Shown: positions 1 to 64,000 of the stretch, piece after piece | How positions within the stretch are numbered: the first letter of the stretch is position 1 | How the letters are laid out: the number at the start of each line of letters is the position of its first letter | Assembly: GCA_922989275.2 (NCBI GenBank) | Contig: OV277866.1 | Coordinates: 53,683,246-53,747,245 of the forward strand | Direction: 5' to 3' | Length of the DNA stretch: 64,000 bases | DNA from: Gari tellinella | Lineage: Eukaryota > Mollusca > Bivalvia > Cardiida > Psammobiidae | Program-made: the position numbers and the translations under genes | Notes under the pieces: model-generated | The model's database searches: none | Told to the model about the DNA's origin: nothing | The model's input: the letters and a program-made list of their open reading frames with translations, nothing else

Positions 1-10
1 TATATTGTGT

Positions 11-100
11 AAATTCCAGCCCTTGCTGTGGCTGATGTGCTAATTCCAGCCCTTGCTGTGGCTGATGTGCTAATTCCAGCCCTTGCTGTGGCTGATGTGC
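11..100. repeat. 30-bp tandem repeat, three copies
   Basis: Three near-identical 30-bp units begin at 11, 41 and 71 (core CCAGCCCTTGCTGTGGCTGA). Looser relatives (TGCGTAAATGCCA) continue to about 400, so this is probably the edge of a degenerate repeat block that starts before the window. From about 400 to 1000 I see no convincing gene. Confidence 0.85.
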
Positions 101-1034
101 TGCTAAGTTGTTGCTAGGTGTATTGCGTAAATGCCAGCCATCTGCGTTACTGTCTGTATAGAATGCGGTTTGTGGTTAGTAACATTGCGTATATATCTGT
201 CATTTGTTATCTGCATTAGGTTTTTGTGCGTATCACTGTCTGTTGCCGTAAATATTGAATAAATGCCACCAACTGCTGTCTGAATTATTGGCTTACTTAG
301 GGATTACCGTTCGCGGCGAGTAATACTCCCTAAAACTAGCTATTTGCTTTTACTATCTGAGGTATGGAGTGCTGTTTTTCTGCTATCAATATTGCGTAAA
401 TGCCATTCATTTTTTGTCTGTTACTGGCTGTTCATAGAACCAGTTACCGCTATCGGCTCGGCTGTCTGACCCTTTATCACGGCGGGTTATGTCTTTAGGA
501 TGACCCTTGTCTGCTCGCTGCGCATCGCTTTATTTGGCGGAAAACGTTAAGTTATTTCAGTAATCCTAGTGTCAGTGGTAAAGTTAGGATTCAAATTAAA
601 TGGGATACCAGTCTGTTCAAACGGTGCTAAATTTTGGGGGGGACACATTGCTGCAGCCAGGTCTTGCCCATTGTGATAATAGCAGCGTAATTCCTGGTGC
701 TTGCGGTATGTGCTTCTCAGCGTTTAGTGTACAATTTAATACTTTAAAGGCACATCCGCTCGTCCTCCTTTACCGCGGCCATTACTGCCACACTGTTATC
801 ACTATACTAAACTATGTACATGTAGCCCTGATATAAGGGCCAGGATTTATCAATATATAAAACTAGTCTATCAGCGTGTTTCTGATTTATTTTCGCCTAG
901 TCTTAAAATAATATAAACTATCAAAATGTGACATGTGTAAACAGTTTGGGTCCTGATCACATGTCGAATTACTCGGCGTCTGATTAGGACTCAAAATGTA
1001 TGATACTTGGACAGACACTATTTTGACGATTTAA

Positions 1035-1284
1035 CCTATTTCCCCATAAATACACCTTTTTACACCTATAATCTATTCCACTGAAGTAGGCCTAAACAGT
1101 TCCCATTTATACAGTCTTGAACATGTATCATAAGAAACATTTTCTATATCTTAGCAGATAATAGCTTAAAGCAGGCTGAAAGAAAATCAGAATGCGCATT
1201 AAGGCGCATTCTGCTTTACTTTCAATCTGCTTTAAGTGATCATCTTTCTTTAAAACTAGAAAGAGGCTATGGAGTATGAACAGG
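1035..1284. mobile_element. Palindromic MITE, 'CCCCATA' family
   Basis: The outer ends (TTTCCCCATAAATACACC on the left, GGCTATGGAGTA on the right) flank a central hairpin at about 1170-1235, whose arms read AAAGCAGGCTGAAAG and CTTTCAATCTGCTTT around AATGCGCATTAAGGCGCATT. The same plan recurs at 15309-15568, 20748-20865, 51760-52008 and 52499-52745. No protein is encoded, so it is a non-autonomous DNA element. Confidence 0.7.
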
Positions 1285-1965
1285 ATTTTATTTTGCTTTC
1301 TACAAAGTACATGATCGCAGTCTCATATCAATATTCTCAAATAGATACAAATGTAACATCATGTGACAATATGAGAATGAATACATCAATTACTTTCATT
1401 TATGGACATTTTTTTTTTCAGGCCTTGTCAATGAAGGACCTCGTTTATTTTCCCCGTCATAGGTGTGTAGAGGTCGGGGAACCATCCACCTACGCACCTT
1501 ACAAACTTATGCATTGCATAATTGCGTACATATATTTACATATATTCTATTCATACATTGACTAAGGTCTAACCCCCCCCCCCCCCAAAAAAAAAAAAAC
1601 AACAACAAAAAACCAACAACAAAAAAACCCCAGAAATTGTTGTAGCCAGGCATGTATATATTTCATAGCAAAAGAGCAGTTCTGCATTTGTATGCATGTT
1701 CATATGAAAAACAGACATCGTTGTCTGTCTATACATTTATATACAAATTAACATGTATATATACAAATTAACATGTATAGTATACAAATTAACATGTCTT
1801 TAAAACTAGAAAGAGGCTATGGAGTATGGTTTAATAGAGATGAACAGGATTTTATTTTGCTTTCTACAAAGTACATAATCGCAGTCTCATATCAATATTC
1901 TCAAATAGATAACATCATGTGACAATATGAGAATGAATACATCAATTACTTTCATTTATGGACAT
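1246..1965. repeat. 165-bp direct duplication with spacer
   Basis: The segment at about 1246-1410 is repeated at about 1798-1965 with few changes. Both begin at TCTTTAAAACTAGAAAGAGG and end at TTTCATTTATGGACAT. The second copy keeps TTTAATAGAGAT after the shared start, which the first lacks. Short ORFs here fall in low-complexity DNA and look spurious. Confidence 0.8.
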
Positions 1966-2486
1966 ATATATGTAGCTACCTTATACAAAACATGCTTATT
2001 TGTGTTTTTCCTTAATTCTTTTCAACATTGAAGGTCTTTGCAAAAGATACTTCTATAAATATTTCACCTTCAACTCAAAATAACGAGGACAAACGTATAT
2101 ATGAAATGAAATGTTTCAATACCACCAGAGTTGCAGATAATGCAAAAGAACATATTTTTATTACGAATTAACATATTCTGTGAAAAGCAGATGGTTTAAA
2201 TTCTGAGAGAATGCGACGATAGTTTAACTATAGAAAAACTAAACTTAAGTGAATAAGGTAAAATATATTAATAAACTTAATAATCAATCCTACTTTTCAA
2301 ATATTTACATGTACTATAAAACAGGATTGTTATTAACTGAAACATAACTCTTTGTTTAAAAACACCCCGGATATATCTTTATATTCAACTATTTGGCATA
2401 CAATTTAACATACTTATGAATATAACCTCTAATTTTAATAATAACTCGATGTAATCATCCATTAGAAAACATCTCGACCCCCTTAC

Positions 2487-2595
2487 CTCCATAGTGGACG
2501 CCGAGCGCTATCGCTATTATGACAATTACTAGAATCACCACCAAAGCAATCACCATTCGCTTATTCACCTGGGTTTTCGATTCTGTCATTTTTGC
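2487..2595 (-). CDS. First coding exon of an unidentified membrane protein gene (partial)
   Basis: Read on the minus strand, an acceptor-like TTTTTTCAG is followed by an ATG at 2589 and a 34-codon open stretch that ends at a strong donor, G|GTAAGG (2481-2486). The peptide starts MTESKTQVNKR and continues into about 21 hydrophobic residues (VIALVVILVIVIIAIALGV). That fits a short cytosolic N-terminus followed by a signal anchor or transmembrane helix. The exon ends in phase 1, and the remainder would lie to the left, outside what I can recognise. The AG just before the ATG suggests an intron in the 5' UTR. It lies well past the stop of the cadherin-like gene and begins with its own Met, so I treat it as a separate gene. 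The function is not known. Confidence 0.6.
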
Positions 2596-3764
2596 CTGAA
2601 AAAACAAATTCCACAGCTTTACCCATTCCTTATACTTGAATATAACCTTACTAAATGTACGTTTACATTTAAATGAGTCGGGTCATTAGAAAATCTGACT
2701 TATTGCATTGAAAACAGTGAATATTAAGGCCAACCACCTCGTCTAAGAGTCTTGCTATAAGACACTTTTGTTATTCTAGAAGGGATTGATGGAAACTATA
2801 TGTGGGCTGAATTGACATTTCCCTGTTTGATGCCTCTATTAAAAGGTACTCAGTCATGTAATTGAGGCTATGAAATTGTTCTTACATATCGCATGCATCC
2901 CTGTTTTTCTGCATTTTTCAGTTGTGCATGAATGTATCTTTTTGAGCAAAGTTGAAAAACAACATTGGTTACTAAGTATGTGTTGGAAAAAGTACATAAA
3001 CGTCTGATCAATATCCAAACTGCTTGACACCCATATCAATGTTTCCTAAGTTAAAAAGGCCTAGATCTAAATTCCAAATTTATAAATAAAAAAGGTGATA
3101 AATCTAAGTTGACGATATTATGTCAACGATTGTTTTAGACGGGGTTTACGTCATTATAATGGCAGCGAAAGGGTTAATCGGTACTGAAAAGTAGATACAT
3201 TGGCATTCTATATGACATGCTATAGCTTATTGCGAGGCTCATAAATACAGTTAGCTGTTGGAACTTTCTTCATTATGTTCTACAATATGATAAGCTTCAG
3301 GTTGTTTCAATTAAAAATGAGTGTTGGCACTATCTGCTTTTTCTGGGAAACGCGTCACGCGTCGTCTAATCAGGATCCAAATTATTTGACACTCGTATCG
3401 ATACATTTTGTATTTTAAGTCATACTACCTTACTAACTTTGAAACTATCCTGAAGACAATAATATAGAAGCAGACGACAATATATAAGTATAGCGGTGTA
3501 GGGATATACACCTCATGATTAATTTTGCCCTTAAGGGTTTTATGGCATCAGAACCGAAGATCAACAGTTTACAGACAACACTTTTGAAGCAGATGGTATT
3601 GTTCGATTTTTCTGACCTGTCGGAGTTATTTTTAGAACAGAATAGTTCATACTGGTAAATAGATAACAGGGTAACATCGGATCTATACAGTCGTAAACTT
3701 TCCAATTTGAGATAACATGATCCTCGTGCAGCATGATACCATTGCGCTAACTTTACTGAATATA

Positions 3765-3972
3765 TTTTATTCTTTCCCAACAAACGCATTTATATACTAA
3801 AACTATTATTACATTGCAAACAGGTTGGAGCCAGATCAGACGCCGGGTTACCCGGCGTCTGATCAGGCTCCAACCTGTTTGCTACTCAGATTAAAAATAT
3901 TATTAAAATTTCTTAAAGTAAATTTCCACAGTTTAGTGCATTACATTTGCGTTTAAACGGGAAAGAATAAGG
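3765..3972. mobile_element. Palindromic MITE related to the CAGTGGAG family
   Basis: The inverted arms read TTTATTCTTTCCCAACAAACG at the left and CGTTTAAACGGGAAAGAATA at the right. In the centre (about 3822-3885) is the hairpin AGATCAGACGCCGGGTTACC with its complement. The outermost TA-CAGTGGAG ends found in other copies are missing, so this copy is degenerate at its tips. Confidence 0.65.
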
Positions 3973-5083
3973 TATCCTCTACTGTACATTACGCACAAAA
4001 ATTACAGCTATCCGCATCATTAACCGTATGTAGAGAAAACTCATCCCTTTGAAAGTTTTAGAATGTTCCAATCTAAAATTAACTCCGACAGGTCAGAAGA
4101 AAACACTAATATAATAGTAGAACCATGACAAACAAGGTCAGGAGTTTGTCAAGATTTTTGGTGTGATAAAAAAGCATCTAAATTCGTCCAAGGTTCACAG
4201 TTATACGTGTTACTTGAAGCATGTCGTGAATAGGTTTTGATTTTTTCCCACTGTGTCTAAAGGTTCCTTTTTAAACCAATACTCCATAAATACACAGTTA
4301 AAACATATCGATACGTATTACGCGGAGAGTGAAAAGGTGAATCTGTCATTTTCTGCATTTAGTTGTAATGAGTCTGCCACGAGGTCAAGTGACACTGGTT
4401 CCCTGTATGAATCGTTCGTATATTTGTGATAACTATTGCAAACAGATTGGATCAAGTAGAACGCACCGTCGACCAAAATTCATTCAATCATTCATATCTT
4501 TATTTCCTCCTAATGTACAGAAGAGCAATAAAAATAATAAATGTGTAATAATAACAACAATAATACCCGATTATTTATACCCCTTTAACCCACTTAACCT
4601 CGTTTCCTCATCTGTTAAACAGTGGCTGATTTGTCTATACAGTTTCTAATTCCACAGGGTAATTACTAACGGGAATCTATTAATTTCATAAAATCACTAG
4701 GCTTTAAGACTACATATACATCTATCATTTGCTTTACTATTAAAGAAATCCTGACATAGAAAATACTAGGAAAAACAACATTGCTTACCTTCAATCCAAA
4801 ATTATGTTAATATGGATATGTTTGTTAAATGCATGAAAAATATTTTGACATAAGATATGTTTAAACTCAAAACCTTCAAACATATAAAGATACACCTGGC
4901 TGTTTTGAATTTAGCCCGTACAACACCCCACTACAGGTTTATAAACGAAGTGCTTTGATGCAGATCGTGTTTTCACTCCTTTACTGTCATGGCGTCTCAT
5001 ACTCTATCTAATTGTCGTCTGCTTTTATTTCTCAAACTTAAAATTTAGGTATTTTGACTTAAGAATTTTTGGAATGATTGGTA

Positions 5084-5145
5084 AAACAGTTTGGATCCTG
5101 ATCAGACGCCGCGTCAGCGGCGTCTGATCAGGATCCAAACTGTTT
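5084..5145. repeat. Hairpin core (GATCAGACGCCG type)
   Basis: This is a near-perfect inverted repeat with arms AAACAGTTTGGATCCTGATC and GATCAGGATCCAAACTGTTT around GACGCCGCGTCAGCGGCGTC. It is the same core that sits in the middle of several different MITE families here. The intergenic stretch 3973-5750 otherwise holds only repeats and another decayed core at 5515-5580. Confidence 0.85.
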
Positions 5146-5757
5146 GCAAATAACCATTGCACTCGGGGTAAGGCAGTGAAGGGGGTTAACCTTATATACG
5201 ACTGATTTTCCCTTGACTAACATTTGCAACTAGTTTGTATCCAGAACAGATGCCGCGTTACCCTGTTTCTTATATAGATATGATGTGTTTAGCACTCTGG
5301 TCGATATTTTGGTCAAAATGCCAAAAGAAATCTAGTTTGAGAACCCAAACAGACAGCACTTTAGAAGCAGACGATATTACAGAATCGGGAGAAGCTTGTC
5401 ACTATAGTGATAATGTGAGCTGTTTAACCAACATAACCTATATATCCGACCTTACCGCACTTTTTCATATTTAAACTCTTAGTATGCTGACGGCGGAACC
5501 ATTTTTAACATTTGCAAACAGTTTTGATCCTGATGAGATGCCGCATTACTCAGCGTTTCATCAAGATCCAAACTGTTTGACATCCTGACCCTGTTTAGAA
5601 AAGAAATTTAGGAAATGCTATTTTTAGCACAGTTGCAACTGACAATGTTTGCAGACGAAAAAATTACCCAGCATGCAAGCAGTTATTTCCACTGAAAACA
5701 GGTATGAATGTGGAACAGTTTGGATGCTGGTCCCGTCAAGTTTCTCGGTGTCTGATC

Positions 5758-5988
5758 GGGGGCCCGTTTTCATTAAAACTTCGTACGACAAATGTTGTCG
5801 TAAGTCAGATAATAAAACTCTAAATTATTATTTATTCCTCCATCTATTCCTGTCTTGTGACATCTCTTTTGGAATTGTCTTGAAAAGACGATTCCAAAGA
5901 AATGTCACAAGACAGGATTAGATGGAGAAATCAGAAACTAAATGTAACATAAAGTTTTGACTTACGACCGTTTTATGAAACGGGGCCC
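5758..5988. mobile_element. Palindromic MITE, GGGCCCGTTTCATAAAAC family
   Basis: The ends are GGGGGCCCGTTTTCATTAAA and TTTATGAAACGGGGCCC. Internally, CCTGTCTTGTGACATCTCTT is mirrored by AAATGTCACAAGACAGGATT, with short inner arms TCTTGAAAAGACG. Full or partial relatives lie at 31380-31518, 35128-35331, 41034-41271 and 57752-57998. It is non-coding; the length of about 230 bp and the full-length palindrome mark it as a foldback MITE. Confidence 0.8.
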
Positions 5989-6343
5989 AGAATCCCCAAT
6001 GTGTTTGCAAGTACCAGTGTGGTGGCGATATACAGAACAATGATTAACCCATTTATGACAACTGGATTCTTACATGATTATCTAAGTGAAGACCCATTAG
6101 CAGCCCTTTGATCTGGTTCTACACTATTTACACAGACCAACTATTCTCTCACAAGAACACAGGTGACGCTAAATTCTAGGGATCAATGTTTTTAAACCAT
6201 TCACTGCCTTACCCTACGTACAATAGTTATTTGCAAACAGTTTAGGCAATACTAAATCTAGAGTATAAACACTGTAAAAGAAATGAAGTTGCAACAGTAT
6301 AAACACTGTTAAGTATGTTATTTTCACCATACTAAGGACAAAT

Positions 6344-6526
6344 AACTCTGAACACATTCGTCGATTTTCATCCTAAGTGCTTTAAACCGATTCAGTGCAA
6401 GTCAGAACTCTACAGACAGTCATTTTTCCCAAAGACAATTATAGACTGGAATCATCTGGATGAAAGCGTTGCGTGCGCGCAGTCAGTAAACAGCTTTAGA
6501 ACAGCTGTCCTTAATAAGTGGGACTA
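6344..6526 (+). pseudogene. LINE reverse transcriptase, C-terminal scrap
   Basis: One frame reads through to a TAA at 6524-6526. It carries the signature found near the C-terminus of many LINE ORF2 proteins: a basic, aromatic stretch (QSFFPKTIIDWNHL), then Ser- and Val-rich residues and SFRTAVLNKW before the stop. Everything upstream is missing, as in a 5'-truncated insertion. The exact clade cannot be told from 60 residues. Confidence 0.65.
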
Positions 6527-8247
6527 ACTTAGTTTCCCTGCTCTCTACCGTTGCGCGGACGCTGTAATTACAGTACTGCAACGTATTTATACAGACACAG
6601 ATACAGATCCATAATTTGTCTTAATCGAGAACAGTTTGAAAAAATAATCACTTATTGCACACAATACAGAGTAAACAGTGCTCAAAGAGGGAATTTTCTA
6701 GCATATTTGAGCACATCAAGAGCAGATATAATAAAACAAATAATAGAAATATTCAAGAAATTATAGTCATAACCAATGAGAGCAAGTAAGATCAATTTCC
6801 CTTTAATACCAAGGATGGTAGAGGGGTTACAACGTTCAATATTATATTGTATTTTCAATACATCAATGGCATAAAACTCTTAACCGATAAGTCCAATGTC
6901 AACCATAACCGAACTTATTCGAGAACTTATGGCCATTTGCAGTTTGTATAAGTTAGTCAAAATCTATAAAAAATTGTAGGCACTAGAGCGGTGTATTCTT
7001 GACACAAGAATTTGGGACATATTCTTGTGTAGAGGGGATGTATGTAAGCTGGTAGAACATTTTTTTTATGTTAAACATAGACTTCCCCTCTCTGTCTTCC
7101 TCGCTCTTTCTTTTTCTCTCGGTCGTTCTCTTTCCTTTACTATAGAAAGCCATACTGTAAATTGCTTACCTGGTCATTCGATTTTGTATAGAAAAATTCC
7201 TTTATATCCATTTTCGTTTCGTTACCGTCCGTGTATAACCTTACATTAGAATAAGTACGGACAAAGGTGCAAGCTTAACACCATTCCTTAATTTGTTGAC
7301 AGCGATTGTACAGTATAAGATGAAATGTACGTACGGGTAGCCCAACATTAATGTCCTTCGTGCAACCGATCACAAATCAAATGACATTTACGTACAGCGT
7401 GCGTCTGGGTTTAACAAAAACGATTTTTTGTTGGATTGAGATCCAAACTGTTTTATGGTATTTTTTTATTGAATGGTATCCAATTAAATGGCTCAGATCA
7501 TACAGTTTATTGCTATTTAAGACGAAGTTATTGTACACTTAACCCATGTTGAATTTGGTATTTGTACTTTCCATTATGTAAACTCACTATATTACCGGTA
7601 TGTGGTAAAAAGGTATCGTGTATACTTACTCATTGGACTGAGACGAAAGAGTGGTAATGGTACCTGCCTTCTATCTTATTTGCAGAAACTAAGCTTGAGT
7701 TGAATTAGTTTTAGAACCCTTTCTTGGTCTTGACAATAATTTCGCTTTCGCCCATAGCTAAGAGCAACAAAGTATGTTGCAAAATATTAGTCTGATGTAA
7801 GGTCTATTTATTAATTCTTCAATATATAATCCTTTTTAAAAACACTGAATGTTTTTTCTTGATAAAGTATTTAAACTGTTTTCAGGCTTATTGCTAGTGC
7901 TTTTGTGGCAATTCTATAGTCAGTTTAAAGTAAACGTTTTGGGCTCCAATTACCTAATACTGTTAAATCTTTGTCTGTTTGGCACCAATGTAACTATACC
8001 CTTTACATTGTTGTCAAATTAGATCTTTTATTTTGATATAAGTAGTTACTTTAATTTATGTAGTAAGTTTTTATTTTATTCCAGATTTTTTTTATTCTTT
8101 TCAAATGTCATTCCACCGACCTGGACATTTTCAATTGCGTTTGAAACTGATTTTTTTATTTATTTGAACATGGTATCCCTGATATAATCCCTTATGCATG
8201 TGTATAATAATTTAGTCTTAGTCTTTCCGGTGCCACATGACCATTTT

Positions 8248-9310
8248 AAGCTCGCCTGTTCGTAGAACAGCATAGCTAATGTCATACTCCGGTGTGAGTG
8301 TGAGCGTAGCCATGATTAAAGGTTTTGAACGGGTTATTTTAAAGCTTAATACTTGTTCTATGATGTTATGAAGTGGGAATTTAAAACATGTTTTCAATTT
8401 ATTTTAATCAAGGACATGTTGTCGACTTAGATTTTTTTCTACAAATTAGCAGGTTAAATTGTTTTGGGCGGGTTGTTTAAATTTTAATACTTGTGCTAGG
8501 GTACTGAAAGTTTGTATGAAGGTTCACGTGGGGTTAATCATTGATGTTATGATGTTTTAATTTAATTGTTTTTTAATTTATTTCAATTTGGACATGTTTT
8601 CTTAGATTTTTTATTTTAAAGTTTTATGCGTTTGCTAGGGTGCTGACATTTTATATGGCGGTTAATTTGGTGTCAAAGATTGATTTTCTGAAATTGGAGT
8701 TTAAAATTTCTTTTATGTCAATTTTCGACATGTTTTCGACTTATGTGTTTCGACTATAAATCACCAGGTTAAAGTATTTTGGACGGGTTGTTTACAAGTT
8801 TAATATGTGTGCTAGGATGCTGACATTTTATATGGATTTGTTTGTTAGGTCAGTCATTGATGATCTGAGGTTTAATCTTAAAAGATGTTTGTTTTTATTC
8901 AAATGTCGATGTGTTTTGGTCTCAGGTTTGTTTTGCTACAAACACCAGGTTAAAGTATTTTGGACGGCTTGATTTAAAGTTGGTTACTGTCGGAAAAGTC
9001 AAGGTCATTTAGAGGTCAGAAAGGCTGAATTCACGTTTGGCCATAACTTTGGAACTACCTGTTAGAAATACTGCATATTTGGCATTGTTACTCAAATCAA
9101 GAACTATTGAGCGCAACACAACATAGGTCATGTCAGACAAAGGTCAGGATCATTTTGAGGAGTGACATCAGAGGTGTTTCGATAACATTTTGGGCCAAAC
9201 TTACTACACCAAGACTCACCATTCATTAAATAATCTTTCTAAACTGAAAATTGACTTGTTTTTGATACAACATGCATTTAGGCTAAACTTTGAAACAGGC
9301 GAGCATTAGG
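8248..9310. mobile_element. Tandem-repeat-cored non-autonomous element
   Basis: The ends are mirrored: TAAGCTCGCCTGTTCG at the left and GAAACAGGCGAGCATTA at the right. The interior holds four to five diverged copies of a 140-170-bp unit, recognisable by CAGGTTAAA.TATTTTGGACGG followed by GTTT-rich DNA, AATATGTGTGCTAGG and GTGCTGACATTTTATATGG. No ORF is present. The architecture (short inverted ends plus internal tandem units) resembles the 'pearl' or CvA-like elements described in bivalves. That resemblance is from memory of the class, not a match. Confidence 0.55.
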
Positions 9311-9639
9311 TGGCTTTGACGACAATTTCTGGTTAAATGTTGTAGTGCCGTAAATCCAACTCTATCTGTCGTAACAAAATCTTCGAATTATAGTTACTTC
9401 TATAGAATTATTGACTATCTTTTATAATATTATATTCAGTTTTTGTTTTCTAAATTGCTAAAATACATCGTACTTTTCTGATCGTTCTGTCCATTCTGCT
9501 TTTGCCCTGAGCAAGATTCTTTTTGGTATATTATTTTATAAAGTCATCTTATTTCGATTTCTTTTTCTTTAATTGATTTAAAATATTTCCCTTTGTCTTG
9601 ATTATTTCAAAGTTCGTTTTCTTAATTATCAATGTAATT

Positions 9640-10690
9640 TTAAGGTTCATTTCTGATCAGACGCCGAATAATGCAATGTCTGATTACGATCAAAACTGTT
9701 TGAAACTCATTTCAATTTTTCATAAGTCAAAATACCTATAATCGAAATTAAGAAATAAAAGCAGACGGCAATTGTTAAGATTAGTGACGTCATGGCAGTG
9801 ACCGGATTAAACATTACAATGCTTAATAATGAAATGCTCTCTTTCATTTTTTAGCAATGACTCTTGAAGGATTTTATCCCTAAAATATTTAAAAGTATGA
9901 CAAACAATCCATACCCTGATCAGAGGGTTCCTAAAGGAGCATAATGACCTGCCTATACACTGTTTGCAGAGGCTGAGCATGCCAGGTTCAAGCACAGTAT
10001 GGGGTAACCAGTTAACTGCTTTACCTGGAGTACAAAAGTATTTGCAAACAGTTGGGATCCTGATTAGATGCCATCATAGCGGCATCTGATCAGGATCTAA
10101 ACTGTTTGACACATATTTCAATATTTTAAATCAAAATATTGAAATTTAAATTCGGAAAAAATAAAAGCAGACGACAGCTGTTGAAAATGAATGACGTCAT
10201 GGCATCGCAGGGATTCAATCAAAATTTAATTCCAGTCAAACATGTGCTCAGCAACCATGCAATGTTGAAAACTTGATTTTTTTTATCAAGGCTGATGACT
10301 GCTTAACCCATTTATACCCAGTGGATTCTACCATGTTTATATATTGGATGAGTCCATTTTTTATCAAAGAGATGCCTGGTCAAAATTTTCATTTTGTTTA
10401 ATATTGAAATTCCTATCAGCAAACAGTGTGGACTCTGATCGGACGCCGCAAAATGCGGCGCCTGATCAGAGTATACACTGCTTGCTAATGTCCCATATAT
10501 GTGATCGTGGGCACAAATGGGTTAACCGTTATCCTGCTTTGCTATCGTCTGCTTTGAAATTGTCGTCTGCAATATGTATTAAATTTAGATTCATATATTT
10601 TTCAAGTAACAATACATAAAGACGAGTGTCAAATTGTTTGAAAAAAAAGCATTAAAGTCGCGATCAGCAGCCAAAGGGTTAATGCAGAAC
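9640..10690. repeat. Cluster of hairpin-cored MITEs
   Basis: Three GATCAGACGCCG-type cores lie close together: a decayed one near 9655-9705, one at 10040-10110 (GATCCTGATTAGATGCC) and one at 10418-10490 (ACTCTGATCGGACGCCGCA). The last sits inside an element with ends TTAACCCATTTATACCC and AAATGGGTTAAC (about 10303-10526). No gene is supported between 9310 and 10850. Confidence 0.7.
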
Positions 10691-10854
10691 AAAGAAATGC
10701 CAAAAAACTTCTTCATGAGCATTCTGTGTTAGTGTTGGTATCCATTAAACTTCAAAACCTACGAATGAGTATTGTTATGAATTGACGCAGGACGTAAGTC
10801 CATCTGTTTACAGAAAAATATCTTCAAACCCAAACCACATATTATCACATAACT

Positions 10855-11215
10855 ACCCCTGTTTTCCATAGCGAATAACGATCACGAATATCCTCGTCTC
10901 CAACATGTGTGAGATTACTTTGATGACGTCACTATAACGTCACTATTTATAAAGGCGTTTTGACGTCACCGGGGATCCATAAAAATGCATATTGCTTTAA
11001 AAAATAGCTTAAAATCGTTGGTAATGTGAGAAAAAGAATCTGTCACTCGTCGATGTTTAAGACAAGTTGATCTCAAACTCGTCTAGAATAGAAAGGTTAT
11101 TAAGCTCGCCCAGGCTCGCTTAATAACATTTAAATTCTAGACTCGTTTGAGATCAGCTTGTATTAAACAACGACTCATGACAGATCCTATATGTCAGTGG
11201 TGCGAGCTCCTACTG
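10855..11215. mobile_element. Long palindromic element, CACTCGTCGATGTTT family
   Basis: A central palindrome (TCAAACTCGTCTAGAATAGA mirrored by TCTAGACTCGTTTGAGATC, about 11050-11160) is flanked on the left by a unique arm with several TGACGTCA-like sites. A reverse-oriented relative lies at 43192-43545, sharing both the palindrome and the GTTTTCTATAGCGAA arm. The repeated TGACGTCA motifs are CRE-like, but nothing else indicates regulation. Confidence 0.65.
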
Positions 11216-11934
11216 CTACATCAAATCACATTATAACCCAGTATAATTTGCGTTCGGAAAGAATATTTATTATTCAGCATTTCGATCTACTTCCATTTTC
11301 ATATTCCTACACCTTATGGTAATTATATTTAGGTGTTTTTTTCACTTTGAAGGTACGTGCATATAATTTCATGTAAAGCTGTGAAGCGGTTTTTTTGGAC
11401 GCTTAACTCCTCTGTAAAATGAGCGATATATAAATTTGATAATAATAAACGGAAACGAAAAGAAAATCACACACAGAAAGTAAATACAGATATGTTGACA
11501 TTGCTTCATTTCGTCATTTGATCTTAAACTGCAAACAAACGGGTTTCGAATTTCATAAAACATAGATTTTTATTTATGCTTTTCGGTGGATTACCACGAT
11601 ATAGCAGGGGATGATCACTTGGTAATCCACTGCAGTGGATTATCACCAATCGCTTTTATTATGAATTTTCCCCGTAGGGCTCCCCAAGAATCGTAGTCAA
11701 TCGTGTCTTATCGTTAAATTCCGGCAGTCCGATTTGTCGCGAACTACTCACCGGAAGAGCACGAATCCAAACTCGGGAGCAACGAAGTCATTCGGATGAC
11801 GTCATTATACCGCCAACTGTCACGCGCATGTGTTCGACATAAAACGTGGGGCTCAACACGGGATAAATAATGTACGTTCGCTTTCAATTTTTAAACAATT
11901 TCGTTTAAAAAGTGGCTTAAAAGCATAAATAAAT

Positions 11935-12105
11935 AGAATAACTGTGTTTTTTCAGTGTAAGATCGAATTTAATCCATTTCGTGAACATCAGACTGTTATA
12001 TTTTCACTCGTGGCTTCGCCACTCGTGAAAATATAACGTCTGATGTTCACTCAATGGATTAAATTTCGATCTTACACTGAAAAAAACAGTTATCCTCTAT
12101 TTAAT
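11935..12105. repeat. Near-perfect inverted repeat
   Basis: The left arm runs from GAATAACTGTGTTTTTTCAG and is mirrored by CTGAAAAAAACAGTTATCCT on the right. The arms meet at about 12012-12020 (CGTGGCTTCGCCACG). At roughly 75 bp each they are long and well matched, which suggests a recent foldback element. The open frame starting at 12043 is only the right arm of this palindrome. Confidence 0.75.
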
Positions 12106-12689
12106 CCACATTGCAAACACTTTTCCAATGTTTTTTTTTTTAAAATAATGTGCATAAAAAGCAACATTTTAGTTGAGAAGAGAATATTTTTTCCTATTGC
12201 AAACATTTTTAGCCAGATCAGACACTTAGTATAGGTACCCGGCGTCTGAACCGGCTCATAACAAGTAATACTTAAACTTAATATGAATCGTAAACATTTT
12301 TAAAAAGTTATTGTGTACATTTCGTTGCATTTCTTTTGGTTTATATACTCACGGAATTTAAAAACTGTGCATTGGGAAAAGCTTTCTAAATGATAGGAAT
12401 AACAAACCAGATATAGCTTGGCATTGTTATTGTCTTATTTTTAAACAATAAGCTTTCAGAAAAGATATTTCTTATTTCATCAATAGATACTAGATCTATT
12501 TTTCTGCAGTCCCGCACACGCAGGAACGTTAGACAAACTTACCAGCCAATATGCTTTGTCGTGGATCTGTTATTATCATTTACAGTCCATAAGCAATGCA
12601 CATGCGCAACAAAGTGTTGCAGGTTCTCTTAGCTAGAAGTTTGCAACGCAGATAAATGGATTATGCTAGGTTCCCACTATCACGACTCA

Positions 12690-12960
12690 TGACACGATTG
12701 GAATCGTGGTCATAAACCACATGTGCCCACGATCCCATATATGGGACATAGGCAAACAGTATAAACTCTGATCAGACGCCGCATTATGCGGCGTCTGATC
12801 AGAGTCTACATTGTTTGCTCATAGGAATTTCAATATGAAACAAAATGAAAATGAAAATTTTGACCAGGAATCCCTTTGATAAAAATGGACTTATCCAATA
12901 TATAAACATGGAAGAATCAACTGGGTATAAATGGGTTAAGTCATATATCCCTGATGTTTT
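12690..12960. mobile_element. Hairpin-cored MITE, GGGTATAAATGGGTTAA end
   Basis: The element has a core at 12748-12825 (ACTCTGATCAGACGCCGCAT plus complement) and the flank CCCATATATGGGACATAGGC. The right side, down to GGTATAAATGGGTTAA, closely matches the element at 30838-31020. From 12960 to 13340 no gene is visible. Confidence 0.65.
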
Positions 12961-13343
12961 TAATGGGCAATTGCATTTTCACTCTTATAATTACACGTAC
13001 ATGTATTTCGGATTGTTTCTGCAATTTATTGCAAACTGCCAAACTGGACGGGCTCTGAGCAAAGGAGTCCTTTAGGAGCCCTCTACCTTATTTGTATAGG
13101 GCATATTTACTCTGTACATGTACATTGTTAGTAACTTAATGTCCATGCCAGGACTCAATGAGTTAATCAAGGACTAATTGTGGTAACACTCTAAGAACTT
13201 ACCAGATTTTAGGTCAATCGTGGAAATCGCGTTTTTGACAGTGATTCTATACACTCAGTATTGTGATTCGCGACACGACTGAAATTGTAATCTTTGTCGA
13301 GGTCTAGTCGTGTTGAACCTTTCAGATCTTAAAAAAAACTATT

Positions 13344-13600
13344 GCTTACAGTACAGAACAGAACAGAACAGAACAGAACAAAACTTTATTTCACCTCAGG
13401 CATGGTTACATGCAGCATGAGGTAAAGCATATAAACAAGATGAATATAAACAATGGTACCTAGCATGGCTTATTCAGAGTCTGAGTATTTCAGTATTTGG
13501 TGACGAACAATGTAGAGCCAGACCCTATGCAAAGAATAATCGTTTATGGTCTGATTCAACAATATTCGTCTTGCGGTTGATAAAACCGATAGTTGGTAAA
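13344..13600 (-). mobile_element. LINE 3' end with (GTTCT)n tail
   Basis: Read on the minus strand, a LINE-like 3' region ends in TTTTGTTCTGTTCTGTTCTG (plus-strand ACAGA repeats at 13344-13380). A microsatellite-like 3' tail is usual for CR1/jockey-type LINEs. A similar tail fragment occurs at 22877-22930. Only the last part of the element remains, and I could not read a reliable protein. Confidence 0.45.
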
Positions 13601-13699
13601 TGATACAGTAGCACAATTGTAATGTAGAGATGTAGTGCCTTATTTCCGCGACGTCGAGTCTATTTGGTTCTTACAGAAATTGCGTTGCAGTTTGCATAA

Positions 13700-13926
13700 T
13701 CCTTTCACTGCTAGGGTGGCGGAACTATCCGTCTTACACAGTCGCCGCCATATTATCGTCTGCTTTTATTTTTAAAATTCAGAATTAATGCGTTTTTGAC
13801 TTTGAAACATTGACATGAGCGTAAAAAAGTTTGGATTCTGATTAGACGCCGCGTTACGCGGTGTCTGATCAGAATCCAAACTATTTGCAAATGTCAGTGT
13901 TGGCGGTCTTGGCACTGAAAGGGTTA
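13700..13926. mobile_element. Hairpin-cored MITE, CCTTTCACTGC ends
   Basis: The ends are CCTTTCACTGCTAGGGTGGC and CTTGGCACTGAAAGGGTTAA. The core at 13828-13892 is AAGTTTGGATTCTGATTAG with its complement. A sister copy lies at 14178-14397 (TTAACCCCTTCACTGCC to AGTGATGGGGTTAA). The core is the same one found inside the CAGTGGAG and CAGTGTTCCC families. Confidence 0.7.
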
Positions 13927-14177
13927 ACTGGCTGTCGATGTATTTGGTCTAATACCGTGACAGTCAACATAAAACTCCCACATGTGACACGACATCGGTC
14001 TATTCTGTTTAAACAAAACGAAACAAAAATTGAAATGAAATAAGAAATTGACAACGAAAATATTAACGATTAATTTTAATAAGTGTGGCAAACAAACAGA
14101 TTGCATCATGAACAGACGCCAGATCAAGCGACAACTTAGAAAAAGATACATGTCCAGTATTTAGTATGAATGGCTGC

Positions 14178-14397
14178 TTAACCCCTTCACTGCCAAGACT
14201 TCATCAGTTTTAAACAATTGTCGTCTGCTTTTATTTCTCAAATTAAATTTAGGTAGATCTATGTTGACTTAAAAAAAAGTTGAGTCATACAAGTTGGATC
14301 CTGATCAGACGCCGCGTCATGCTGTGCCTGATTTGGCTCAATACTGTTTGCAAATAACTATTGTACTCAGGGTAAGGAAGTGATGGGGTTAATGCAG
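14178..14397. mobile_element. Hairpin-cored MITE, CCTTCACTGCC ends
   Basis: This is the sister of the element ending at 13926, with a less regular core (GATCCTGATCAGACGCCGCG, right arm mutated). From 14400 to 15300 I see no supported gene. The 116-codon minus-strand frame near 14285-14635 has no recognisable domain and partly overlaps the MITE. Confidence 0.65.
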
Positions 14398-15204
14398 AAT
14401 ACAAATTAATACCATGTAGAGAACGCATAAATGTGTTTTTATCTGCAAGAAGCAAAAACTTGTCTTGATGAGAGTCACTCCATTTTTGTGGTCGCTTAAT
14501 ATAAGTTTGCCTGAATATAACTATATAAACACTTTTAGTATCACAGTCAACACAGGTCCACAAAACAAGAAGAAAACAACAACATGTCGCCATGGCGTGG
14601 TTGTGTCCCCTCCACCAACTATCTGTTCCAGCCACTAGGAGTGTTTTTCAAGATTGACCCTCTGTTTCGATGAGTGCCCTTCCACTTTGACCTGAAACAC
14701 ACCAGTTGAACAACTCAATTTCTGAACATTCAGTAAATTAAATGGCAACAAGTATTGCCGTCAATGAAGGGGTTAATGAGTGACAAACAATTTCAGCAAA
14801 AAGCAGTTATTTAGTGTTAACTGATTAATTTCCAGAAACAAACATGTTTTAGAAAATTAATAGAATGCTTGCTTTTAACAATAACAATATTCATATAGAT
14901 AGAAAGAGGATTTTTTAAATCTTTATCGTGCTGAGTAATCATATATTAAACTCAGTCAACTATAATCTGGTCTGGGTCTGCGATGCTTGCATGTGGCGGG
15001 AGAGCTCTTCTCATATGCACTGTAGGGGATGGGGTGGGTGAAGACATCGTTTAGGCTCAGTGGTTAATGTGAGCATAGCTGCTGTTCTTCATTACTTAAA
15101 TACACCATGGTAAACAGTGCAGACCCAGATTAGACTGGAGCTCTCTGCTCACAGCCTGCGCAGTTTGTCATAGATTTAAAATGTTTTGGTACACACCCTC
15201 AATA

Positions 15205-15210
15205 TTTATT
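15205..15210 (-). terminator. Candidate polyadenylation signal of the cadherin-like gene
   Basis: On the minus strand this reads AATAAA, about 375 bases past the stop codon. It is the first exact hexamer I noticed downstream. RNA 3' ends would be needed to confirm that it is used. Confidence 0.3.
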
Positions 15211-15308
15211 GTAAACAGTTCGCCATTAAGAAAAATAAAGAGCTAATTTGGAAAGTCAGTATTTAACTAGTGTAAGGGTGAAATAGATCAATTCATACAC
15301 GGTGGAGC

Positions 15309-15568
15309 TAACTCTTTACCCCATAGCACGTTCATAGTCTTGAACACAGGTCACCACTTAAAGCAGGTTGAAAATAAAGCAGAATGCACCTTCATGTGCA
15401 TTCTGCTTTACTTTCAGCCTACTTTAAGCTGATAAGCTACCAGCCGCTAGGGTATAGAAACATTTCCTAATGTACATGTTCATGACTGCATCAATTGGAA
15501 TTATTTTCTTTAGTGGAGGAAACTACCAAATGTGCTAAAAGGCGTTTCTATTGGGGAAAAGGGGTTAA
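15309..15568. mobile_element. Palindromic MITE, 'CCCCATA' family, in the 3' UTR
   Basis: The ends are ACTCTTTACCCCATAG and TTGGGGAAAAGGGGTTAA. The central hairpin at 15357-15427 has AAAGCAGGTTGAAAATAAAG mirrored by CTTTACTTTCAGCCTACTTT. It begins 16 bases beyond the stop codon of the cadherin-like gene, so the 3' UTR must contain it unless the transcript ends almost at once. Confidence 0.75.
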
Positions 15569-15584
15569 CAAGACTTGAATTTCC

Positions 15585-15770
15585 TTACTGGACAGATTTC
15601 GTTGGTATGGGGTTCCTGTAGCTGGCGGGTTGTGGGACAGGTCCAGCTGGGGTTATCCTGCGTAACTCTTGCAATGGCATCTGCCTATCATCGTACAGCC
15701 CTGCGGCAGTAGAGCTCATCCTGCTCTCAGAGTCTAGAATGACTGGTACTGGACCACCACTAGATGTCGC
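15585..15770 (-). CDS. Cadherin-like gene, exon 16 (cytoplasmic tail and stop)
   Basis: The acceptor is CATTCACAG (15771-15779). The 61 codons read ATSSGGPVPVILDSE... and end ...NPIPTKSVQ with TAA at 15587-15585. The tail is polar, with several Pro, Ser and Arg residues and two Tyr (GLYDD and SYRN), and has no known binding motif that I recognise. Phase 0 matches the exon 15 donor. A pogo-like MITE starts only 20 bases upstream of the exon. Confidence 0.88.
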   Translation of the reverse strand, partial: ATSSGGPVPVILDSESRMSSTAAGLYDDRQMPLQELRRITPAGPVPQPASYRNPIPTKSVQ

Positions 15771-18700
15771 CTGTGAATGAAGCGGAAATACAGTCGAACT
15801 TCGATATCTCGAACTCGCTTAACTCGAACTATCGACACATGAATTGTATTATTTCATGTTCGGTTCAGTCGAACAAACCCGCATTTTAAAGTTAAAACGT
15901 GGCTTAGCCACGTTTTAACTTTTAAATACGGGTATGTCCGACTTAACCGAGTTCGAGATATCAAAGTTCGACTGCACGTGATAGAAAAAATATGTGATTA
16001 ACTGTTAGTATGCAAGTGGCGGAACCGTGCATATCAGGATCAAAACTGTGTGACAATCTTGACTCTGTTTTGGAAATTAATTTTGAAAAATCTATTTATA
16101 GGACAGTAGCAGACGACACTTGGTGAGGGCGAAATAAATATCAAGCATGCAAACAGTAAGGATTAGCAGCATGTTTAAATCCCTTGAATGCTCCTGTTTT
16201 AAGGTATAGGTGACAGCTTATTAATTAATATATATAAATATTAAGGAAAAGCACAATGCGCCTTTTAGGTGTTTAAGAAAAGTGTCTGCTGAAAACTGAC
16301 TGAAAGTAAAGCAGAAAGCTCATCCTGAAGCTCACTGCTTCAAAACCACCCTAATTTACGTAGGCTATACATGTAACTGTTTTGTCTAACAACTCTAAGC
16401 TTAACGCTATTGGTGTTTATAAACCGATGACCTGATTCCAAGGGCGTCATGATGAGCATACAATATTTAACCATTTCATTTTCAACGGCACACTAGGCGA
16501 CTTAACAATCAGTTTGGATTGCTTTGTCTGATCAGGATTTAAAATGTTTGACACCGGTATCGACATTTCTTCGGTCCTAACAGCCCTAAATCTGACTTGA
16601 AAAAACATTGCAAACGACACTATCAATGCATACGACATTTTGGCGGGAAGAGGGTTACGATAAAAATTGGCAGTGAAAGAGTTAAGCATATTTAATGGCG
16701 TTGCCATGTCCATTTCATTGTTTTACAGTGTTCCCTCTCTACAACGGCCCTCCCAACAACGACTCCCTCAGTACATCGACCCTTGCCGCTTTTCCCCAAC
16801 CAAGACATTTATGTCAAAATTTTCATGGCTGCAATGCAGTCCACTTAAATTTTTTTTTATCAAAGTTACATATAACTAGACAGTTTGATAGAATAAATAT
16901 AATGAAGTGTGACAAACAGCTTGAATCTAGATCAGACGCCGCGTTACGCGGCGTCTGATGTGGGTTCAAGCTGTTTGCAAATGAAAGCCAAGTCTAAATT
17001 GTCCCTCTCTATAACGACTCCCTCCGAACAACACACCCAATCTTTGTCTCCCATTGAATGTCGTTGTAGAGAGGGAGCACTGTATTATATATTTAAAAGC
17101 TTATAGATATATAGTAGCACACGCTTATAGATCTGTATTAACACACATTTTATTATATAAAACTTATATGTTAATCCTTTCAACCCTAAATTTCTCTTGT
17201 GGGTATTTATAATACTTTTGGACTCTTCTAATACAGGTATTTTGAACCAGTCTACTGTTACATTTTTTGGTATGATAACAAAAACCAATGAAAATATCAA
17301 ACAGTGCAGACCCTGATCAGAGGGCTCCTATAGGAGCCCTCTGATCAGGTTCTACACTGTTTGCATATGTAATTAGTAATCTCTACAGAGGGTTGTAGAT
17401 TTGAACGGGTTAAAAGCTTATTTGTATGGACACAGGTCTGACTTTAAAAGTTAAAAGTGCCGCAGTACCATGTCTTTTTTGTAGTTTTGTCCTGTCCTAC
17501 GGGTATTTTTCAGCCAACCATCAATTTCTTCATCTTCATCGGCATATACATGTCTGTGACCGAAGCTGGCCTTGTCATATCCCTTGTCACCAAAGCCTTT
17601 CTTGCGTGGACTGTAATAAGAACAATAATGCTTCTATTGTTAGGCCAAAACCCATTTAATAGTGTGGAGACGTATAAAATGTCATTTTCTACACATTGTT
17701 GCGTTGCATTTGTGTTTACTTTTTGTTTTCTCACATGATTTAACTACTGTGAAGTTCTGCAACAGAGCCTCTCATATACAGTAAAACCTCTCTATTACGA
17801 CCACTAATCTTTTTTTAATTAATTGGTATGTAAGACAGGTGACTGCTTAAAACAAAATGACAGTGAAACAGAAAACTCCTTTAGGAGCTTTCTGTTTCAC
17901 TTTCATCTTTATTTACGCTGTATCCTGTCTTTTATACAATCAATTAACCTTCGTTTTAGTGGTTGTAATAGAGAGGTTGTACTGTACTAGTAGATACTAT
18001 GCGGGTTTAGAACAGGGACCTATCATATTAAAGTTACTGCAGTTAATTAATTCAGCCATATATACTGTGCAGGCTTACAGCATGAGGCTCTCATATGGAA
18101 GTAATTATATACAATTCACTACTTCATAACTAACTCAGGCATACATACTGTGCATGCTTACAGCAGGTACCTCTCGTATTGAAGTTACTATAAGTAACTA
18201 ATTCAGCCATATTGAAGTAACTATATACACACTCCATAACTAATTCAGGCATACATACTGTGCAGGTACCTCTCGTATTGAAGTTATTATAGGTAACTAC
18301 TTCAGCCATATATACAGTACAGGCTTACAGCATTGAAATAACTATATACAGTTCACTACTCCATAACTAATTCAGGCATACGTACTACGCATGGTTACAG
18401 CAGGGACCTCTCGTATTAATGTTACTATAGTAACTAATTCAGCCATATGTACTTTGCAGGCTTACAGCAGGGACCTCTCGTATTAATGTTACTATAGTAA
18501 CTAATTCAGCCATATATACTTTGAAAGCTTACAGCAGGGACCTCTCGTATTAATGTTACTATAGTAACTAATTCAGCCATATGTACTTTGCAGGCTTACA
18601 GCAGGGACCTCTCGTATTAATGTTACTATAGTAACTAATTCAGCCATATGTACTTTGCAGGCTTACAGCAGGGGCCTCTCATATTAATGTTACTGCAGTT

Positions 18701-21700
18701 AACTAATTCAGCCATATATACTTTGAAAGCTTACAGCAGGGACCTCTCGTATTAATATTACTATAGTAACTAATTCAGCCATATATACTTTGCAAGCTTA
18801 CAGCAGGGACCTCTCGTATTAATGTTACTGCAGTTAACTAATTCAGCCATATATACTTTGCAAGCTTACAGCAGGGACCTCTCGTATTAATGTTACTATA
18901 GTAACTAATTCAGCCATATATACTTTGCAAGCTTACAGCAGGGACCTCTCGTATTAATGTTACTATAGTAACTAATTCAGCCATATATACTTTGCAAGCT
19001 TACAGCAGGGACCTCTCGTATTAATGTTACTATAGTAACTAATTCAGCCATATATACTTTGCAAGCTTACAGCAGGGACCTCTCGTATTAATGTTACTAT
19101 AGTAACTAATTCAGCCATATATACTTTGCAAGCTTACAGCAGGGACCTCTCGTATTAATGTTACTATAGTAACTAATTCAGCCATATATACTTTGCAAGC
19201 TTACAGCAGGGACCTCTCGTATTAATGTTACTATAGTAACTAATTCAGCCATATATACTTTGCAAGCTTACAGCAGGGACCTCTCGTATTAATGTTACTA
19301 TAGTAACTAATTCATCCATATATACTTTACAAGCTTACAACAGGGGCCTCTCGTATTAATGTTACTATAGTAACTAATTCAGCCAAACAGGGGCCTCTGA
19401 TATTGAAGTTACTATATATAGATCACTAATTTAGCCGTATATACAGTATAGGCTTACAGCAGGGGCGTCTCATATTTAAGTAACTGTTGATTACTAATTC
19501 AGCAATACGTACGGTGCTGGTCTACAACAGGGAGTTCTCATCCAGAAGTTGTAACACCAGGGATATACCCTCGTCAGTCGACAAATATGGAACAATACCA
19601 GGGTAACTGCCAGCAACATGCAGAAAGCTCCCCCTAGTGACAGAAGCAACCAGTAGTAGTTCCACTCATTCTCATAGAAACCTGTAATATATTCACAACC
19701 ACACTAAAACCTCGCTATTACAACCACTAAAACGAAGGCAAATTGGCTGTTTAATAAACAGGTTACAGTTTAAAGCAAGATGACAGCGAAACAGAAAGCT
19801 CCAAAAGGAGCTTTCTGTTTCACTGTCACCTTGCTTTAAGCGGTCACCTATCTAAAACTCCCTAATCATTAACATAAATTAGTGGTCGCAATAGAGAGGT
19901 TTTACTGTACAGTAAAACCTCGCTATAATGACCACTTAAATTGGTTAATTATTACGTGTTCTAGACAGGTGAATGCTTAAAGCAAGGTGAAAGTAAAACA
20001 GAAAGCTCCTAAAAGAGTTTTTTTTCTTTCACAATGCTTTAAGCTGTCACCTGTCTTTTATACCCCAATTAGCTTTCGTGTTAGTGGTTGTCATAGAGAG
20101 GTTTCACTGAACAACAGTATGTTGTAAACCCTAGGACTGACGACTTTGCAAATGAACTATTCCATGTTATAAATCAAGATCAGATAAAATTCCCTATTAA
20201 GGGATTTGTTTACAAAAGAATATTAATTGAATTAGTATTCACGCCATACTGTTTGGTGGAGATATAGAAGAGAGAGAGAGTGAGCCATGTTGGTACAGTG
20301 GAGAAAATGTTATTCTTTCCCGTTTAAACGCAAAAGAAACGCAAACGCATCGCAATAAAACATAGAAAAAGATAACTTTTTGACAATTTTGACTATTTAT
20401 TTTAATATGAGTAGCAAACAGTTTGGAGCCTGATCAGACGCCGGGTTACCCGGCGTCTGTTCTGACTCAAAAACTGTTTGCAATGGAAATATTAGTTTTA
20501 GCGTAAACGCGTTTATTGGGAAAGAAAAACGTTTTCTCCACTGTATAAATGTAGTTGCAGTAAACAAAGAGTATTTGAGGTGAAATAACTGTGTTAAATC
20601 ATAACAGTTTTGAGTCGGACTAGATATGGTGTGTGGGGTGGGAGCGGAGTGTGATAAGGTGAAATTATGATATCATCAGGGCTGCCATAAGTTGATAGTA
20701 AAAGTTCTAAGATTTCAATTTTTCAGACGCTATTTTACTTATCGTATCTTTACCCCATAGTCTGTTGACACATGTCTGCTTAAAACATGTTGAAAGTAAA
20801 GCAGGCGCATTAAGGCGCATTCTGCTTTACTTTAAGCCTGTTCTAAGCTACCATCTGCTAGGATAAAAATCAAGAGAAATGGCCGCCCTGTATCATTCTA
20901 ACAGTGTAATATTGAGTGTACCTGTGTTTCTATCTGTCGTTGTGGTGGGTGCGGCTGTTGTCGTAGTGATGATGTTGACGGTGACTGTAGCTGTTCCTGT
21001 TCTACTACCAACCCCATAGTTTGAAGATTTGATTTCAAATGTTTGTCCACTGGTAAACGCAGTCATTTCTTTCGCAGTGTAAATGGTACCGAGCTGGCTG
21101 ATGGCGAAGTATGTTAATCCCCCTGCAAGCATTGACTGGTCCACGGTGTAGGTTATCTCGTTATCATTGTCAGCTGCAGAGTCAATGTCTAATGCCGAAA
21201 CTGTTAAAACAGGCGTGCCAACTAGAATGTTGACTGGCAAGTAAACTGTATAGCTGGCGGATGTGAATTCTGGGGATCTTTGATTGTCATTCAGTATGTG
21301 AATGTAGAGTGTAGTGGTGTCATTGAGGCCTCCTGAGTCGACCACGGTTACAGTGCACTGGTAGTCGGTAGGTGTGCTAGAAACGTCAACGTCCATGTCA
21401 CCCCGATACACAATAGCTCCAGTGGCTTCGGTCATGTAGAATCTCTGTGTATCAGAGGCGTTGGTACAGTCTAGGTAATATTTCAACGTGTCTCCGACAT
21501 CAACTTCTACCACATTGAACAGGCTCGCTCCATCGGTTATCTGGGTACTAGACTGCAAAGTGAAAATGAGAGTTACAGTAAAACCCCTCTATTACGGACA
21601 CTAAATTGTGTTACAGTGGTAAATACGTTATTCCTACCCATTTACACGTTAATCTATGCGTAAGAAACGCATAGTGAACGGTTAACGAAAGGTTAACGCC

Positions 21701-24700
21701 TGATGATTTTAACGCGTTTTCAAAAACGCGCTAATAAACGATTATACCAATGCAGTCTCGGCTAAGTGATGGCCCTTGCATCCGGGCTCTTTTAAACGCG
21801 TAAAGAAACGGCTAGGAAACGCGTTTGACGGAACGGAAAATAAACGCGTAAGAAACGCTTAAGAAATGCGTAAAGTGGGTAGGGATAGCGTATTTACCAC
21901 TGTAATTATTAGGTGTTTACGACAGGTTACTGATTACAGCAAGGTGACAGTAAAACAGAAAGCTCCTATAGGAGCTTTCTGTTTTACTGTTACCATGTTT
22001 TGACCTGTCACCTGTCTTTAATACAATCAATAAGTCTTCTTTTTAGTGATCGTAATAAAGAGGTTTTACTGTAGATGGAACTTGAGGGAAAGGGATCATA
22101 GATACTGTAAGCAGTGTAAACCAAGGCTAGAACACAGATTTGAAAATTCTGAAATCTTAGAAATTGTATGAGCAACTTATGGTAGGCCTGTTAAACCGCT
22201 GAGTACAAGTAAAGGGTTTACAATATATTTACCACTTGTTCTATATACTCTATGTGATATGCGTCTTGTGAGAATGTTGGTGCCTCGTTCTCATTCAGGA
22301 TGATGATCTGTATGCTCTGTTGCACTGTACTCTGTATGTCTCCTATTATGACAGTCATCGTATAGGTGGTACCACCCACATCCTCATAGTCAATCACATT
22401 GAAGGCTGTTGACAGCAGGCCAGCTAGCAAAAGATACATGTAAAATACCTTGAATCTAAACTTCCTGAAACCTTTTACCCTCAATGACGCTTTATAGCGC
22501 GTTTGCAAACAGTTTGGGTCCTGATCAGACGCCGCGTAACGCGGCGTCTGATCAGGTTCCAAACTGTTTGATTCCCATATCGATATTTTTTTAAGTCATA
22601 CAGTCTTAAATTTAACTTTGAAATGTTTCTTGCAGACAACAATAATTAAGCAGACGAAAATAAAGCGGTATCATGAAAAAGTTGACTTATTCACCCATGA
22701 AACTTCAAATGGACAATTCCAGTTTCTAATTTATAGCAGTCCTCTTTTGTACTACATGTATTTATTGGTGTTTTTTCCCTACATATTGGGGTTTGAAAAA
22801 CAGTGCAGACCATGGTCATGGTCTACTCTTTTTGCATAAGACAAGTGAACGCTACAAAGATACAGTGTTTGTAAATGAACAGAACAGAACAGAACATACT
22901 TTTATTGATTTGAACATCAGTACATGTAGGATATTACACGAGTGTTCTTAATTTATTAGATTTATTAAACGAGTCTTTTAGAAAACGATTTTTAAAACGA
23001 GACTTTGCCGAGTTTTTGTTGTTTTCTAAAGCGACGAATTTGATAAATCCAATAAATTATTAACACGAATGTTATATTCTTTTTATAATATAACCTAAAA
23101 AAGTTATTTATCGCAGCCTTTGAAGTCAAGTGAATGCTAAGCGCAAAATAAGTAGATCTGTACAGGAAACAAGAGGCCCATGCGGGCCTAAATATCGCTA
23201 GCCTTGGAAAACCAACACAAGGGTTACATGACCCCTGGGGTGGGATCACTTTTCACCCAAGATACATAATTTAAAAACTCTTGCTGATGAACTTGAAAAT
23301 TAAGTGTGCTGTCACCTATTTTGTACATGGATGGTTTCAGACAGGAAGAATTTTCATTGAAAAAAATCTATTTTTAGCTAATATGACCCAGATATGCAAC
23401 ATACCCGAACCATTTCAGCAATTTTGGTAAAGAACATCTAAAAGAGTCACTATGCTAAATATCTAAGCTCTTGCCATATTAGTTTCAGAGAAGAATATTT
23501 CACTACATAACTCTATGTAAAACTGCGACCACTAGGGCCTTGGCAGTTTTAACCCCAGGGGCATAATTTGAACAATCTTGATAGAGGACCTAAAGATGAT
23601 GCTTTGTGCCAAAAATGTAAGCTCAGGGTACCGTGGTTTTAGACAAGAAGATTTTTAGCTCCTGTGACCTAGATATGCAACTGACCGGAGCCATATTTAC
23701 AATGTTGGTTAAGGGCTTCTAGAAGAGTCATCATGCCAAATATCAAAGCTCTGATCATATTAGCTTCAGAGAAAAAGATGTTTGAAGATTTCACTATATA
23801 ACTCTTTGTAAATTTACGACCCCCGCGGCGGGGTCATTTTTTACCCCAGGGACAACATTTGAACAATCTTGATAGAGGACCTGAAGACGATGCTTTGTGC
23901 CAAATATCTAAGCTCAGGGTACTGTGGTTTCATACGAGAAGATTTTTAAAGTTTTCATTGAAAAAATCTATTTTTAGCTCCTGTGACCTAGATATGCAAC
24001 AGACCGAAAATGTTTAAACAACTTTGAAAGAGGACCATATAAGGATCATTCAGGCCAAGTTTGGTAAAAATTTATCCAGTAGTTTCGGAGGAGATGTCGT
24101 TTAAAGACATTGTTGTTGACGACGAACGAACGGACGGACGAACGACGACGGACAGAGGACGATCAAAATAGCTCACCTTGGCACTACGTGCCAGGTGAGC
24201 TAAAAAGGTATTCGAAATTAACGCCACTCATGTAGGAGAAAGATCTAGCAAAAAGCGTCTGTTATTAAATGTATTAATAAACACTTTCATGCAGATCTAA
24301 TATTGATGAATTACTCCAAAAATCTATAAATTGAATCTACATAAAGGAATGAAGACGTTGGATATTGAACGCATAGAACGCATTTTAATGACGTCACAAG
24401 TTAACGACGTGTTGGCGTACCTCTGCATGGTTATTTAACTAGTATGTATATGACAAATAAACAACGAGTGTTATTCAACGCTCACGCCATCTGTTGTGTT
24501 ATAAATTATCATAAATGGCTGTTTGAAGGAATATTTTACTGAATATAATGATATAACACAATGTGCAGACACCTGGTACCAATAGTTGAACAATGACGAA
24601 AATTACAGGTGACTAGGTTCCCAGAACAGGACGAATGGCTAAAAAGTTTCAGCAAAATTGGAAAAAAAAATGCTGAGGAAGAAACCCGGACAAAGTTGTG

Positions 24701-27700
24701 TCTACATGGACTGTTCAGACAAACAGACATACAATATGGTTCCAGTTTACCCCCCAAAACAACATTTTGGGTTAAAACTAAGTTACTTACAAGAATGATC
24801 CAGAGTTAAATGTCTTGAAAGGAGTGAGGTAGCTTTGGGGGTTAAATGACTTTACTTACAAGAATGACCCAGAGTTAAATACATTGTTAGTTTGGATGGA
24901 AAAGGAGCCATGTAGAGCACAAAGGTTTTTGTGTCATTGTCCAGGTCCTCATATGCAAAGGTATATATAGACGTCCCTAAAGGCTCATTCTCTATGATCT
25001 GTATGGGAGACGTTGGAAAGTTTTGGAAGGTTATGGCATCATCTGACTCTGAAAGAGAAAGAGCAACTTTACTGCCATGGCCTCATCACTTTTGAACAAT
25101 TATCGTTTGCCTTCACTTCTCAAAGGACAAAGTTCACGAAGCCACCGCTTAGACCCTGTAAAATCAATCTTTATTTTCTCTTTATTTGTCAATTTCAGAT
25201 GCTGATACTCAATAGTATACATAAATCTCAACCCGAATTTAATCCACCCAAATTCAGCTTTTGACAGTTTAAAGTTTCTTGTAAATGAACCTGTAGGCCA
25301 TTACAGGCCAAAAAGCAGAATTTTGGTACAATTTATGGTAAAATCCAAGAAATCAACAATAAAGGCACAAATGCGACACAATAATTATATTATTTGAAGT
25401 AACATATCTGAATTTTGAAGTGTCAGATGTGAGCACTGTTGTTCTCGGTGGGAAGGTTCTAACTGACTCGTTACAGCCATTTTCTCAACGAAAGTGCCAC
25501 AGGACACTTCCACTTACTCCTCCACAAAAGAGCCACAAATAACATTCACTGAAGTTGTTGAATACCAATTGAAGCTTAAAGCATGGAAAAAGTAAAGCAG
25601 AAAGCTCCTTTAGGAGTTTTCTGCTTTACTTTCATCTTGATTTAAGTTGAAGCCTTCCATATAAATACAATTGGACAAAGCTGCTTTATAAATATGACTA
25701 TTGAAAATAGGAAAGGGTTGATTGGTATAAGTGATTGCACGGAACTAGCTAACCACCCTATCCCCACCACTTCTAGTTCCACCTATGAGATTGGTCAGGA
25801 TAAGAGGGAATAAACAGACGAAATCTAACATTTTCTTCATCGTGTCAGCATCAAATCCTATGGTGTAAATACTCTTTAGAATCGTCTCGAAGAGACGATT
25901 CTAATGAGTACTTACACCATAGGGTTTAACACAGAGATAAAGATTTTGGTTGATGAAAGTATCACCTTATATGGAGCACTGGTTGGTGACTCACTATAGG
26001 GGTTGTACTGTAGCTATATATGTTGAGGGCCTCAGAAAATAGTGATTTCGATCAAAATAGCTCTCTCGTTGAATAAGGTCTTTATTATTATTATTATTAA
26101 CATAATTATTATTTTTATATTATTATTTATCATTATTATTATTATTATTATTATAACCTATAAGGGAGACGACAGCAGTGTCCTTTTATTATTATTATTA
26201 TTATATCCTATTAGCGAGACGACGGCAGTGCCTGTGTCTGTATTGGTATCATCGTCTGTAGCTGCTATAACTAGTTATAAGATTATTATTGTTATTATCA
26301 TCATTATTATTATTATTATTATTTATTATTATTACCTTTTAGCGAGACATTATTATTATTATTATTATTTATTATTATTTATTATTACCTATTAGCGAGA
26401 CAACATTATTATTATTATTACCTTTTAGCGAGACAACATTATTATTATTAATATTACCTATTAGCGAGACAACATTATTATTATTATTATTATTTATTAG
26501 CGAGACAACGAAAGTGCCCGTGTCTGTGTTGGTATCCTCGTCTGTAGCCACTATAACTAGTTCATACTGGCCGTCAGTTATTGTTATTGTTTTTATTATC
26601 ATCATCATTATTATTTCTATTATTTTTATTACCTATTAACGATACGACGGCAGTGCCCGTGTCAGTGTTTGTATCCTCGTCTGTAGCCACTATAACTACT
26701 TCATACTGGTCATCGGGGTCAGTTATAAGATGTGATTTCACCTGTATGTCCCCATCTGGTACAAAGAAAACACAGGCAGTAAAACCTCTCTATTAAGAAC
26801 ACTAAATTGTGTTAATTTATAGGTGTTAACATTGCGACACTTAAAGCAAGGTGACAGTCAAGCAGAAAGTCCTTTATGAACTTATTTTCACCTTGCTTTA
26901 CGCTGTCACCTATCAATCATAGTTTTCCAATGAAAACCTAGTACAAGTATACGAACATCAATTAAATGTTGGTGTGTCCTATAAAATAAGGCATAAACAG
27001 CAAGTACATGTAAATGAATCAGCTTCCCAAAAGCGATACAACTGTACATTCTGTTACAATATTATAACATTTGTGTAAAGTAACAGCAAACAAATGTGTT
27101 GCACATATGGATACTGCTTTTTTACTTAATATCCAGTTGCACAGAAATTGTGATTTTTAAAGTTTACATACATTCCATGTTTATTTTATAAACAAAAAGG
27201 GCCGATGCTGACCAGAGATATAAGAAATGGGATAACGAGTCATCACATTGCTTTTAGTGGATATAAATCCGTAAACAACACAACAACCAGGTTCCAATGG
27301 TATAAAGCATTTGAGTTGAGGCTGGGATCGTTCTCGGTCATTTGATTGATCAGAATTGAGCTTATCCTTTATTACGACTGAAGTTAAACTTATGTTGATG
27401 TGATACCATTTTGCGTTTGGTTTTATTCAAATAATGAAATATACGCATTATTATTTAATCAAACTATGAACGTTTTGCAAGTGCATTTTGAACCTTAATA
27501 CGCATTTATTTCACTTTGTAGTTAATAAGTTTATTCTTTCGTTTCAATCCTTTTCCTAAGTATTGTATAATAACGTTGGCATGTATAAATGTAATCATAT
27601 GTACTTCTGGAAATAAATATGTTTAAACTAATAGAGATGTTTGTTAGTGCAATTTAGGGAATACATACTTTTCATGACTGTGAAAGGACATGCCGTTGTA

Positions 27701-30700
27701 GAACCAGTTTGTACTCCTGTACATGTGTGTAAACTAAACTCCACCACCTCGCCCTCGGTATCAGTGGCATTGACGGAATACACGGTGTCTCCTATCACAG
27801 ACGTCTTGGCATTCACAGACACCCCAACTACAAGTGAGAGACACATACAGCTGAGAGCAAGACTGCGTTCAATATAAATGCCCCCGGTGGCATCCTTGAC
27901 AATATATTTTGAATCTTTTCTAAGTCCAAATTAGGTCAAGGTCAAGGTCAAACTGAGCTTGGGTATTACTGGTGGGTTGGTCTAAGGCAATAACTGTATA
28001 GTTATAGAAGTATTGGAGTAAGTAGTGTTGATGCTAGACGAAACGGTAAAATCTAGTTAACCAAGAAATAGCCTTTTCAAAATAAGTCCAAATTAGGTCA
28101 AGGTCAAAATCAAGGTTGTGTGATATTGGTGGATAGGGAATGGTCCAAGGCAACAACTGTATAAGTATCCAAGCATTGGAGTAAGCGGTGTTGATGCTAG
28201 ATAAAACGGTGAAATATAGTTAACCAAGAAATAGCCCATTCAAAATATTCTAAGTCCAAATTAGGTCAAGGTCAAGGTCAAAATCAATGTTAGGTATTAT
28301 TGGTGGCTAGGGAATGACCCAAGGCAACGACTGTATAAGTATCCAAGCATTTGAATAAGCGGTGTTGATGCTAGACGAAACGGTAAAATCTACTTAACCT
28401 GGTCACGGACGGACGGACAGGACGATTACTATATGCTCCCGCTTCTGTCGATGCCGGGGGCATAAAAACGCCAATCCCATTTGGAAAAGATGAAATCCAT
28501 TGCAGTCGTGAGGAAAAGTTACTCGGTGTCACCTTTGATATAGTTTTATCTTTTGATAGCCATATCAACAACGTTCTTAAAAAGTGTAACTCCTTATTAT
28601 ACCTCCTCTCCAGAATCAAAGTGTTTCGAACTATACCATTGAGAAAAATGTTTTTTAACTCTTACATCTTACCTCATCTCGACTATTGTTGTGTTATTTG
28701 GGGAAACTGTTCAATATCGCAAGAACAGAAAATCATTCGTTTTCAAAAATGTACAGCAAGGCTTATTCTTAATAAAGATAAAACTGCCCATTCAGCTGAT
28801 CTCTTCAAAGAGCTTAATTGGATGACTTTTCCAGACAGAGTTCAATTTCACAAAGCTACTCTAATGTTCAAAGTATTCAAAGGTTTGGCACCTGCATATT
28901 TATATGATTTGTTCACACTAAAGTCAAATGTGCATGATAGAAATTTAAGGACTTCATCAAAATCGCAGTTATATTCTCCCAGACCAAAGTCTGAATTTGT
29001 CAGGAGGTCGTTTGCCTATTCTGGAGCTATTATTTGGAATAATTTGCCTTTGAACATAAGAAATGCTCGATCACTTGCCTCATTTCAGACTTCATACCTT
29101 AAATGGGTTAAATTAGGCACATAGTGTAGTCACTTAAAATGCTTAAATGTAGTTTAGTGATGAACATTTGCTACTCAGGGGTTCAAGTTTCATTTTCCAC
29201 TATAATTTTAGATTTATAAAAAAGTTAAATCACTGTTTAGGAAATTAATTACAATGCACCAAGTTGTCTACATCCCGCATATTGTAGTTTGCAGCTGACG
29301 TAAGCTGTACGTTTCGTTTAATATGACTTTATATCACTTTTCCTTAGACCTGTACCAGTCTAACAATCGCACTATTGACACATTACCACATAGAAGCGCA
29401 TTTTAGCACATTCAATTTATGCAGTCATAACAATTTACAAAAGTTGATTAAAAATAATTGCTAGATCTATTATCTTAGCAAATGGTAACGTAATAATGGC
29501 TGAAAGTAGAGCTTAATGCATCTTAAGGCGCATTCTGCTTTACGTTCAGCCTGCTTTAACTGACCACCAGTCTTTAAAACTTGAATTATGCCATGTGTGT
29601 TAATGTTTAATATTGCGATGGTTTCTTGTTGGCTTTGTTTTTGGCTATTGAGCCCCTGGCCGTTTGTTACACTATTAACCTTTAGCCCGCTAATTATGTC
29701 GCTAGTAGTTTTTGCTGAACATGTAGACCCAGATGAGATATCTCCATAAGGAACTCTCTGATCAGAGTATACATTGTTTGCTAGGAAAAGAAATGATTCT
29801 GAAATAGATAAGATTCCACGTTTTCTAATACATTCTACTTTTGAGTAAATAATTTGATTAATATTCCTAAAAGAACGGGCTTTTTTGAAAATGCGATGAG
29901 CTAAGAGTTGATGGCTGACCAGGGTCTTCTATGTGTTATGGAAGCTACAATAGACATATAGATACTTGTTCATTACCATACCTGCATGTTGTTTTAACCC
30001 TTTACTCCATAGATATGTATCATAATTAATGTTTTCTGTTCTCTAGTAGATGGTATCTTGAAGCGGGCTTAAAGTAAAACAGAACGCACATTTGGGTTCA
30101 CTATGTTTTACTTTCAACCTGGTTTAAGTGGTCACCTCTCTTCAATACTAAAAATATACCATTGATTAAAGGGTTTAAAATATCTGTGGTATCTCTTTTT
30201 GATATATAATTTCACTGGTCTAGATATTTCCTACTTGTTAAAACGTCGTTTTATTTGCGCTTTATACTGCCTATATCTATTGAATATGCATGTGTAAATA
30301 CCAAATCTTGAACAGTATGACACTAATGCATTATTATTTTCAGTTTGATCTTTAAAATTCTCTAAGTAAACAGAGTAGTCCCTGTGTAGAGCTCCTACAG
30401 GTTCTGTCTTTTCTGGATCCACTCTGTTTGCAAAGGTTTAGAAATACTGATTTTGTTCCCTTCTCACATAATGCGTGTTGTATATATGTTAATTTTGTTT
30501 GTGGACCATATTGAAAATTGGTTTGTTTGTTTGTTACCAAATATGTAATCCACATGAAATAAAGTCGTTATTATTATTATTATTATTATTATAAAACGTT
30601 ATTCTTTCCCGTTTAAACGCAAACGAAACGCAAACGCAAAACACTAAAACGTAGAAAAGTACAATATTTGGACAATTCTGACAATTCATGTTTATCTTGG

Positions 30701-33700
30701 TGGCAAACAGTTTGGAGCCTGATCAGACGCCGGGTTTCCCGGCATCTGATCTGGCTCTTAACTGTTTGAAATGGAGAAAATAGTATTAGCGTAAACGCGT
30801 TTACTGTACAACTATAGCTCTACATTAACGAATTTATGCCACGATCCTATATATGGGACATAGGCAAACAGTGTAGACTCTGATCAGACGCCGCATTATG
30901 CGGCGTCTGATCAGATTCTACGCTGTTTGCTGATAGGAATTTAAATATAAAATAAAATGAAAATGAAAATTTTGACCAGGCATCCCTTTGATAAAAAATG
31001 AACTAATCCAATATGGTATATTTTTAGTATTGAAGAAAGGTGACAAGGTTGAAAGTAAAACATAGTGAACCCAAATGTGCGTCGTTTTACTTTAAGCCCG
31101 CTTCAAGATACCATCTACTAGAGAACAGAAAACATTAATTATGATACATATCTATGGAGTAAAGGGTTAAAACAACATGCAGGTATGGTAATGAACAAGT
31201 ATCTATATGTCTATTGTACGGGTTATCCCATACATAACTGAAGGTAATGAGGGTAGTTAAATATTCTGAGACACAGATCCCTAGATATGGTAATCATGTG
31301 TATAATAAACAGTTGTTAACAAATTACAAATAAGGACAGCTTTGGCAAAAAACAAAACCGTATTAAACATTAAATAATTGATAATTTAAAGGAATACTCT
31401 TGAAAAGACGAGTCCAAAGAGATGTCACAAGACAGGATAAGACGGAGAAAAAATATGCATTTTAAAGTTTTAAATTTCGACCGTTTTAATCTTACGGCGT
31501 TTCGGAAGACGGGTCCCAGAGTTTTAAAAGTTATAAGCTGTTGTCACCATCTTACCATCTAAATTATCAATTCTAGGAGCATTATTCTGTGTCACATAGA
31601 CGGTGTAATCATTGGACACTGTCTCTGTCCCTGTAGCTGTATTGGCCACACAAATCACCGTCAATGTGTAGGTAGAAGCACTGACCTTGGAGCGTTCTAT
31701 CTGGTATAGGCCATATGCTGCAAAACAAACGCAGTAGATACAGCTTATTTTGATTTTAGCAATAACTCAATAGAACACCCTCGTGCAGTATCTAAAACAT
31801 ACAGTGGCCTTCTGCACGATTACCATATGAGCATTTAGATACATCCCAAACTCTACGTATGCCCCCCCCCCCCCCCCACTTCTAAATAATTCAGTGGAGA
31901 AAATGTTTTTCTTTCCCAATAAACGCGTTTACGCTAAAACGTGTATTTCAATTACAAACAGTTTGGAGCCAGATCAGACGCCGGGTAACCCGGCGTCTGA
32001 TCAGGCTCCATGCTGTTTGTCACTCAGACTAACATGATTAGTTAGAATTGTCAAAATGTCATCATTTTCTAAATTTAAGTGTGTTGCGATTGCGTTTCGA
32101 TTGCGTTTCGATTGCGTTTAAATGGGAAAGAATAACGTTTTCTCCACTGTATTATAGACCCATTAACATACATCTCAAACTGTTATAGTGTCTAAATACT
32201 AGTTAGACGATACACCCATAAGATATATCTCAAAATAATGCCCATGCGGTCTAATTACTAGTTATACTAGACACTGACCGTGGTTAGGTGATTTACTCCG
32301 CACTTTTTGGTTTCCGCACTCGAACAATTTTCATCTAATCTTCACCAAAAGTTCTGAAAATATTTGTTTTTATAAAGTGGAGGCCAAGTTCGACATCGGG
32401 CATTATGGAGTTTCTCTAAATGGCGCTCCATGACTGTTTCCGATTTTAACCCTTTCCCCCATAGAAGCGACTTTTAGCGTATTTAATTTATTGCTCCGCT
32501 AAAGAAAATAGTTCCAGTTTATAACCTCATGAACAATTACCATAACATATTTTTATATAGCCTAGCAGATGGTAGTTTAAAGCAGGTTGAAAGTAAAGCA
32601 GAATGTGCATTAAGGTTTCAGCCAAACCCCACCAGGTTCTTGGTCTCATGGCTCTTGGTTTCTCAAATATTCTTGATTTTCTTTTACTTCTTGCACACTA
32701 TATGCAAAACCGAGATTGCCTTGATACCGGATAAATAGGTGTCCCTTCAGTATTAAAATGTCTGACACTCTAGATTGATGGGTGGATTGATTGATTGGTT
32801 GATTGATTGATTGATGAATGGATGGATGGATTGGACGGACGGACGAACAGATGGATTGATGGATGGGTTGATTGGCTACATGATAGTGTAATTTTAATTG
32901 TGACTTAATAATGTGCATATCATAACAGACGGGTCAGTCTGGAGACACAGGACAGCTTATTCGGCGTCAGACCCCCCCCCACACACACACACACACATAC
33001 ACACACACTCCCACCCCCACCCCACCCAACCCCGTCGACGAAAAGAAATTCAGTCGTTGGATGAGTGAGTGCGTAATATCATATACTCTTGTGAGAGAAT
33101 AGTGACGGCGTGGAATGTAAAAGTCGCAGACTTGTAATGACCAATCTTATTGCGCCAAACCATGAGGCCAATGTATATATTTTACAGGATTGATTGAAAA
33201 ATAATTGAAATTCAATTAACAATTACCCACTTTTTAGAAAAGTAATGATTAAATTACAATTAAAGTAATTGAAATAATAGTTCAATTAACAAATTTTCCA
33301 ATTAAATCACTTTTCATAATTAATTATCAATTAATTAAACTATCAATTTCAATTACCACATGTCTGGTATCCATGTGGTAACAAGATATATATCTTTCAA
33401 AAAGATATTCCGTCAAAAGTTAAAGTTTATTTTGAAGCAAAGAGTATTCATTATACATGGAATTATACACAAGTTGGCCCGCCTATTTTGTTCCATTTTA
33501 TAAACAGAATTTCCCATATGCTTTATTTAGAAATTATCCACGCTAGATTTAGAAATGACCAAGTAACATCAATAATTTAGACTGTTTGTCATTTTCGACT
33601 GCACCGCACGTTTAAACTCCAAGATACATATGCCAAAAACAACATAACTCCTGCCTGTCTATGCCATTTCGCCCTATTGACCAATGAGAGTGTTGCGGTG

Positions 33701-36700
33701 CAAGCAAGCGGTCATTGGCCATTAGTTCTGATCATTACAGGTTGGTTAAATCGTTTCAACCTGGAGGTCAAAAGAGACAACATTCCCGTCTTCGACGGGA
33801 ACAAATAGACTCGTCCCGGGAGTCACAGATTTACAAACAGTTACAAAACATTATACAAGTATGTATAGTCTGATCTGGATTCAAGCTGTTTGTAAATGTA
33901 AGCCAAAATCCCTCCCTACAACGCCCCCTCCGTACAACGCACATATATTTGGTCTCCCATTGGCTGTTGTTGTAGAGAGGGAGCGCTGTAGTTAATCACA
34001 CTTACACGTAGTACTTAAAGCTTTCAACATAAAGGGTAGGTTAGTTGCCCAGGTAGAGTAGCAGTACCACTGGTCACTATACTCTGTCACTGTGAGGGTA
34101 TGGAGCAAGGTCTGGCTGATTGATATCTCTTGAACAGTGAGATCAGCAGGCACGTTGTCAACCACAAGAGTCTGCAATCAACACGAAGATAGGTAATCAG
34201 AGCTTCAGATAAGAGGGGTATTTCAAAAACTAAAATCTTCATTTCTATTAAACCCTATGGTGTCACTACTCATTGGAATCGTATCTTTGAGACGATTCTA
34301 ATGAGTAGTAACACCTTAGGATTTGGTGCTAAACTGAGTGAGAAAATGTTGGCTTTGTTCAGTTTACCCCCTCTTATCTGGAGGCCTAGGCAATACAGTA
34401 AAACCTCTATATAACGACCACAAACGTGTGTTAATTAATAGGTGTGTACGACAAGTGACTGCTTCAAGCAAGATGGCACATCATTGATTTAAGCTATCAC
34501 ATGTTTAATACAACATTTTGCCTTCGTTTTAATGGTCTTAATAGAGAGGTGTTACTGAATCTTATTATTTCATGTTTTAGCCAAACTAAATGCATACATT
34601 ATGTAATAAAATATAGAAAATGACAGGTAATTGAAAATATTGAAGATGTATCCAAAAATTGTGGGGCACATAGTTTAGAGCCACGATTTCCAGTAACTCA
34701 TCATATGATCTAAATTTGTAGATATCTACTCCAAACTGTTGCATGGAAACCAGGGCTCCAGATAAGAGGGAGTAAACTGAACAATATTTTCTCGCTCATT
34801 GTAGCACCAAATCCTATGTTGTTACTACTCATAAGAATCGTCTCTTCGAGACGATTCTAATGAGTAGTGACACTATATGGTTTAAACCAGAAATAAAGAT
34901 TTCAGTTTTTAAAATACTCCGCTTATCTGGAGCTCTGGATACTATAACATGATGATCAATTGAACTTATCACTAAACGTGATCAATACCACCATTAGCGC
35001 CTTGTCACAAGAGACAAATGTGTTACAATAACCCCATATGAACTAGAAAGGTGTTCCTCCGGACATGTCACTTGTGTCGCCTGATTTTGCTATTGTTTCC
35101 GCTAGTTGTTCATGTTTGACAAGGAAACAGGGGCCCATTTCATAAAACTTTGTATGACAAATGTTGTCGTAAGTCAGATTATAAAAGTCTCAATTATTAT
35201 TTCTTTCTCAATCTAATCCTGTCTTGTGACATCTTTTTGGAATCGACGATTTCAAAGAGATGTCACAAGACATGATTAGATTGAAAAATCAGAAATTAAA
35301 TGTATCTTAAAGTTTTATGAAACGGGCCCTAGAAATATTGGAATGATTTAAACAAAACTTCCGTAATACTAGCGTGTGTTGAGAATATAAGTTACAATGT
35401 ATAGAGTAACGTTTTTTTCTTGACCGTTTTTCTGCTGTTAACGTTTATTGGCACATTTTGAAAGCACAGTTATCCCAGATTAGGGCTTATTATGTATTCT
35501 TACAGACGGGTTGACACGAGTCTACACCCTTACCTATGTGCATTATTTTTATGATATTTGGGAATATGCCCTAAACGGCGTAAAAAATTGATTTTGGGAA
35601 AGAATTAAATTTTTATTTGGTCGTAAAAAGCTCACTCTGGGGAAAAAATGTAACGTAAACATGCTCAATTTCGGGCCTTGTTTTAATTAAGGACCAACCC
35701 ACCCCCACCCCCTCCCCCAAAAAACCCCCAACAAACAAACAACAACAACAACAACAAAAACCGCTGAAATATTCAGGGGGTGTATGAGGTTAGTGAAATC
35801 AGAGCTCCAGGTATGAGGAGTATTTCAAAAACTTAAATTTTTCTGCATAAAATTCAAATGAGTAGTAACACCGTATGATTTGGTCATTGGAATGAGGGAG
35901 AAACGTTTGGTTTTAAGTTTACTCCCTCTTGTCTTGGCAAATGAGAAAATTTCAGATAACGATTATCTGACAGGCCTTGTGTCTATACTCACTCCTTGGC
36001 TCACGGTCAGCGACTGAGTGGTAGTTGCTACATTGTAACACTGGTCATACACTACAAACGTGAGGGAATCTGTCCGTGGCCGATTGCTGGTACTAACAGT
36101 TATACTGCCTGTAATAGAGATATACTGCTCAAACACTACAAACGTGAGGGAATCTGTCCGTGGCCGATTGCTGGTACTAACATTTATACTGCCTGTAATA
36201 GAGATACACTGGTCGTACACTACAAACGTGAGGGAATCTGTCCGTGGCCGATTGCTGGTACTAACAGTTATACTGCCTGTAATAGAGATGCACTGGTCAT
36301 ACACTACAAACGTGAGGGAATCTGTCCGTGGCCGATTGCTGGTACTAACAGTTATACTGCCTGTAATAGAGATACACTGGTCATACACTACAAACGTGAG
36401 GGAATCTGTCCGTTGCCAATTGCTGGTACTAACAGTTAAACTGCCTGTAATAGAGATATACTGCTCATACACTACAAACGTGAGGGAATCTGTCCGTGGC
36501 CGATTGCTGGTACTAACAGTTATACTGCCTGTAATAGAGATACACTGGTCATACACTACAAACGTGAGGGAATCTGTCCGTGGCCGATTGCTGGTACTAA
36601 CATTTATACTGCCTGTAATAGAGATACACTGGTCATACACTACAAACGTGAGGGAATCTGTCCGTGGCCGATTGCTGGTACTAACAGTTATACTGCCTGT

Positions 36701-39700
36701 AATAGAGAAACACTGGTCATACACAACAAACGTGAGGGAATCTGTCCGTGGCCGATTGCTGGTACTAACAGTTATACTGCCTGTAATAGAGATACACTGG
36801 TCATATACTACAAACGTGAGGGAATCTGTCCGTGGTCGATTGTTGGTACTAACAGTTATACTGCCTGTAATAGAGATATACTGGTCATATACTACAAACG
36901 TGAGGGAATCTGTCCGTTGCCAATTGCTGGTACTAACAGTTATACTGCCTGTAATAGAGATACACTGGTCATATACTACAAACGTGAGGGAATCTGTCCG
37001 TGGTCGATTGTTGGTACTAACAGTTATACTGCCTGTAATAGAGATATACTGGTCATACACTACAAACGTGAGGGAATCTGTCCGTTGCCAATTGCTGGTA
37101 CTAACAGTTATACTGCCTGTAATAGAGATATACTGCTCATACACTACAAACGTGAGGAAATCTGTCCGTGGCCGATTGCTGGTACTAACAGTTATACTGC
37201 CTGTAATAGAGATGCACTGGTCATACACTACAAACGTGAGGGAATCTGTCCGTGGCCGATTGCTGGTACTAACAGTATTACTGCCTGTAATAGAGATACA
37301 CGGGTCATACACTACAAACGTGAGGGAATCTGTCCGTGGTCGATTGCTGGTACTAACAGTTATACTGCCTGTAATAGAGATACACTGGTCATATACTACA
37401 AACGTGAGAGAATCTGTCCGTGGGCGATTGCTGGTACTAACAGTTATACTGCCTGTAATAGAGATACACTGGTCGTACACTACAAACGTGAGGGAATCTG
37501 TCCGTGGCCGATTGCTGGTACTAACAGTTATACTGCCTGTAATAGAGATACACTGGTCATATACTACAAACGTGAGAGAATCTGTCCGTGGGCGATTGCT
37601 GGTACTAACAGTTATACTGCCTGTAATAGAGATACACTGGTCGTACACTACAAACGTGAGGGAATCTGTCCGTGGGCGATTGCTGGAACTAACAGTTATA
37701 CTGCCTGTAATAGAGATACACTGGTCATATACTGCAAACGTGAGGGAATCTGTCCGTTGCCAATTGCTGGTACTAACAGTATTACTGCCTGTAATAGAGA
37801 TATACTGCTCATACACTACAAACGTGAGGGAATCTGTCCATGGACGATTGCTGGTACTAACAGTTATACTGCCTGTAATAGAGATATACTGCTCATACAC
37901 TACAAACGTGAGGGAATCTGTCCGTGGCCGATTGCTGGTACTAACAGTTATACTGCCTGTAATAGAGATATACTGCTCATACACTACAAACGTGAGGAAA
38001 TCTGTCCCTGGCATATTGCTGGTACTAACAGTTATACTGCCTGTAATAGAGATGCACTGGTCATACACTACAAACGTGAGGAAATCTGTCCCTGGCATAT
38101 TGTTGGTACTAACAGTTATACTGCCTGTAATAGGTATACACTGGTCATACACTTCAAACGTGAGGGAATCTGTCCGTGGCCGATTGCTGGTACTAACAGT
38201 TATACTGCCTGTAATAGAGATATACTGCTCATACACTACAAACGTGAGGAAATCTGTCCCTGGCATATTGCTGGTACTAACAGTTATACTGCCTGTAATA
38301 GAGATGCACTGGTCATACACTACAAACGTGAGGGAATCTGTCCGTGGCCGATTTCTGGTACTTACAGTTAAACTGCCTGTAATAGAGATATACTGCTCAT
38401 ATACTACAAACGTGAGAGAATCTGTCCGTGGGCGATTGCTGGTACTAACAGTTATACTGCCTGTAATAGAGATACACTGGCCATATACTACAAACGTGAG
38501 GAAATCTGTCCTTGGCCTATTGCTGGTACTAACAGTTATACTGCCTGTAATAGAGATACACTGGTCATACACTACAAACGTGAGGGAATCTGTCCGTGGC
38601 CGATTGCTGGTACTAACAGTTATACTGTCTGTAATAGAGATACACTGGTCATACACTACAAACGTGAGGGAATCTGTCCGTGGCCGATTGCTGGTACTAA
38701 CAGTTATACTGCCTGTAATAGAGATACACTGGCCATATACTACAAACGTGAGGAAATCTGTCCTTGGCCTATTGCTGGTACTAACAGTTATACTGCCTGT
38801 AATAGAGATACACTGGTCATACACTACAAACGTGAGGAGATCTGTCCTTGGCCTATTGCTGGTACTAACAGTTATACTGCCTGTAATAGAGATATACTGC
38901 TCATACACTACAAACGTGAGGGAATCTGTCCGTGGCCGATTGCTGGTACTAACAGTTATACTGCCTGTAATAGAGATATACTGCTCATACACTACAAACG
39001 TGAGGGAATCTGTCCGTGGCCGATTGCTGGTACTAACAGTTATACTGCCTGTAATAGAGATATACTGCTCATACACTACAAACGTGAGGGAATCTGTCCG
39101 TGGCCGATTGTTGGTACTAACAGTTATACTGCCTGTAATAGGGATACACTGGTCATACACTTCAAACGTGAGGGAATCTGTCCGTGGCCGATTGTTGGTA
39201 CTAACAGTTATACTGCCTGTAATAGAGATATACTGCTCATACACTACAAACGGGAGGGAATCTGTCCGTGGCCGATTGCTGGTACTAACAGTTTTACTGC
39301 CTGTAATAGAGATACACGGGTCATACACTACAAACGTGAGGGAATCTGTCCGTGGACGATTGCTGGTACTAACAGTTATACTGCCTGTAATAGAGATACA
39401 CTGGTCATACACTACAAACGTGAGGGAATCTGTCCGTGGCCGGTTGCTGGTACTAACAGTTATACTGCCTGTAATAGAGATACACTGGTCATACACTACA
39501 AACGTGAGGGAATCTGTCCGTGGCCGGTTGCTGGTACTAACAGTTATACTGCCTGTAATAGAGATGCACTGGTCATACACTACAAACGTGAGGGAATCTG
39601 TCCGTGGACGATTGCTGGTACTAACCAGACGGGATTACTGCGCACAGCATGTAACGTCATTAATCTACCGCAATACGACGTGCACCAGACCATTGGAACA

Positions 39701-42700
39701 TGAATAGCATACACGAACCAAGATGGCTTCTCGATGACCGTCGCTGAATGGCCTATAGCCGATCTAGGTTATTTTAAGATATCTATGGTACTAACAGTTA
39801 TACTGCCTGTAATAGAGATACACTGGTCATACACTACAAACGTGAGAGAATCTGTCCGTGGGCGATTGCTGGTACTAACAGTTATACTGCCTGTAATAGA
39901 GATACACGGGTCATACACTACAAACGTGAGGGAATCTGTCCGTGGCCGATTGCTGGTACTAACAGTTATACTGACTGTAATAGAGATACACTGGCCATAT
40001 ACTACAAACGTGAGGAAATCTGTCCTTGGCCGATTGCTGGTACTAACAGTTATACTGCCTGTAATAGAGATATACTGCTCATACACTACAAACGTGAGGG
40101 AATCTGTCCGTGGCCGATTGCTGGAACTAACAGTTATACTGCCTGTAATAGAGATACACTGGTCATACACTACAAACGTGAGGGAATCTGTCCGTGGCCG
40201 ATTGCTGGTACTAACAGTATTACTGCCTGTAATAGAGATACACTGGTCATACACTTCAAACGGGAGGGAATCTGTCCGTTGCCAATTGCTGGTATTAGTT
40301 AACAGTTATACTGCCTGTATTAGAAATACATGTACATTAAAATACAGTGTTTCCTCCCTACACCGGCCCCCGAACAACGATTCTTTCTCTACAACTCTTG
40401 ATGCTGGTCCAAAAAATAAACAATTATGTCCGACCTTTTCACGACTGCAATATCGTCTGCTTAAAATTGTTATCTGCTGTTTTCTCAAAGTTACGTATTT
40501 GACATTGTGATAAATTTTGATAATAGAAACAAAAAGATGAATGACAATCAGTTTGAACCAGGATAAGACGCCGCATAACGCGGCGTCAGGTCTAGATTCA
40601 GACTGTTTGCAAATTTACCCTGATGGTAGGAATTTTCTCTCTCTATATCAACTACCTCCGTATAGCGCACGCCCTTTTTGTCTCACATATGGTGTTGTTG
40701 TACTGTATTATCAATCAATGTTGATACAGGAGATGAAAATGTATCCTACACATATTAACACTTTACTCCAAAGATACAGATTTATGTTTTTAATTTATTA
40801 CTCAACTGAAGAAAATAGTTCAAGATATACAGTCATGAATTTCTATATTATGACTCATTGTAGTTAGGTTTGAAGTAAGCAGAATGCGCCTTAACCTTCC
40901 TTAGCAGCCACCTATCTATTTAACACAAAATTGACATTGGCCTTTAATGGATCTGGCCCAAAATCAATATAGCTGTGTGCATCCCTGTAAGTTACTTGCA
41001 CAAAAAAAATTCGTCCTGCCATAAAACGTTCTGGGGTCCGTTTTATAAAACTTCGTACGACAAAAACGTTTGTAAGTCAAAACTTTAAAAAACATTTTTT
41101 ATTTCTCCATCTAGGCCTGTTTTGTGACATCTCCTTGGAATCGTCTTTTCCAGACGAGTCCAAGGAGATGTCACAAGATAGGTTAAGACGGAAAAATAAA
41201 TAATAATTGAGACTTTTATTATCTGTCGTACGACAACATTTGTCGTACGAAGTTTTCTGGAGCGGGCCCTTGAAATTGAAGCGTAAAATGAAGAGCTCCG
41301 ATCAGGCAAACTCACCGCTAGGTAGGTCAGCGTTGAAGTAAGCACTTGATCTTCTCTCATAGATAGATAGGGAGTTGTTCTCTGAGGTGTCGGCATCACT
41401 GTACAGGAAGCTTGTTACTGGTGTATTCTGAACTAGGTAGTCTTGTACTGTTAGGGAAGCTGAGGCTAGTGTTATGATCGGCGTCGTAGCTGTAATAATT
41501 AGTAAAATGCTGTGTAAGCTGAGGCCAGTGCATGATGGGCAATGCAGCTGTAATAATGAGTAAACAGTTTGTAAGTTGAGGTCCGTGTTTTGATGGATAT
41601 TGTATATAAGGATGTGAAAGTTGAGGCTAGTGTTAGTATCGTATAGTAGTGCAGCTGTAATTATGAGTATAAGACTGTGAAAGCTGAGGCCAGTGTGTTA
41701 TGAGGGGCATTGCAGCTGTAATGAGAAGATAAGGATGTTCGAGCGCTGAGGTCAGTGCTATGATTGGTTATGTAGCTTTAAAGGCACAATCCCGCTCAAA
41801 TTGGTGTTTAAAACGCGCAATTTCTTATATGTGTGCATTTTCTATGTATTAAAACTAAGTGAAATCGAGTGTAAGAAGCCTGACATATGCACCCACTTCG
41901 TAAAGAATCCTACCTAAATGTGTCGTATTCTTATCGTGGTGGTTTACATTATAAGCGGGTTTGTTTACAAATAAGATTACGGGCTGGTTCCGAGAACTCT
42001 CGATCGATCGCATAAAGGTCACGTGATTGATTCGGCCGCGACAATGTGTATCATTGCATCAGTTTAACGGCCAAACTTAAAGGAGTTGTCTCTCTTTGGT
42101 TGTAAAGCACTCGACTTGTTGTATAGAATTATGCAAATGAGCTTTACCGAGTATGTCCGTAAATTTTCGTCGCTATTCAAAAATAAACAAACTTGATTAC
42201 TTGTTTCCACAAATTTCACTGTTCGTTAGCAATATTGCTTCAAATATCACCACGTATTACTTCTTTTTATATGGAACGCTTACGATAGTGACATAAATTT
42301 CATGTAAGAAAAATGTTAGATTCTGTTTATGTGGGAGTAATATAGTGGCTTTAATGAAGATATAAGGTTCTGTAAGTCGAGGCCAGCGTTATGATAACTG
42401 TTGCAGCTGTGATTATTGGTGAAGAGTAAACAACGCTGAAAAATAATATAATGTTTTGATATATATTGTGGTCGTAATACAAAGTACAAGGCTGTAAAAG
42501 ATGAGGCAGATGTTAAGCTTGGCAATGTAGCTGTAATGAAGAGCATCCTATCCTGTGCAAGCTGCAACAGACGGTGTAATGATTAGCATTTTAGCTGTAC
42601 AATGAAGACTACATGGCTGTGCTAGCTAAGACTGGTGTAATGATGGGCATTGTATGTGTCGGCGTAATGATTCTTGTTATAGCTTTGATGAAGAATATAA

Positions 42701-45700
42701 GCTTTTATAGCAGAGGTCTGTGTTACGATGGGTATTGTAGATATACTGAGATCGTTCTCAAAACAAGTGCTTGGAAATAAGCTTAGATTCAACTCAAACT
42801 CTTAATAACATTGGGACCTGGCTCCGAGGTTATAAAGCGTTTGAGCTGAGTCTAAACTCATTCCAAAGCATTTGATTGGTCAGATTTGAGCCTAGGCTCA
42901 AATCTGCCCGATCAAATGCTTGGGAACACACTCAGACTCAACTAAAACGCTTTATAACCTCGGAGCCTGTACTTACATGCTATATAAGAGACTTTGATTC
43001 CATAATTTCTATCATTGTATGCCTCCACCGTACTCCAGTCATACGTGTCCCCTGGTGATTGGTCACCGTCAACAATATTAATACGTCGAAACAAATTATC
43101 CAGTGTACTGTCTGTGAAAGCTTTAGATTCGTACAGCAGCATATCATCACCCTGCATATGCCTAGGAAAAGGAAATATAGGATATGTAATGAGTCGATGT
43201 TTAAGACAAGCTGATCTCAAACGAGTCTAGAATTGAAATGTTATTGCATTAAAGCGATCCTTGGCGAGCTTAATAACTTTTCTATTCTAGACGAGTTTGA
43301 GATCAAGTTGTATCAAACATCGACGAGTGACAGATTCTTTTTCTCACATTACCAACGATTTAAGCTATTTTTAAAGCAATATATGCCTTTTTTGGAACCC
43401 TGGTGACGTCAAAAACGCCGTTATAAATAGTGACGTTTTAGTGACGTCATCAAAGTGATCTTACACATGTTGAAGATAAGATATTCGTCATCGTTGTTCG
43501 CTATAGAAAACAGGGGTAGTTATGTGAGAAATAAAATATCTAAATGACAGGTGGCTGTTTAAATCAATGTGACAGTATTATAGAAATCTCCAAAAGAAAA
43601 TTTCTGTTTTACTTTCATTTGTTTTAAGCAGTCACCTGCCGTAATCACCTAATTATTAACACAAATAAGAGGTTAGTTTTACTTTACATGTACACCAGCA
43701 TATTTATTTTATGCCTTGAAAGGGGGAATAACTGTTACTTCATCCGCATATATTAATCTTACTTATGCATTCAAAGGGGCTATAACTGTTACATGTCAGA
43801 AAAGATTCATATACAACGTTCCCTCTCTGCAACAACACGCAACGGGAGACACAAATTGTGTGCGTCGTCTGATCTGGATTAAAGATGTTAGTTACTCGTT
43901 ATTATTTTTTCCTGTCAAAGTGTCCATTACGTAATTTTGAGAAAAATAGCAGACCGCACTTTTACGCAGACGACATTGCAGCATTGAATAGGTATGGTAT
44001 TATTGTCCTGTTTACGTAACTCTGACATGGGCCGTTGTAAGTAGAGGGTCGTTGTTGGGGGCGTTGTAGAGAGGGAGCACTGTAGTTTATGCATTGAAAG
44101 GGGGAAAACTGTTACTGATACAGATCAGCCATTCTTTTTCTGAGCTGGTGTATCATTTCACACAAGCTGGCTTCAAAACTTCTAATTCTTAAAATATAAT
44201 TACATTGTATATATACTCTATAGCAACTTTCTGTACTGTTTTGTTCTGCGCTGCATTAAGCTTTTACGAGTTTGTGCTTCGGTACTGCATTATGTTACCA
44301 CTTTAGAAAGTGCTCCCTCTCCTACAACGACACTAAATGGTAGACACAGATTGTGTGTTTTTTTCGGAGGGAGTCGTTGTAGGTAGGGGAAATTAATACT
44401 TGGCTTACATTTGCCTGGTAACGCTGCGTCTTATCTGGATTCAAGCTGTTTGTCACTCATCATGATATTCATTTTATCAAAACCTCCACGTATACATGTA
44501 TATATGTGACTTTGAGAAAAACAACAGACAACAATTTTAAGCAGACGATATTTTAAGCAGACGGCAAGGGTCGTTGTACGGAGCGAAACGTTGTTGGGTT
44601 CGTTGTAGAGAGGGAACACTGTAAATGCTAATGCAGTTTCTTTGACTGGGTTGACATGCCCTTACTTTAACAGGGCTCCAGATAAGAGGGAGTAAACTGA
44701 ACAAACCCAACATTTTCTAACTCATTTCAGCATCAAATCATATGGCGTTACTACTCATTATAATCGTCTCGAAGATAATAGGGTTTAATGCATTATGCAG
44801 AAATAAAGATTTCAGCAGTTTCTTTGACAGGGTTGACTACATGCCCTAGGTAACTTACCAGCCTATGAAGTCTCCTTTCTGCACAACAATTCTGCTTGCT
44901 GCACTCACAGTTAGTGTGTTGATACCAGTAGCTACAAGTACATATATTAGCCGATGGTTATACAAACAGTTTAGCGGTGATGATTACACTTGTCTCATGC
45001 AAACAGTGAAGACCGTGATCTGAGGACTCCTAATGTTTTGCATACTCTAGAACAGTTTTCAGTGGTTTACATGTACAGTCAAACCTCTCTATTACGACCA
45101 TTTAAACGAATGGTAATTGATAGTTCAAAATTCTGGTGAAAGACAGGACGCCCATTCAGGAGCATTTCGTCTACCTGTAATCTTGCATTAAACAGTTGCC
45201 TGTCATAAACACCTAATAACCAACAAAATTACGTGGTCGTAATAGAGGGATGTTATTGTATAGTATAAATTTCTTATTGAAACCCATATAACTTACCTGC
45301 TACATTCAAATGGTTTTCTCCAATCATTTCATAAACATTTGTAGATTTCCTTCTCCACACGTGGAACTGAATAGTTCCTATTTTCCCCGCATTTATTTGC
45401 CATTGGGTCACAACCCCACAACAAGAGAACGTGTAGCCCGCTGACTCTACCATATAGGTGAAAGCTGCAACAAAGTAACACATCAGCGTTGAAAATTATG
45501 TAAAGCTGCCCTCAAATAATTACTTTGTATAGCACCTTGAGCAAGTTACAGTGGAGAATCTGTTATTCTTTCCCAATAAACGCGTTTACGCTAAAACTAT
45601 TATTTGCAGTGCAAAAAGTTTGGAGCCAGATCAGACGCCGGGTAACCCGGCGTCTGATCAGGCTCCAAACTGTTTGCCACCAAGATAAACAAGAATTATC

Positions 45701-48700
45701 AGAATTGTCCAAAAGTTGTTCTTTTCTACGTTTTAGTGCTTTGCGTTTGCGTACGTTTGCGTTTAAACGGGAAAGAATAACAGATTCTCCACTGTAATCA
45801 TCGTTAACCCTTTCACTGCCAATTTTTTCGTGAGAGTTTTAGCCCTTCACCGTTTAATTGTCCTCTGCTTTACTTTTGTTGTCTGTAATTACGTTTCAAA
45901 GAGAAAAAATAAGGCAGTATGACTAAAGAAATTTCAAAACGAGTGCCAAACAGTTTGGGTCCTGTTTAGACGCCGCGTTACACGCTTTTAAGCGTCATTG
46001 AGTGCGAAATGGTTAAACTCTGATAAGGCCTGGGTATTTTTTAACAACCAGTTACGTAATAAACTGAATGGTATATACCATTCAGTTTATTACGTAATTA
46101 GTTGTTAAAAAATACCCAGGCCTTATCAGTACACAGTACGTTCGACTTTTGGGCTGCTTGATAGTAAAACTGGTCATATATAAGATATGATCCAAGGTTT
46201 TATAAAGCATTTTGAGTTGAGTGCGAGATCATACTCAAGCATTTTATTGGTAAATTTGACCAAACGCTCAAACCTGACCAATAAAATGCTTCAGAACGAT
46301 CTTAGCCCCAACCCCAAACCCTTTTTAACCTTGGAAAATGTACTTCTATTTTTGCCGATTCACAAATTCTAAAGAAAGTACGAGTATAAAGGGGTATAAT
46401 TCATAAATATTTGTGACATAGTTATGTACCTTGTGTCATTTCATGAGGGTGATGACGAGAAAGATCATATTTTTCTTTCAAACTAATCCAATCAGAAATG
46501 AAAGAAGGAACATCACGAAGTAGACTGTGTCATTGCGTGGTAACATTGACAGTAATTAAAATAAGTATAAAGTAGAAAGGGGAATAACTTATTGCTGTTA
46601 CTAGTAGTAAATTGGATGAAACTGAACACTATAGTGAAGCTTTGAACAGAATAAGGCAAAATAGTACATAATTAGTACATGTATTATACGAATTCTATTT
46701 ATAAAGGTGCATAATTCGTTAAAAGTTTTGACAGAGTTATGGGCATTGTGTCATTTTATCTTGGTGACGAGGAATTCATAATCCTTTTAAGGGGGTAGGT
46801 GGCACCTTTGGAAAGTAATTATTAAATTCTTCAAACTTTGCATACAGACAGTAAAATTAGTTTCTATGACAAAACTGGTGAAAAAAGTGGGGGTACCGGA
46901 CCATTCTTTTTCACAATTTGAGATTTTTCAAGGCTACCCCCCAAAAATTGAAGCTTCACAAAAACTACTTTTTTGTACTACGGATTTTAAAACTTTATCT
47001 AAACAATCTATCTGTACAAAATGTATCCTAATTTAGATAGATAGATATGATTTTATTCTTCCTTCAGACTAACAAGTCCATGAGGCATGTAATGCATGTT
47101 GTAAACAAACAATGGCATGTAATACATAAACAAACAAACAGTTATGACAATAAAGATGCATTTAGCGGAGAAGATGTAAGTAAAGAAAAAATTAAAATTA
47201 TGATTTCAGTGATATTGACTTTAATCAGAATTGATATCATTATCACCATTATCATAACTTAATTTTCTTAAATCAAATATCTATTATATTTGTGTTAGAA
47301 AATACTGATGTCATAAGAATAAAATATATCTTATACTAGTAACATTTAAACAACTATTGGAACTCGAATTTAAATTAAAACATTCATTTGCACCGAAAAC
47401 TTATACTAGTAACATTTAAACAACTATTGGAACTCGAAGTAAACCAAAAACATTCATTTACATAGAAAACCTTTACAACCCAGCAAACAGACTAAACGTA
47501 GACTGAACTACTCCAAACAAGCAGTTCAACCTGGTACACTCCTTTTGCATGTAAGTACGTACATGTAATCATGAAGAATTTGAATCATCTTCATCATAAC
47601 TACAGTAATAGTCATCAGATTAAAGAGGTTTAGCTTGAAATGCATAGTGAACAAACATTGATAAATTTCTAACAGTCTTAACATCAAAACTAGTCATTAA
47701 TTTGGTAAATTTCAACATACTTGGCCTTTTCCAATAATATTCTGAAATATATTTTATTCTTAGATCTTGGAATTGAATACATTCTAAAACAAAATGAAAT
47801 TCATCTTCCAATGTGGAACATGCACTACATTTTCTATCATTGAATGCTATTGGCAATGGTTTATTCCATCTCCCTGTTTCAACTGCTAACCTATGAGAAG
47901 ATAATCTAAGTCTACTCATAGATGTACAAAACTTCCCTACATTAACAATATTTAGGTATGGTTGTATTCCAAAATTGGATATTTTTCTGTAACACAGAGC
48001 TCTACTTGATTCATTAAGCCTATCATTCCAATTCTGTACAAACTGATCATTTAACCTTTGTTTTACAAGTAATATAAACATTTTTGCATCACCGACAGTT
48101 TGTGATAACCAAACGTGGTAGAACCCTAAGCGACAAATAAGATCTTTCAATAGGAGAACACCAGTTCACATAATTATTTATTTCATGCTCATCTTTCAGC
48201 AAACGATATATTTTTGTTATATATTTATCTTCTTTTGTATGTAAAATCTTAACCCAGTACTTAATAATATTTAAGGATCTTTTAGTTTGGTATGTAAATC
48301 TTCCTAGCTCTCCATAAATGAAATCATTTTGAGTCGTTCGTTTTACACCTAAAAGTATTTTGCAAAATTGTAGGTGGGTCCTTTCGATAGAAGGTGCATT
48401 CGAGAAGCCCCATACCTCACTACCATAATTCAGTATTGGACTTATTAGTTTATCAAACAGTTCTAATTTGTGAGATGGGCTTATATATGTAAACTTATGT
48501 AAGTGTTTATTCATCTTAAATATAGCCTTGTGTGCTTGACCCGCTAACGCAATTTGGGTATGCTGAAACGACCCACCAGATGTAAAAGTAACCCCTAAAT
48601 ATGTGAATTTGGTAAGGATTTCTATTTCTGTACCGTCATAATAAAACTTTTGATGAGAATGTAGTTTCCCACCTTTTCTGAATACCATTATTTTTGTTTT

Positions 48701-51700
48701 ATTTGTGTTTACCTTTAGTTTCCACGTATTGCAATATTCTTGAAGAATATTTAACCCTTTTTGTACCTGCGATGCATTTTCTGCAAACAGTACAATGTCA
48801 TCTGCGTATAGTATTAAAAATACTTTAAATAAATCTATATTTAAACCATCTACACCACCTTTGATGTGTTCATCTTCTAGATCATTTAAAAACATTGAAA
48901 ACAGAAAAGGCGATAAACACACACCTTGTCTTACACCTAAAGTGCATGGCATAGTATCACCAAGCTTATTATGGTATTTTACTCTTGATTTAACACTTTT
49001 GTACATCGATTGTATTATGTTAAGCATATTTCTTCTGACACCTAATTTTATTAATTTGTACCACATATTTTCACGAACTACATAATCAAAGGCTTTTGTA
49101 AAATCATCAAATGTACAAAATAATTGCTTTCTCCTATTAATGAAACTTGATATAAGACCATTTAAAACAAAAATATTATCTACAGTACTCATATTAGCTC
49201 TGAACCCAGCTTGGGCTTCAACATATACGTTATAATTTTCAGCCCAGTTTTGCAATCTATTATTTAATACTCTAGTAAATAATTTTCCGATGCAGCTTAA
49301 TAATGTGATTCCTCTATAATTCGTTGCATCATCTGGATTCCCTTTTTTATGCAGTGGTATTATATATCCCTCAGACCATCTGTCCGGAAAATAACCCAAT
49401 CTAAATATCTTGTTAAACATAGATTGGAGAACAGGCATGAGAATTTGCTCTGCATTTATTAAGAATTCATTGAGTATTAAATCTGGACCTGCCGATCGAT
49501 TGTTTTTTAACTGTTTAATAGCTTTATGAATCTCTTCATTCAAAATATCCTTATTAAGTTCATCAAACATAATATTAAATTCATGTTTTTCATATCTTTA
49601 AATAAAATGCAGTACATCTTCATCTGGAGTAAAGAAAGGATCACTAGAATTGTTAATAGTTTTGAAGTACTTTTCAAAAGCTGACAATGGAATATTTGCT
49701 GGTTTAATGCCAGCAGTTTCCTTGAGTAAATTCCAATATTCTCTGGCATTCTTTCTTTTTGCATTTACCATAGTAAGAAAAAACCCTGAAAATAAAGTTT
49801 TTTCAAGATCCACAATAAAAATGTTTGATTTCACCGGAAAGGAGTAAAGTTTACCCCACCCACTTTGTTCTAATGGGAGAAAAAGGCACAGTGAAACTTG
49901 CCCTACAAATTGTAGCAAATTAAATACCAACTTTTTTATTTGTTGATTTTAGCCTTGCAAACATTAAGTTTTAGTGAAATAGCAAATAAAAACACAGGGT
50001 CCCGGATCTTTAAAAAAAGATATAGATCATTTTATTAAAAAAATCCATTTTTTCTCATTTTTTCACTTTTTGGTGTATTTTTACCAAAAATTTTTTTTTT
50101 TCAAAAAGATATCATTTGATCTATTGAATTATCTATAATTTATACTAAAACTGTACTACCATGAACATTTCATGCTTATACTCTGAGAAATTGAAATGAA
50201 ATCGGATGTAACACAATGCAACCTACCTATGAAAACGGTGTATGCTGTAAACTACGAATAGGACATAAAACTTAAAAAGTCCCGTCCCGAACGAAAATCA
50301 AATTTTTCCCGGGAAAAAAGTATTTTATGACTGTATGCATTCACCAAAAATGAGTTCTTAACATTTTTCGAAAAATGAGTTCGTAAAATATTTCGGAAAT
50401 TTCATAATGCTCAAAAAGACAGGCCGACATCCTTAATCAAATCAACTCATCAGGCATCTAAGTGGTAAAGAGTTTTGAGCCCTATAATCAGATTTTTTAC
50501 ATTCAGGAAATTCACCGTGCGGCTGTAACTGTAAGTAAACTATTTACCGCGGTTGACGTCTGGCCCAGAAGATATGACTCCAGCACTCGGATCAGATGAT
50601 CCAGCCGTAAAGGTACCGGCTCCGCACACTTGTGTAGCTGAAAATAAAGAACAAGAGCATCACGGTGACACAAAATACATCCGCCATGGTGAAAGTACCC
50701 GCCAAGTAAATGATACGCAGGCAAAACGCAAGATTCGGTTTGAAAACAATGTTCCCTCCCTTAAACAGCCCTCCTTACAACAACGCTTTTCGCAGGTCAC
50801 TAAACTAAACAATTATGTCTAACGCTTTTACTGGTGCAATATCGTTTAATTTAAAGTGTCGTGTGCTGTTTTTCTCAAAGTTACATATAAGTGGACATTT
50901 TAACAGGATAAATAATATAATTACGAGTGACAAATAGCTTGATAGGCGGCGTCTGGTCTGGATTCAAGCTGTTTGCAAATGTAAGCCATGTCTTAATTTG
51001 ACCTCCCTATAACAACTCCCTACGAACAACACGTGTACACAATTTGTGTTTCCCATTGGGTGTCGTAGAGAGGGAGCACAGTTTATGAGATACAGTGGAG
51101 AATCTGTTATTCTTTCCCGTTTAAACGCAAACGTACGCAAACGCAAAGCACTAAAACGTAGAAAATAACAACTTTTGGACAATTCTGATAATTCTTGTTT
51201 ATCTTGATGGCAAACAGTTTGGAGCCTGATCAGACGCCGGGTTACCCGGCGTCTGATCTGGCTCCAAACTGTTTGCACTGCAAATAATAGTTTTAGCGTA
51301 AACGCGTTTATTGGGAAAGAATAACAGATTCTCCACTGTATGAGACTTTGGATGGTAACTACTTATGTGACTGCGGACAGACGAACGGACAGAGGGAGGG
51401 ACAGGTTTTTAAAGTCTTTCTTTGACTGCAAGCAATGAGCAATTTAAACATTGCTCTTTCAATGTTTAATTCCAATATGGGTGCAGCTGAGTTTCCAATT
51501 GAAAATAATTGTACATTATACAGTAGAGTTCTATATTGTGTTACGGTGAACTATCAAAAATTTAATTCGCAGTGTTTCTAGTTACAGCCAGACTTGTATT
51601 CTGCAAACACTAAAAAAAACAACACATTTGTAGTATTTGTGACAGGTGGCAGCTTAATGCAGTAGGAGTCCAATAGGAGTCTTCTGCATTTCCTTTTACC

Positions 51701-52998
51701 CAGCATTAAATGTTAACCTTTCTGTCAAGAGCATCATGTATCATCATTTAGTGGTTACTTAACCCTTTACCCCATAGAAGCGCCTTTTAGCGCATATAAT
51801 TATTCCTCCGCTGAAGAAAGTAGTTCCAATTTAATTAGTTATGAATAAATATTATAGCGAATATTTTATATATTCTAGCACATGGAAGCTTAAAGCAGGC
51901 TGAAAGTAAAGCAGAATGCGCCCTGAGGCGCATTCTGCTTTACTTCCAACCTGCTTTAAGTGGTCATCTATCCTCAATACAAGAAATAGGCTATCAGGTA
52001 AAGAGTTAACATATTGCCCCATATAGCCTGTTGCAAATTTATACGACAGCTGACAAAAGCACTTTGAAAGTAGAACAGAATGTCCCATAACCCTTATCAT
52101 GCTGAATTGTCGTCTGCCTTAAATATATAAACAGCTTTATACCTTTTTAATTTTATGAGAAGCTGAATGTGAGTGGCAAACAGTTTTGATCCAGATCAGA
52201 TGCCGCATATCGCGACTTCAGGCCTGAAACCAAACTAAATATGTTAACCAAGTCGGGTCTAATATGATCGGGGTTAAGGCGCAATCTGTTTTACTTTCAA
52301 CCTGTTTTAAGCTACCATCTGCTAGGTTATATAGACAATAATTTTATAAATTGTGGTACAGATTCAATACTGTATGAGGAGGAGCTATTTTCCCCAGTGG
52401 AGGAATAGATTATATGCGTAAAAGGGCGTATTTATTGTGTAATGGGTTATAATGCGTATGATTCTGGAACAGTTCATTATAGATTTACAATGATGATCTT
52501 AACCCATTACCCCATAAATACGCCTTTTTACGCATTAATTTATTCTTGCACTGAAGAAAAATAATTCCTACTTTTTTACAGTCATGAATATACATCTTAA
52601 GAAATAATTTCTATATTCTAGCAGATGATATTTCAAAGAAGGCTGAAAGTAAACCTGAACGTGCCTTCATTCTGCTTTACTTTCAAACTGCTTTAAGAAG
52701 TCACCTATCTTCAATAGCAGAAATATGCTATAGGGTAATGGGTTAAAGACATTGCAGTGTTTGCCCATATATATCGGCAATGAAAATAAATTTGCAAGCC
52801 GTGTAGACTGCGTTTCGCGCCATCTCATCTGGATCTACACTGCTTGCCAATGTCCTCTTTAGTTTACACGAAGTTTAAATATGTTTATACAAGATGGACC
52901 TTAATTAACTTACCTCCATATGTATGCTGTATAACACAGGAGAGAGTAGTGAGGAATAGCAGCACTCCTATCACAGCCATCCTGTACCTCAGCACCAT
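15585..52998 (-). CDS. Cadherin-like type I membrane protein, 16 coding exons (whole gene span)
   Basis: Joining the 16 exons listed separately gives 2811 bases: 936 codons plus a stop, with every junction in phase. Residues about 1-28 are a signal peptide and 29-58 a short Gly/Ser linker with one Cys. Residues 59-200 form a beta-rich module with adjacent Cys and the pattern CCGVVTQW / IQFHVWR / IGEN. Residues 201-820 hold six cadherin-like repeats, followed by a Thr-rich stalk, a helix at about 846-870 and a 61-residue tail from exon 16. Calcium-type motifs are sparse: LNENEAPTF and ILNDNQRSPEF resemble the cadherin DxNDNxPxF linker, and DNDNEI is present in repeat 6. No catenin-binding tail was recognised. 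Probable role: cell-surface adhesion or recognition. Transcript length may vary through the acceptor array at exon 7. Confidence 0.88.
15791..15974. mobile_element. pogo-like MITE, CAGTCGAACTTCGATATC ends
   Basis: The terminal inverted repeats CAGTCGAACTTCGATATCTC and GAGATATCAAAGTTCGACTG enclose a palindrome centred at about 15900 (AAAACGTGGCTTAGCCACGTTTT). TA precedes the left end. CAGT...AACCTC-type ends are typical of pogo/Tigger relatives of Tc1/mariner. It sits in intron 15, with its tip 20 bases from the exon 16 acceptor. Confidence 0.85.
16726..17082. mobile_element. TA-flanked MITE, CAGTGTTCCCTCTCTACAAC ends
   Basis: The ends CAGTGTTCCCTCTCTACAAC and GTTGTAGAGAGGGAGCACTG are both flanked by TA, the target of Tc1/mariner-type transposases. 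The centre (16915-16978) has the GATCAGACGCCGCG hairpin core. Related copies or fragments lie at 33860-33990, 40345-40705, 43816-44092, 44310-44628 and 50745-51083. The short ORFs that cross it are not genes. Confidence 0.8.
17300..17366. repeat. Hairpin core, GATCAGAGGGCTCC type
   Basis: Arms AAACAGTGCAGACCCTGATC and GATCAGGTTCTACACTGTTT surround AGAGGGCTCCTATAGGAGCC. It is a variant of the common core, with a different loop stem. Decayed relatives are near 29740-29780 and 30385-30430. Confidence 0.75.
17779..17984. mobile_element. pogo-like MITE, CAGTAAAACCTCTCTATTAC family
   Basis: The ends CAGTAAAACCTCTCTATTAC and GTAATAGAGAGGTTGTACTG are flanked by TA on both sides. The core at about 17850-17910 has ACAGAAAACTCCTTTAGGAG mirrored to GAGCTTTCTGTTTCACTTTC. 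At 206 bp it is close to the family's common length. It lies in intron 15. Confidence 0.85.
18130..19530. repeat. 67-bp minisatellite in intron 15
   Basis: About 20 units lie in a row. The best-preserved ones, from about 18400 to 19330, are exactly 67 bp (CAGGGACCTCTCGTATTAAT, GTTACTATAGTAACTAATTC, AGCCATATATACTTTGCAAG). The outer units are diverged and of variable length. The unit nearest exon 15 (about 19489-19545) begins only about 25 bases beyond that exon's donor. On the gene strand each unit contains CTGCTGTAAGC, which resembles a weak donor. The homogeneous middle with diverged edges fits unequal crossing-over or slippage. Confidence 0.9.
19569..19681 (-). CDS. Cadherin-like gene, exon 15 (transmembrane)
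   Basis: Acceptor TATATTACAG, donor AGG|GTATAT. The 113 bases encode GFYENEWN and then a strongly hydrophobic run from YYWLLL through FCMLLAVTLVLFHI, ending in CRLTR. This is one transmembrane helix of about 25 residues with Arg on the exon 16 side, as expected for a type I protein under the positive-inside rule. It enters in phase 1 and leaves in phase 0, matching its neighbours. Confidence 0.88.
19702..19907. mobile_element. pogo-like MITE, CAGTAAAACC family, copy 1 of an adjacent pair
   Basis: The left tip is mutated (CACTAAAACCTCGCTATTAC). The right end is GAGAGGTTTTACTG, followed by TA. The core has CAGAAAGCTCCAAAAGGAGC plus its mirror. The left tip is 20 bases from the exon 15 acceptor, so it probably overlaps the branch-point region of that intron. 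Confidence 0.82.
19910..20109. mobile_element. pogo-like MITE, CAGTAAAACC family, copy 2 of an adjacent pair
   Basis: This copy starts CAGTAAAACCTCGCTATAAT immediately after the TA that closes the previous copy, and ends GAGAGGTTTCACTG. The two copies share one TA dinucleotide (19908-19909). Its core is imperfect (AAGAGTTTTTTTTC in the right arm). Confidence 0.8.
20296..20543. mobile_element. TA-flanked MITE, CAGTGGAGAAAA family
   Basis: The ends CAGTGGAGAAAATGTTATTC and ACGTTTTCTCCACTG are flanked by TA on each side. Inner arms carry TTTCCCGTTTAAACGC and GCGTTTATTGGGAAAG. In the centre is the hairpin GATCAGACGCCGGGTTACCC with its complement. At 248 bp this is the most widespread large MITE here; other copies are at 31892, 45549, 51093 and 53024. 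Confidence 0.9.
20748..20865. mobile_element. Short palindromic MITE, 'CCCCATA' family
   Basis: TTTACCCCATAGTCTGTTG at the left and a central hairpin at 20790-20845 (AAGTAAAGCAGGCGCATTAA mirrored) identify it as a shortened member. It lies just downstream of exon 14 in intron 14. Confidence 0.65.
20922..21552 (-). CDS. Cadherin-like gene, exon 14 (repeats 5 and 6 and Thr-rich stalk)
   Basis: Acceptor CACTTTGCAG, donor ACAG|GTACAC. This is the longest exon, 210 codons plus one base. It completes repeat 5 (FYMTEATGAIVYRGD, then YQCTVTVVDSGGLND and YIHILNDNQRSPEF). It then encodes repeat 6 (YTVYLPVNILVGTPV, LDIDSAADNDNEITY, TATVTVNI) and a stalk TTTTAAPTTTTDRNTG that is probably O-glycosylated. 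The NDNQRSPEF linker and DNDNE are the clearest calcium-type cadherin motifs in the protein. A MITE tip is 23 bases from the exon. Confidence 0.9.
21576..22071. mobile_element. pogo-like MITE interrupted by a second MITE
   Basis: The outer element begins TA-CAGTAAAACCCCTCTATTAC and ends AAAGAGGTTTTACTG-TA. Its core is at about 21940-22000 (CAGAAAGCTCCTATAGGAGC). It is split at 21613 by a separate element of 289 bp with its own inverted ends, listed next. Nesting gives an order of insertion: the outer element came first. Confidence 0.82.
21614..21902. mobile_element. TA-flanked palindromic MITE, CAGTGGTAAATACG family
   Basis: The ends CAGTGGTAAATACGTTATTC and TAGCGTATTTACCACTG have TA outside both. 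The arms are long and rich in AAACGCGTTAAGAAACGC-type sequence. The plan resembles the CAGTGGAG family, but the sequence differs and it lacks the GATCAGACGCCG core. It is inserted inside another MITE. Confidence 0.82.
22233..22423 (-). CDS. Cadherin-like gene, exon 13 (second half of repeat 4)
   Basis: Acceptor TCTTTTGCTAG, donor CAAGTG|GTAAAT. The 191 bases encode SGLLSTAFNVIDYED, YTMTVIIGD and IIILNENEAPTF, then the start of repeat 5 (YHIEYIEQV). G-x-L-x-T-A...DYE is the usual cadherin strand pattern. A second AG 18 bases further in (CAACAG, exon start 22405) is also in frame and would remove six residues; the first is preferred because it keeps the conserved Gly-Leu. Phases are 1 in and 0 out. 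Confidence 0.85.
22505..22571. repeat. Hairpin core, GATCAGACGCCGCG type
   Basis: CAAACAGTTTGGGTCCTGAT is mirrored by ATCAGGTTCCAAACTGTTTG around CAGACGCCGCGTAACGCGGC. It lies in intron 12, about 80 bases before exon 13. The surrounding MITE ends (CCTTTTACCCTCAATGACGC) are only partly preserved. Confidence 0.85.
23168..24206. mobile_element. Tandem-cored element, AAGAGGCCCATG...GGTGAGCTAAAA type
   Basis: It starts AACAAGAGGCCCATGCGGGC. The core has three to four diverged units of about 240-290 bp (TATTAGCTTCAGAGAAAAAG, TTGAACAATCTTGATAGAGG, GTGACCTAGATATGCAAC). It ends GACGGACAGAGGACGATCAA, AATAGCTCACCTTGGCAC and a small hairpin CACTACGTGCCAGGTGAGC. The same end structure recurs at 54622-55460 and 60283-61717. 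There is no ORF. From memory, elements with these ends are common in mollusc genomes. Confidence 0.6.
24783..24811 (-). repeat. Duplicate of the exon 12 end and its splice donor
   Basis: The plus-strand sequence TTACTTACAAGAATGATCCA and the next nine bases match 24852-24880 with one change. On the gene strand this repeats the exon end plus GTAAGT, 69 bases downstream of the true donor. Reading on to the second donor would pass a TAA immediately after the first one. Confidence 0.75.
24860..25048 (-). CDS. Cadherin-like gene, exon 12 (first half of repeat 4)
   Basis: Acceptor CTTTCTCTTTCAG, donor TCTT|GTAAGT. The 63 codons include ITFQNFPTSPIQIIENEPLG, TSIYTFAYEDLDND and FVLYMAPF. The I-x-E-N-x-P-x-G-T pattern is typical of the start of a cadherin repeat, and DLDND fits its DxD calcium position. 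Phase 1 in and out. The donor and the last 20 or so exon bases are copied again at 24783-24811. Confidence 0.88.
25563..25960. mobile_element. Two decayed palindromic MITEs in intron 11
   Basis: The first is a hairpin at 25573-25650 (GTAAAGCAGAAAGCTCCTTT mirrored by GGAGTTTTCTGCTTTAC). The second, at about 25800-25960, contains CCTATGGTGTAAATACTC and TCGTCTCGAAGAGACGA with the mirror GAGTACTTACACCATAGG. It belongs to the family seen at 34199, 34751 and 44669. Confidence 0.65.
26083..26625 (-). repeat. (ATT)n array carrying repeated copies of the exon 11 end
   Basis: Plus-strand ATT/TTA runs are interleaved with pieces of exon 11. Two long partial copies, about 26212-26285 and 26503-26578, match the last 70 or so exon bases (VATDEDTNTDTGT in translation). 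Short copies of just the final bases (plus strand CCTATTAGCGAGACAACA) lie near 26330-26345, 26388-26403, 26421-26438 and 26457-26474. Several retain a GT donor: putative exon ends at 26158, 26336, 26389, 26422 and 26458. The long copies have no acceptor, so they cannot act as complete exons. Confidence 0.85.
26633..26755 (-). CDS. Cadherin-like gene, exon 11 (second half of repeat 3)
   Basis: Acceptor TTTCTTTGTACCAG, donor TTAATAG|GTAATA. The 41 codons read NGDIQVKSHLI, YEVVIVATDEDTN and GTAVVSLIG. G-D-I plus E-V-V-I-V-A-x-D is the usual cadherin pattern. Its 3' end and donor have been copied several times into the neighbouring (ATT)n tract. The true exon is taken as this one because only this copy has a clean acceptor and matches the phases of exons 10 and 12. 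Confidence 0.87.
26777..26930. mobile_element. Truncated pogo-like MITE, CAGTAAAACC family
   Basis: It starts CAGTAAAACCTCTCTATTAA and shows the family core (GGTGACAGTCAAGCAGAAAG, with the mirror CACCTTGCTTTACGCTGTCA). The right tip is lost or decayed. It lies in intron 10, with its left tip 21 bases from the exon 11 acceptor. From 26930 to 27600 no gene is visible apart from a partial palindrome-type MITE near 27285-27370. Confidence 0.72.
27669..27827 (-). CDS. Cadherin-like gene, exon 10 (first half of repeat 3)
   Basis: Acceptor TCACTTGTAG, donor GAAAA|GTATGT. The 53 codons read VGVSVNAKTSVIGDTVYSVN, ATDTEGEVVEFSLHTC and TTACPFTVMK. This is a cadherin repeat with two Cys (HTCTG and TACPF) that could pair. 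The ATD in place of DxD weakens calcium binding. Phase 1 at both ends. Confidence 0.85.
27879..28466. mobile_element. Tandem-cored element with ATGCCCCCGG ends
   Basis: The mirrored ends are ATGCCCCCGGTGGCAT at the left and GATGCCGGGGGCAT at the right. Inside are three units of about 170 bp, each starting near CTAAGTCCAAATTAGGTCAA and containing GTGTTGATGCTAGACGAAAC. A CGGACGGACGGACAGGACGA tract precedes the right end. It is non-coding and of the same general build as 23168-24206. Confidence 0.65.
28449..29124 (+). pseudogene. 5'-truncated LINE ORF2 C-terminal fragment
   Basis: An open frame of about 220 codons runs to a stop at 29122-29124. It shows the region just after the catalytic core of jockey/CR1-type reverse transcriptases: EEKLLGVTFDIVLSFDSHIN, then FFNSYILPHLDYCCVIWGNC, then LNWMTFPDRVQFHKA and SFAYSGAIIWNNLPLNIR. 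The catalytic YADD part is absent, so it cannot act alone. It abuts the tandem-cored element on its left and lies in intron 9 in opposite orientation to the cadherin-like gene. Confidence 0.82.
29500..31090. repeat. MITE-rich part of intron 9
   Basis: In order: a 'CCCCATA'-type hairpin at about 29500-29560; another element at about 30000-30175 (CCTTTACTCCATAGATATG to GATTAAAGGG) with an AAGTAAAACAGAACGCAC core; a CAGTGGAG-family copy without tips at 30594-30806; a GGGTATA-type copy at 30838-31020 with a perfect GATCAGACGCCGCATTATGC core; and a further core half at 31045-31090. The short ORFs in this stretch look non-coding. Confidence 0.7.
31380..31518. mobile_element. Half-copy of the GGGCCCGTTTCATAAAAC MITE
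   Basis: It retains GAAAAGACGAGTCCAAAGAG, ATGTCACAAGACAGGATAAG and the right tip (TTCGGAAGACGGGTCCC), but not the left half. It lies about 35 bases downstream of the exon 9 donor in intron 9. Confidence 0.65.
31556..31717 (-). CDS. Cadherin-like gene, exon 9 (second half of repeat 2)
   Basis: Acceptor TTTGTTTTGCAG, donor GATG|GTAAGA. The 54 codons read SYGLYQIERSKVSASTYTLT, VICVANTATGT and YTVYVTQNNAPRIDNLDG. The NNAP linker to the next repeat matches the NDNAP position of cadherins. Phase 1 at both ends. Confidence 0.87.
31892..32149. mobile_element. TA-flanked MITE, CAGTGGAGAAAA family
   Basis: Left end CAGTGGAGAAAATGTTTTTC, right end ACGTTTTCTCCACTG then TA. The core is at 31958-32022 (CCAGATCAGACGCCGGGTAA). 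The right arm has three successive GCGTTTCGATT units, which lengthen it to 258 bp. A poly-C run (31863-31878) precedes it. It lies in intron 8. Confidence 0.88.
32764..33012. repeat. Simple-sequence tracts in intron 8
   Basis: A GATT/GGAT-type tract (32772-32872: GATTGATTGATTGATGAATG and similar) is followed by C8(AC)n and an (ACACAC) run at 32969-33000. The short ORFs here translate only these repeats. The AT-rich segment 33190-33360, built of AATTGAAATTCAATTAA-type motifs, is a further low-complexity stretch. Confidence 0.8.
34006..34171 (-). CDS. Cadherin-like gene, exon 8 (first half of repeat 2)
   Basis: Acceptor TGTTGATTGCAG, donor ACGT|GTAAGT. The 55 codons read TLVVDNVPADLTVQEISISQ, LLHTLTVTEYSDQWYCY and NLPFMLKALSTT. 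Position and strand pattern fit the first half of a cadherin repeat, although the calcium-binding acidic residues are poorly kept. It enters in phase 0, matching the exon 7 donor, and leaves in phase 1. Confidence 0.83.
34199..34393. mobile_element. Palindromic MITE, AGGGCTCCAGATAAGAGGG family
   Basis: The ends AGAGCTTCAGATAAGAGGG and CCCTCTTATCTGGAGGCC surround the inner hairpin ATTGGAATCGTATCTTTGAG with the mirror ACGATTCTAATGAGTAGT. Full or partial copies are at 34751-34939, 35808-35945 and 44669-44815. Its left tip is 27 bases upstream of exon 8. Confidence 0.75.
34396..34558. mobile_element. Decayed pogo-like MITE, CAGTAAAACC family
   Basis: It starts CAGTAAAACCTCTATATAAC and ends AATAGAGAGGTGTTACTG. 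The internal core is largely lost, leaving about 163 bp. It lies in intron 7 next to other MITEs. Confidence 0.72.
34751..35331. mobile_element. Two adjacent palindromic MITEs in intron 7
   Basis: The element at 34751-34939 runs from AGGGCTCCAGATAAGAGGG to CCGCTTATCTGGAGCTCT, with inner TCGTCTCTTCGAGACGA. The element at 35128-35331 is of the GGGCCCGTTTCATAAAAC family (GGGGCCCATTTCATAAAAC to TTTATGAAACGGGCCC). Neither encodes protein. From 35340 to 35940 I see only a partial member of the first family and poly-purine tracts. Confidence 0.75.
35993..36108 (-). CDS. Cadherin-like gene, exon 7, shortest form (second half of repeat 1)
   Basis: With the acceptor nearest the donor (ATCTCTATTACAG, 36109 onward) and donor CAAGGA|GTGAGT, the exon is 116 bases. 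It encodes GSITVSTSNRPRTDSLTF, VVYDQC and YNVATTTQSLTVSQG. It joins exon 6 in phase 1 and leaves in phase 0, completing one ordinary cadherin repeat. The Cys is followed by exon-specific sequence here, whereas in the array it is followed by ISIT, which is translated intron. If an acceptor further upstream is used, the exon grows by 84 bases at a time. Confidence 0.82.
36025..39624 (-). repeat. 84-bp tandem array of acceptor plus exon start, block 1 (43 units)
   Basis: The landmark CAAACG occurs at 36055 and every 84 bases to 39583, 43 times with no net indel. On the gene strand each unit reads CAGTGTATCTCTATTACAG|G, then GCAGTATAACTGTTAGTACC and the rest of the exon start up to TATGACCAG. There are 42 acceptor copies (exon starts 36108 to 39552), all keeping TTACAG. 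Read through, the block is open for about 1200 codons as VYDQCISITGSITVS...DSLTFV, 28 residues per unit. Recurrent variants are DQC/EQY, NRPR/NWQR/NMPG and DSLTF/DFLTF. Whether the repeats are translated depends on which acceptor is chosen. The opposite strand is also open, a by-product of a stop-free 84-bp unit. Confidence 0.93.
39625..39788. other. Unrelated 164-bp insert splitting the 84-bp array
   Basis: After GCTGGTACTAAC the array stops, and unique DNA (CAGACGGGATTACTGCGCAC and on to ATTTTAAGATATCTATGG) follows until the array resumes at GTACTAACAGTTATACTG. It shifts the repeat register by 2 bases (254 between CAAACG landmarks instead of 252) and puts a TAA in the gene's frame just before block 1. 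No inverted ends or similarity to another repeat in the window was noticed. Confidence 0.75.
39789..40314 (-). repeat. 84-bp array, block 2 (6 units) with a broken first unit
   Basis: CAAACG-type landmarks at 39837, 39921, 40005, 40089, 40173 and 40257 keep the 84-base step. The unit farthest from the exon (40262-40314) has the acceptor TTTCTAATACAG, but an extra four or so bases after ACTGTTA create an immediate in-frame TAA (Val-Asn-stop), so splicing there would truncate the protein. This edge unit is the most diverged, as expected at the end of a tandem array. Confidence 0.85.
40345..40705. mobile_element. MITE, CAGTGTTCCCTCT family, diverged
   Basis: It starts TA-CAGTGTTTCCTCCCTACAC, has the core GACGCCGCATAACGCGGCGT at 40567-40586, and ends TGTTGTTGTACTG-TA. 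Its left tip is 30 bases upstream of the first acceptor of the array. From 40705 to 41030 a partial 'CCCCATA'-type copy (AAGTAAGCAGAATGCGCC) is the only recognisable item. Confidence 0.68.
41034..41271. mobile_element. Palindromic MITE, GGGCCCGTTTCATAAAAC family
   Basis: Left end GGGGTCCGTTTTATAAAAC, right end AGTTTTCTGGAGCGGGCCC. The inner arms TCGTCTTTTCCAGACGAGTC and the TGTGACATCTCCTTGG/CAAGGAGATGTCACAAG pair are intact. It lies about 40 bases downstream of the exon 6 donor, in intron 6. Confidence 0.8.
41316..41489 (-). CDS. Cadherin-like gene, exon 6 (first half of repeat 1)
   Basis: Acceptor CTAATTATTACAG, donor TAGCG|GTGAGT. The 58 codons read STTPIITLASASLTVQDYLV, QNTPVTSFLYSDADTSENNS and LSIYERRSSAYFNADLPS. 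V-x-D-Y...T-x-V and SDADTSENN match the start and the DxD region of a cadherin repeat. Its second half is exon 7. Confidence 0.87.
41490..42810. other. Intron 5, no gene seen
   Basis: This stretch contains loosely repeated GTAGCTGTAATGAAGA / AAGCTGAGGCCAGTG phrases at roughly 70-90-base intervals (41470-41770 and 42340-42740). They look like a degenerate minisatellite seeded from the sequence around the exon 6 acceptor. An unrelated insertion-like segment (TAAAGGCACAATCCCGCTCA, about 41778-42345) sits between the two parts. Confidence 0.5.
42811..42970. mobile_element. Palindromic MITE, GGCTCCGAGGTTATAAAGCG ends
   Basis: The left end GGCTCCGAGGTTATAAAGCG is mirrored by CGCTTTATAACCTCGGAGCC. 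The arms meet at about 42890 (GAGCCTAGGCTC) and are close to perfect. Relatives lie at about 46190-46337 and, partially, at 27285-27370. It ends only about 7 bases from the exon 5 splice junction. Confidence 0.82.
42977..43161 (-). CDS. Cadherin-like gene, exon 5 (end of the N-terminal module)
   Basis: Acceptor CCTTTTCCTAG, donor AGCAT|GTAAGT. The 62 codons include HMQGDDMLLYESKAF, LFRRINIVDGDQSPGDTYDW and NYGIKVSYIA. With exons 3 and 4 it completes a beta-rich module of about 140 residues (about 59-200) ahead of the cadherin repeats. I recognise similar modules from other mollusc and lancelet surface proteins but cannot name a family. Phase 2 in, phase 1 out. Confidence 0.85.
43192..43545. 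mobile_element. Long palindromic element, CACTCGTCGATGTTT family
   Basis: This is the reverse-oriented relative of 10855-11215. The palindrome 43192-43325 (GATCTCAAACGAGTCTAGAA mirrored by TCTAGACGAGTTTGAGATC) is followed by the TGACGTCA-containing arm and CTATAGAAAACAGGGGTAG. It lies in intron 4, starting about 30 bases before exon 5. Confidence 0.7.
43546..44830. mobile_element. MITE cluster in intron 4
   Basis: In order: a pogo-like CAGTAAAACC relative without intact tips (43546-43690, core CAGTATTATAGAAATCTCC); a CAGTGTTCCC-family copy (43816-44092, right end CGTTGTAGAGAGGGAGCACT); two more partial copies at about 44310-44400 and 44400-44628; and an AGGGCTCCAGATAAGAGGG copy at 44669-44815. 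No ORF here has protein-like content. Confidence 0.7.
44859..44931 (-). CDS. Cadherin-like gene, exon 4 (N-terminal module, middle)
   Basis: Acceptor GTACTTGTAG, donor GGCTG|GTAAGT. This is the smallest exon, 73 bases, encoding ATGINTLTVSAASRIVVQKG and DFIGW across the junction. The alternating hydrophobic pattern and the Gly-Asp turn fit consecutive beta strands. Phase 1 in, phase 2 out; the match on both sides is the main evidence that so short an exon is real. Confidence 0.83.
45297..45464 (-). CDS. Cadherin-like gene, exon 3 (N-terminal module, start)
   Basis: Acceptor CTTTGTTGCAG, donor GCAG|GTAAGT. The 56 codons read AFTYMVESAGYTFSCCGVVT, QWQINAGKIGTIQFHVWRRK and YEMIGENHLNVAG. The adjacent Cys pair and the G-T-I-x-F-x-V-W-R and IGEN signatures are distinctive. 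Phase 1 at both ends. Confidence 0.88.
45549..45794. mobile_element. TA-flanked MITE, CAGTGGAGAATC variant
   Basis: The ends CAGTGGAGAATCTGTTATTC and GAATAACAGATTCTCCACTG are perfect inverted repeats with TA on both sides. The core at 45617-45678 is CCAGATCAGACGCCGGGTAA. Its sequence is nearly the same as 51093-51338 in the opposite orientation, suggesting recent activity. It lies in intron 2. Confidence 0.92.
46021..46128. repeat. 108-bp near-perfect palindrome
   Basis: TGATAAGGCCTGGGTATTTT is mirrored by AAAATACCCAGGCCTTATCA. The arms meet at GGTATATACC with at most one or two mismatches. It resembles none of the other MITE families in the window. Confidence 0.88.
46190..46337. mobile_element. 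Palindromic MITE, relative of 42811-42970
   Basis: CCAAGGTTTTATAAAGCATT at the left is mirrored by CCTTTTTAACCTTGG. The inner arms TTTATTGGTAAATTTGACC and CAAACCTGACCAATAAAATG are diverged. The ORF that spans it is the palindrome read in one frame. Confidence 0.7.
47341..47478. repeat. 68-bp tandem duplication
   Basis: CTTATACTAGTAACATTTAA, followed by ACAACTATTGGAACTCGAA, occurs at 47341-47400 and again from about 47401. It lies in the 3' region of the LINE. Confidence 0.8.
48089..49570 (-). pseudogene. LINE reverse transcriptase frame
   Basis: This is the long uninterrupted part (493 codons) of the LINE. It has the reverse transcriptase motifs in the correct order, with YADD at about residues 255-258 and a following thumb-like region (LKVNTNKTKIMVFRKGG, TYLGVTFTSGG, ISPILNYGSEVWG). 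The apparent Met start is only the first ATG after a premature stop, so the original protein began further upstream. The frame ends at the shift near 48140, and the rest of the C-terminus continues in another frame to 47620. Confidence 0.87.
49931..50547. other. Intron 2, AT-rich, nothing recognised
   Basis: Long A and T runs (50030-50100) and ordinary AT-rich sequence are present, with no ORF or repeat that I could assign. It may be the left flank of the LINE or an older element into which the LINE inserted. Confidence 0.4.
50548..50637 (-). CDS. Cadherin-like gene, exon 2 (linker after the signal peptide)
   Basis: Acceptor TTTATTTTCAG, donor CGCG|GTAAAT. The 30 codons encode ATQVCGAGTFTAGSSDPSAG and VISSGPDVNRG. 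It is small, Gly/Ser-rich and has one Cys. It is phase 1 at both ends, so it fits between exon 1 and exon 3. A second, equally short exon could still hide in intron 2, because a phase-1 to phase-1 exon would leave no gap. Confidence 0.8.
50745..51083. mobile_element. MITE, CAGTGTTCCCTCT family, decayed
   Basis: AATGTTCCCTCCCTTAAACAG at its start is matched by GTCGTAGAGAGGGAGCACAG at its end. A decayed core (GGCGGCGTCTGGTCTGGATT) is near 50945-50970. It lies in intron 1, just before the next element. Confidence 0.65.
51093..51338. mobile_element. TA-flanked MITE, CAGTGGAGAATC variant
   Basis: Perfect ends CAGTGGAGAATCTGTTATTC and GAATAACAGATTCTCCACTG with TA on both sides. The core at about 51212-51274 is CCTGATCAGACGCCGGGTTA plus complement. 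It is nearly the reverse complement of 45549-45794. Confidence 0.92.
51760..52008. mobile_element. Palindromic MITE, 'CCCCATA' family
   Basis: TTAACCCTTTACCCCATAG at the left and AGGTAAAGAGTTAA at the right. The central hairpin (51890-51960) has AAAGCAGGCTGAAAGTAAAG and CTTTACTTCCAACCTGCTTT around AATGCGCCCTGAGGCGCATT. This is the best-preserved copy of the family in the window. Confidence 0.85.
52180..52745. mobile_element. Further 'CCCCATA'-family copies in intron 1
   Basis: A partial copy at about 52270-52448 (core half CAACCTGTTTTAAGCTACC, end TTATTGTGTAATGGGTTA) is followed by a fuller one at 52499-52745 (TTAACCCATTACCCCATAAA to TATAGGGTAATGGGTTAA). Both have imperfect hairpins. Confidence 0.72.
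52914..52998 (-). CDS. Cadherin-like gene, exon 1 (signal peptide)
   Basis: The ATG at 52998 opens MVLRYRMAVIGVLLFLTTLS and CVIQHTYGG, ending at donor GGAG|GTAAGT. The basic start, hydrophobic core (VIGVLLFLTTLSCVI) and small residues after it make a classical signal peptide, with cleavage probably near residues 22-28. A second Met six codons in (52980) would also give a good signal. The 25 bases upstream reach the tip of a MITE, so the start context GATCGCCG-ATG-like (GAATCGCCG before the ATG) is all that remains of unique 5' sequence. Confidence 0.87.
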
Positions 52999-53023
52999 CG
53001 GCGATTCCTTCAAGATCTTTACA

Positions 53024-53272
53024 CAGTGGAGAAGACGTTACATTCGTTCCCGTGTAAACGCAAACGAAACGTAAACGCAAAACACTAAATGGAAGAAAAT
53101 GACAACTTTTTGATAATTCCGACTATTCATTTAAATCCAAGTGGCAAACAGTTTGGAGCCTGATCAGACGCCGGGTTACCCGGTGTCTGATCTGGCTCCA
53201 AACTGTTTGAAATGGAAGTTATAGTTTTAGCGTAAACGCGTTTAATGGGAAAGAATAACGTTTTCTCCACTG
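53024..53272. mobile_element. CAGTGGAG-family MITE at the 5' end of the cadherin-like gene
   Basis: Left end CAGTGGAGAAGACGTTACAT, right end AATAACGTTTTCTCCACTG followed by TA. The core at 53146-53212 is CCTGATCAGACGCCGGGTTA. The base pair before the left end is CA, not TA, probably a later mutation. It begins 25 bases upstream of the start codon and so occupies the 5' UTR or proximal promoter. Confidence 0.85.
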
Positions 53273-54621
53273 TATACTGTACATGGATCCACCTTCTTTT
53301 TTTTTTTAAATTCTTAACAACACTTGAAATACAATCACATCGAAACTATAAATCTCTTTATTAATCACAAATACACACTTTAATTAATATCACACATCTG
53401 TACATATTAACACTTCCAATACATGTACTGATTTCATTTTACCTTTGAACAATTATACTTTTTATAAAATGACCCGTTATGTAGATTTTAAGAATATCTA
53501 AAATCTGATTCACAAAAATAAAGTAATTGATATCAGAAAACATTCAAGATAAAATAAAAGTAAAACAAAAACAGTACAGACCTCTGATCACGATCTACAC
53601 TGTTTGCTGCAACTGATTTAAAATATAATGATTGTTTATATTTACAATAATTACTGTATATATTTACACGGGGTACATACCGGATTCCAGCATAGAAAGA
53701 TTTAAAAACAAATGATTAAAACGTCTATCTGATAAGTGAACTACAGGCTTTTCTTATGTTCATACAATTTAACCTGTATAACGACAACTTTCAATACAAT
53801 GCCAATTAGCGGTCTATTATACAGGTGGTTACTAAATACAGGTTAAATATAATACAGAAAGCTCCTGAAGGAGCTTTCTGCATTATATTTATCCTGCATT
53901 TAGAAGTTACCTGTCCACTTCTTCAAACAAAGGTTGTTAAATACAGGTTTGACTGTAAAGAGAAATACGAGAACTTCTGGTGTGTTCTCTTACAGTCAAT
54001 CTTTGCAATATGCCACCTTTTAAAAACACCCACGGGTACCCTTTTAAACAGGTGGTTGCTTAATGTAGGACATCGTAATGCAGAAATCTCCAATACGAGC
54101 TTTGTGTAATATGTCATACTGCAATTAGAAGTCACCTTATTTTAGAACTGTCCATGCTATTTTAACGAGTGATTGTTTAACACAAGAAAAACAGTACTAT
54201 CATATTTCTTACGCTTTTTGTTCAACTGTTCTGCCTTATTGCTTCGCTTTTAGTGATCAATGGGTAAGTTTGTGAAGACATTTGTCTACAATTTGGACTA
54301 TGCCAAGAAGCACATCGATTCAACAGGATTAAAACTGACTAATAATCTATTTACGGGTATTTCTGAAACCCATTTTCCTATAAATATGCCTTTTTACGCC
54401 TCTAATCCATTCCTGCGATTAAGAAAAAAGTTCCATTTAATAGTCATGAATATGTTCCGAAAGAAATACATGTATTGTTTATATACACTTACGAATGGTA
54501 GCTTTAAACAGACTGGAAGTAAAACAGAATGTGCCTTAAGGCCTTCCGCATATGAGTTTTCTTGTGGGCAAGCGGAATGCGTCTCGACGATATAGATTTT
54601 TCCGCACGTGCTTATACTAGA
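53273..54621. other. Upstream of the cadherin-like gene; repeats only
   Basis: This stretch is AT-rich with no gene recognised. A palindromic element at about 53760-53950 has ends TTTAACCTGTATAACGACAA and AAATACAGGTTTGACTGTA, with the core CAGAAAGCTCCTGAAGGAGC, so it is a pogo-like relative. A half 'CCCCATA' copy lies at about 54370-54560. The promoter of the cadherin-like gene may be here, but no TATA or initiator can be singled out. Confidence 0.5.
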
Positions 54622-55460
54622 CAAGAGCCGAATGCGGCCCTAAATCGCTCACCTGGTACCTATGAATACGGTCATGTAAATGGACCAGTAATGATTTCGT
54701 CTTCATTTATTCACCCCACCCATTGGTGGCCATGTTGTTTGAGCTAGTAAGATTATTTGAAGAAGAAAACTGGCAAAGGGTCACCCATGAATCATTATTT
54801 GTGTAAAATTATTCTAAAATCAGACCAATAGTTTCAGAGAAATAATTTTGAAAGTTTTACTATACAGAAATATATATGGAAAACTTGCCCCACCCACTAG
54901 CGGCCATGTTTTTTTAAGATAACACAATGATTTTAAGAAATCTGGTAGAGGGTCTTCAATTGACCATTTGTGTAAAATTATTTTGAATTTGGACCAGTAG
55001 TTTCAGAGGAGAAGATTTTTAAAAATTAACTATACAGTAACATAGGGGAAAACGTGTCCCACCCACTGGCGGCCATGTTTTTTTAAGATATCAAAATGAT
55101 TTTAGGAAATCTGATAGAGGGTCATCAATTGACCATTTGTGTAATATTATTTTGAATTTGGACCAGTAGTTTCAGAGGAGAATATTTATAAAGTTGTTAC
55201 TATACAGTAACATAAGGAAAACGTGCCCCACCCACTGGCGGCCATGTTTTTTTAGATATCAAAATAATTTTAAGAAATCTGGTAGAGGGTCACCCATGGA
55301 TCCATGCATAAAATTACTTTCAAATCGGACCTGTAGTTTTTGACAAGAAGGTTTTTAAAGTTTTCACTATATAGCCATATAAGGAAAATCTGCCCCACCC
55401 ACTAGCGGCCATTTTTTTTAAAATAGGAAAATTATTTTAAGAAATCTGATAGAGGGTCAT
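54622..55460. repeat. Tandem-cored element, four to five units of about 170 bp
   Basis: It starts ACAAGAGCCGAATGCGGCCC and TAAATCGCTCACCTGG, like other elements of this type. The units share CCCCACCCACTAGCGGCCAT, then GATTTTAAGAAATCTGGTAG, AGGGTCATCAATTGACCATT and GTAGTTTCAGAGGAGAA. The right end with GGTGAGC is not present, so the element is truncated. Confidence 0.72.
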
Positions 55461-56430
55461 AATTAGTCTACGTTGGTCAGAATCAGTGCTTACTATATGT
55501 CGTCCAATTATGTATGTCCATTTTTGTTTTCGTTAAGTGGATTACAAGTCAATAAAATCGGAATATAAGATTTGATCGAACTATCAATCCACAAATTGAA
55601 GCTTATTAATCCTTCTGTGTCTGTTTTACTATATTTACAAGATCGATATTGACCATGATAATGTTTAAACAATATCATTAATCTTGTATGCAAGGCTGAC
55701 AGAATTTCTTTTTTAACGGAGGTAACTGTATCCAGTCTTCAAATTTCCCAATTTTCAAACGAAAAAAACAACTGTAATTACAACAAATCTTTACCCTAAT
55801 TTTTGCCTATTTTTTTCTGACCAACTATTTCCCGGGCAATATGTTTGAAAAGCATGAAAAATATAAAAAATTGCATGAGTCATTTTTGTAATTTAAGTTT
55901 TTAAGAAACAAAGAGCATTCTACATTTAATAGATCTAGCAGATAACACCTTTCTGAACACATTTATTCAAAATGTTTTTTGATTTTCTTGTAAGGAATGT
56001 AATGAAAATCTTATTGCACGAGACTTAGAGTCATTAGTTTTATTTAATTTTGAGAAATACTTTATCATCGAAATTCCAATTTTTTGCTAAAAAGAAATCT
56101 TAAAGACAAACCCAACGATATATTTTTCCTATAATCGCACATATTGTTTCTTAGACTAGTGAACATATTCTTCAAGCAAAGTTTCATAACACCTTTCATG
56201 AAAAGAAAGCTCACTAGCGAACTACCTTAAGGCACATCCTGCTTTACTTTCAACCTGCTTTCAGAAGTCATTGTTCAAAACTGGAAGCAGGCTACGGGGT
56301 AAAGGGTTAAGCAAATACAGGTACGCATATAGTTTGAATGCTTTAGGATAAGGGTTAAATTCTTACTTAACAAAGTAAAACAACATAACTGTAAAACAAT
56401 GAGTCCACTCTTCCGTGGGTGATTCGAATT
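55461..56430. other. No gene recognised
   Basis: AT-rich unique sequence, with the remains of a 'CCCCATA'-family right end at about 56225-56312 (GCACATCCTGCTTTACTTTC, GGGGTAAAGGGTTAA). Confidence 0.5.
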
Positions 56431-56433
56431 GTA

Positions 56434-56650
56434 CAGTTAAACTTCTCTATTACGACCACGTCCGTGTGTTAATAATAAGGTGTCAATGACAGTGACAGAT
56501 ACGGCTTAAAGCAATTCGACAGTAAAGCAGAAAGCTTTTTCAGGAGTATTCCGTTTTAATGACACCTTGTTTAAAGTTCTCACCTGTATTTTATACAATC
56601 AATTATAGACTGTCATTGTTTTAGTGGTCGTAATAAAGAGATTTTACATG
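56434..56650. mobile_element. pogo-like MITE, CAGTAAAACC family, diverged
   Basis: It starts CAGTTAAACTTCTCTATTAC and ends GTAATAAAGAGATTTTAC. The core contains GACAGTAAAGCAGAAAGC and a degraded mirror. Confidence 0.72.
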
Positions 56651-56872
56651 CACTTGCTTTAATACAGAAGCAAAACAAATAATATATTCTTATTATACAT
56701 GAAAACAGTCTGATTTCAAACTTGTTAAGAGTAGATTTTAGTGACAGAATTTGAAATACGAATGTCAAACAGTTTAGACCCAGATCAGGCCCTGTGGTTT
56801 AAAGCTGTATAACATGAATCAAAACGGTTTGAAGCTTCAAATGGGCATGGAGACCTATTCCCTCCAACGTTC

Positions 56873-57148
56873 AGGTTTATGTCACAAGAAATGGCCAGGT
56901 TTATGTCACAAGAAATGGCCAGGTTTTTGTCACAAGAAATGGCCAGGTTTATGTCACAAGAGATGCCCAGGTTGTTGTCACAAGAAATGGCCAGGTTTAT
57001 GTCACAAGAGATGGCCAGGTTTTTTAAACAAGAGATGGCCAGCTTTATGTCACAAGAGATTGCCATGTTTATGTCACAAGAGATTGCCATGTTAATGTCA
57101 CAAGAGATTGTCATGCAGGTTTATGTCACAAGAGATGACCAGGTTAAT
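56873..57148. repeat. 24-bp minisatellite
   Basis: About 11 units of TTTATGTCACAAGAGATGGC plus CAGG, varying to AAATGGC, GATGCCC or GATTGCCATG. Two or three outlying copies lie at 57310-57375. The 24-bp step is a multiple of three, so several frames stay open on both strands (for example MSQEMARF repeated). I regard these as by-products because there is no surrounding gene structure. Confidence 0.88.
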
Positions 57149-57751
57149 GTCACGAGAGATAGAAGGACGCGGATGTACACATACCGTTTGACTTTTGCGG
57201 CTATTTCATTTGATCTTTTTGCGTGGCTAGCCAAGTAACCAAACATTTTCACTGCTGTAACTTTGGAATAGAATGGTCTAGAAGCTAATCCTAACCATAT
57301 TCCGACTTATGGCCAGGTTAATTACACAAGGAATGGCTAGGTAAGTGTCACAAGAGATGGCCAGGTTAATGTTATTCACTTACATGTAAGTGGTTAGTTA
57401 TTTTGGCCACACAAGATTTCATTTATGCGCCCAGACAGACAGACAGACAGACTACAGATAGAAAAGGTTTACTTTTAGCATTTTGTGCTCCGTTGAGATC
57501 AAAATTAATAACAACCAAAAATAAAACTTTTAAAATAAACATTTATTTAAAAGCCATTGCTTTTCTATGCAAAGGCCAATTTGTACATACTATACAGTCA
57601 ATATTTCTATTTTTAAATGGGTACATCTTAGTAGGCTAAAAAAGAAAGCAACGTTCGTTCCTAACTCCTAAACTTCACACTAACTTACACCTCGCGGATG
57701 CAACTGACCGAGGAAACATCTCACAACGTCATTGGCCCTATATAGCTCACC

Positions 57752-57998
57752 TGGGGCCTGTTTCATAAAACTTCGTACGACAAAAACGATCGTAAGTCAA
57801 AACTTTAAGATACATTTAATTTCTGATTTCTCCATCTAATCCTGTCTTGTGACATCTTTTTGAAATTGTCTGTTTACGACGATTCCAAAGAGATGTCACA
57901 AGACAGGATTAGAAGGAGAAATAAATAATGATTGAGACTTTTATAATCTGACTTAGGACAACATTTGTCGTACAAAGTTTTATGAAACGGGCCCCTGA
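57752..57998. mobile_element. Palindromic MITE, GGGCCCGTTTCATAAAAC family
   Basis: GGGGCCTGTTTCATAAAAC at the left is mirrored by GTTTTATGAAACGGGCCCC. The inner arms AATCCTGTCTTGTGACATC and GATGTCACAAGACAGGATT are intact. At 247 bp it is the most complete member in the window. Confidence 0.85.
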
Positions 57999-58764
57999 AT
58001 CCCAGTGATTTATTGACGATGTCACATCATTTGCTTTAGATCATCATTGAAAGAAACAGTAGTTATAATGAAGTGTACATTGTATTAATAAAATAAACTG
58101 CTCTTTTCTTATATTTCGACCTTAAAGTGGTTTTCTTTGAAAAAGGCCCTTAGAGGTCGAACAATTACTATTAGAAAACAGCAGTTTATATATTAATACT
58201 ATTTTAATTCCCAATCTGGAATATTGTTAAAATTAAAATGAAGTGTTTTTTTCACTTATTACTTTCCCAATTTATTTTATGTCTTTTTCTAGTTAAAATA
58301 ACAGTTGACAAATATTTGCTGCTAAAAGGCATCAGGGGCTCACTACTGACATTTTTTTAAAGACTAAAAACTTCTCTAATCGGCGCCATATGACCACTTT
58401 TTTTGTGTCACGGTGCCGTAAAATCCAAAAGCTTCAGCGACTTCTCTGTGCTCTGGCGGCAGTATTATTTAAAGTGACGGAATCTCAAAATAGTAACGAC
58501 TGTTCAAATTTGGATTATATCATAGACCATTTTTTTTTTATTTATACAACAATTACAATGTTCATGTAGTTATTTCGTTTTTAAAACAAAAACTTAGAAC
58601 AATACGGTTTTTAAAGTTTTCATTGATCCATTTCGACAACATTGGTAAAAGATCTCAAGAAGTTACATCATGCCATTCGTGCGTCAAGCTGTGTTAATAT
58701 TGATGTTTGTCCCAATGTAGAAATTAGTTTTATCGATACTAGAGGTACATAAAACTTTTGATGA

Positions 58765-59703
58765 CAATCAATAAATGTAAAGCTTGTGGTGTGGACAATA
58801 TACTAGTTGAAGTATTGAATAATGGCACAGCCAATGAGCCATGTCTTTTATGCATGTTTAATTCAATATATGCTTTGGAAATGGTATAGTACCTTCTATG
58901 TGGGGTAAGTGTGTTATCAATCCTATTCCAAAGTCATCTACTGTAGATAAAAGGGGTCCAATGTCATATCGTGGGAATATCATTAGCAGCTTATATATAC
59001 AAAGTATATTGTAACATACTGAATCATAGGATGTGTACATGGGCTAAGGCCAACGGTACAATATGTGACTAGCAGAATGGTGTTAGAAAGGAGAGATGCA
59101 CCACACATCATATTATATCTTTGTCAAATATTATTGATACTAGAGAGAAATCACGTAGATCTACATTCTGTGCTTTTATATATTTTAAGAAGGCATACGA
59201 CATCATTGTTAACGAATTGCTATGGAACAGATTGTCAAATATAGGAATATGCGGTAAAATGTTACAAGCTATCAAGTCTCTATATGTTTCTGTCAGTTCT
59301 TGTGTTAGAGTCAATGACTTTAGGTACACAGAATGGTTTGATGCTAACTGTGGATTACGCCAGGGTTGTATTTTGTCGCCTTTGCTGTTTAATCTTTATA
59401 TTAACGACTTGATATTATAATTGATGTCTTTTGGTAAAGGTGTAATGATTGAAAATGACACAATTTGCTTAAAATTTTATGCAGACGATATTGTCATACT
59501 TGCAGAGTCTGCTGAGGATCTGCAAATTCTATTGTCTTCACTGAATAACTGGTGTGAAAGAAATGGCATGACTGTTAATCCAGATAAAAGTAATGCTATG
59601 CACTTTAGGTCTAATTTAATCCCGGCTACGTCTTATAATTTTATGTGTGGTATTAGCCTATTGAAACTTGTCGACAGATATACGTACTTAGGTAGTTTTG
59701 CAT
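58765..59703 (+). pseudogene. Decayed LINE reverse transcriptase
   Basis: In order, with several frame changes and stops: KACGVDNILVEVLNN and MFNSIYALEM (58770-58880), then, from 59121, FIYFKKAYDIIVNELLW, CGLRQGCILSPLLFNLYIND and a stop at 59418-59420. After the stop come LKFYADDIVILAE, NGMTVNPDKSNAMHF and RYTYLGSFA up to 59703. The YADD catalytic motif is intact, but the ORF is broken and both ends are missing. The Gly-Val-Asp and Leu-Arg-Gln-Gly motifs place it among non-LTR reverse transcriptases. Confidence 0.82.
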
Positions 59704-60282
59704 GAACAATTAGACATGGGTCGGTGGTTCTACCCAGTTGCCGATTTGTGTCTGAAATAGTGCATAAAGGGCTTCTAGGGTCTTCCAAAAGCTGGAGGGC
59801 CGCGATATGACTGAAATACTGTTGAAAACGAAGTACAATCATAACAAATAAATAAATACAGAATGTCCTAACAGGATAAATGAAAGTTTACGAACTTAAA
59901 ACAAAAACATGTGTGCTCTAAAAACAAACAAAACATGCAACTTTCCAAAATTAAGGAAATCCAGATACAATGCTGTAACTGGTATAGGGGTAACACTGGC
60001 CAATTTGGCATTTTCGACACGTCACGGGCAGATAACTCTTAACCTGTTGGTTCAATTTCAACAATATTTAAACTCATCGACATCTTACAACTTACAACTT
60101 GTATCAGTTTAATCAAACCCATGTAGAATAATAGTCATTAGAGTGTACGTTTACAATAAAATTGTTGATGAACAACAACAGATGCAGGACATTCAATGCT
60201 CACAAAGCTTAGTCTGAATTTGCTTGGTTGAGCTAAAAACAGAACACTACACAACATTTCATGATTCATATCATTTCTAAAC

Positions 60283-61717
60283 AAGAGGTCCATGTGCCAT
60301 ATTTCGCTCACCTGAGAATAGCTTACAAAATGGAGAGAATGATTAATGTCTCGGGACAGGGTCATTTTGTAACACAGGGGCATACTTTGAAATATTGATA
60401 GAGGATCTGTAGATGATACTATTTGCCAAGTATTTAAGCTGTGTGTACTAGGTTTTCAGACACTAAACATTATGAGGTTTTCATTGAAAAAATATATATT
60501 TTATCTCCTGTGACTTAGATGAGTGTCATAGGGTGTACATTTGAGTTAAAATGTCGGGACGCCATTTTGAAAGCAGGGGGAGTATGTCATAGGGTGTAAA
60601 TTTAGCTTTGGTAATAAATGTGCAAATGGTCTAAATTGTTTGTCTTATTTCATTATTATCCATCAAATTATGGGTTGGACCTTTCGGTTGTTGGATGTAT
60701 ATTGATTATTAGTTTTTGTCTAAGTCTTCATTGTTGGCTATTTCCCCCCTGGTGTTATTATTTCGAAATGTCCATCTCTCACTAACCATTTACTTTTGCA
60801 AGCGATTGTTTGGCGCTAAAATCGAATGATCAATGCAATACCTTATTGCATTGTTCATTCGGAAGCCGTATCGGCAACACCTTGTTATAATGAAAATACG
60901 TATATATATCTAAATATATATATTTCAGGTACGTGAAAATGTTGTTATTGTTAGAGTATATGTGTATCGGTATTGGATTATGTATTTTAATTGTATATAT
61001 GTGGCATTGCTCATTCGAAAGCCGTATCGCCAACACCTTGTTATACTAGGAAATATACTTATCTATCTTTGATATATTTATTTCAGTTTTCAAAGATCTG
61101 GTCCTACCCAGAAAAAAGAATCCTACTTTTGTTGTTACGTACAACATAGCACCGACTGAGTCAGACCGTGACAACTGGGCCGTGGCGACCAACGTAATTC
61201 TGGGTTTGCATAGGACGAAAGACCGAGATTCGATTGTCAACGATGTAGGCCTACTATTGTCAGTCATTTTCATTGACTAGAGCACGGAGTGTTGTGACGT
61301 CACTGGGAAGGATTGATTATGATTTTCGGAAAAACGCGTCAGCTGAAGTTTTTTTTTTTATATATGTGCACAAACTATTTACGTATGGAAATTCGTTATA
61401 TCGGTACCTTTGGGTCGTTACGACCAAGTATCACCATTGGATTCTAGTGTTGACAGTGGATGTGATTGAGTGTGGCCCCCGGGCGAGGCCAATTTGTTTG
61501 CCATAACAACCAGAGTTTTGCATTGTTTTTAACTATTTGAACAAATTTGAAAGAGCTTGGTCCAAGGAACATTTCTGTAAAGTTTGGTTTAAATCTGCTG
61601 AGCGGTATAGGAGGAGATGTCACACGAAACACTTATTAACGACGAGGGACGACGGACAACGCCGGATACTGGGCTATCCAAATAGCTAATCTTGAGCCTT
61701 TGGCTCAGGTGAGCTAA
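60283..61717. mobile_element. AAGAGGTCCATG...GGTGAGCTAAAA element, interrupted or composite
   Basis: The left end AACAAGAGGTCCATGTGCC with TTTCGCTCACCTGAG is at 60283. The right end GACGAGGGACGACGGACAAC, then CAAATAGCTAATCTTGAGCC and TCAGGTGAGCTAAAA, finishes at 61717. These are the ends of the same kind of element as 23168-24206. The middle (about 60530-61440) is different and looks inserted. It includes a duplicated phrase, GAAGCCGTATCGGCAACACC near 60860 and 61018. Confidence 0.55.
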
Positions 61718-61844
61718 AAAAATTGATAGAAAACAAGAGGGACAGTGGTCCTACATCGGTTATGTGAGTAATAGCTATATATTGACAATTGGACATTATA
61801 AGACAGATACATGTATATTTATTTGAGTTCATTTTATAATAGTA

Positions 61845-62790
61845 TTGACTGTATTTAGATGGACACGCGATAGTGATCAGTATAATTACTGGTTTGGCAC
61901 CGGGGGCTGGCTTACAGTCAATGAATATGAGAAACCACAATTTGATTCAGATAGTGAGGATAAGAAACAACTTCAGCCAGCCGAATCTAGAGCTGTTAAA
62001 AACTTAAAGCCTCCAAGCCTTCTTTTTCCGTCTCTCGTCACCCTTACAAGCGTGTCATCTTTTCCGAGCAACGCAGGTGTGATTCGACCACCTAGATTCC
62101 ATTCTCCATTGGAAAGTCGGGCCTAGAAGCTTTATCGATGTCATCGTGTTAGCACCGCTCGAGATGTATGTTTTTCAAGTACATGTAGTCAGAGGGGCAC
62201 TTCAGGTCTGAGTACACAGCTCCAGAAAACGCCAACAGAAGGGTCGGGTATTACAGGCAACGTTCAACAGGGGTGTCAGCAACCATCATGGGAGACAAGT
62301 CAACAGACAAATAATGAGTATTTATTCAAACCTTATGATAAAGTTTTTTTGAGATTAAGGAAAAAAGGTGTCAGTCAGATTTTCAAGTAATTTCAAAACT
62401 GTGAAGGGAAGATTGAAAGCACTTTTAGGTTTCTGGAGTAACATTGATACAAATAATGAAACTTAGATACTTTAAGGAATGGATAAAAATTGTCATTTCT
62501 AGTGTACCAGAGCCTTCTATACCTAGAAATAACAAGTTGGCTTTAGATAATATAGATTTTTTTTTACAATTTGCAATATGTTCTGTTACACAGAGTGTAG
62601 GGGCCGAATCGTCAACGTACTTTCCTCTGTGGAGGTAGATTCTTTATCGAGGGCAAACATGTGCGTTTTAAGCTTCTCAGGAAAAAAAACACAATTTGGC
62701 TGGCCATGGTGGTCCATAGATCACACGCTACCGCACTCCTTGTTTTTACGTGCAAGCACAGTCAAAAATCTGCGATTTTCAACCTACGAA
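61845..62790 (+). other. Unassigned low-identity coding-like DNA before the gag-like ORF
   Basis: Open stretches at 61845-62126 (KPPSLLFPSLVTLTSVSSFP) and 62444-62638 (SVPEPSIPRNNKLALDNIDF) are short and in different frames. Their position directly before a gag-like ORF suggests decayed retroelement leader or coding sequence. I recognise no domain. Confidence 0.3.
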
Positions 62791-62791
62791 G

Positions 62792-63448
62792 ATGGCCAAT
62801 TTGACTGAGGACCCTGGGGTCGAAGCAACCAAAAGACTTATCACCTTAACAGAAAGGGCAGAAGTACAGTTCCAAGATACAGTTGGACGGTTTCAACAGA
62901 GGCTAGATGCAGCATGTGAAAAGGTAGAAGGGCTATTGGTCGAGGCAAGTGCTTTAGGCGACACAGATACTTTGAACAGATACCATACAAGACTGTGTTT
63001 AACATAAGCAGATCATCGTCTTGTGTGTCGAGAGTATGTTGCATTTCTTAAGGGATCCAGATCTCACCAAGGGCAGAGACAGTTAGAAAAACTTCGTGTT
63101 AACACAGAGAACGATGTGGAGGTTAACAAGGTTTTGAGTCTTATTGACGAGGCAAAGCTTCAGCTGGAGGTGGAATCACTTTCAAAAGGGTCGAAGAGTA
63201 GTCGGTCAAGTTCAAGCAGTAGTGCGGCTTTAAAGGCAAGAGCGAAAGTAGAGGCAGCCAAGGCCAGAATATCCTTTGTTGAAAGAGCATCACAACTGCG
63301 CAAGAAAGAAGCCGCTCTGAGAGAAGAGGAATCACTTTCATTTGCACGAACTGAGAGAAAACGGGCAGATATCAAAGTTGACCTTGAAATGCTGGAAGCG
63401 CAGAAACAGTTCGCGGAAGCAGAAGCGGAGGCAGATACATGGGATTAG
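62792..63448 (+). pseudogene. Gag-like coiled-coil ORF of an LTR retrotransposon (BEL/Pao-like?), broken
   Basis: One frame from an ATG at 62792 (MANLTEDPGVEATKR...) is interrupted by a single TAA at 63005-63007 and continues with REYVAFLKGSRS, a Ser run (KSSRSSSSSSAALKARAKVE) and a long charged helix (AKARISFVERASQLRKKEAA, EMLEAQKQFAEAEAEADTWD) to a stop at 63446-63448. Further similar sequence (AEQSRERTRKYVFNN) follows in another frame, so there is also a frameshift near 63440. A Ser-rich segment followed by an Ala/Glu/Lys coiled coil is what I know from N-terminal Gag regions of BEL/Pao-type elements in molluscs. No protease or integrase is visible before the window ends. Confidence 0.5.
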
Positions 63449-63763
63449 TGACAATGGGCTGCCAACTGAAGCTGAGCAGTCAAGAGAAAGAACCAGAAAA
63501 TATGTGTTCAATAATCCATGTGCAGAACTTGTGACAGAAACTGTTAGTGAGAAAGGCTTTCAAGCTGAACAGCCAGAACAACCCAGACAGAATCAGTATG
63601 CTCCAGAATTTGTGCCAACAAGTGTTTCAATCGCGGCAGAAATGTTCATGTTTCTTGTGAAGAAAGACCTCTTGTTCTCTCGTCTTTTTACGTTTAATAA
63701 ATACGAAAGAAGACTCAAGCAGGAAACGCAACACAAACAATACACCCATCTCTAAAGCAGAAC

Positions 63764-63811
63764 ACACACACAGCCATACCATAACAAACACACACACACA
63801 CACACACACAC
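63764..63811. repeat. (CA)n microsatellite
   Basis: Two ACACACAC runs, 63764-63771 and 63787-63811, the second about 12 units long. From 63812 to 64000 nothing else was recognised. Confidence 0.9.
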
Positions 63812-64000
63812 GCAATACCATTCCTTCATCTACACACTAAATAGAAAACAACACGCAAGACAAACATAAAGCTAAGTGAACATAGGAGCCCGCCTTGGTA
63901 CGGTCAGTAGCAATCATCAATCAATTATAAATTAATTAACTATCAACAACCACTGGGGGGTTAAACTTGGGTTTATGGGGCGCCCAACCTCACACTTATC

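What the first reader, a model, noticed from the sequence alone, without database searches (positions are those of the whole stretch)
35993..40314. In-frame tandem array of about 49 splice acceptors before one cadherin exon
Seen: each 84-bp unit, on the gene strand, holds TCTCTATTACAG|G followed by the first 68 or so bases of exon 7. In the block next to the exon, 42 acceptors lie at exact 84-base spacing with no stop in the gene's frame. All have the phase that exon 6 requires. Known: AG acceptors after a pyrimidine-rich tract compete for a single upstream donor. Inference: exon 6 may be joined to any of them, giving a family of proteins that differ by multiples of 28 residues (936 to about 2084), or the last one may always be used and the array may be silent intron. 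The repeats would be part-intron in origin (ISIT is translated intron sequence). I know of no described system in which a minisatellite multiplies a splice acceptor like this.
Basis: partly seen in the sequence, partly recalled or inferred. Interest (0 to 1): 0.95.

Follow-up and report, generated by a model that had tools for sequence, protein, structure and literature searches.

The report
Exon-edge minisatellite with 49 splice acceptors
In what is likely a clam-like (bivalve) genome, a stretch covering the end of one intron and the start of one cadherin exon is repeated about fifty times, so 49 acceptor-like splice sites stand in a row before that exon; the cell likely uses mainly the last one or few, which would make most of the array silent intron, and a ladder of longer proteins is possible but untested.

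Summary
On the minus strand, 48 TTACAG acceptors plus one diverged acceptor precede exon 7 of a cadherin-type gene (16 exons modelled in one open frame; homologues in four clams). The last 42 acceptors are 84 nt apart and stay in frame to exon 7; the outer seven run into stops. The 84-nt unit is about 71 nt of exon 7 plus about 13-16 nt of intron 6.

Four clam homologues carry one copy of the segment. The stop-free frame is no evidence of coding: about 1.5% of possible substitutions would make a stop, and an antisense frame is equally open. Variants among units show no protein-level constraint: an Asp and a Cys identical in all eight homologues aligned are lost in 16 and 15 of 46 units. No acceptor copy has been lost.

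Most likely this is a lineage-specific exon-boundary minisatellite in which the last acceptor(s) serve the canonical protein, with minor leakage upstream. The human ABCA7 VNTR is a counterpart for a donor site. The same gene has a donor-copying array after exon 15 and a decayed acceptor-copying array before exon 6. No RNA was available, so the ladder remains open.

The parts
41316..41459 (-). exon 6 (phase-1 donor GCG|GTGAGT after 41316; a second in-phase acceptor 12 nt further in is possible), first half of the cadherin repeat
   Evidence: gene model; matches to clam proteins
40315..40350 (-). 3' end of intron 6 before the outermost acceptor; source of the intronic 16 nt of the unit; branch-like TTAAT lies outside the unit
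   Evidence: sequence; 14 of 16 identity to the unit; branch motif recalled
39786..40314 (-). outer block: acceptors 1-7, non-productive (stop after 6 aa from acceptor 1; acceptors 2-7 stop at the insert)
39625..39785 (-). 161-nt insert flanked by 9-bp direct repeat TTAGTACCA, transposon-like insertion inside the array
36109..39553 (-). inner block: 42 acceptors at exact 84-nt spacing, open frame to exon 7; 41 full units of 31 types
35993..36108 (-). exon 7 as read from the last acceptor (116 nt; donor GGA|GTGAGT), second half of the cadherin repeat; the copy whose tail is unique
34006..34171 (-). exon 8, phase 0, follows exon 7 in frame
   Evidence: 66% identity to P0001
18100..19532 (-). related array: 67-bp unit starting inside exon 15 (last 20 nt + GTACGT donor), copies of the donor region in intron 15
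   Evidence: TRF 18262-19385; units; score 60 vs maximum 23 of 500 shuffles; donor scores
26150..26755 (-). related array: exon 11 and partial copies of its 3' end with repeated TAG|GTAATA / AAG|GTAATA donors in TAA-rich repeats
41440..42782 (-). related decayed array of ~60-bp units in intron 5: five clear copies and up to five weaker ones; last copy = acceptor of exon 6
   Evidence: five copies 47-68 vs maximum 39 of 200 shuffles; no clear period in the autocorrelation

Best explanation
This is a minisatellite whose unit spans the intron 6/exon 7 boundary of a likely bivalve cadherin gene, so it carries 49 acceptor-like sites, of which the last one or few likely make the normal protein while the rest are likely spliced out as silent intron, with minor predicted leakage that would add 28 residues per unit. 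How it works: (1) shown: about 71 nt of exon 7 and about 13-16 nt of intron 6 form the unit; TGT shared by exon and intron sits at the join. (2) inferred: one tandem duplication, then unequal exchange, enlarged it; units 1-3 apart are slightly more alike than distant ones. (3) shown: the unit's acceptors score within the range of the gene's other acceptors; the ancestral branch-like region is not in the unit, so inner acceptors would need an exon-derived branch site (TATGAC, A 20 nt before the AG; predicted). (4) shown: acceptors 1-7 lead to stops, so an intact protein must come from acceptors 8-49. (5) inferred: recognition across the exon (116 nt from the last acceptor, 200 from the one before, +84 each) would favour the last few. 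(6) shown: four clam homologues have one copy, and many units have lost residues that the homologues keep, as expected if the extra units are rarely or never selected as protein.
For: Gene: 16 exons in one frame; Pfam cadherin 2.1e-11; 14 of these 16 exons get a clam tblastn match at E < 0.5, exons 17 and 18 do not (exons B and 11 only at 0.002 or weaker); no other close copy (47 of 48 matches in this gene, one elsewhere at 29%). P0001-P0004 have one copy at exon 6|7. Constraint: 39 distinct variants in 46 units = 25 nonsynonymous, 14 synonymous, 0 stop; expected synonymous 25-28%, P = 0.09-0.17. Asp and Cys of YDxC, identical in all 8 homologues aligned (of 35 found), lost in 16 and 15 of 46 units; 5 of 6 positions identical in the four clams vary against 9 of 17 others (P = 0.34); BLOSUM of variants no milder than of all possible changes (-0.84 vs -0.56, P = 0.36). 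No acceptor AG lost. Acceptor scores 5.2-11.3, other acceptors of the gene -1.4 to 11.8. Precedent ABCA7: exon-proximal donor canonical, one-unit retention 2 +/- 1% as I read the passage. Exon definition. The decayed array before exon 6 shows acceptor copies rotting in this gene.
Against: No RNA. The last acceptor (score 7.5) is a weaker variant than the commonest one (9.5). In PMC9225289 3' splice sites overall favour the upstream site; with long flanking introns that preference is significantly reduced, and of the hybrid classes only the long-short one is said to mimic exon definition. No indel in 41 inner units against 38 distinct substitutions hints at frame keeping (P = 0.01 against the whole exon 15 array, 0.24 against its 14 core units). 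The last 9 nt of the unit are invariant (P = 0.010 for that stretch named in advance, 0.34 for any run of 9). 28 of 46 units do keep Leu, Asp and Cys, and synonymous variants are somewhat in excess, though not significantly. ABCA7 concerns a donor, in human.
Confidence: 0.6

Rival explanations
1. Acceptor ladder with real output: exon 6 joins many of the 42 productive acceptors, giving a family of cadherins differing by multiples of 28 residues that varies between cells and individuals.
For: 42 intact in-frame acceptors scoring as well as the gene's own; no indel in the inner block; invariant last 9 nt; AF2 of five units plus exon 7 gives a regular beta structure, pLDDT 78, pTM 0.79; UBC shows such stochastic ladders exist.
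Against: One copy in four clam homologues; no protein constraint in the units; no array protein in a database of 5.8 billion for lengths 672-2140 (the 7992 best-sharing candidates scored, residues 1040-1223 of the ORF; the species itself is not visibly annotated there); best PDB match of the model has TM 0.29 and the highest TM among the 50 listed is 0.42, and AF2 is reported to give confident but unrealistic beta-solenoids on repeats (PMC11795689, listing only); long exons would be poorly recognised (recalled).
Confidence: 0.17
2. The array harms the gene: the spliceosome mostly uses outer acceptors, whose transcripts hit stops and are degraded, or skips exon 7 (frameshift to exon 8), so the allele is weak or null.
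For: Acceptor 1 alone keeps the ancestral intron end, and it stops after 6 residues; exon 7 is 116 nt, so skipping shifts frame; longer ABCA7 VNTRs go with lower expression and more skipping of the next exon.
Against: The 16 modelled exons are intact and in one frame, so the gene has not decayed; inner acceptors score well.
Confidence: 0.15
3. Assembly artefact: repeat number or the array itself is wrong.
For: Tandem arrays are easily mis-sized; only one assembly is seen.
Against: 31 different unit types among 41 inner units, an insert inside the array, clean flanks; found at one place only.
Confidence: 0.05

Closest known systems
ABCA7 intron 18 VNTR (human; PMC5954066, passages read)
   Same: A minisatellite starting at an exon edge copies a splice site in its units (25 bp, about 12-427 units); the exon-proximal site is canonical and a one-unit retention isoform occurs. 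The exon 15 array of this gene has a similar donor layout.
   Different: Donor, not acceptor; the 25-nt unit shifts frame; the passages read mention no exon sequence in the unit. Here the unit is 84 nt, in frame and mostly exon-derived.
UBC tandem dual-specific splice sites (PMC10809524, abstract and sections 7 and 9 read)
   Same: Splice sites at fixed in-frame spacing in a tandem repeat give products differing by whole units; a ladder was seen by RT-PCR.
   Different: UBC sites are AGGT and serve as both donor and acceptor, each unit is a whole protein; here 0 of 49 acceptors are followed by GT and the unit is part of one domain plus intron.
Human internal tandem repeats at exon-intron boundaries (PMC2812944, passages and section 7 read)
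   Same: Minisatellites at exon-intron boundaries alter splicing and protein length.
   Different: On average 30-bp units repeated 4 times, in segmental duplications; here 84 bp, about 50 times, in a gene without a close second copy.
Cadherin-type proteins of clams (P0001 Mercenaria, P0002 Mactra, P0003 Mya, P0004 Ruditapes)
   Same: Probable orthologues: 41-45% identical, over 91-100% of the model for three and 60% for Ruditapes; the exon 7 segment aligns without gaps in three of four (two extra residues in Mactra).
   Different: One copy of the segment, no array product.

Membership tests
Exon-boundary VNTR (ABCA7 type) | repeat unit contains a splice site and array abuts the exon | tested here: met
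Exon-boundary VNTR (ABCA7 type) | copy number differs between individuals | not testable with these tools
   one assembly only; units 1-3 apart are slightly more alike and 2 of 40 neighbours identical, which suggests recent exchange
Exon-boundary VNTR (ABCA7 type) | exon-proximal site canonical, neighbour copies leak | not testable with these tools
   no RNA data
Dual-specific splice-site array (UBC type) | AGGT at each unit boundary | tested here: not met
   AG is followed by GC (47), TC (1) or AC (1) in 49 of 49 (site list)
Dual-specific splice-site array (UBC type) | each unit encodes a complete protein module | tested here: not met
   unit = part of one cadherin repeat plus translated intron
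Tandem alternative exons (Dscam type) | each unit has its own acceptor and donor | tested here: inconclusive
   a donor-like site at unit position 11 (ACT|GTTAGT) scores 4.5, like the gene's own exon 7 donor (4.2), and its GT is kept in 46 of 46 units, but it would make an 11-nt, frame-shifting exon; the GT at position 58 (3.0) is lost in 10 of 46
NAGNAG tandem acceptors | acceptors 3 nt apart (definition recalled) | tested here: not met
   84-nt spacing
Cadherin superfamily | cadherin (EC) domains, transmembrane helix | tested here: met
   PF00028 2.1e-11; the Mercenaria homologue's model (pLDDT 61) matches a protocadherin ectodomain at 1.7e-29 and has a helix at 849-876; the exon 6-7 repeat alone gives no Pfam hit

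The most novel reading that the evidence does not exclude
The array is a natural splice-acceptor ladder: one donor competes over 42 productive acceptors, so each cell and each individual displays its own length distribution of one adhesion receptor (about 936 to 2084 residues), set by a fast-mutating minisatellite.
Probability: 0.13. Interest if true: 0.9.

Novelty: new variant of a known kind. Interest (0 to 1): 0.55.

Why it matters
It is a ready-made natural experiment on acceptor choice: 49 acceptors, nearly identical, at fixed spacing, facing one donor, with sequence tags in many units (31 types in 41) so that most junctions can be told apart. It would test directly whether the spliceosome counts from the intron side or from the exon side, and shows how a minisatellite can grow across a coding boundary without destroying the gene's frame.

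Tried and rejected
Open frame as proof of coding: rejected. Units as separate exons: not favoured; the only donor-like site of fair score that is kept, at unit position 11 (4.5), would give an 11-nt frame-shifting exon, and the one at position 58 is lost in 10 of 46 units. Dual-specific sites: rejected, no AGGT. A general tendency of minisatellites to seed at exon edges: 5 of 32 tested boundaries (E6 acceptor, E7 acceptor, E11, E12 and E15 donors) have a nearby copy spanning the junction at z >= 8, but so do 33 of 200 random positions outside the exons; leaving out exons and the five arrays, 27 of 400 against 5 of 32, P = 0.08 (at z >= 6, 38 of 400, P = 0.20). No enrichment is claimed. TRF on the 30 loci kept (98,205 bases, overlapping, of 150 scored matches) of cadherin domains in this genome gave two small arrays of period 15 or more and 2.5 or more copies. 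Indel depletion: inconclusive. Structure of the repeat: uninformative. Protein search with exons C-9: 371 candidates, none at E <= 0.001; array protein: none of 7992 scored. Rfam at gathering thresholds: none. Pfam hits of the repeat (YqaH, SPO24 and others) have no stretch passing on its own and are treated as repeat artefacts.
Full report
Check. The array is real. One search finds 48 TTACAG sites between 40400 and 35950 on the minus strand; with one diverged site, TTCTAATACAG, at the outer edge there are 49. The 48 were found by their motif, but 46 of 47 intervals are 84 nt and the other, 254, is 84 plus a 170-nt gain, so no copy has lost its acceptor. The last 42 form an unbroken block. TRF reports 51 copies. 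A 1000-base array query gave 7 matches, all at this place, in the 1.6-Gb genome (the tool calls its counts lower bounds).

The gene. I rebuilt 16 exons from splice signals and compared them by tblastn with four clam proteins: 14 of 16 get a match at E < 0.5 (exons B and 11 only weakly), exons 17 and 18 none. The same call marks a possible exon 2 at 50626-50552 (E 3.2). The joined frame has no stop until exon 18. Pfam sees cadherin (2.1e-11; the model protein was typed in). One search found 35 proteins at E <= 0.001 among 7991 scored; the best are Mercenaria (45%), Mactra (41%), Mya (41%) and Ruditapes (42% over 60%), named by their sources. The host is therefore probably a bivalve near these clams (inference). 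A model of the Mercenaria protein (8 rows, pLDDT 61) matches protocadherin ectodomains at 1.7e-29. A search with 329 residues in the own genome gave 48 matches: 47 in this gene, one elsewhere at 29% identity.

Origin of the unit. Exon 7 read from the last acceptor equals the unit consensus for 71 nt and then leaves it. The rest of the unit, TGTATCTCTATTACAG, is 14 of 16 identical to the intron end before the outermost acceptor; the two parts overlap by TGT. So the unit is an exon-plus-intron-end duplicate. The branch-like TTAAT of the old intron end lies upstream of the copied part. Inner acceptors would need another branch site; TATGAC in the exon-derived part is a candidate (motif knowledge recalled). 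Its A is changed in 3 of 46 units.

What can be made. Read from exon 6, acceptor 1 gives six residues and a stop; acceptors 2-7 run in one ORF into a stop at a 161-nt insert with a 9-bp flanking repeat; acceptors 8 to 49 are open through exon 7.

Is the array kept as protein? Among 46 full units there are 39 distinct variants: 25 nonsynonymous, 14 synonymous, none a stop. The expected synonymous share is 25-28%, so P is 0.09-0.17, and the expected number of stops is about 0.6. The antisense strand has one stop-free frame too. Two residues identical in all eight homologues aligned, Asp and Cys of YDxC, are lost in 16 and 15 units; 28 of 46 units keep Leu, Asp and Cys together; five of six positions identical in the four clams vary. 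Against this, there are no indels in 41 inner units and the last 9 nt of the unit never vary; both hints fail under the stricter control.

Are the acceptors good? With a matrix from the gene's 15 other acceptors, the array acceptors score 5.2-11.3, median 9.4; the others score -1.4 to 11.8 when each is left out in turn; the last acceptor scores 7.5. The matrix is small and no substitute for a trained predictor. A donor-like site at unit position 11 scores 4.5 and keeps its GT in 46 of 46 units, but it would make an 11-nt frame-shifting exon.

How it likely works. One duplication over the boundary, then unequal exchange, likely built the array. In long introns sites are recognised across the exon; PMC9225289 (abstract and section 9) concludes this, but for 3' sites its data show an overall upstream preference that is only significantly reduced with long flanking introns, so it supports and does not force use of the last acceptors. 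ABCA7 gives a natural donor counterpart with the exon-proximal site canonical and one-unit retention at 2 +/- 1%, as I read the passage. Together with single-copy homologues this makes the last one or few acceptors the best guess, with a weak ladder. It is a guess until RNA is seen.

Other arrays in the same gene. Exon 15 runs into a 67-bp array whose first copy is the last 20 nt of the exon and its donor; exon 11 is followed by partial exon copies and repeated GTAATA donors; intron 5 holds a decayed ~60-bp array, five clear copies and up to five weaker ones, ending in the exon 6 acceptor (its autocorrelation shows no clear period); the exon 12 donor is duplicated once. Controls show that exon edges are not significantly richer in such copies than other positions. 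The decayed array before exon 6 suggests that acceptor copies are not kept once formed.

Literature. Eight paper searches were answered. None listed a minisatellite that multiplies an acceptor about 49 times in frame; this is a statement about those listings only, in open-licence papers.

Verdict. A striking, confirmed structure of a known kind (exon-boundary VNTR), in an extreme acceptor form; its protein ladder is possible but not favoured by the sequence evidence.

Noticed in passing
window 18100-19532 (minus): 67-bp minisatellite (TRF 16.7 copies) that starts inside exon 15 of the same gene and repeats its donor region, like the ABCA7 VNTR.
   Followed up: partly
window 26150-26755 (minus): Exon 11 followed by partial exon copies and TAA-rich repeats with five further GT donors and two copies whose donor is broken.
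   Followed up: partly
window 41440-42782 (minus): Decayed ~60-bp array in intron 5 (five clear copies) whose last copy is the acceptor of exon 6; not reported by TRF.
   Followed up: partly
window 24740-24900 (minus): Exon 12 donor and its surroundings duplicated once in tandem.
   Followed up: no
window 39625-39785: 161-nt insert with 9-bp flanking direct repeat inside the array; no other full copy in the window or the loci checked; the genome search for it did not complete.
   Followed up: partly
window 47620-49948 (minus): Long reverse-transcriptase-like ORFs (LINE type, named from recall of motifs) upstream of exon A, probably within an intron of the gene.
   Followed up: no
G000 C6 and C3: Many cadherin matches in single open frames of about 900-1000 residues, most on contig C6: a protocadherin-like expansion (inference).
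   Followed up: no
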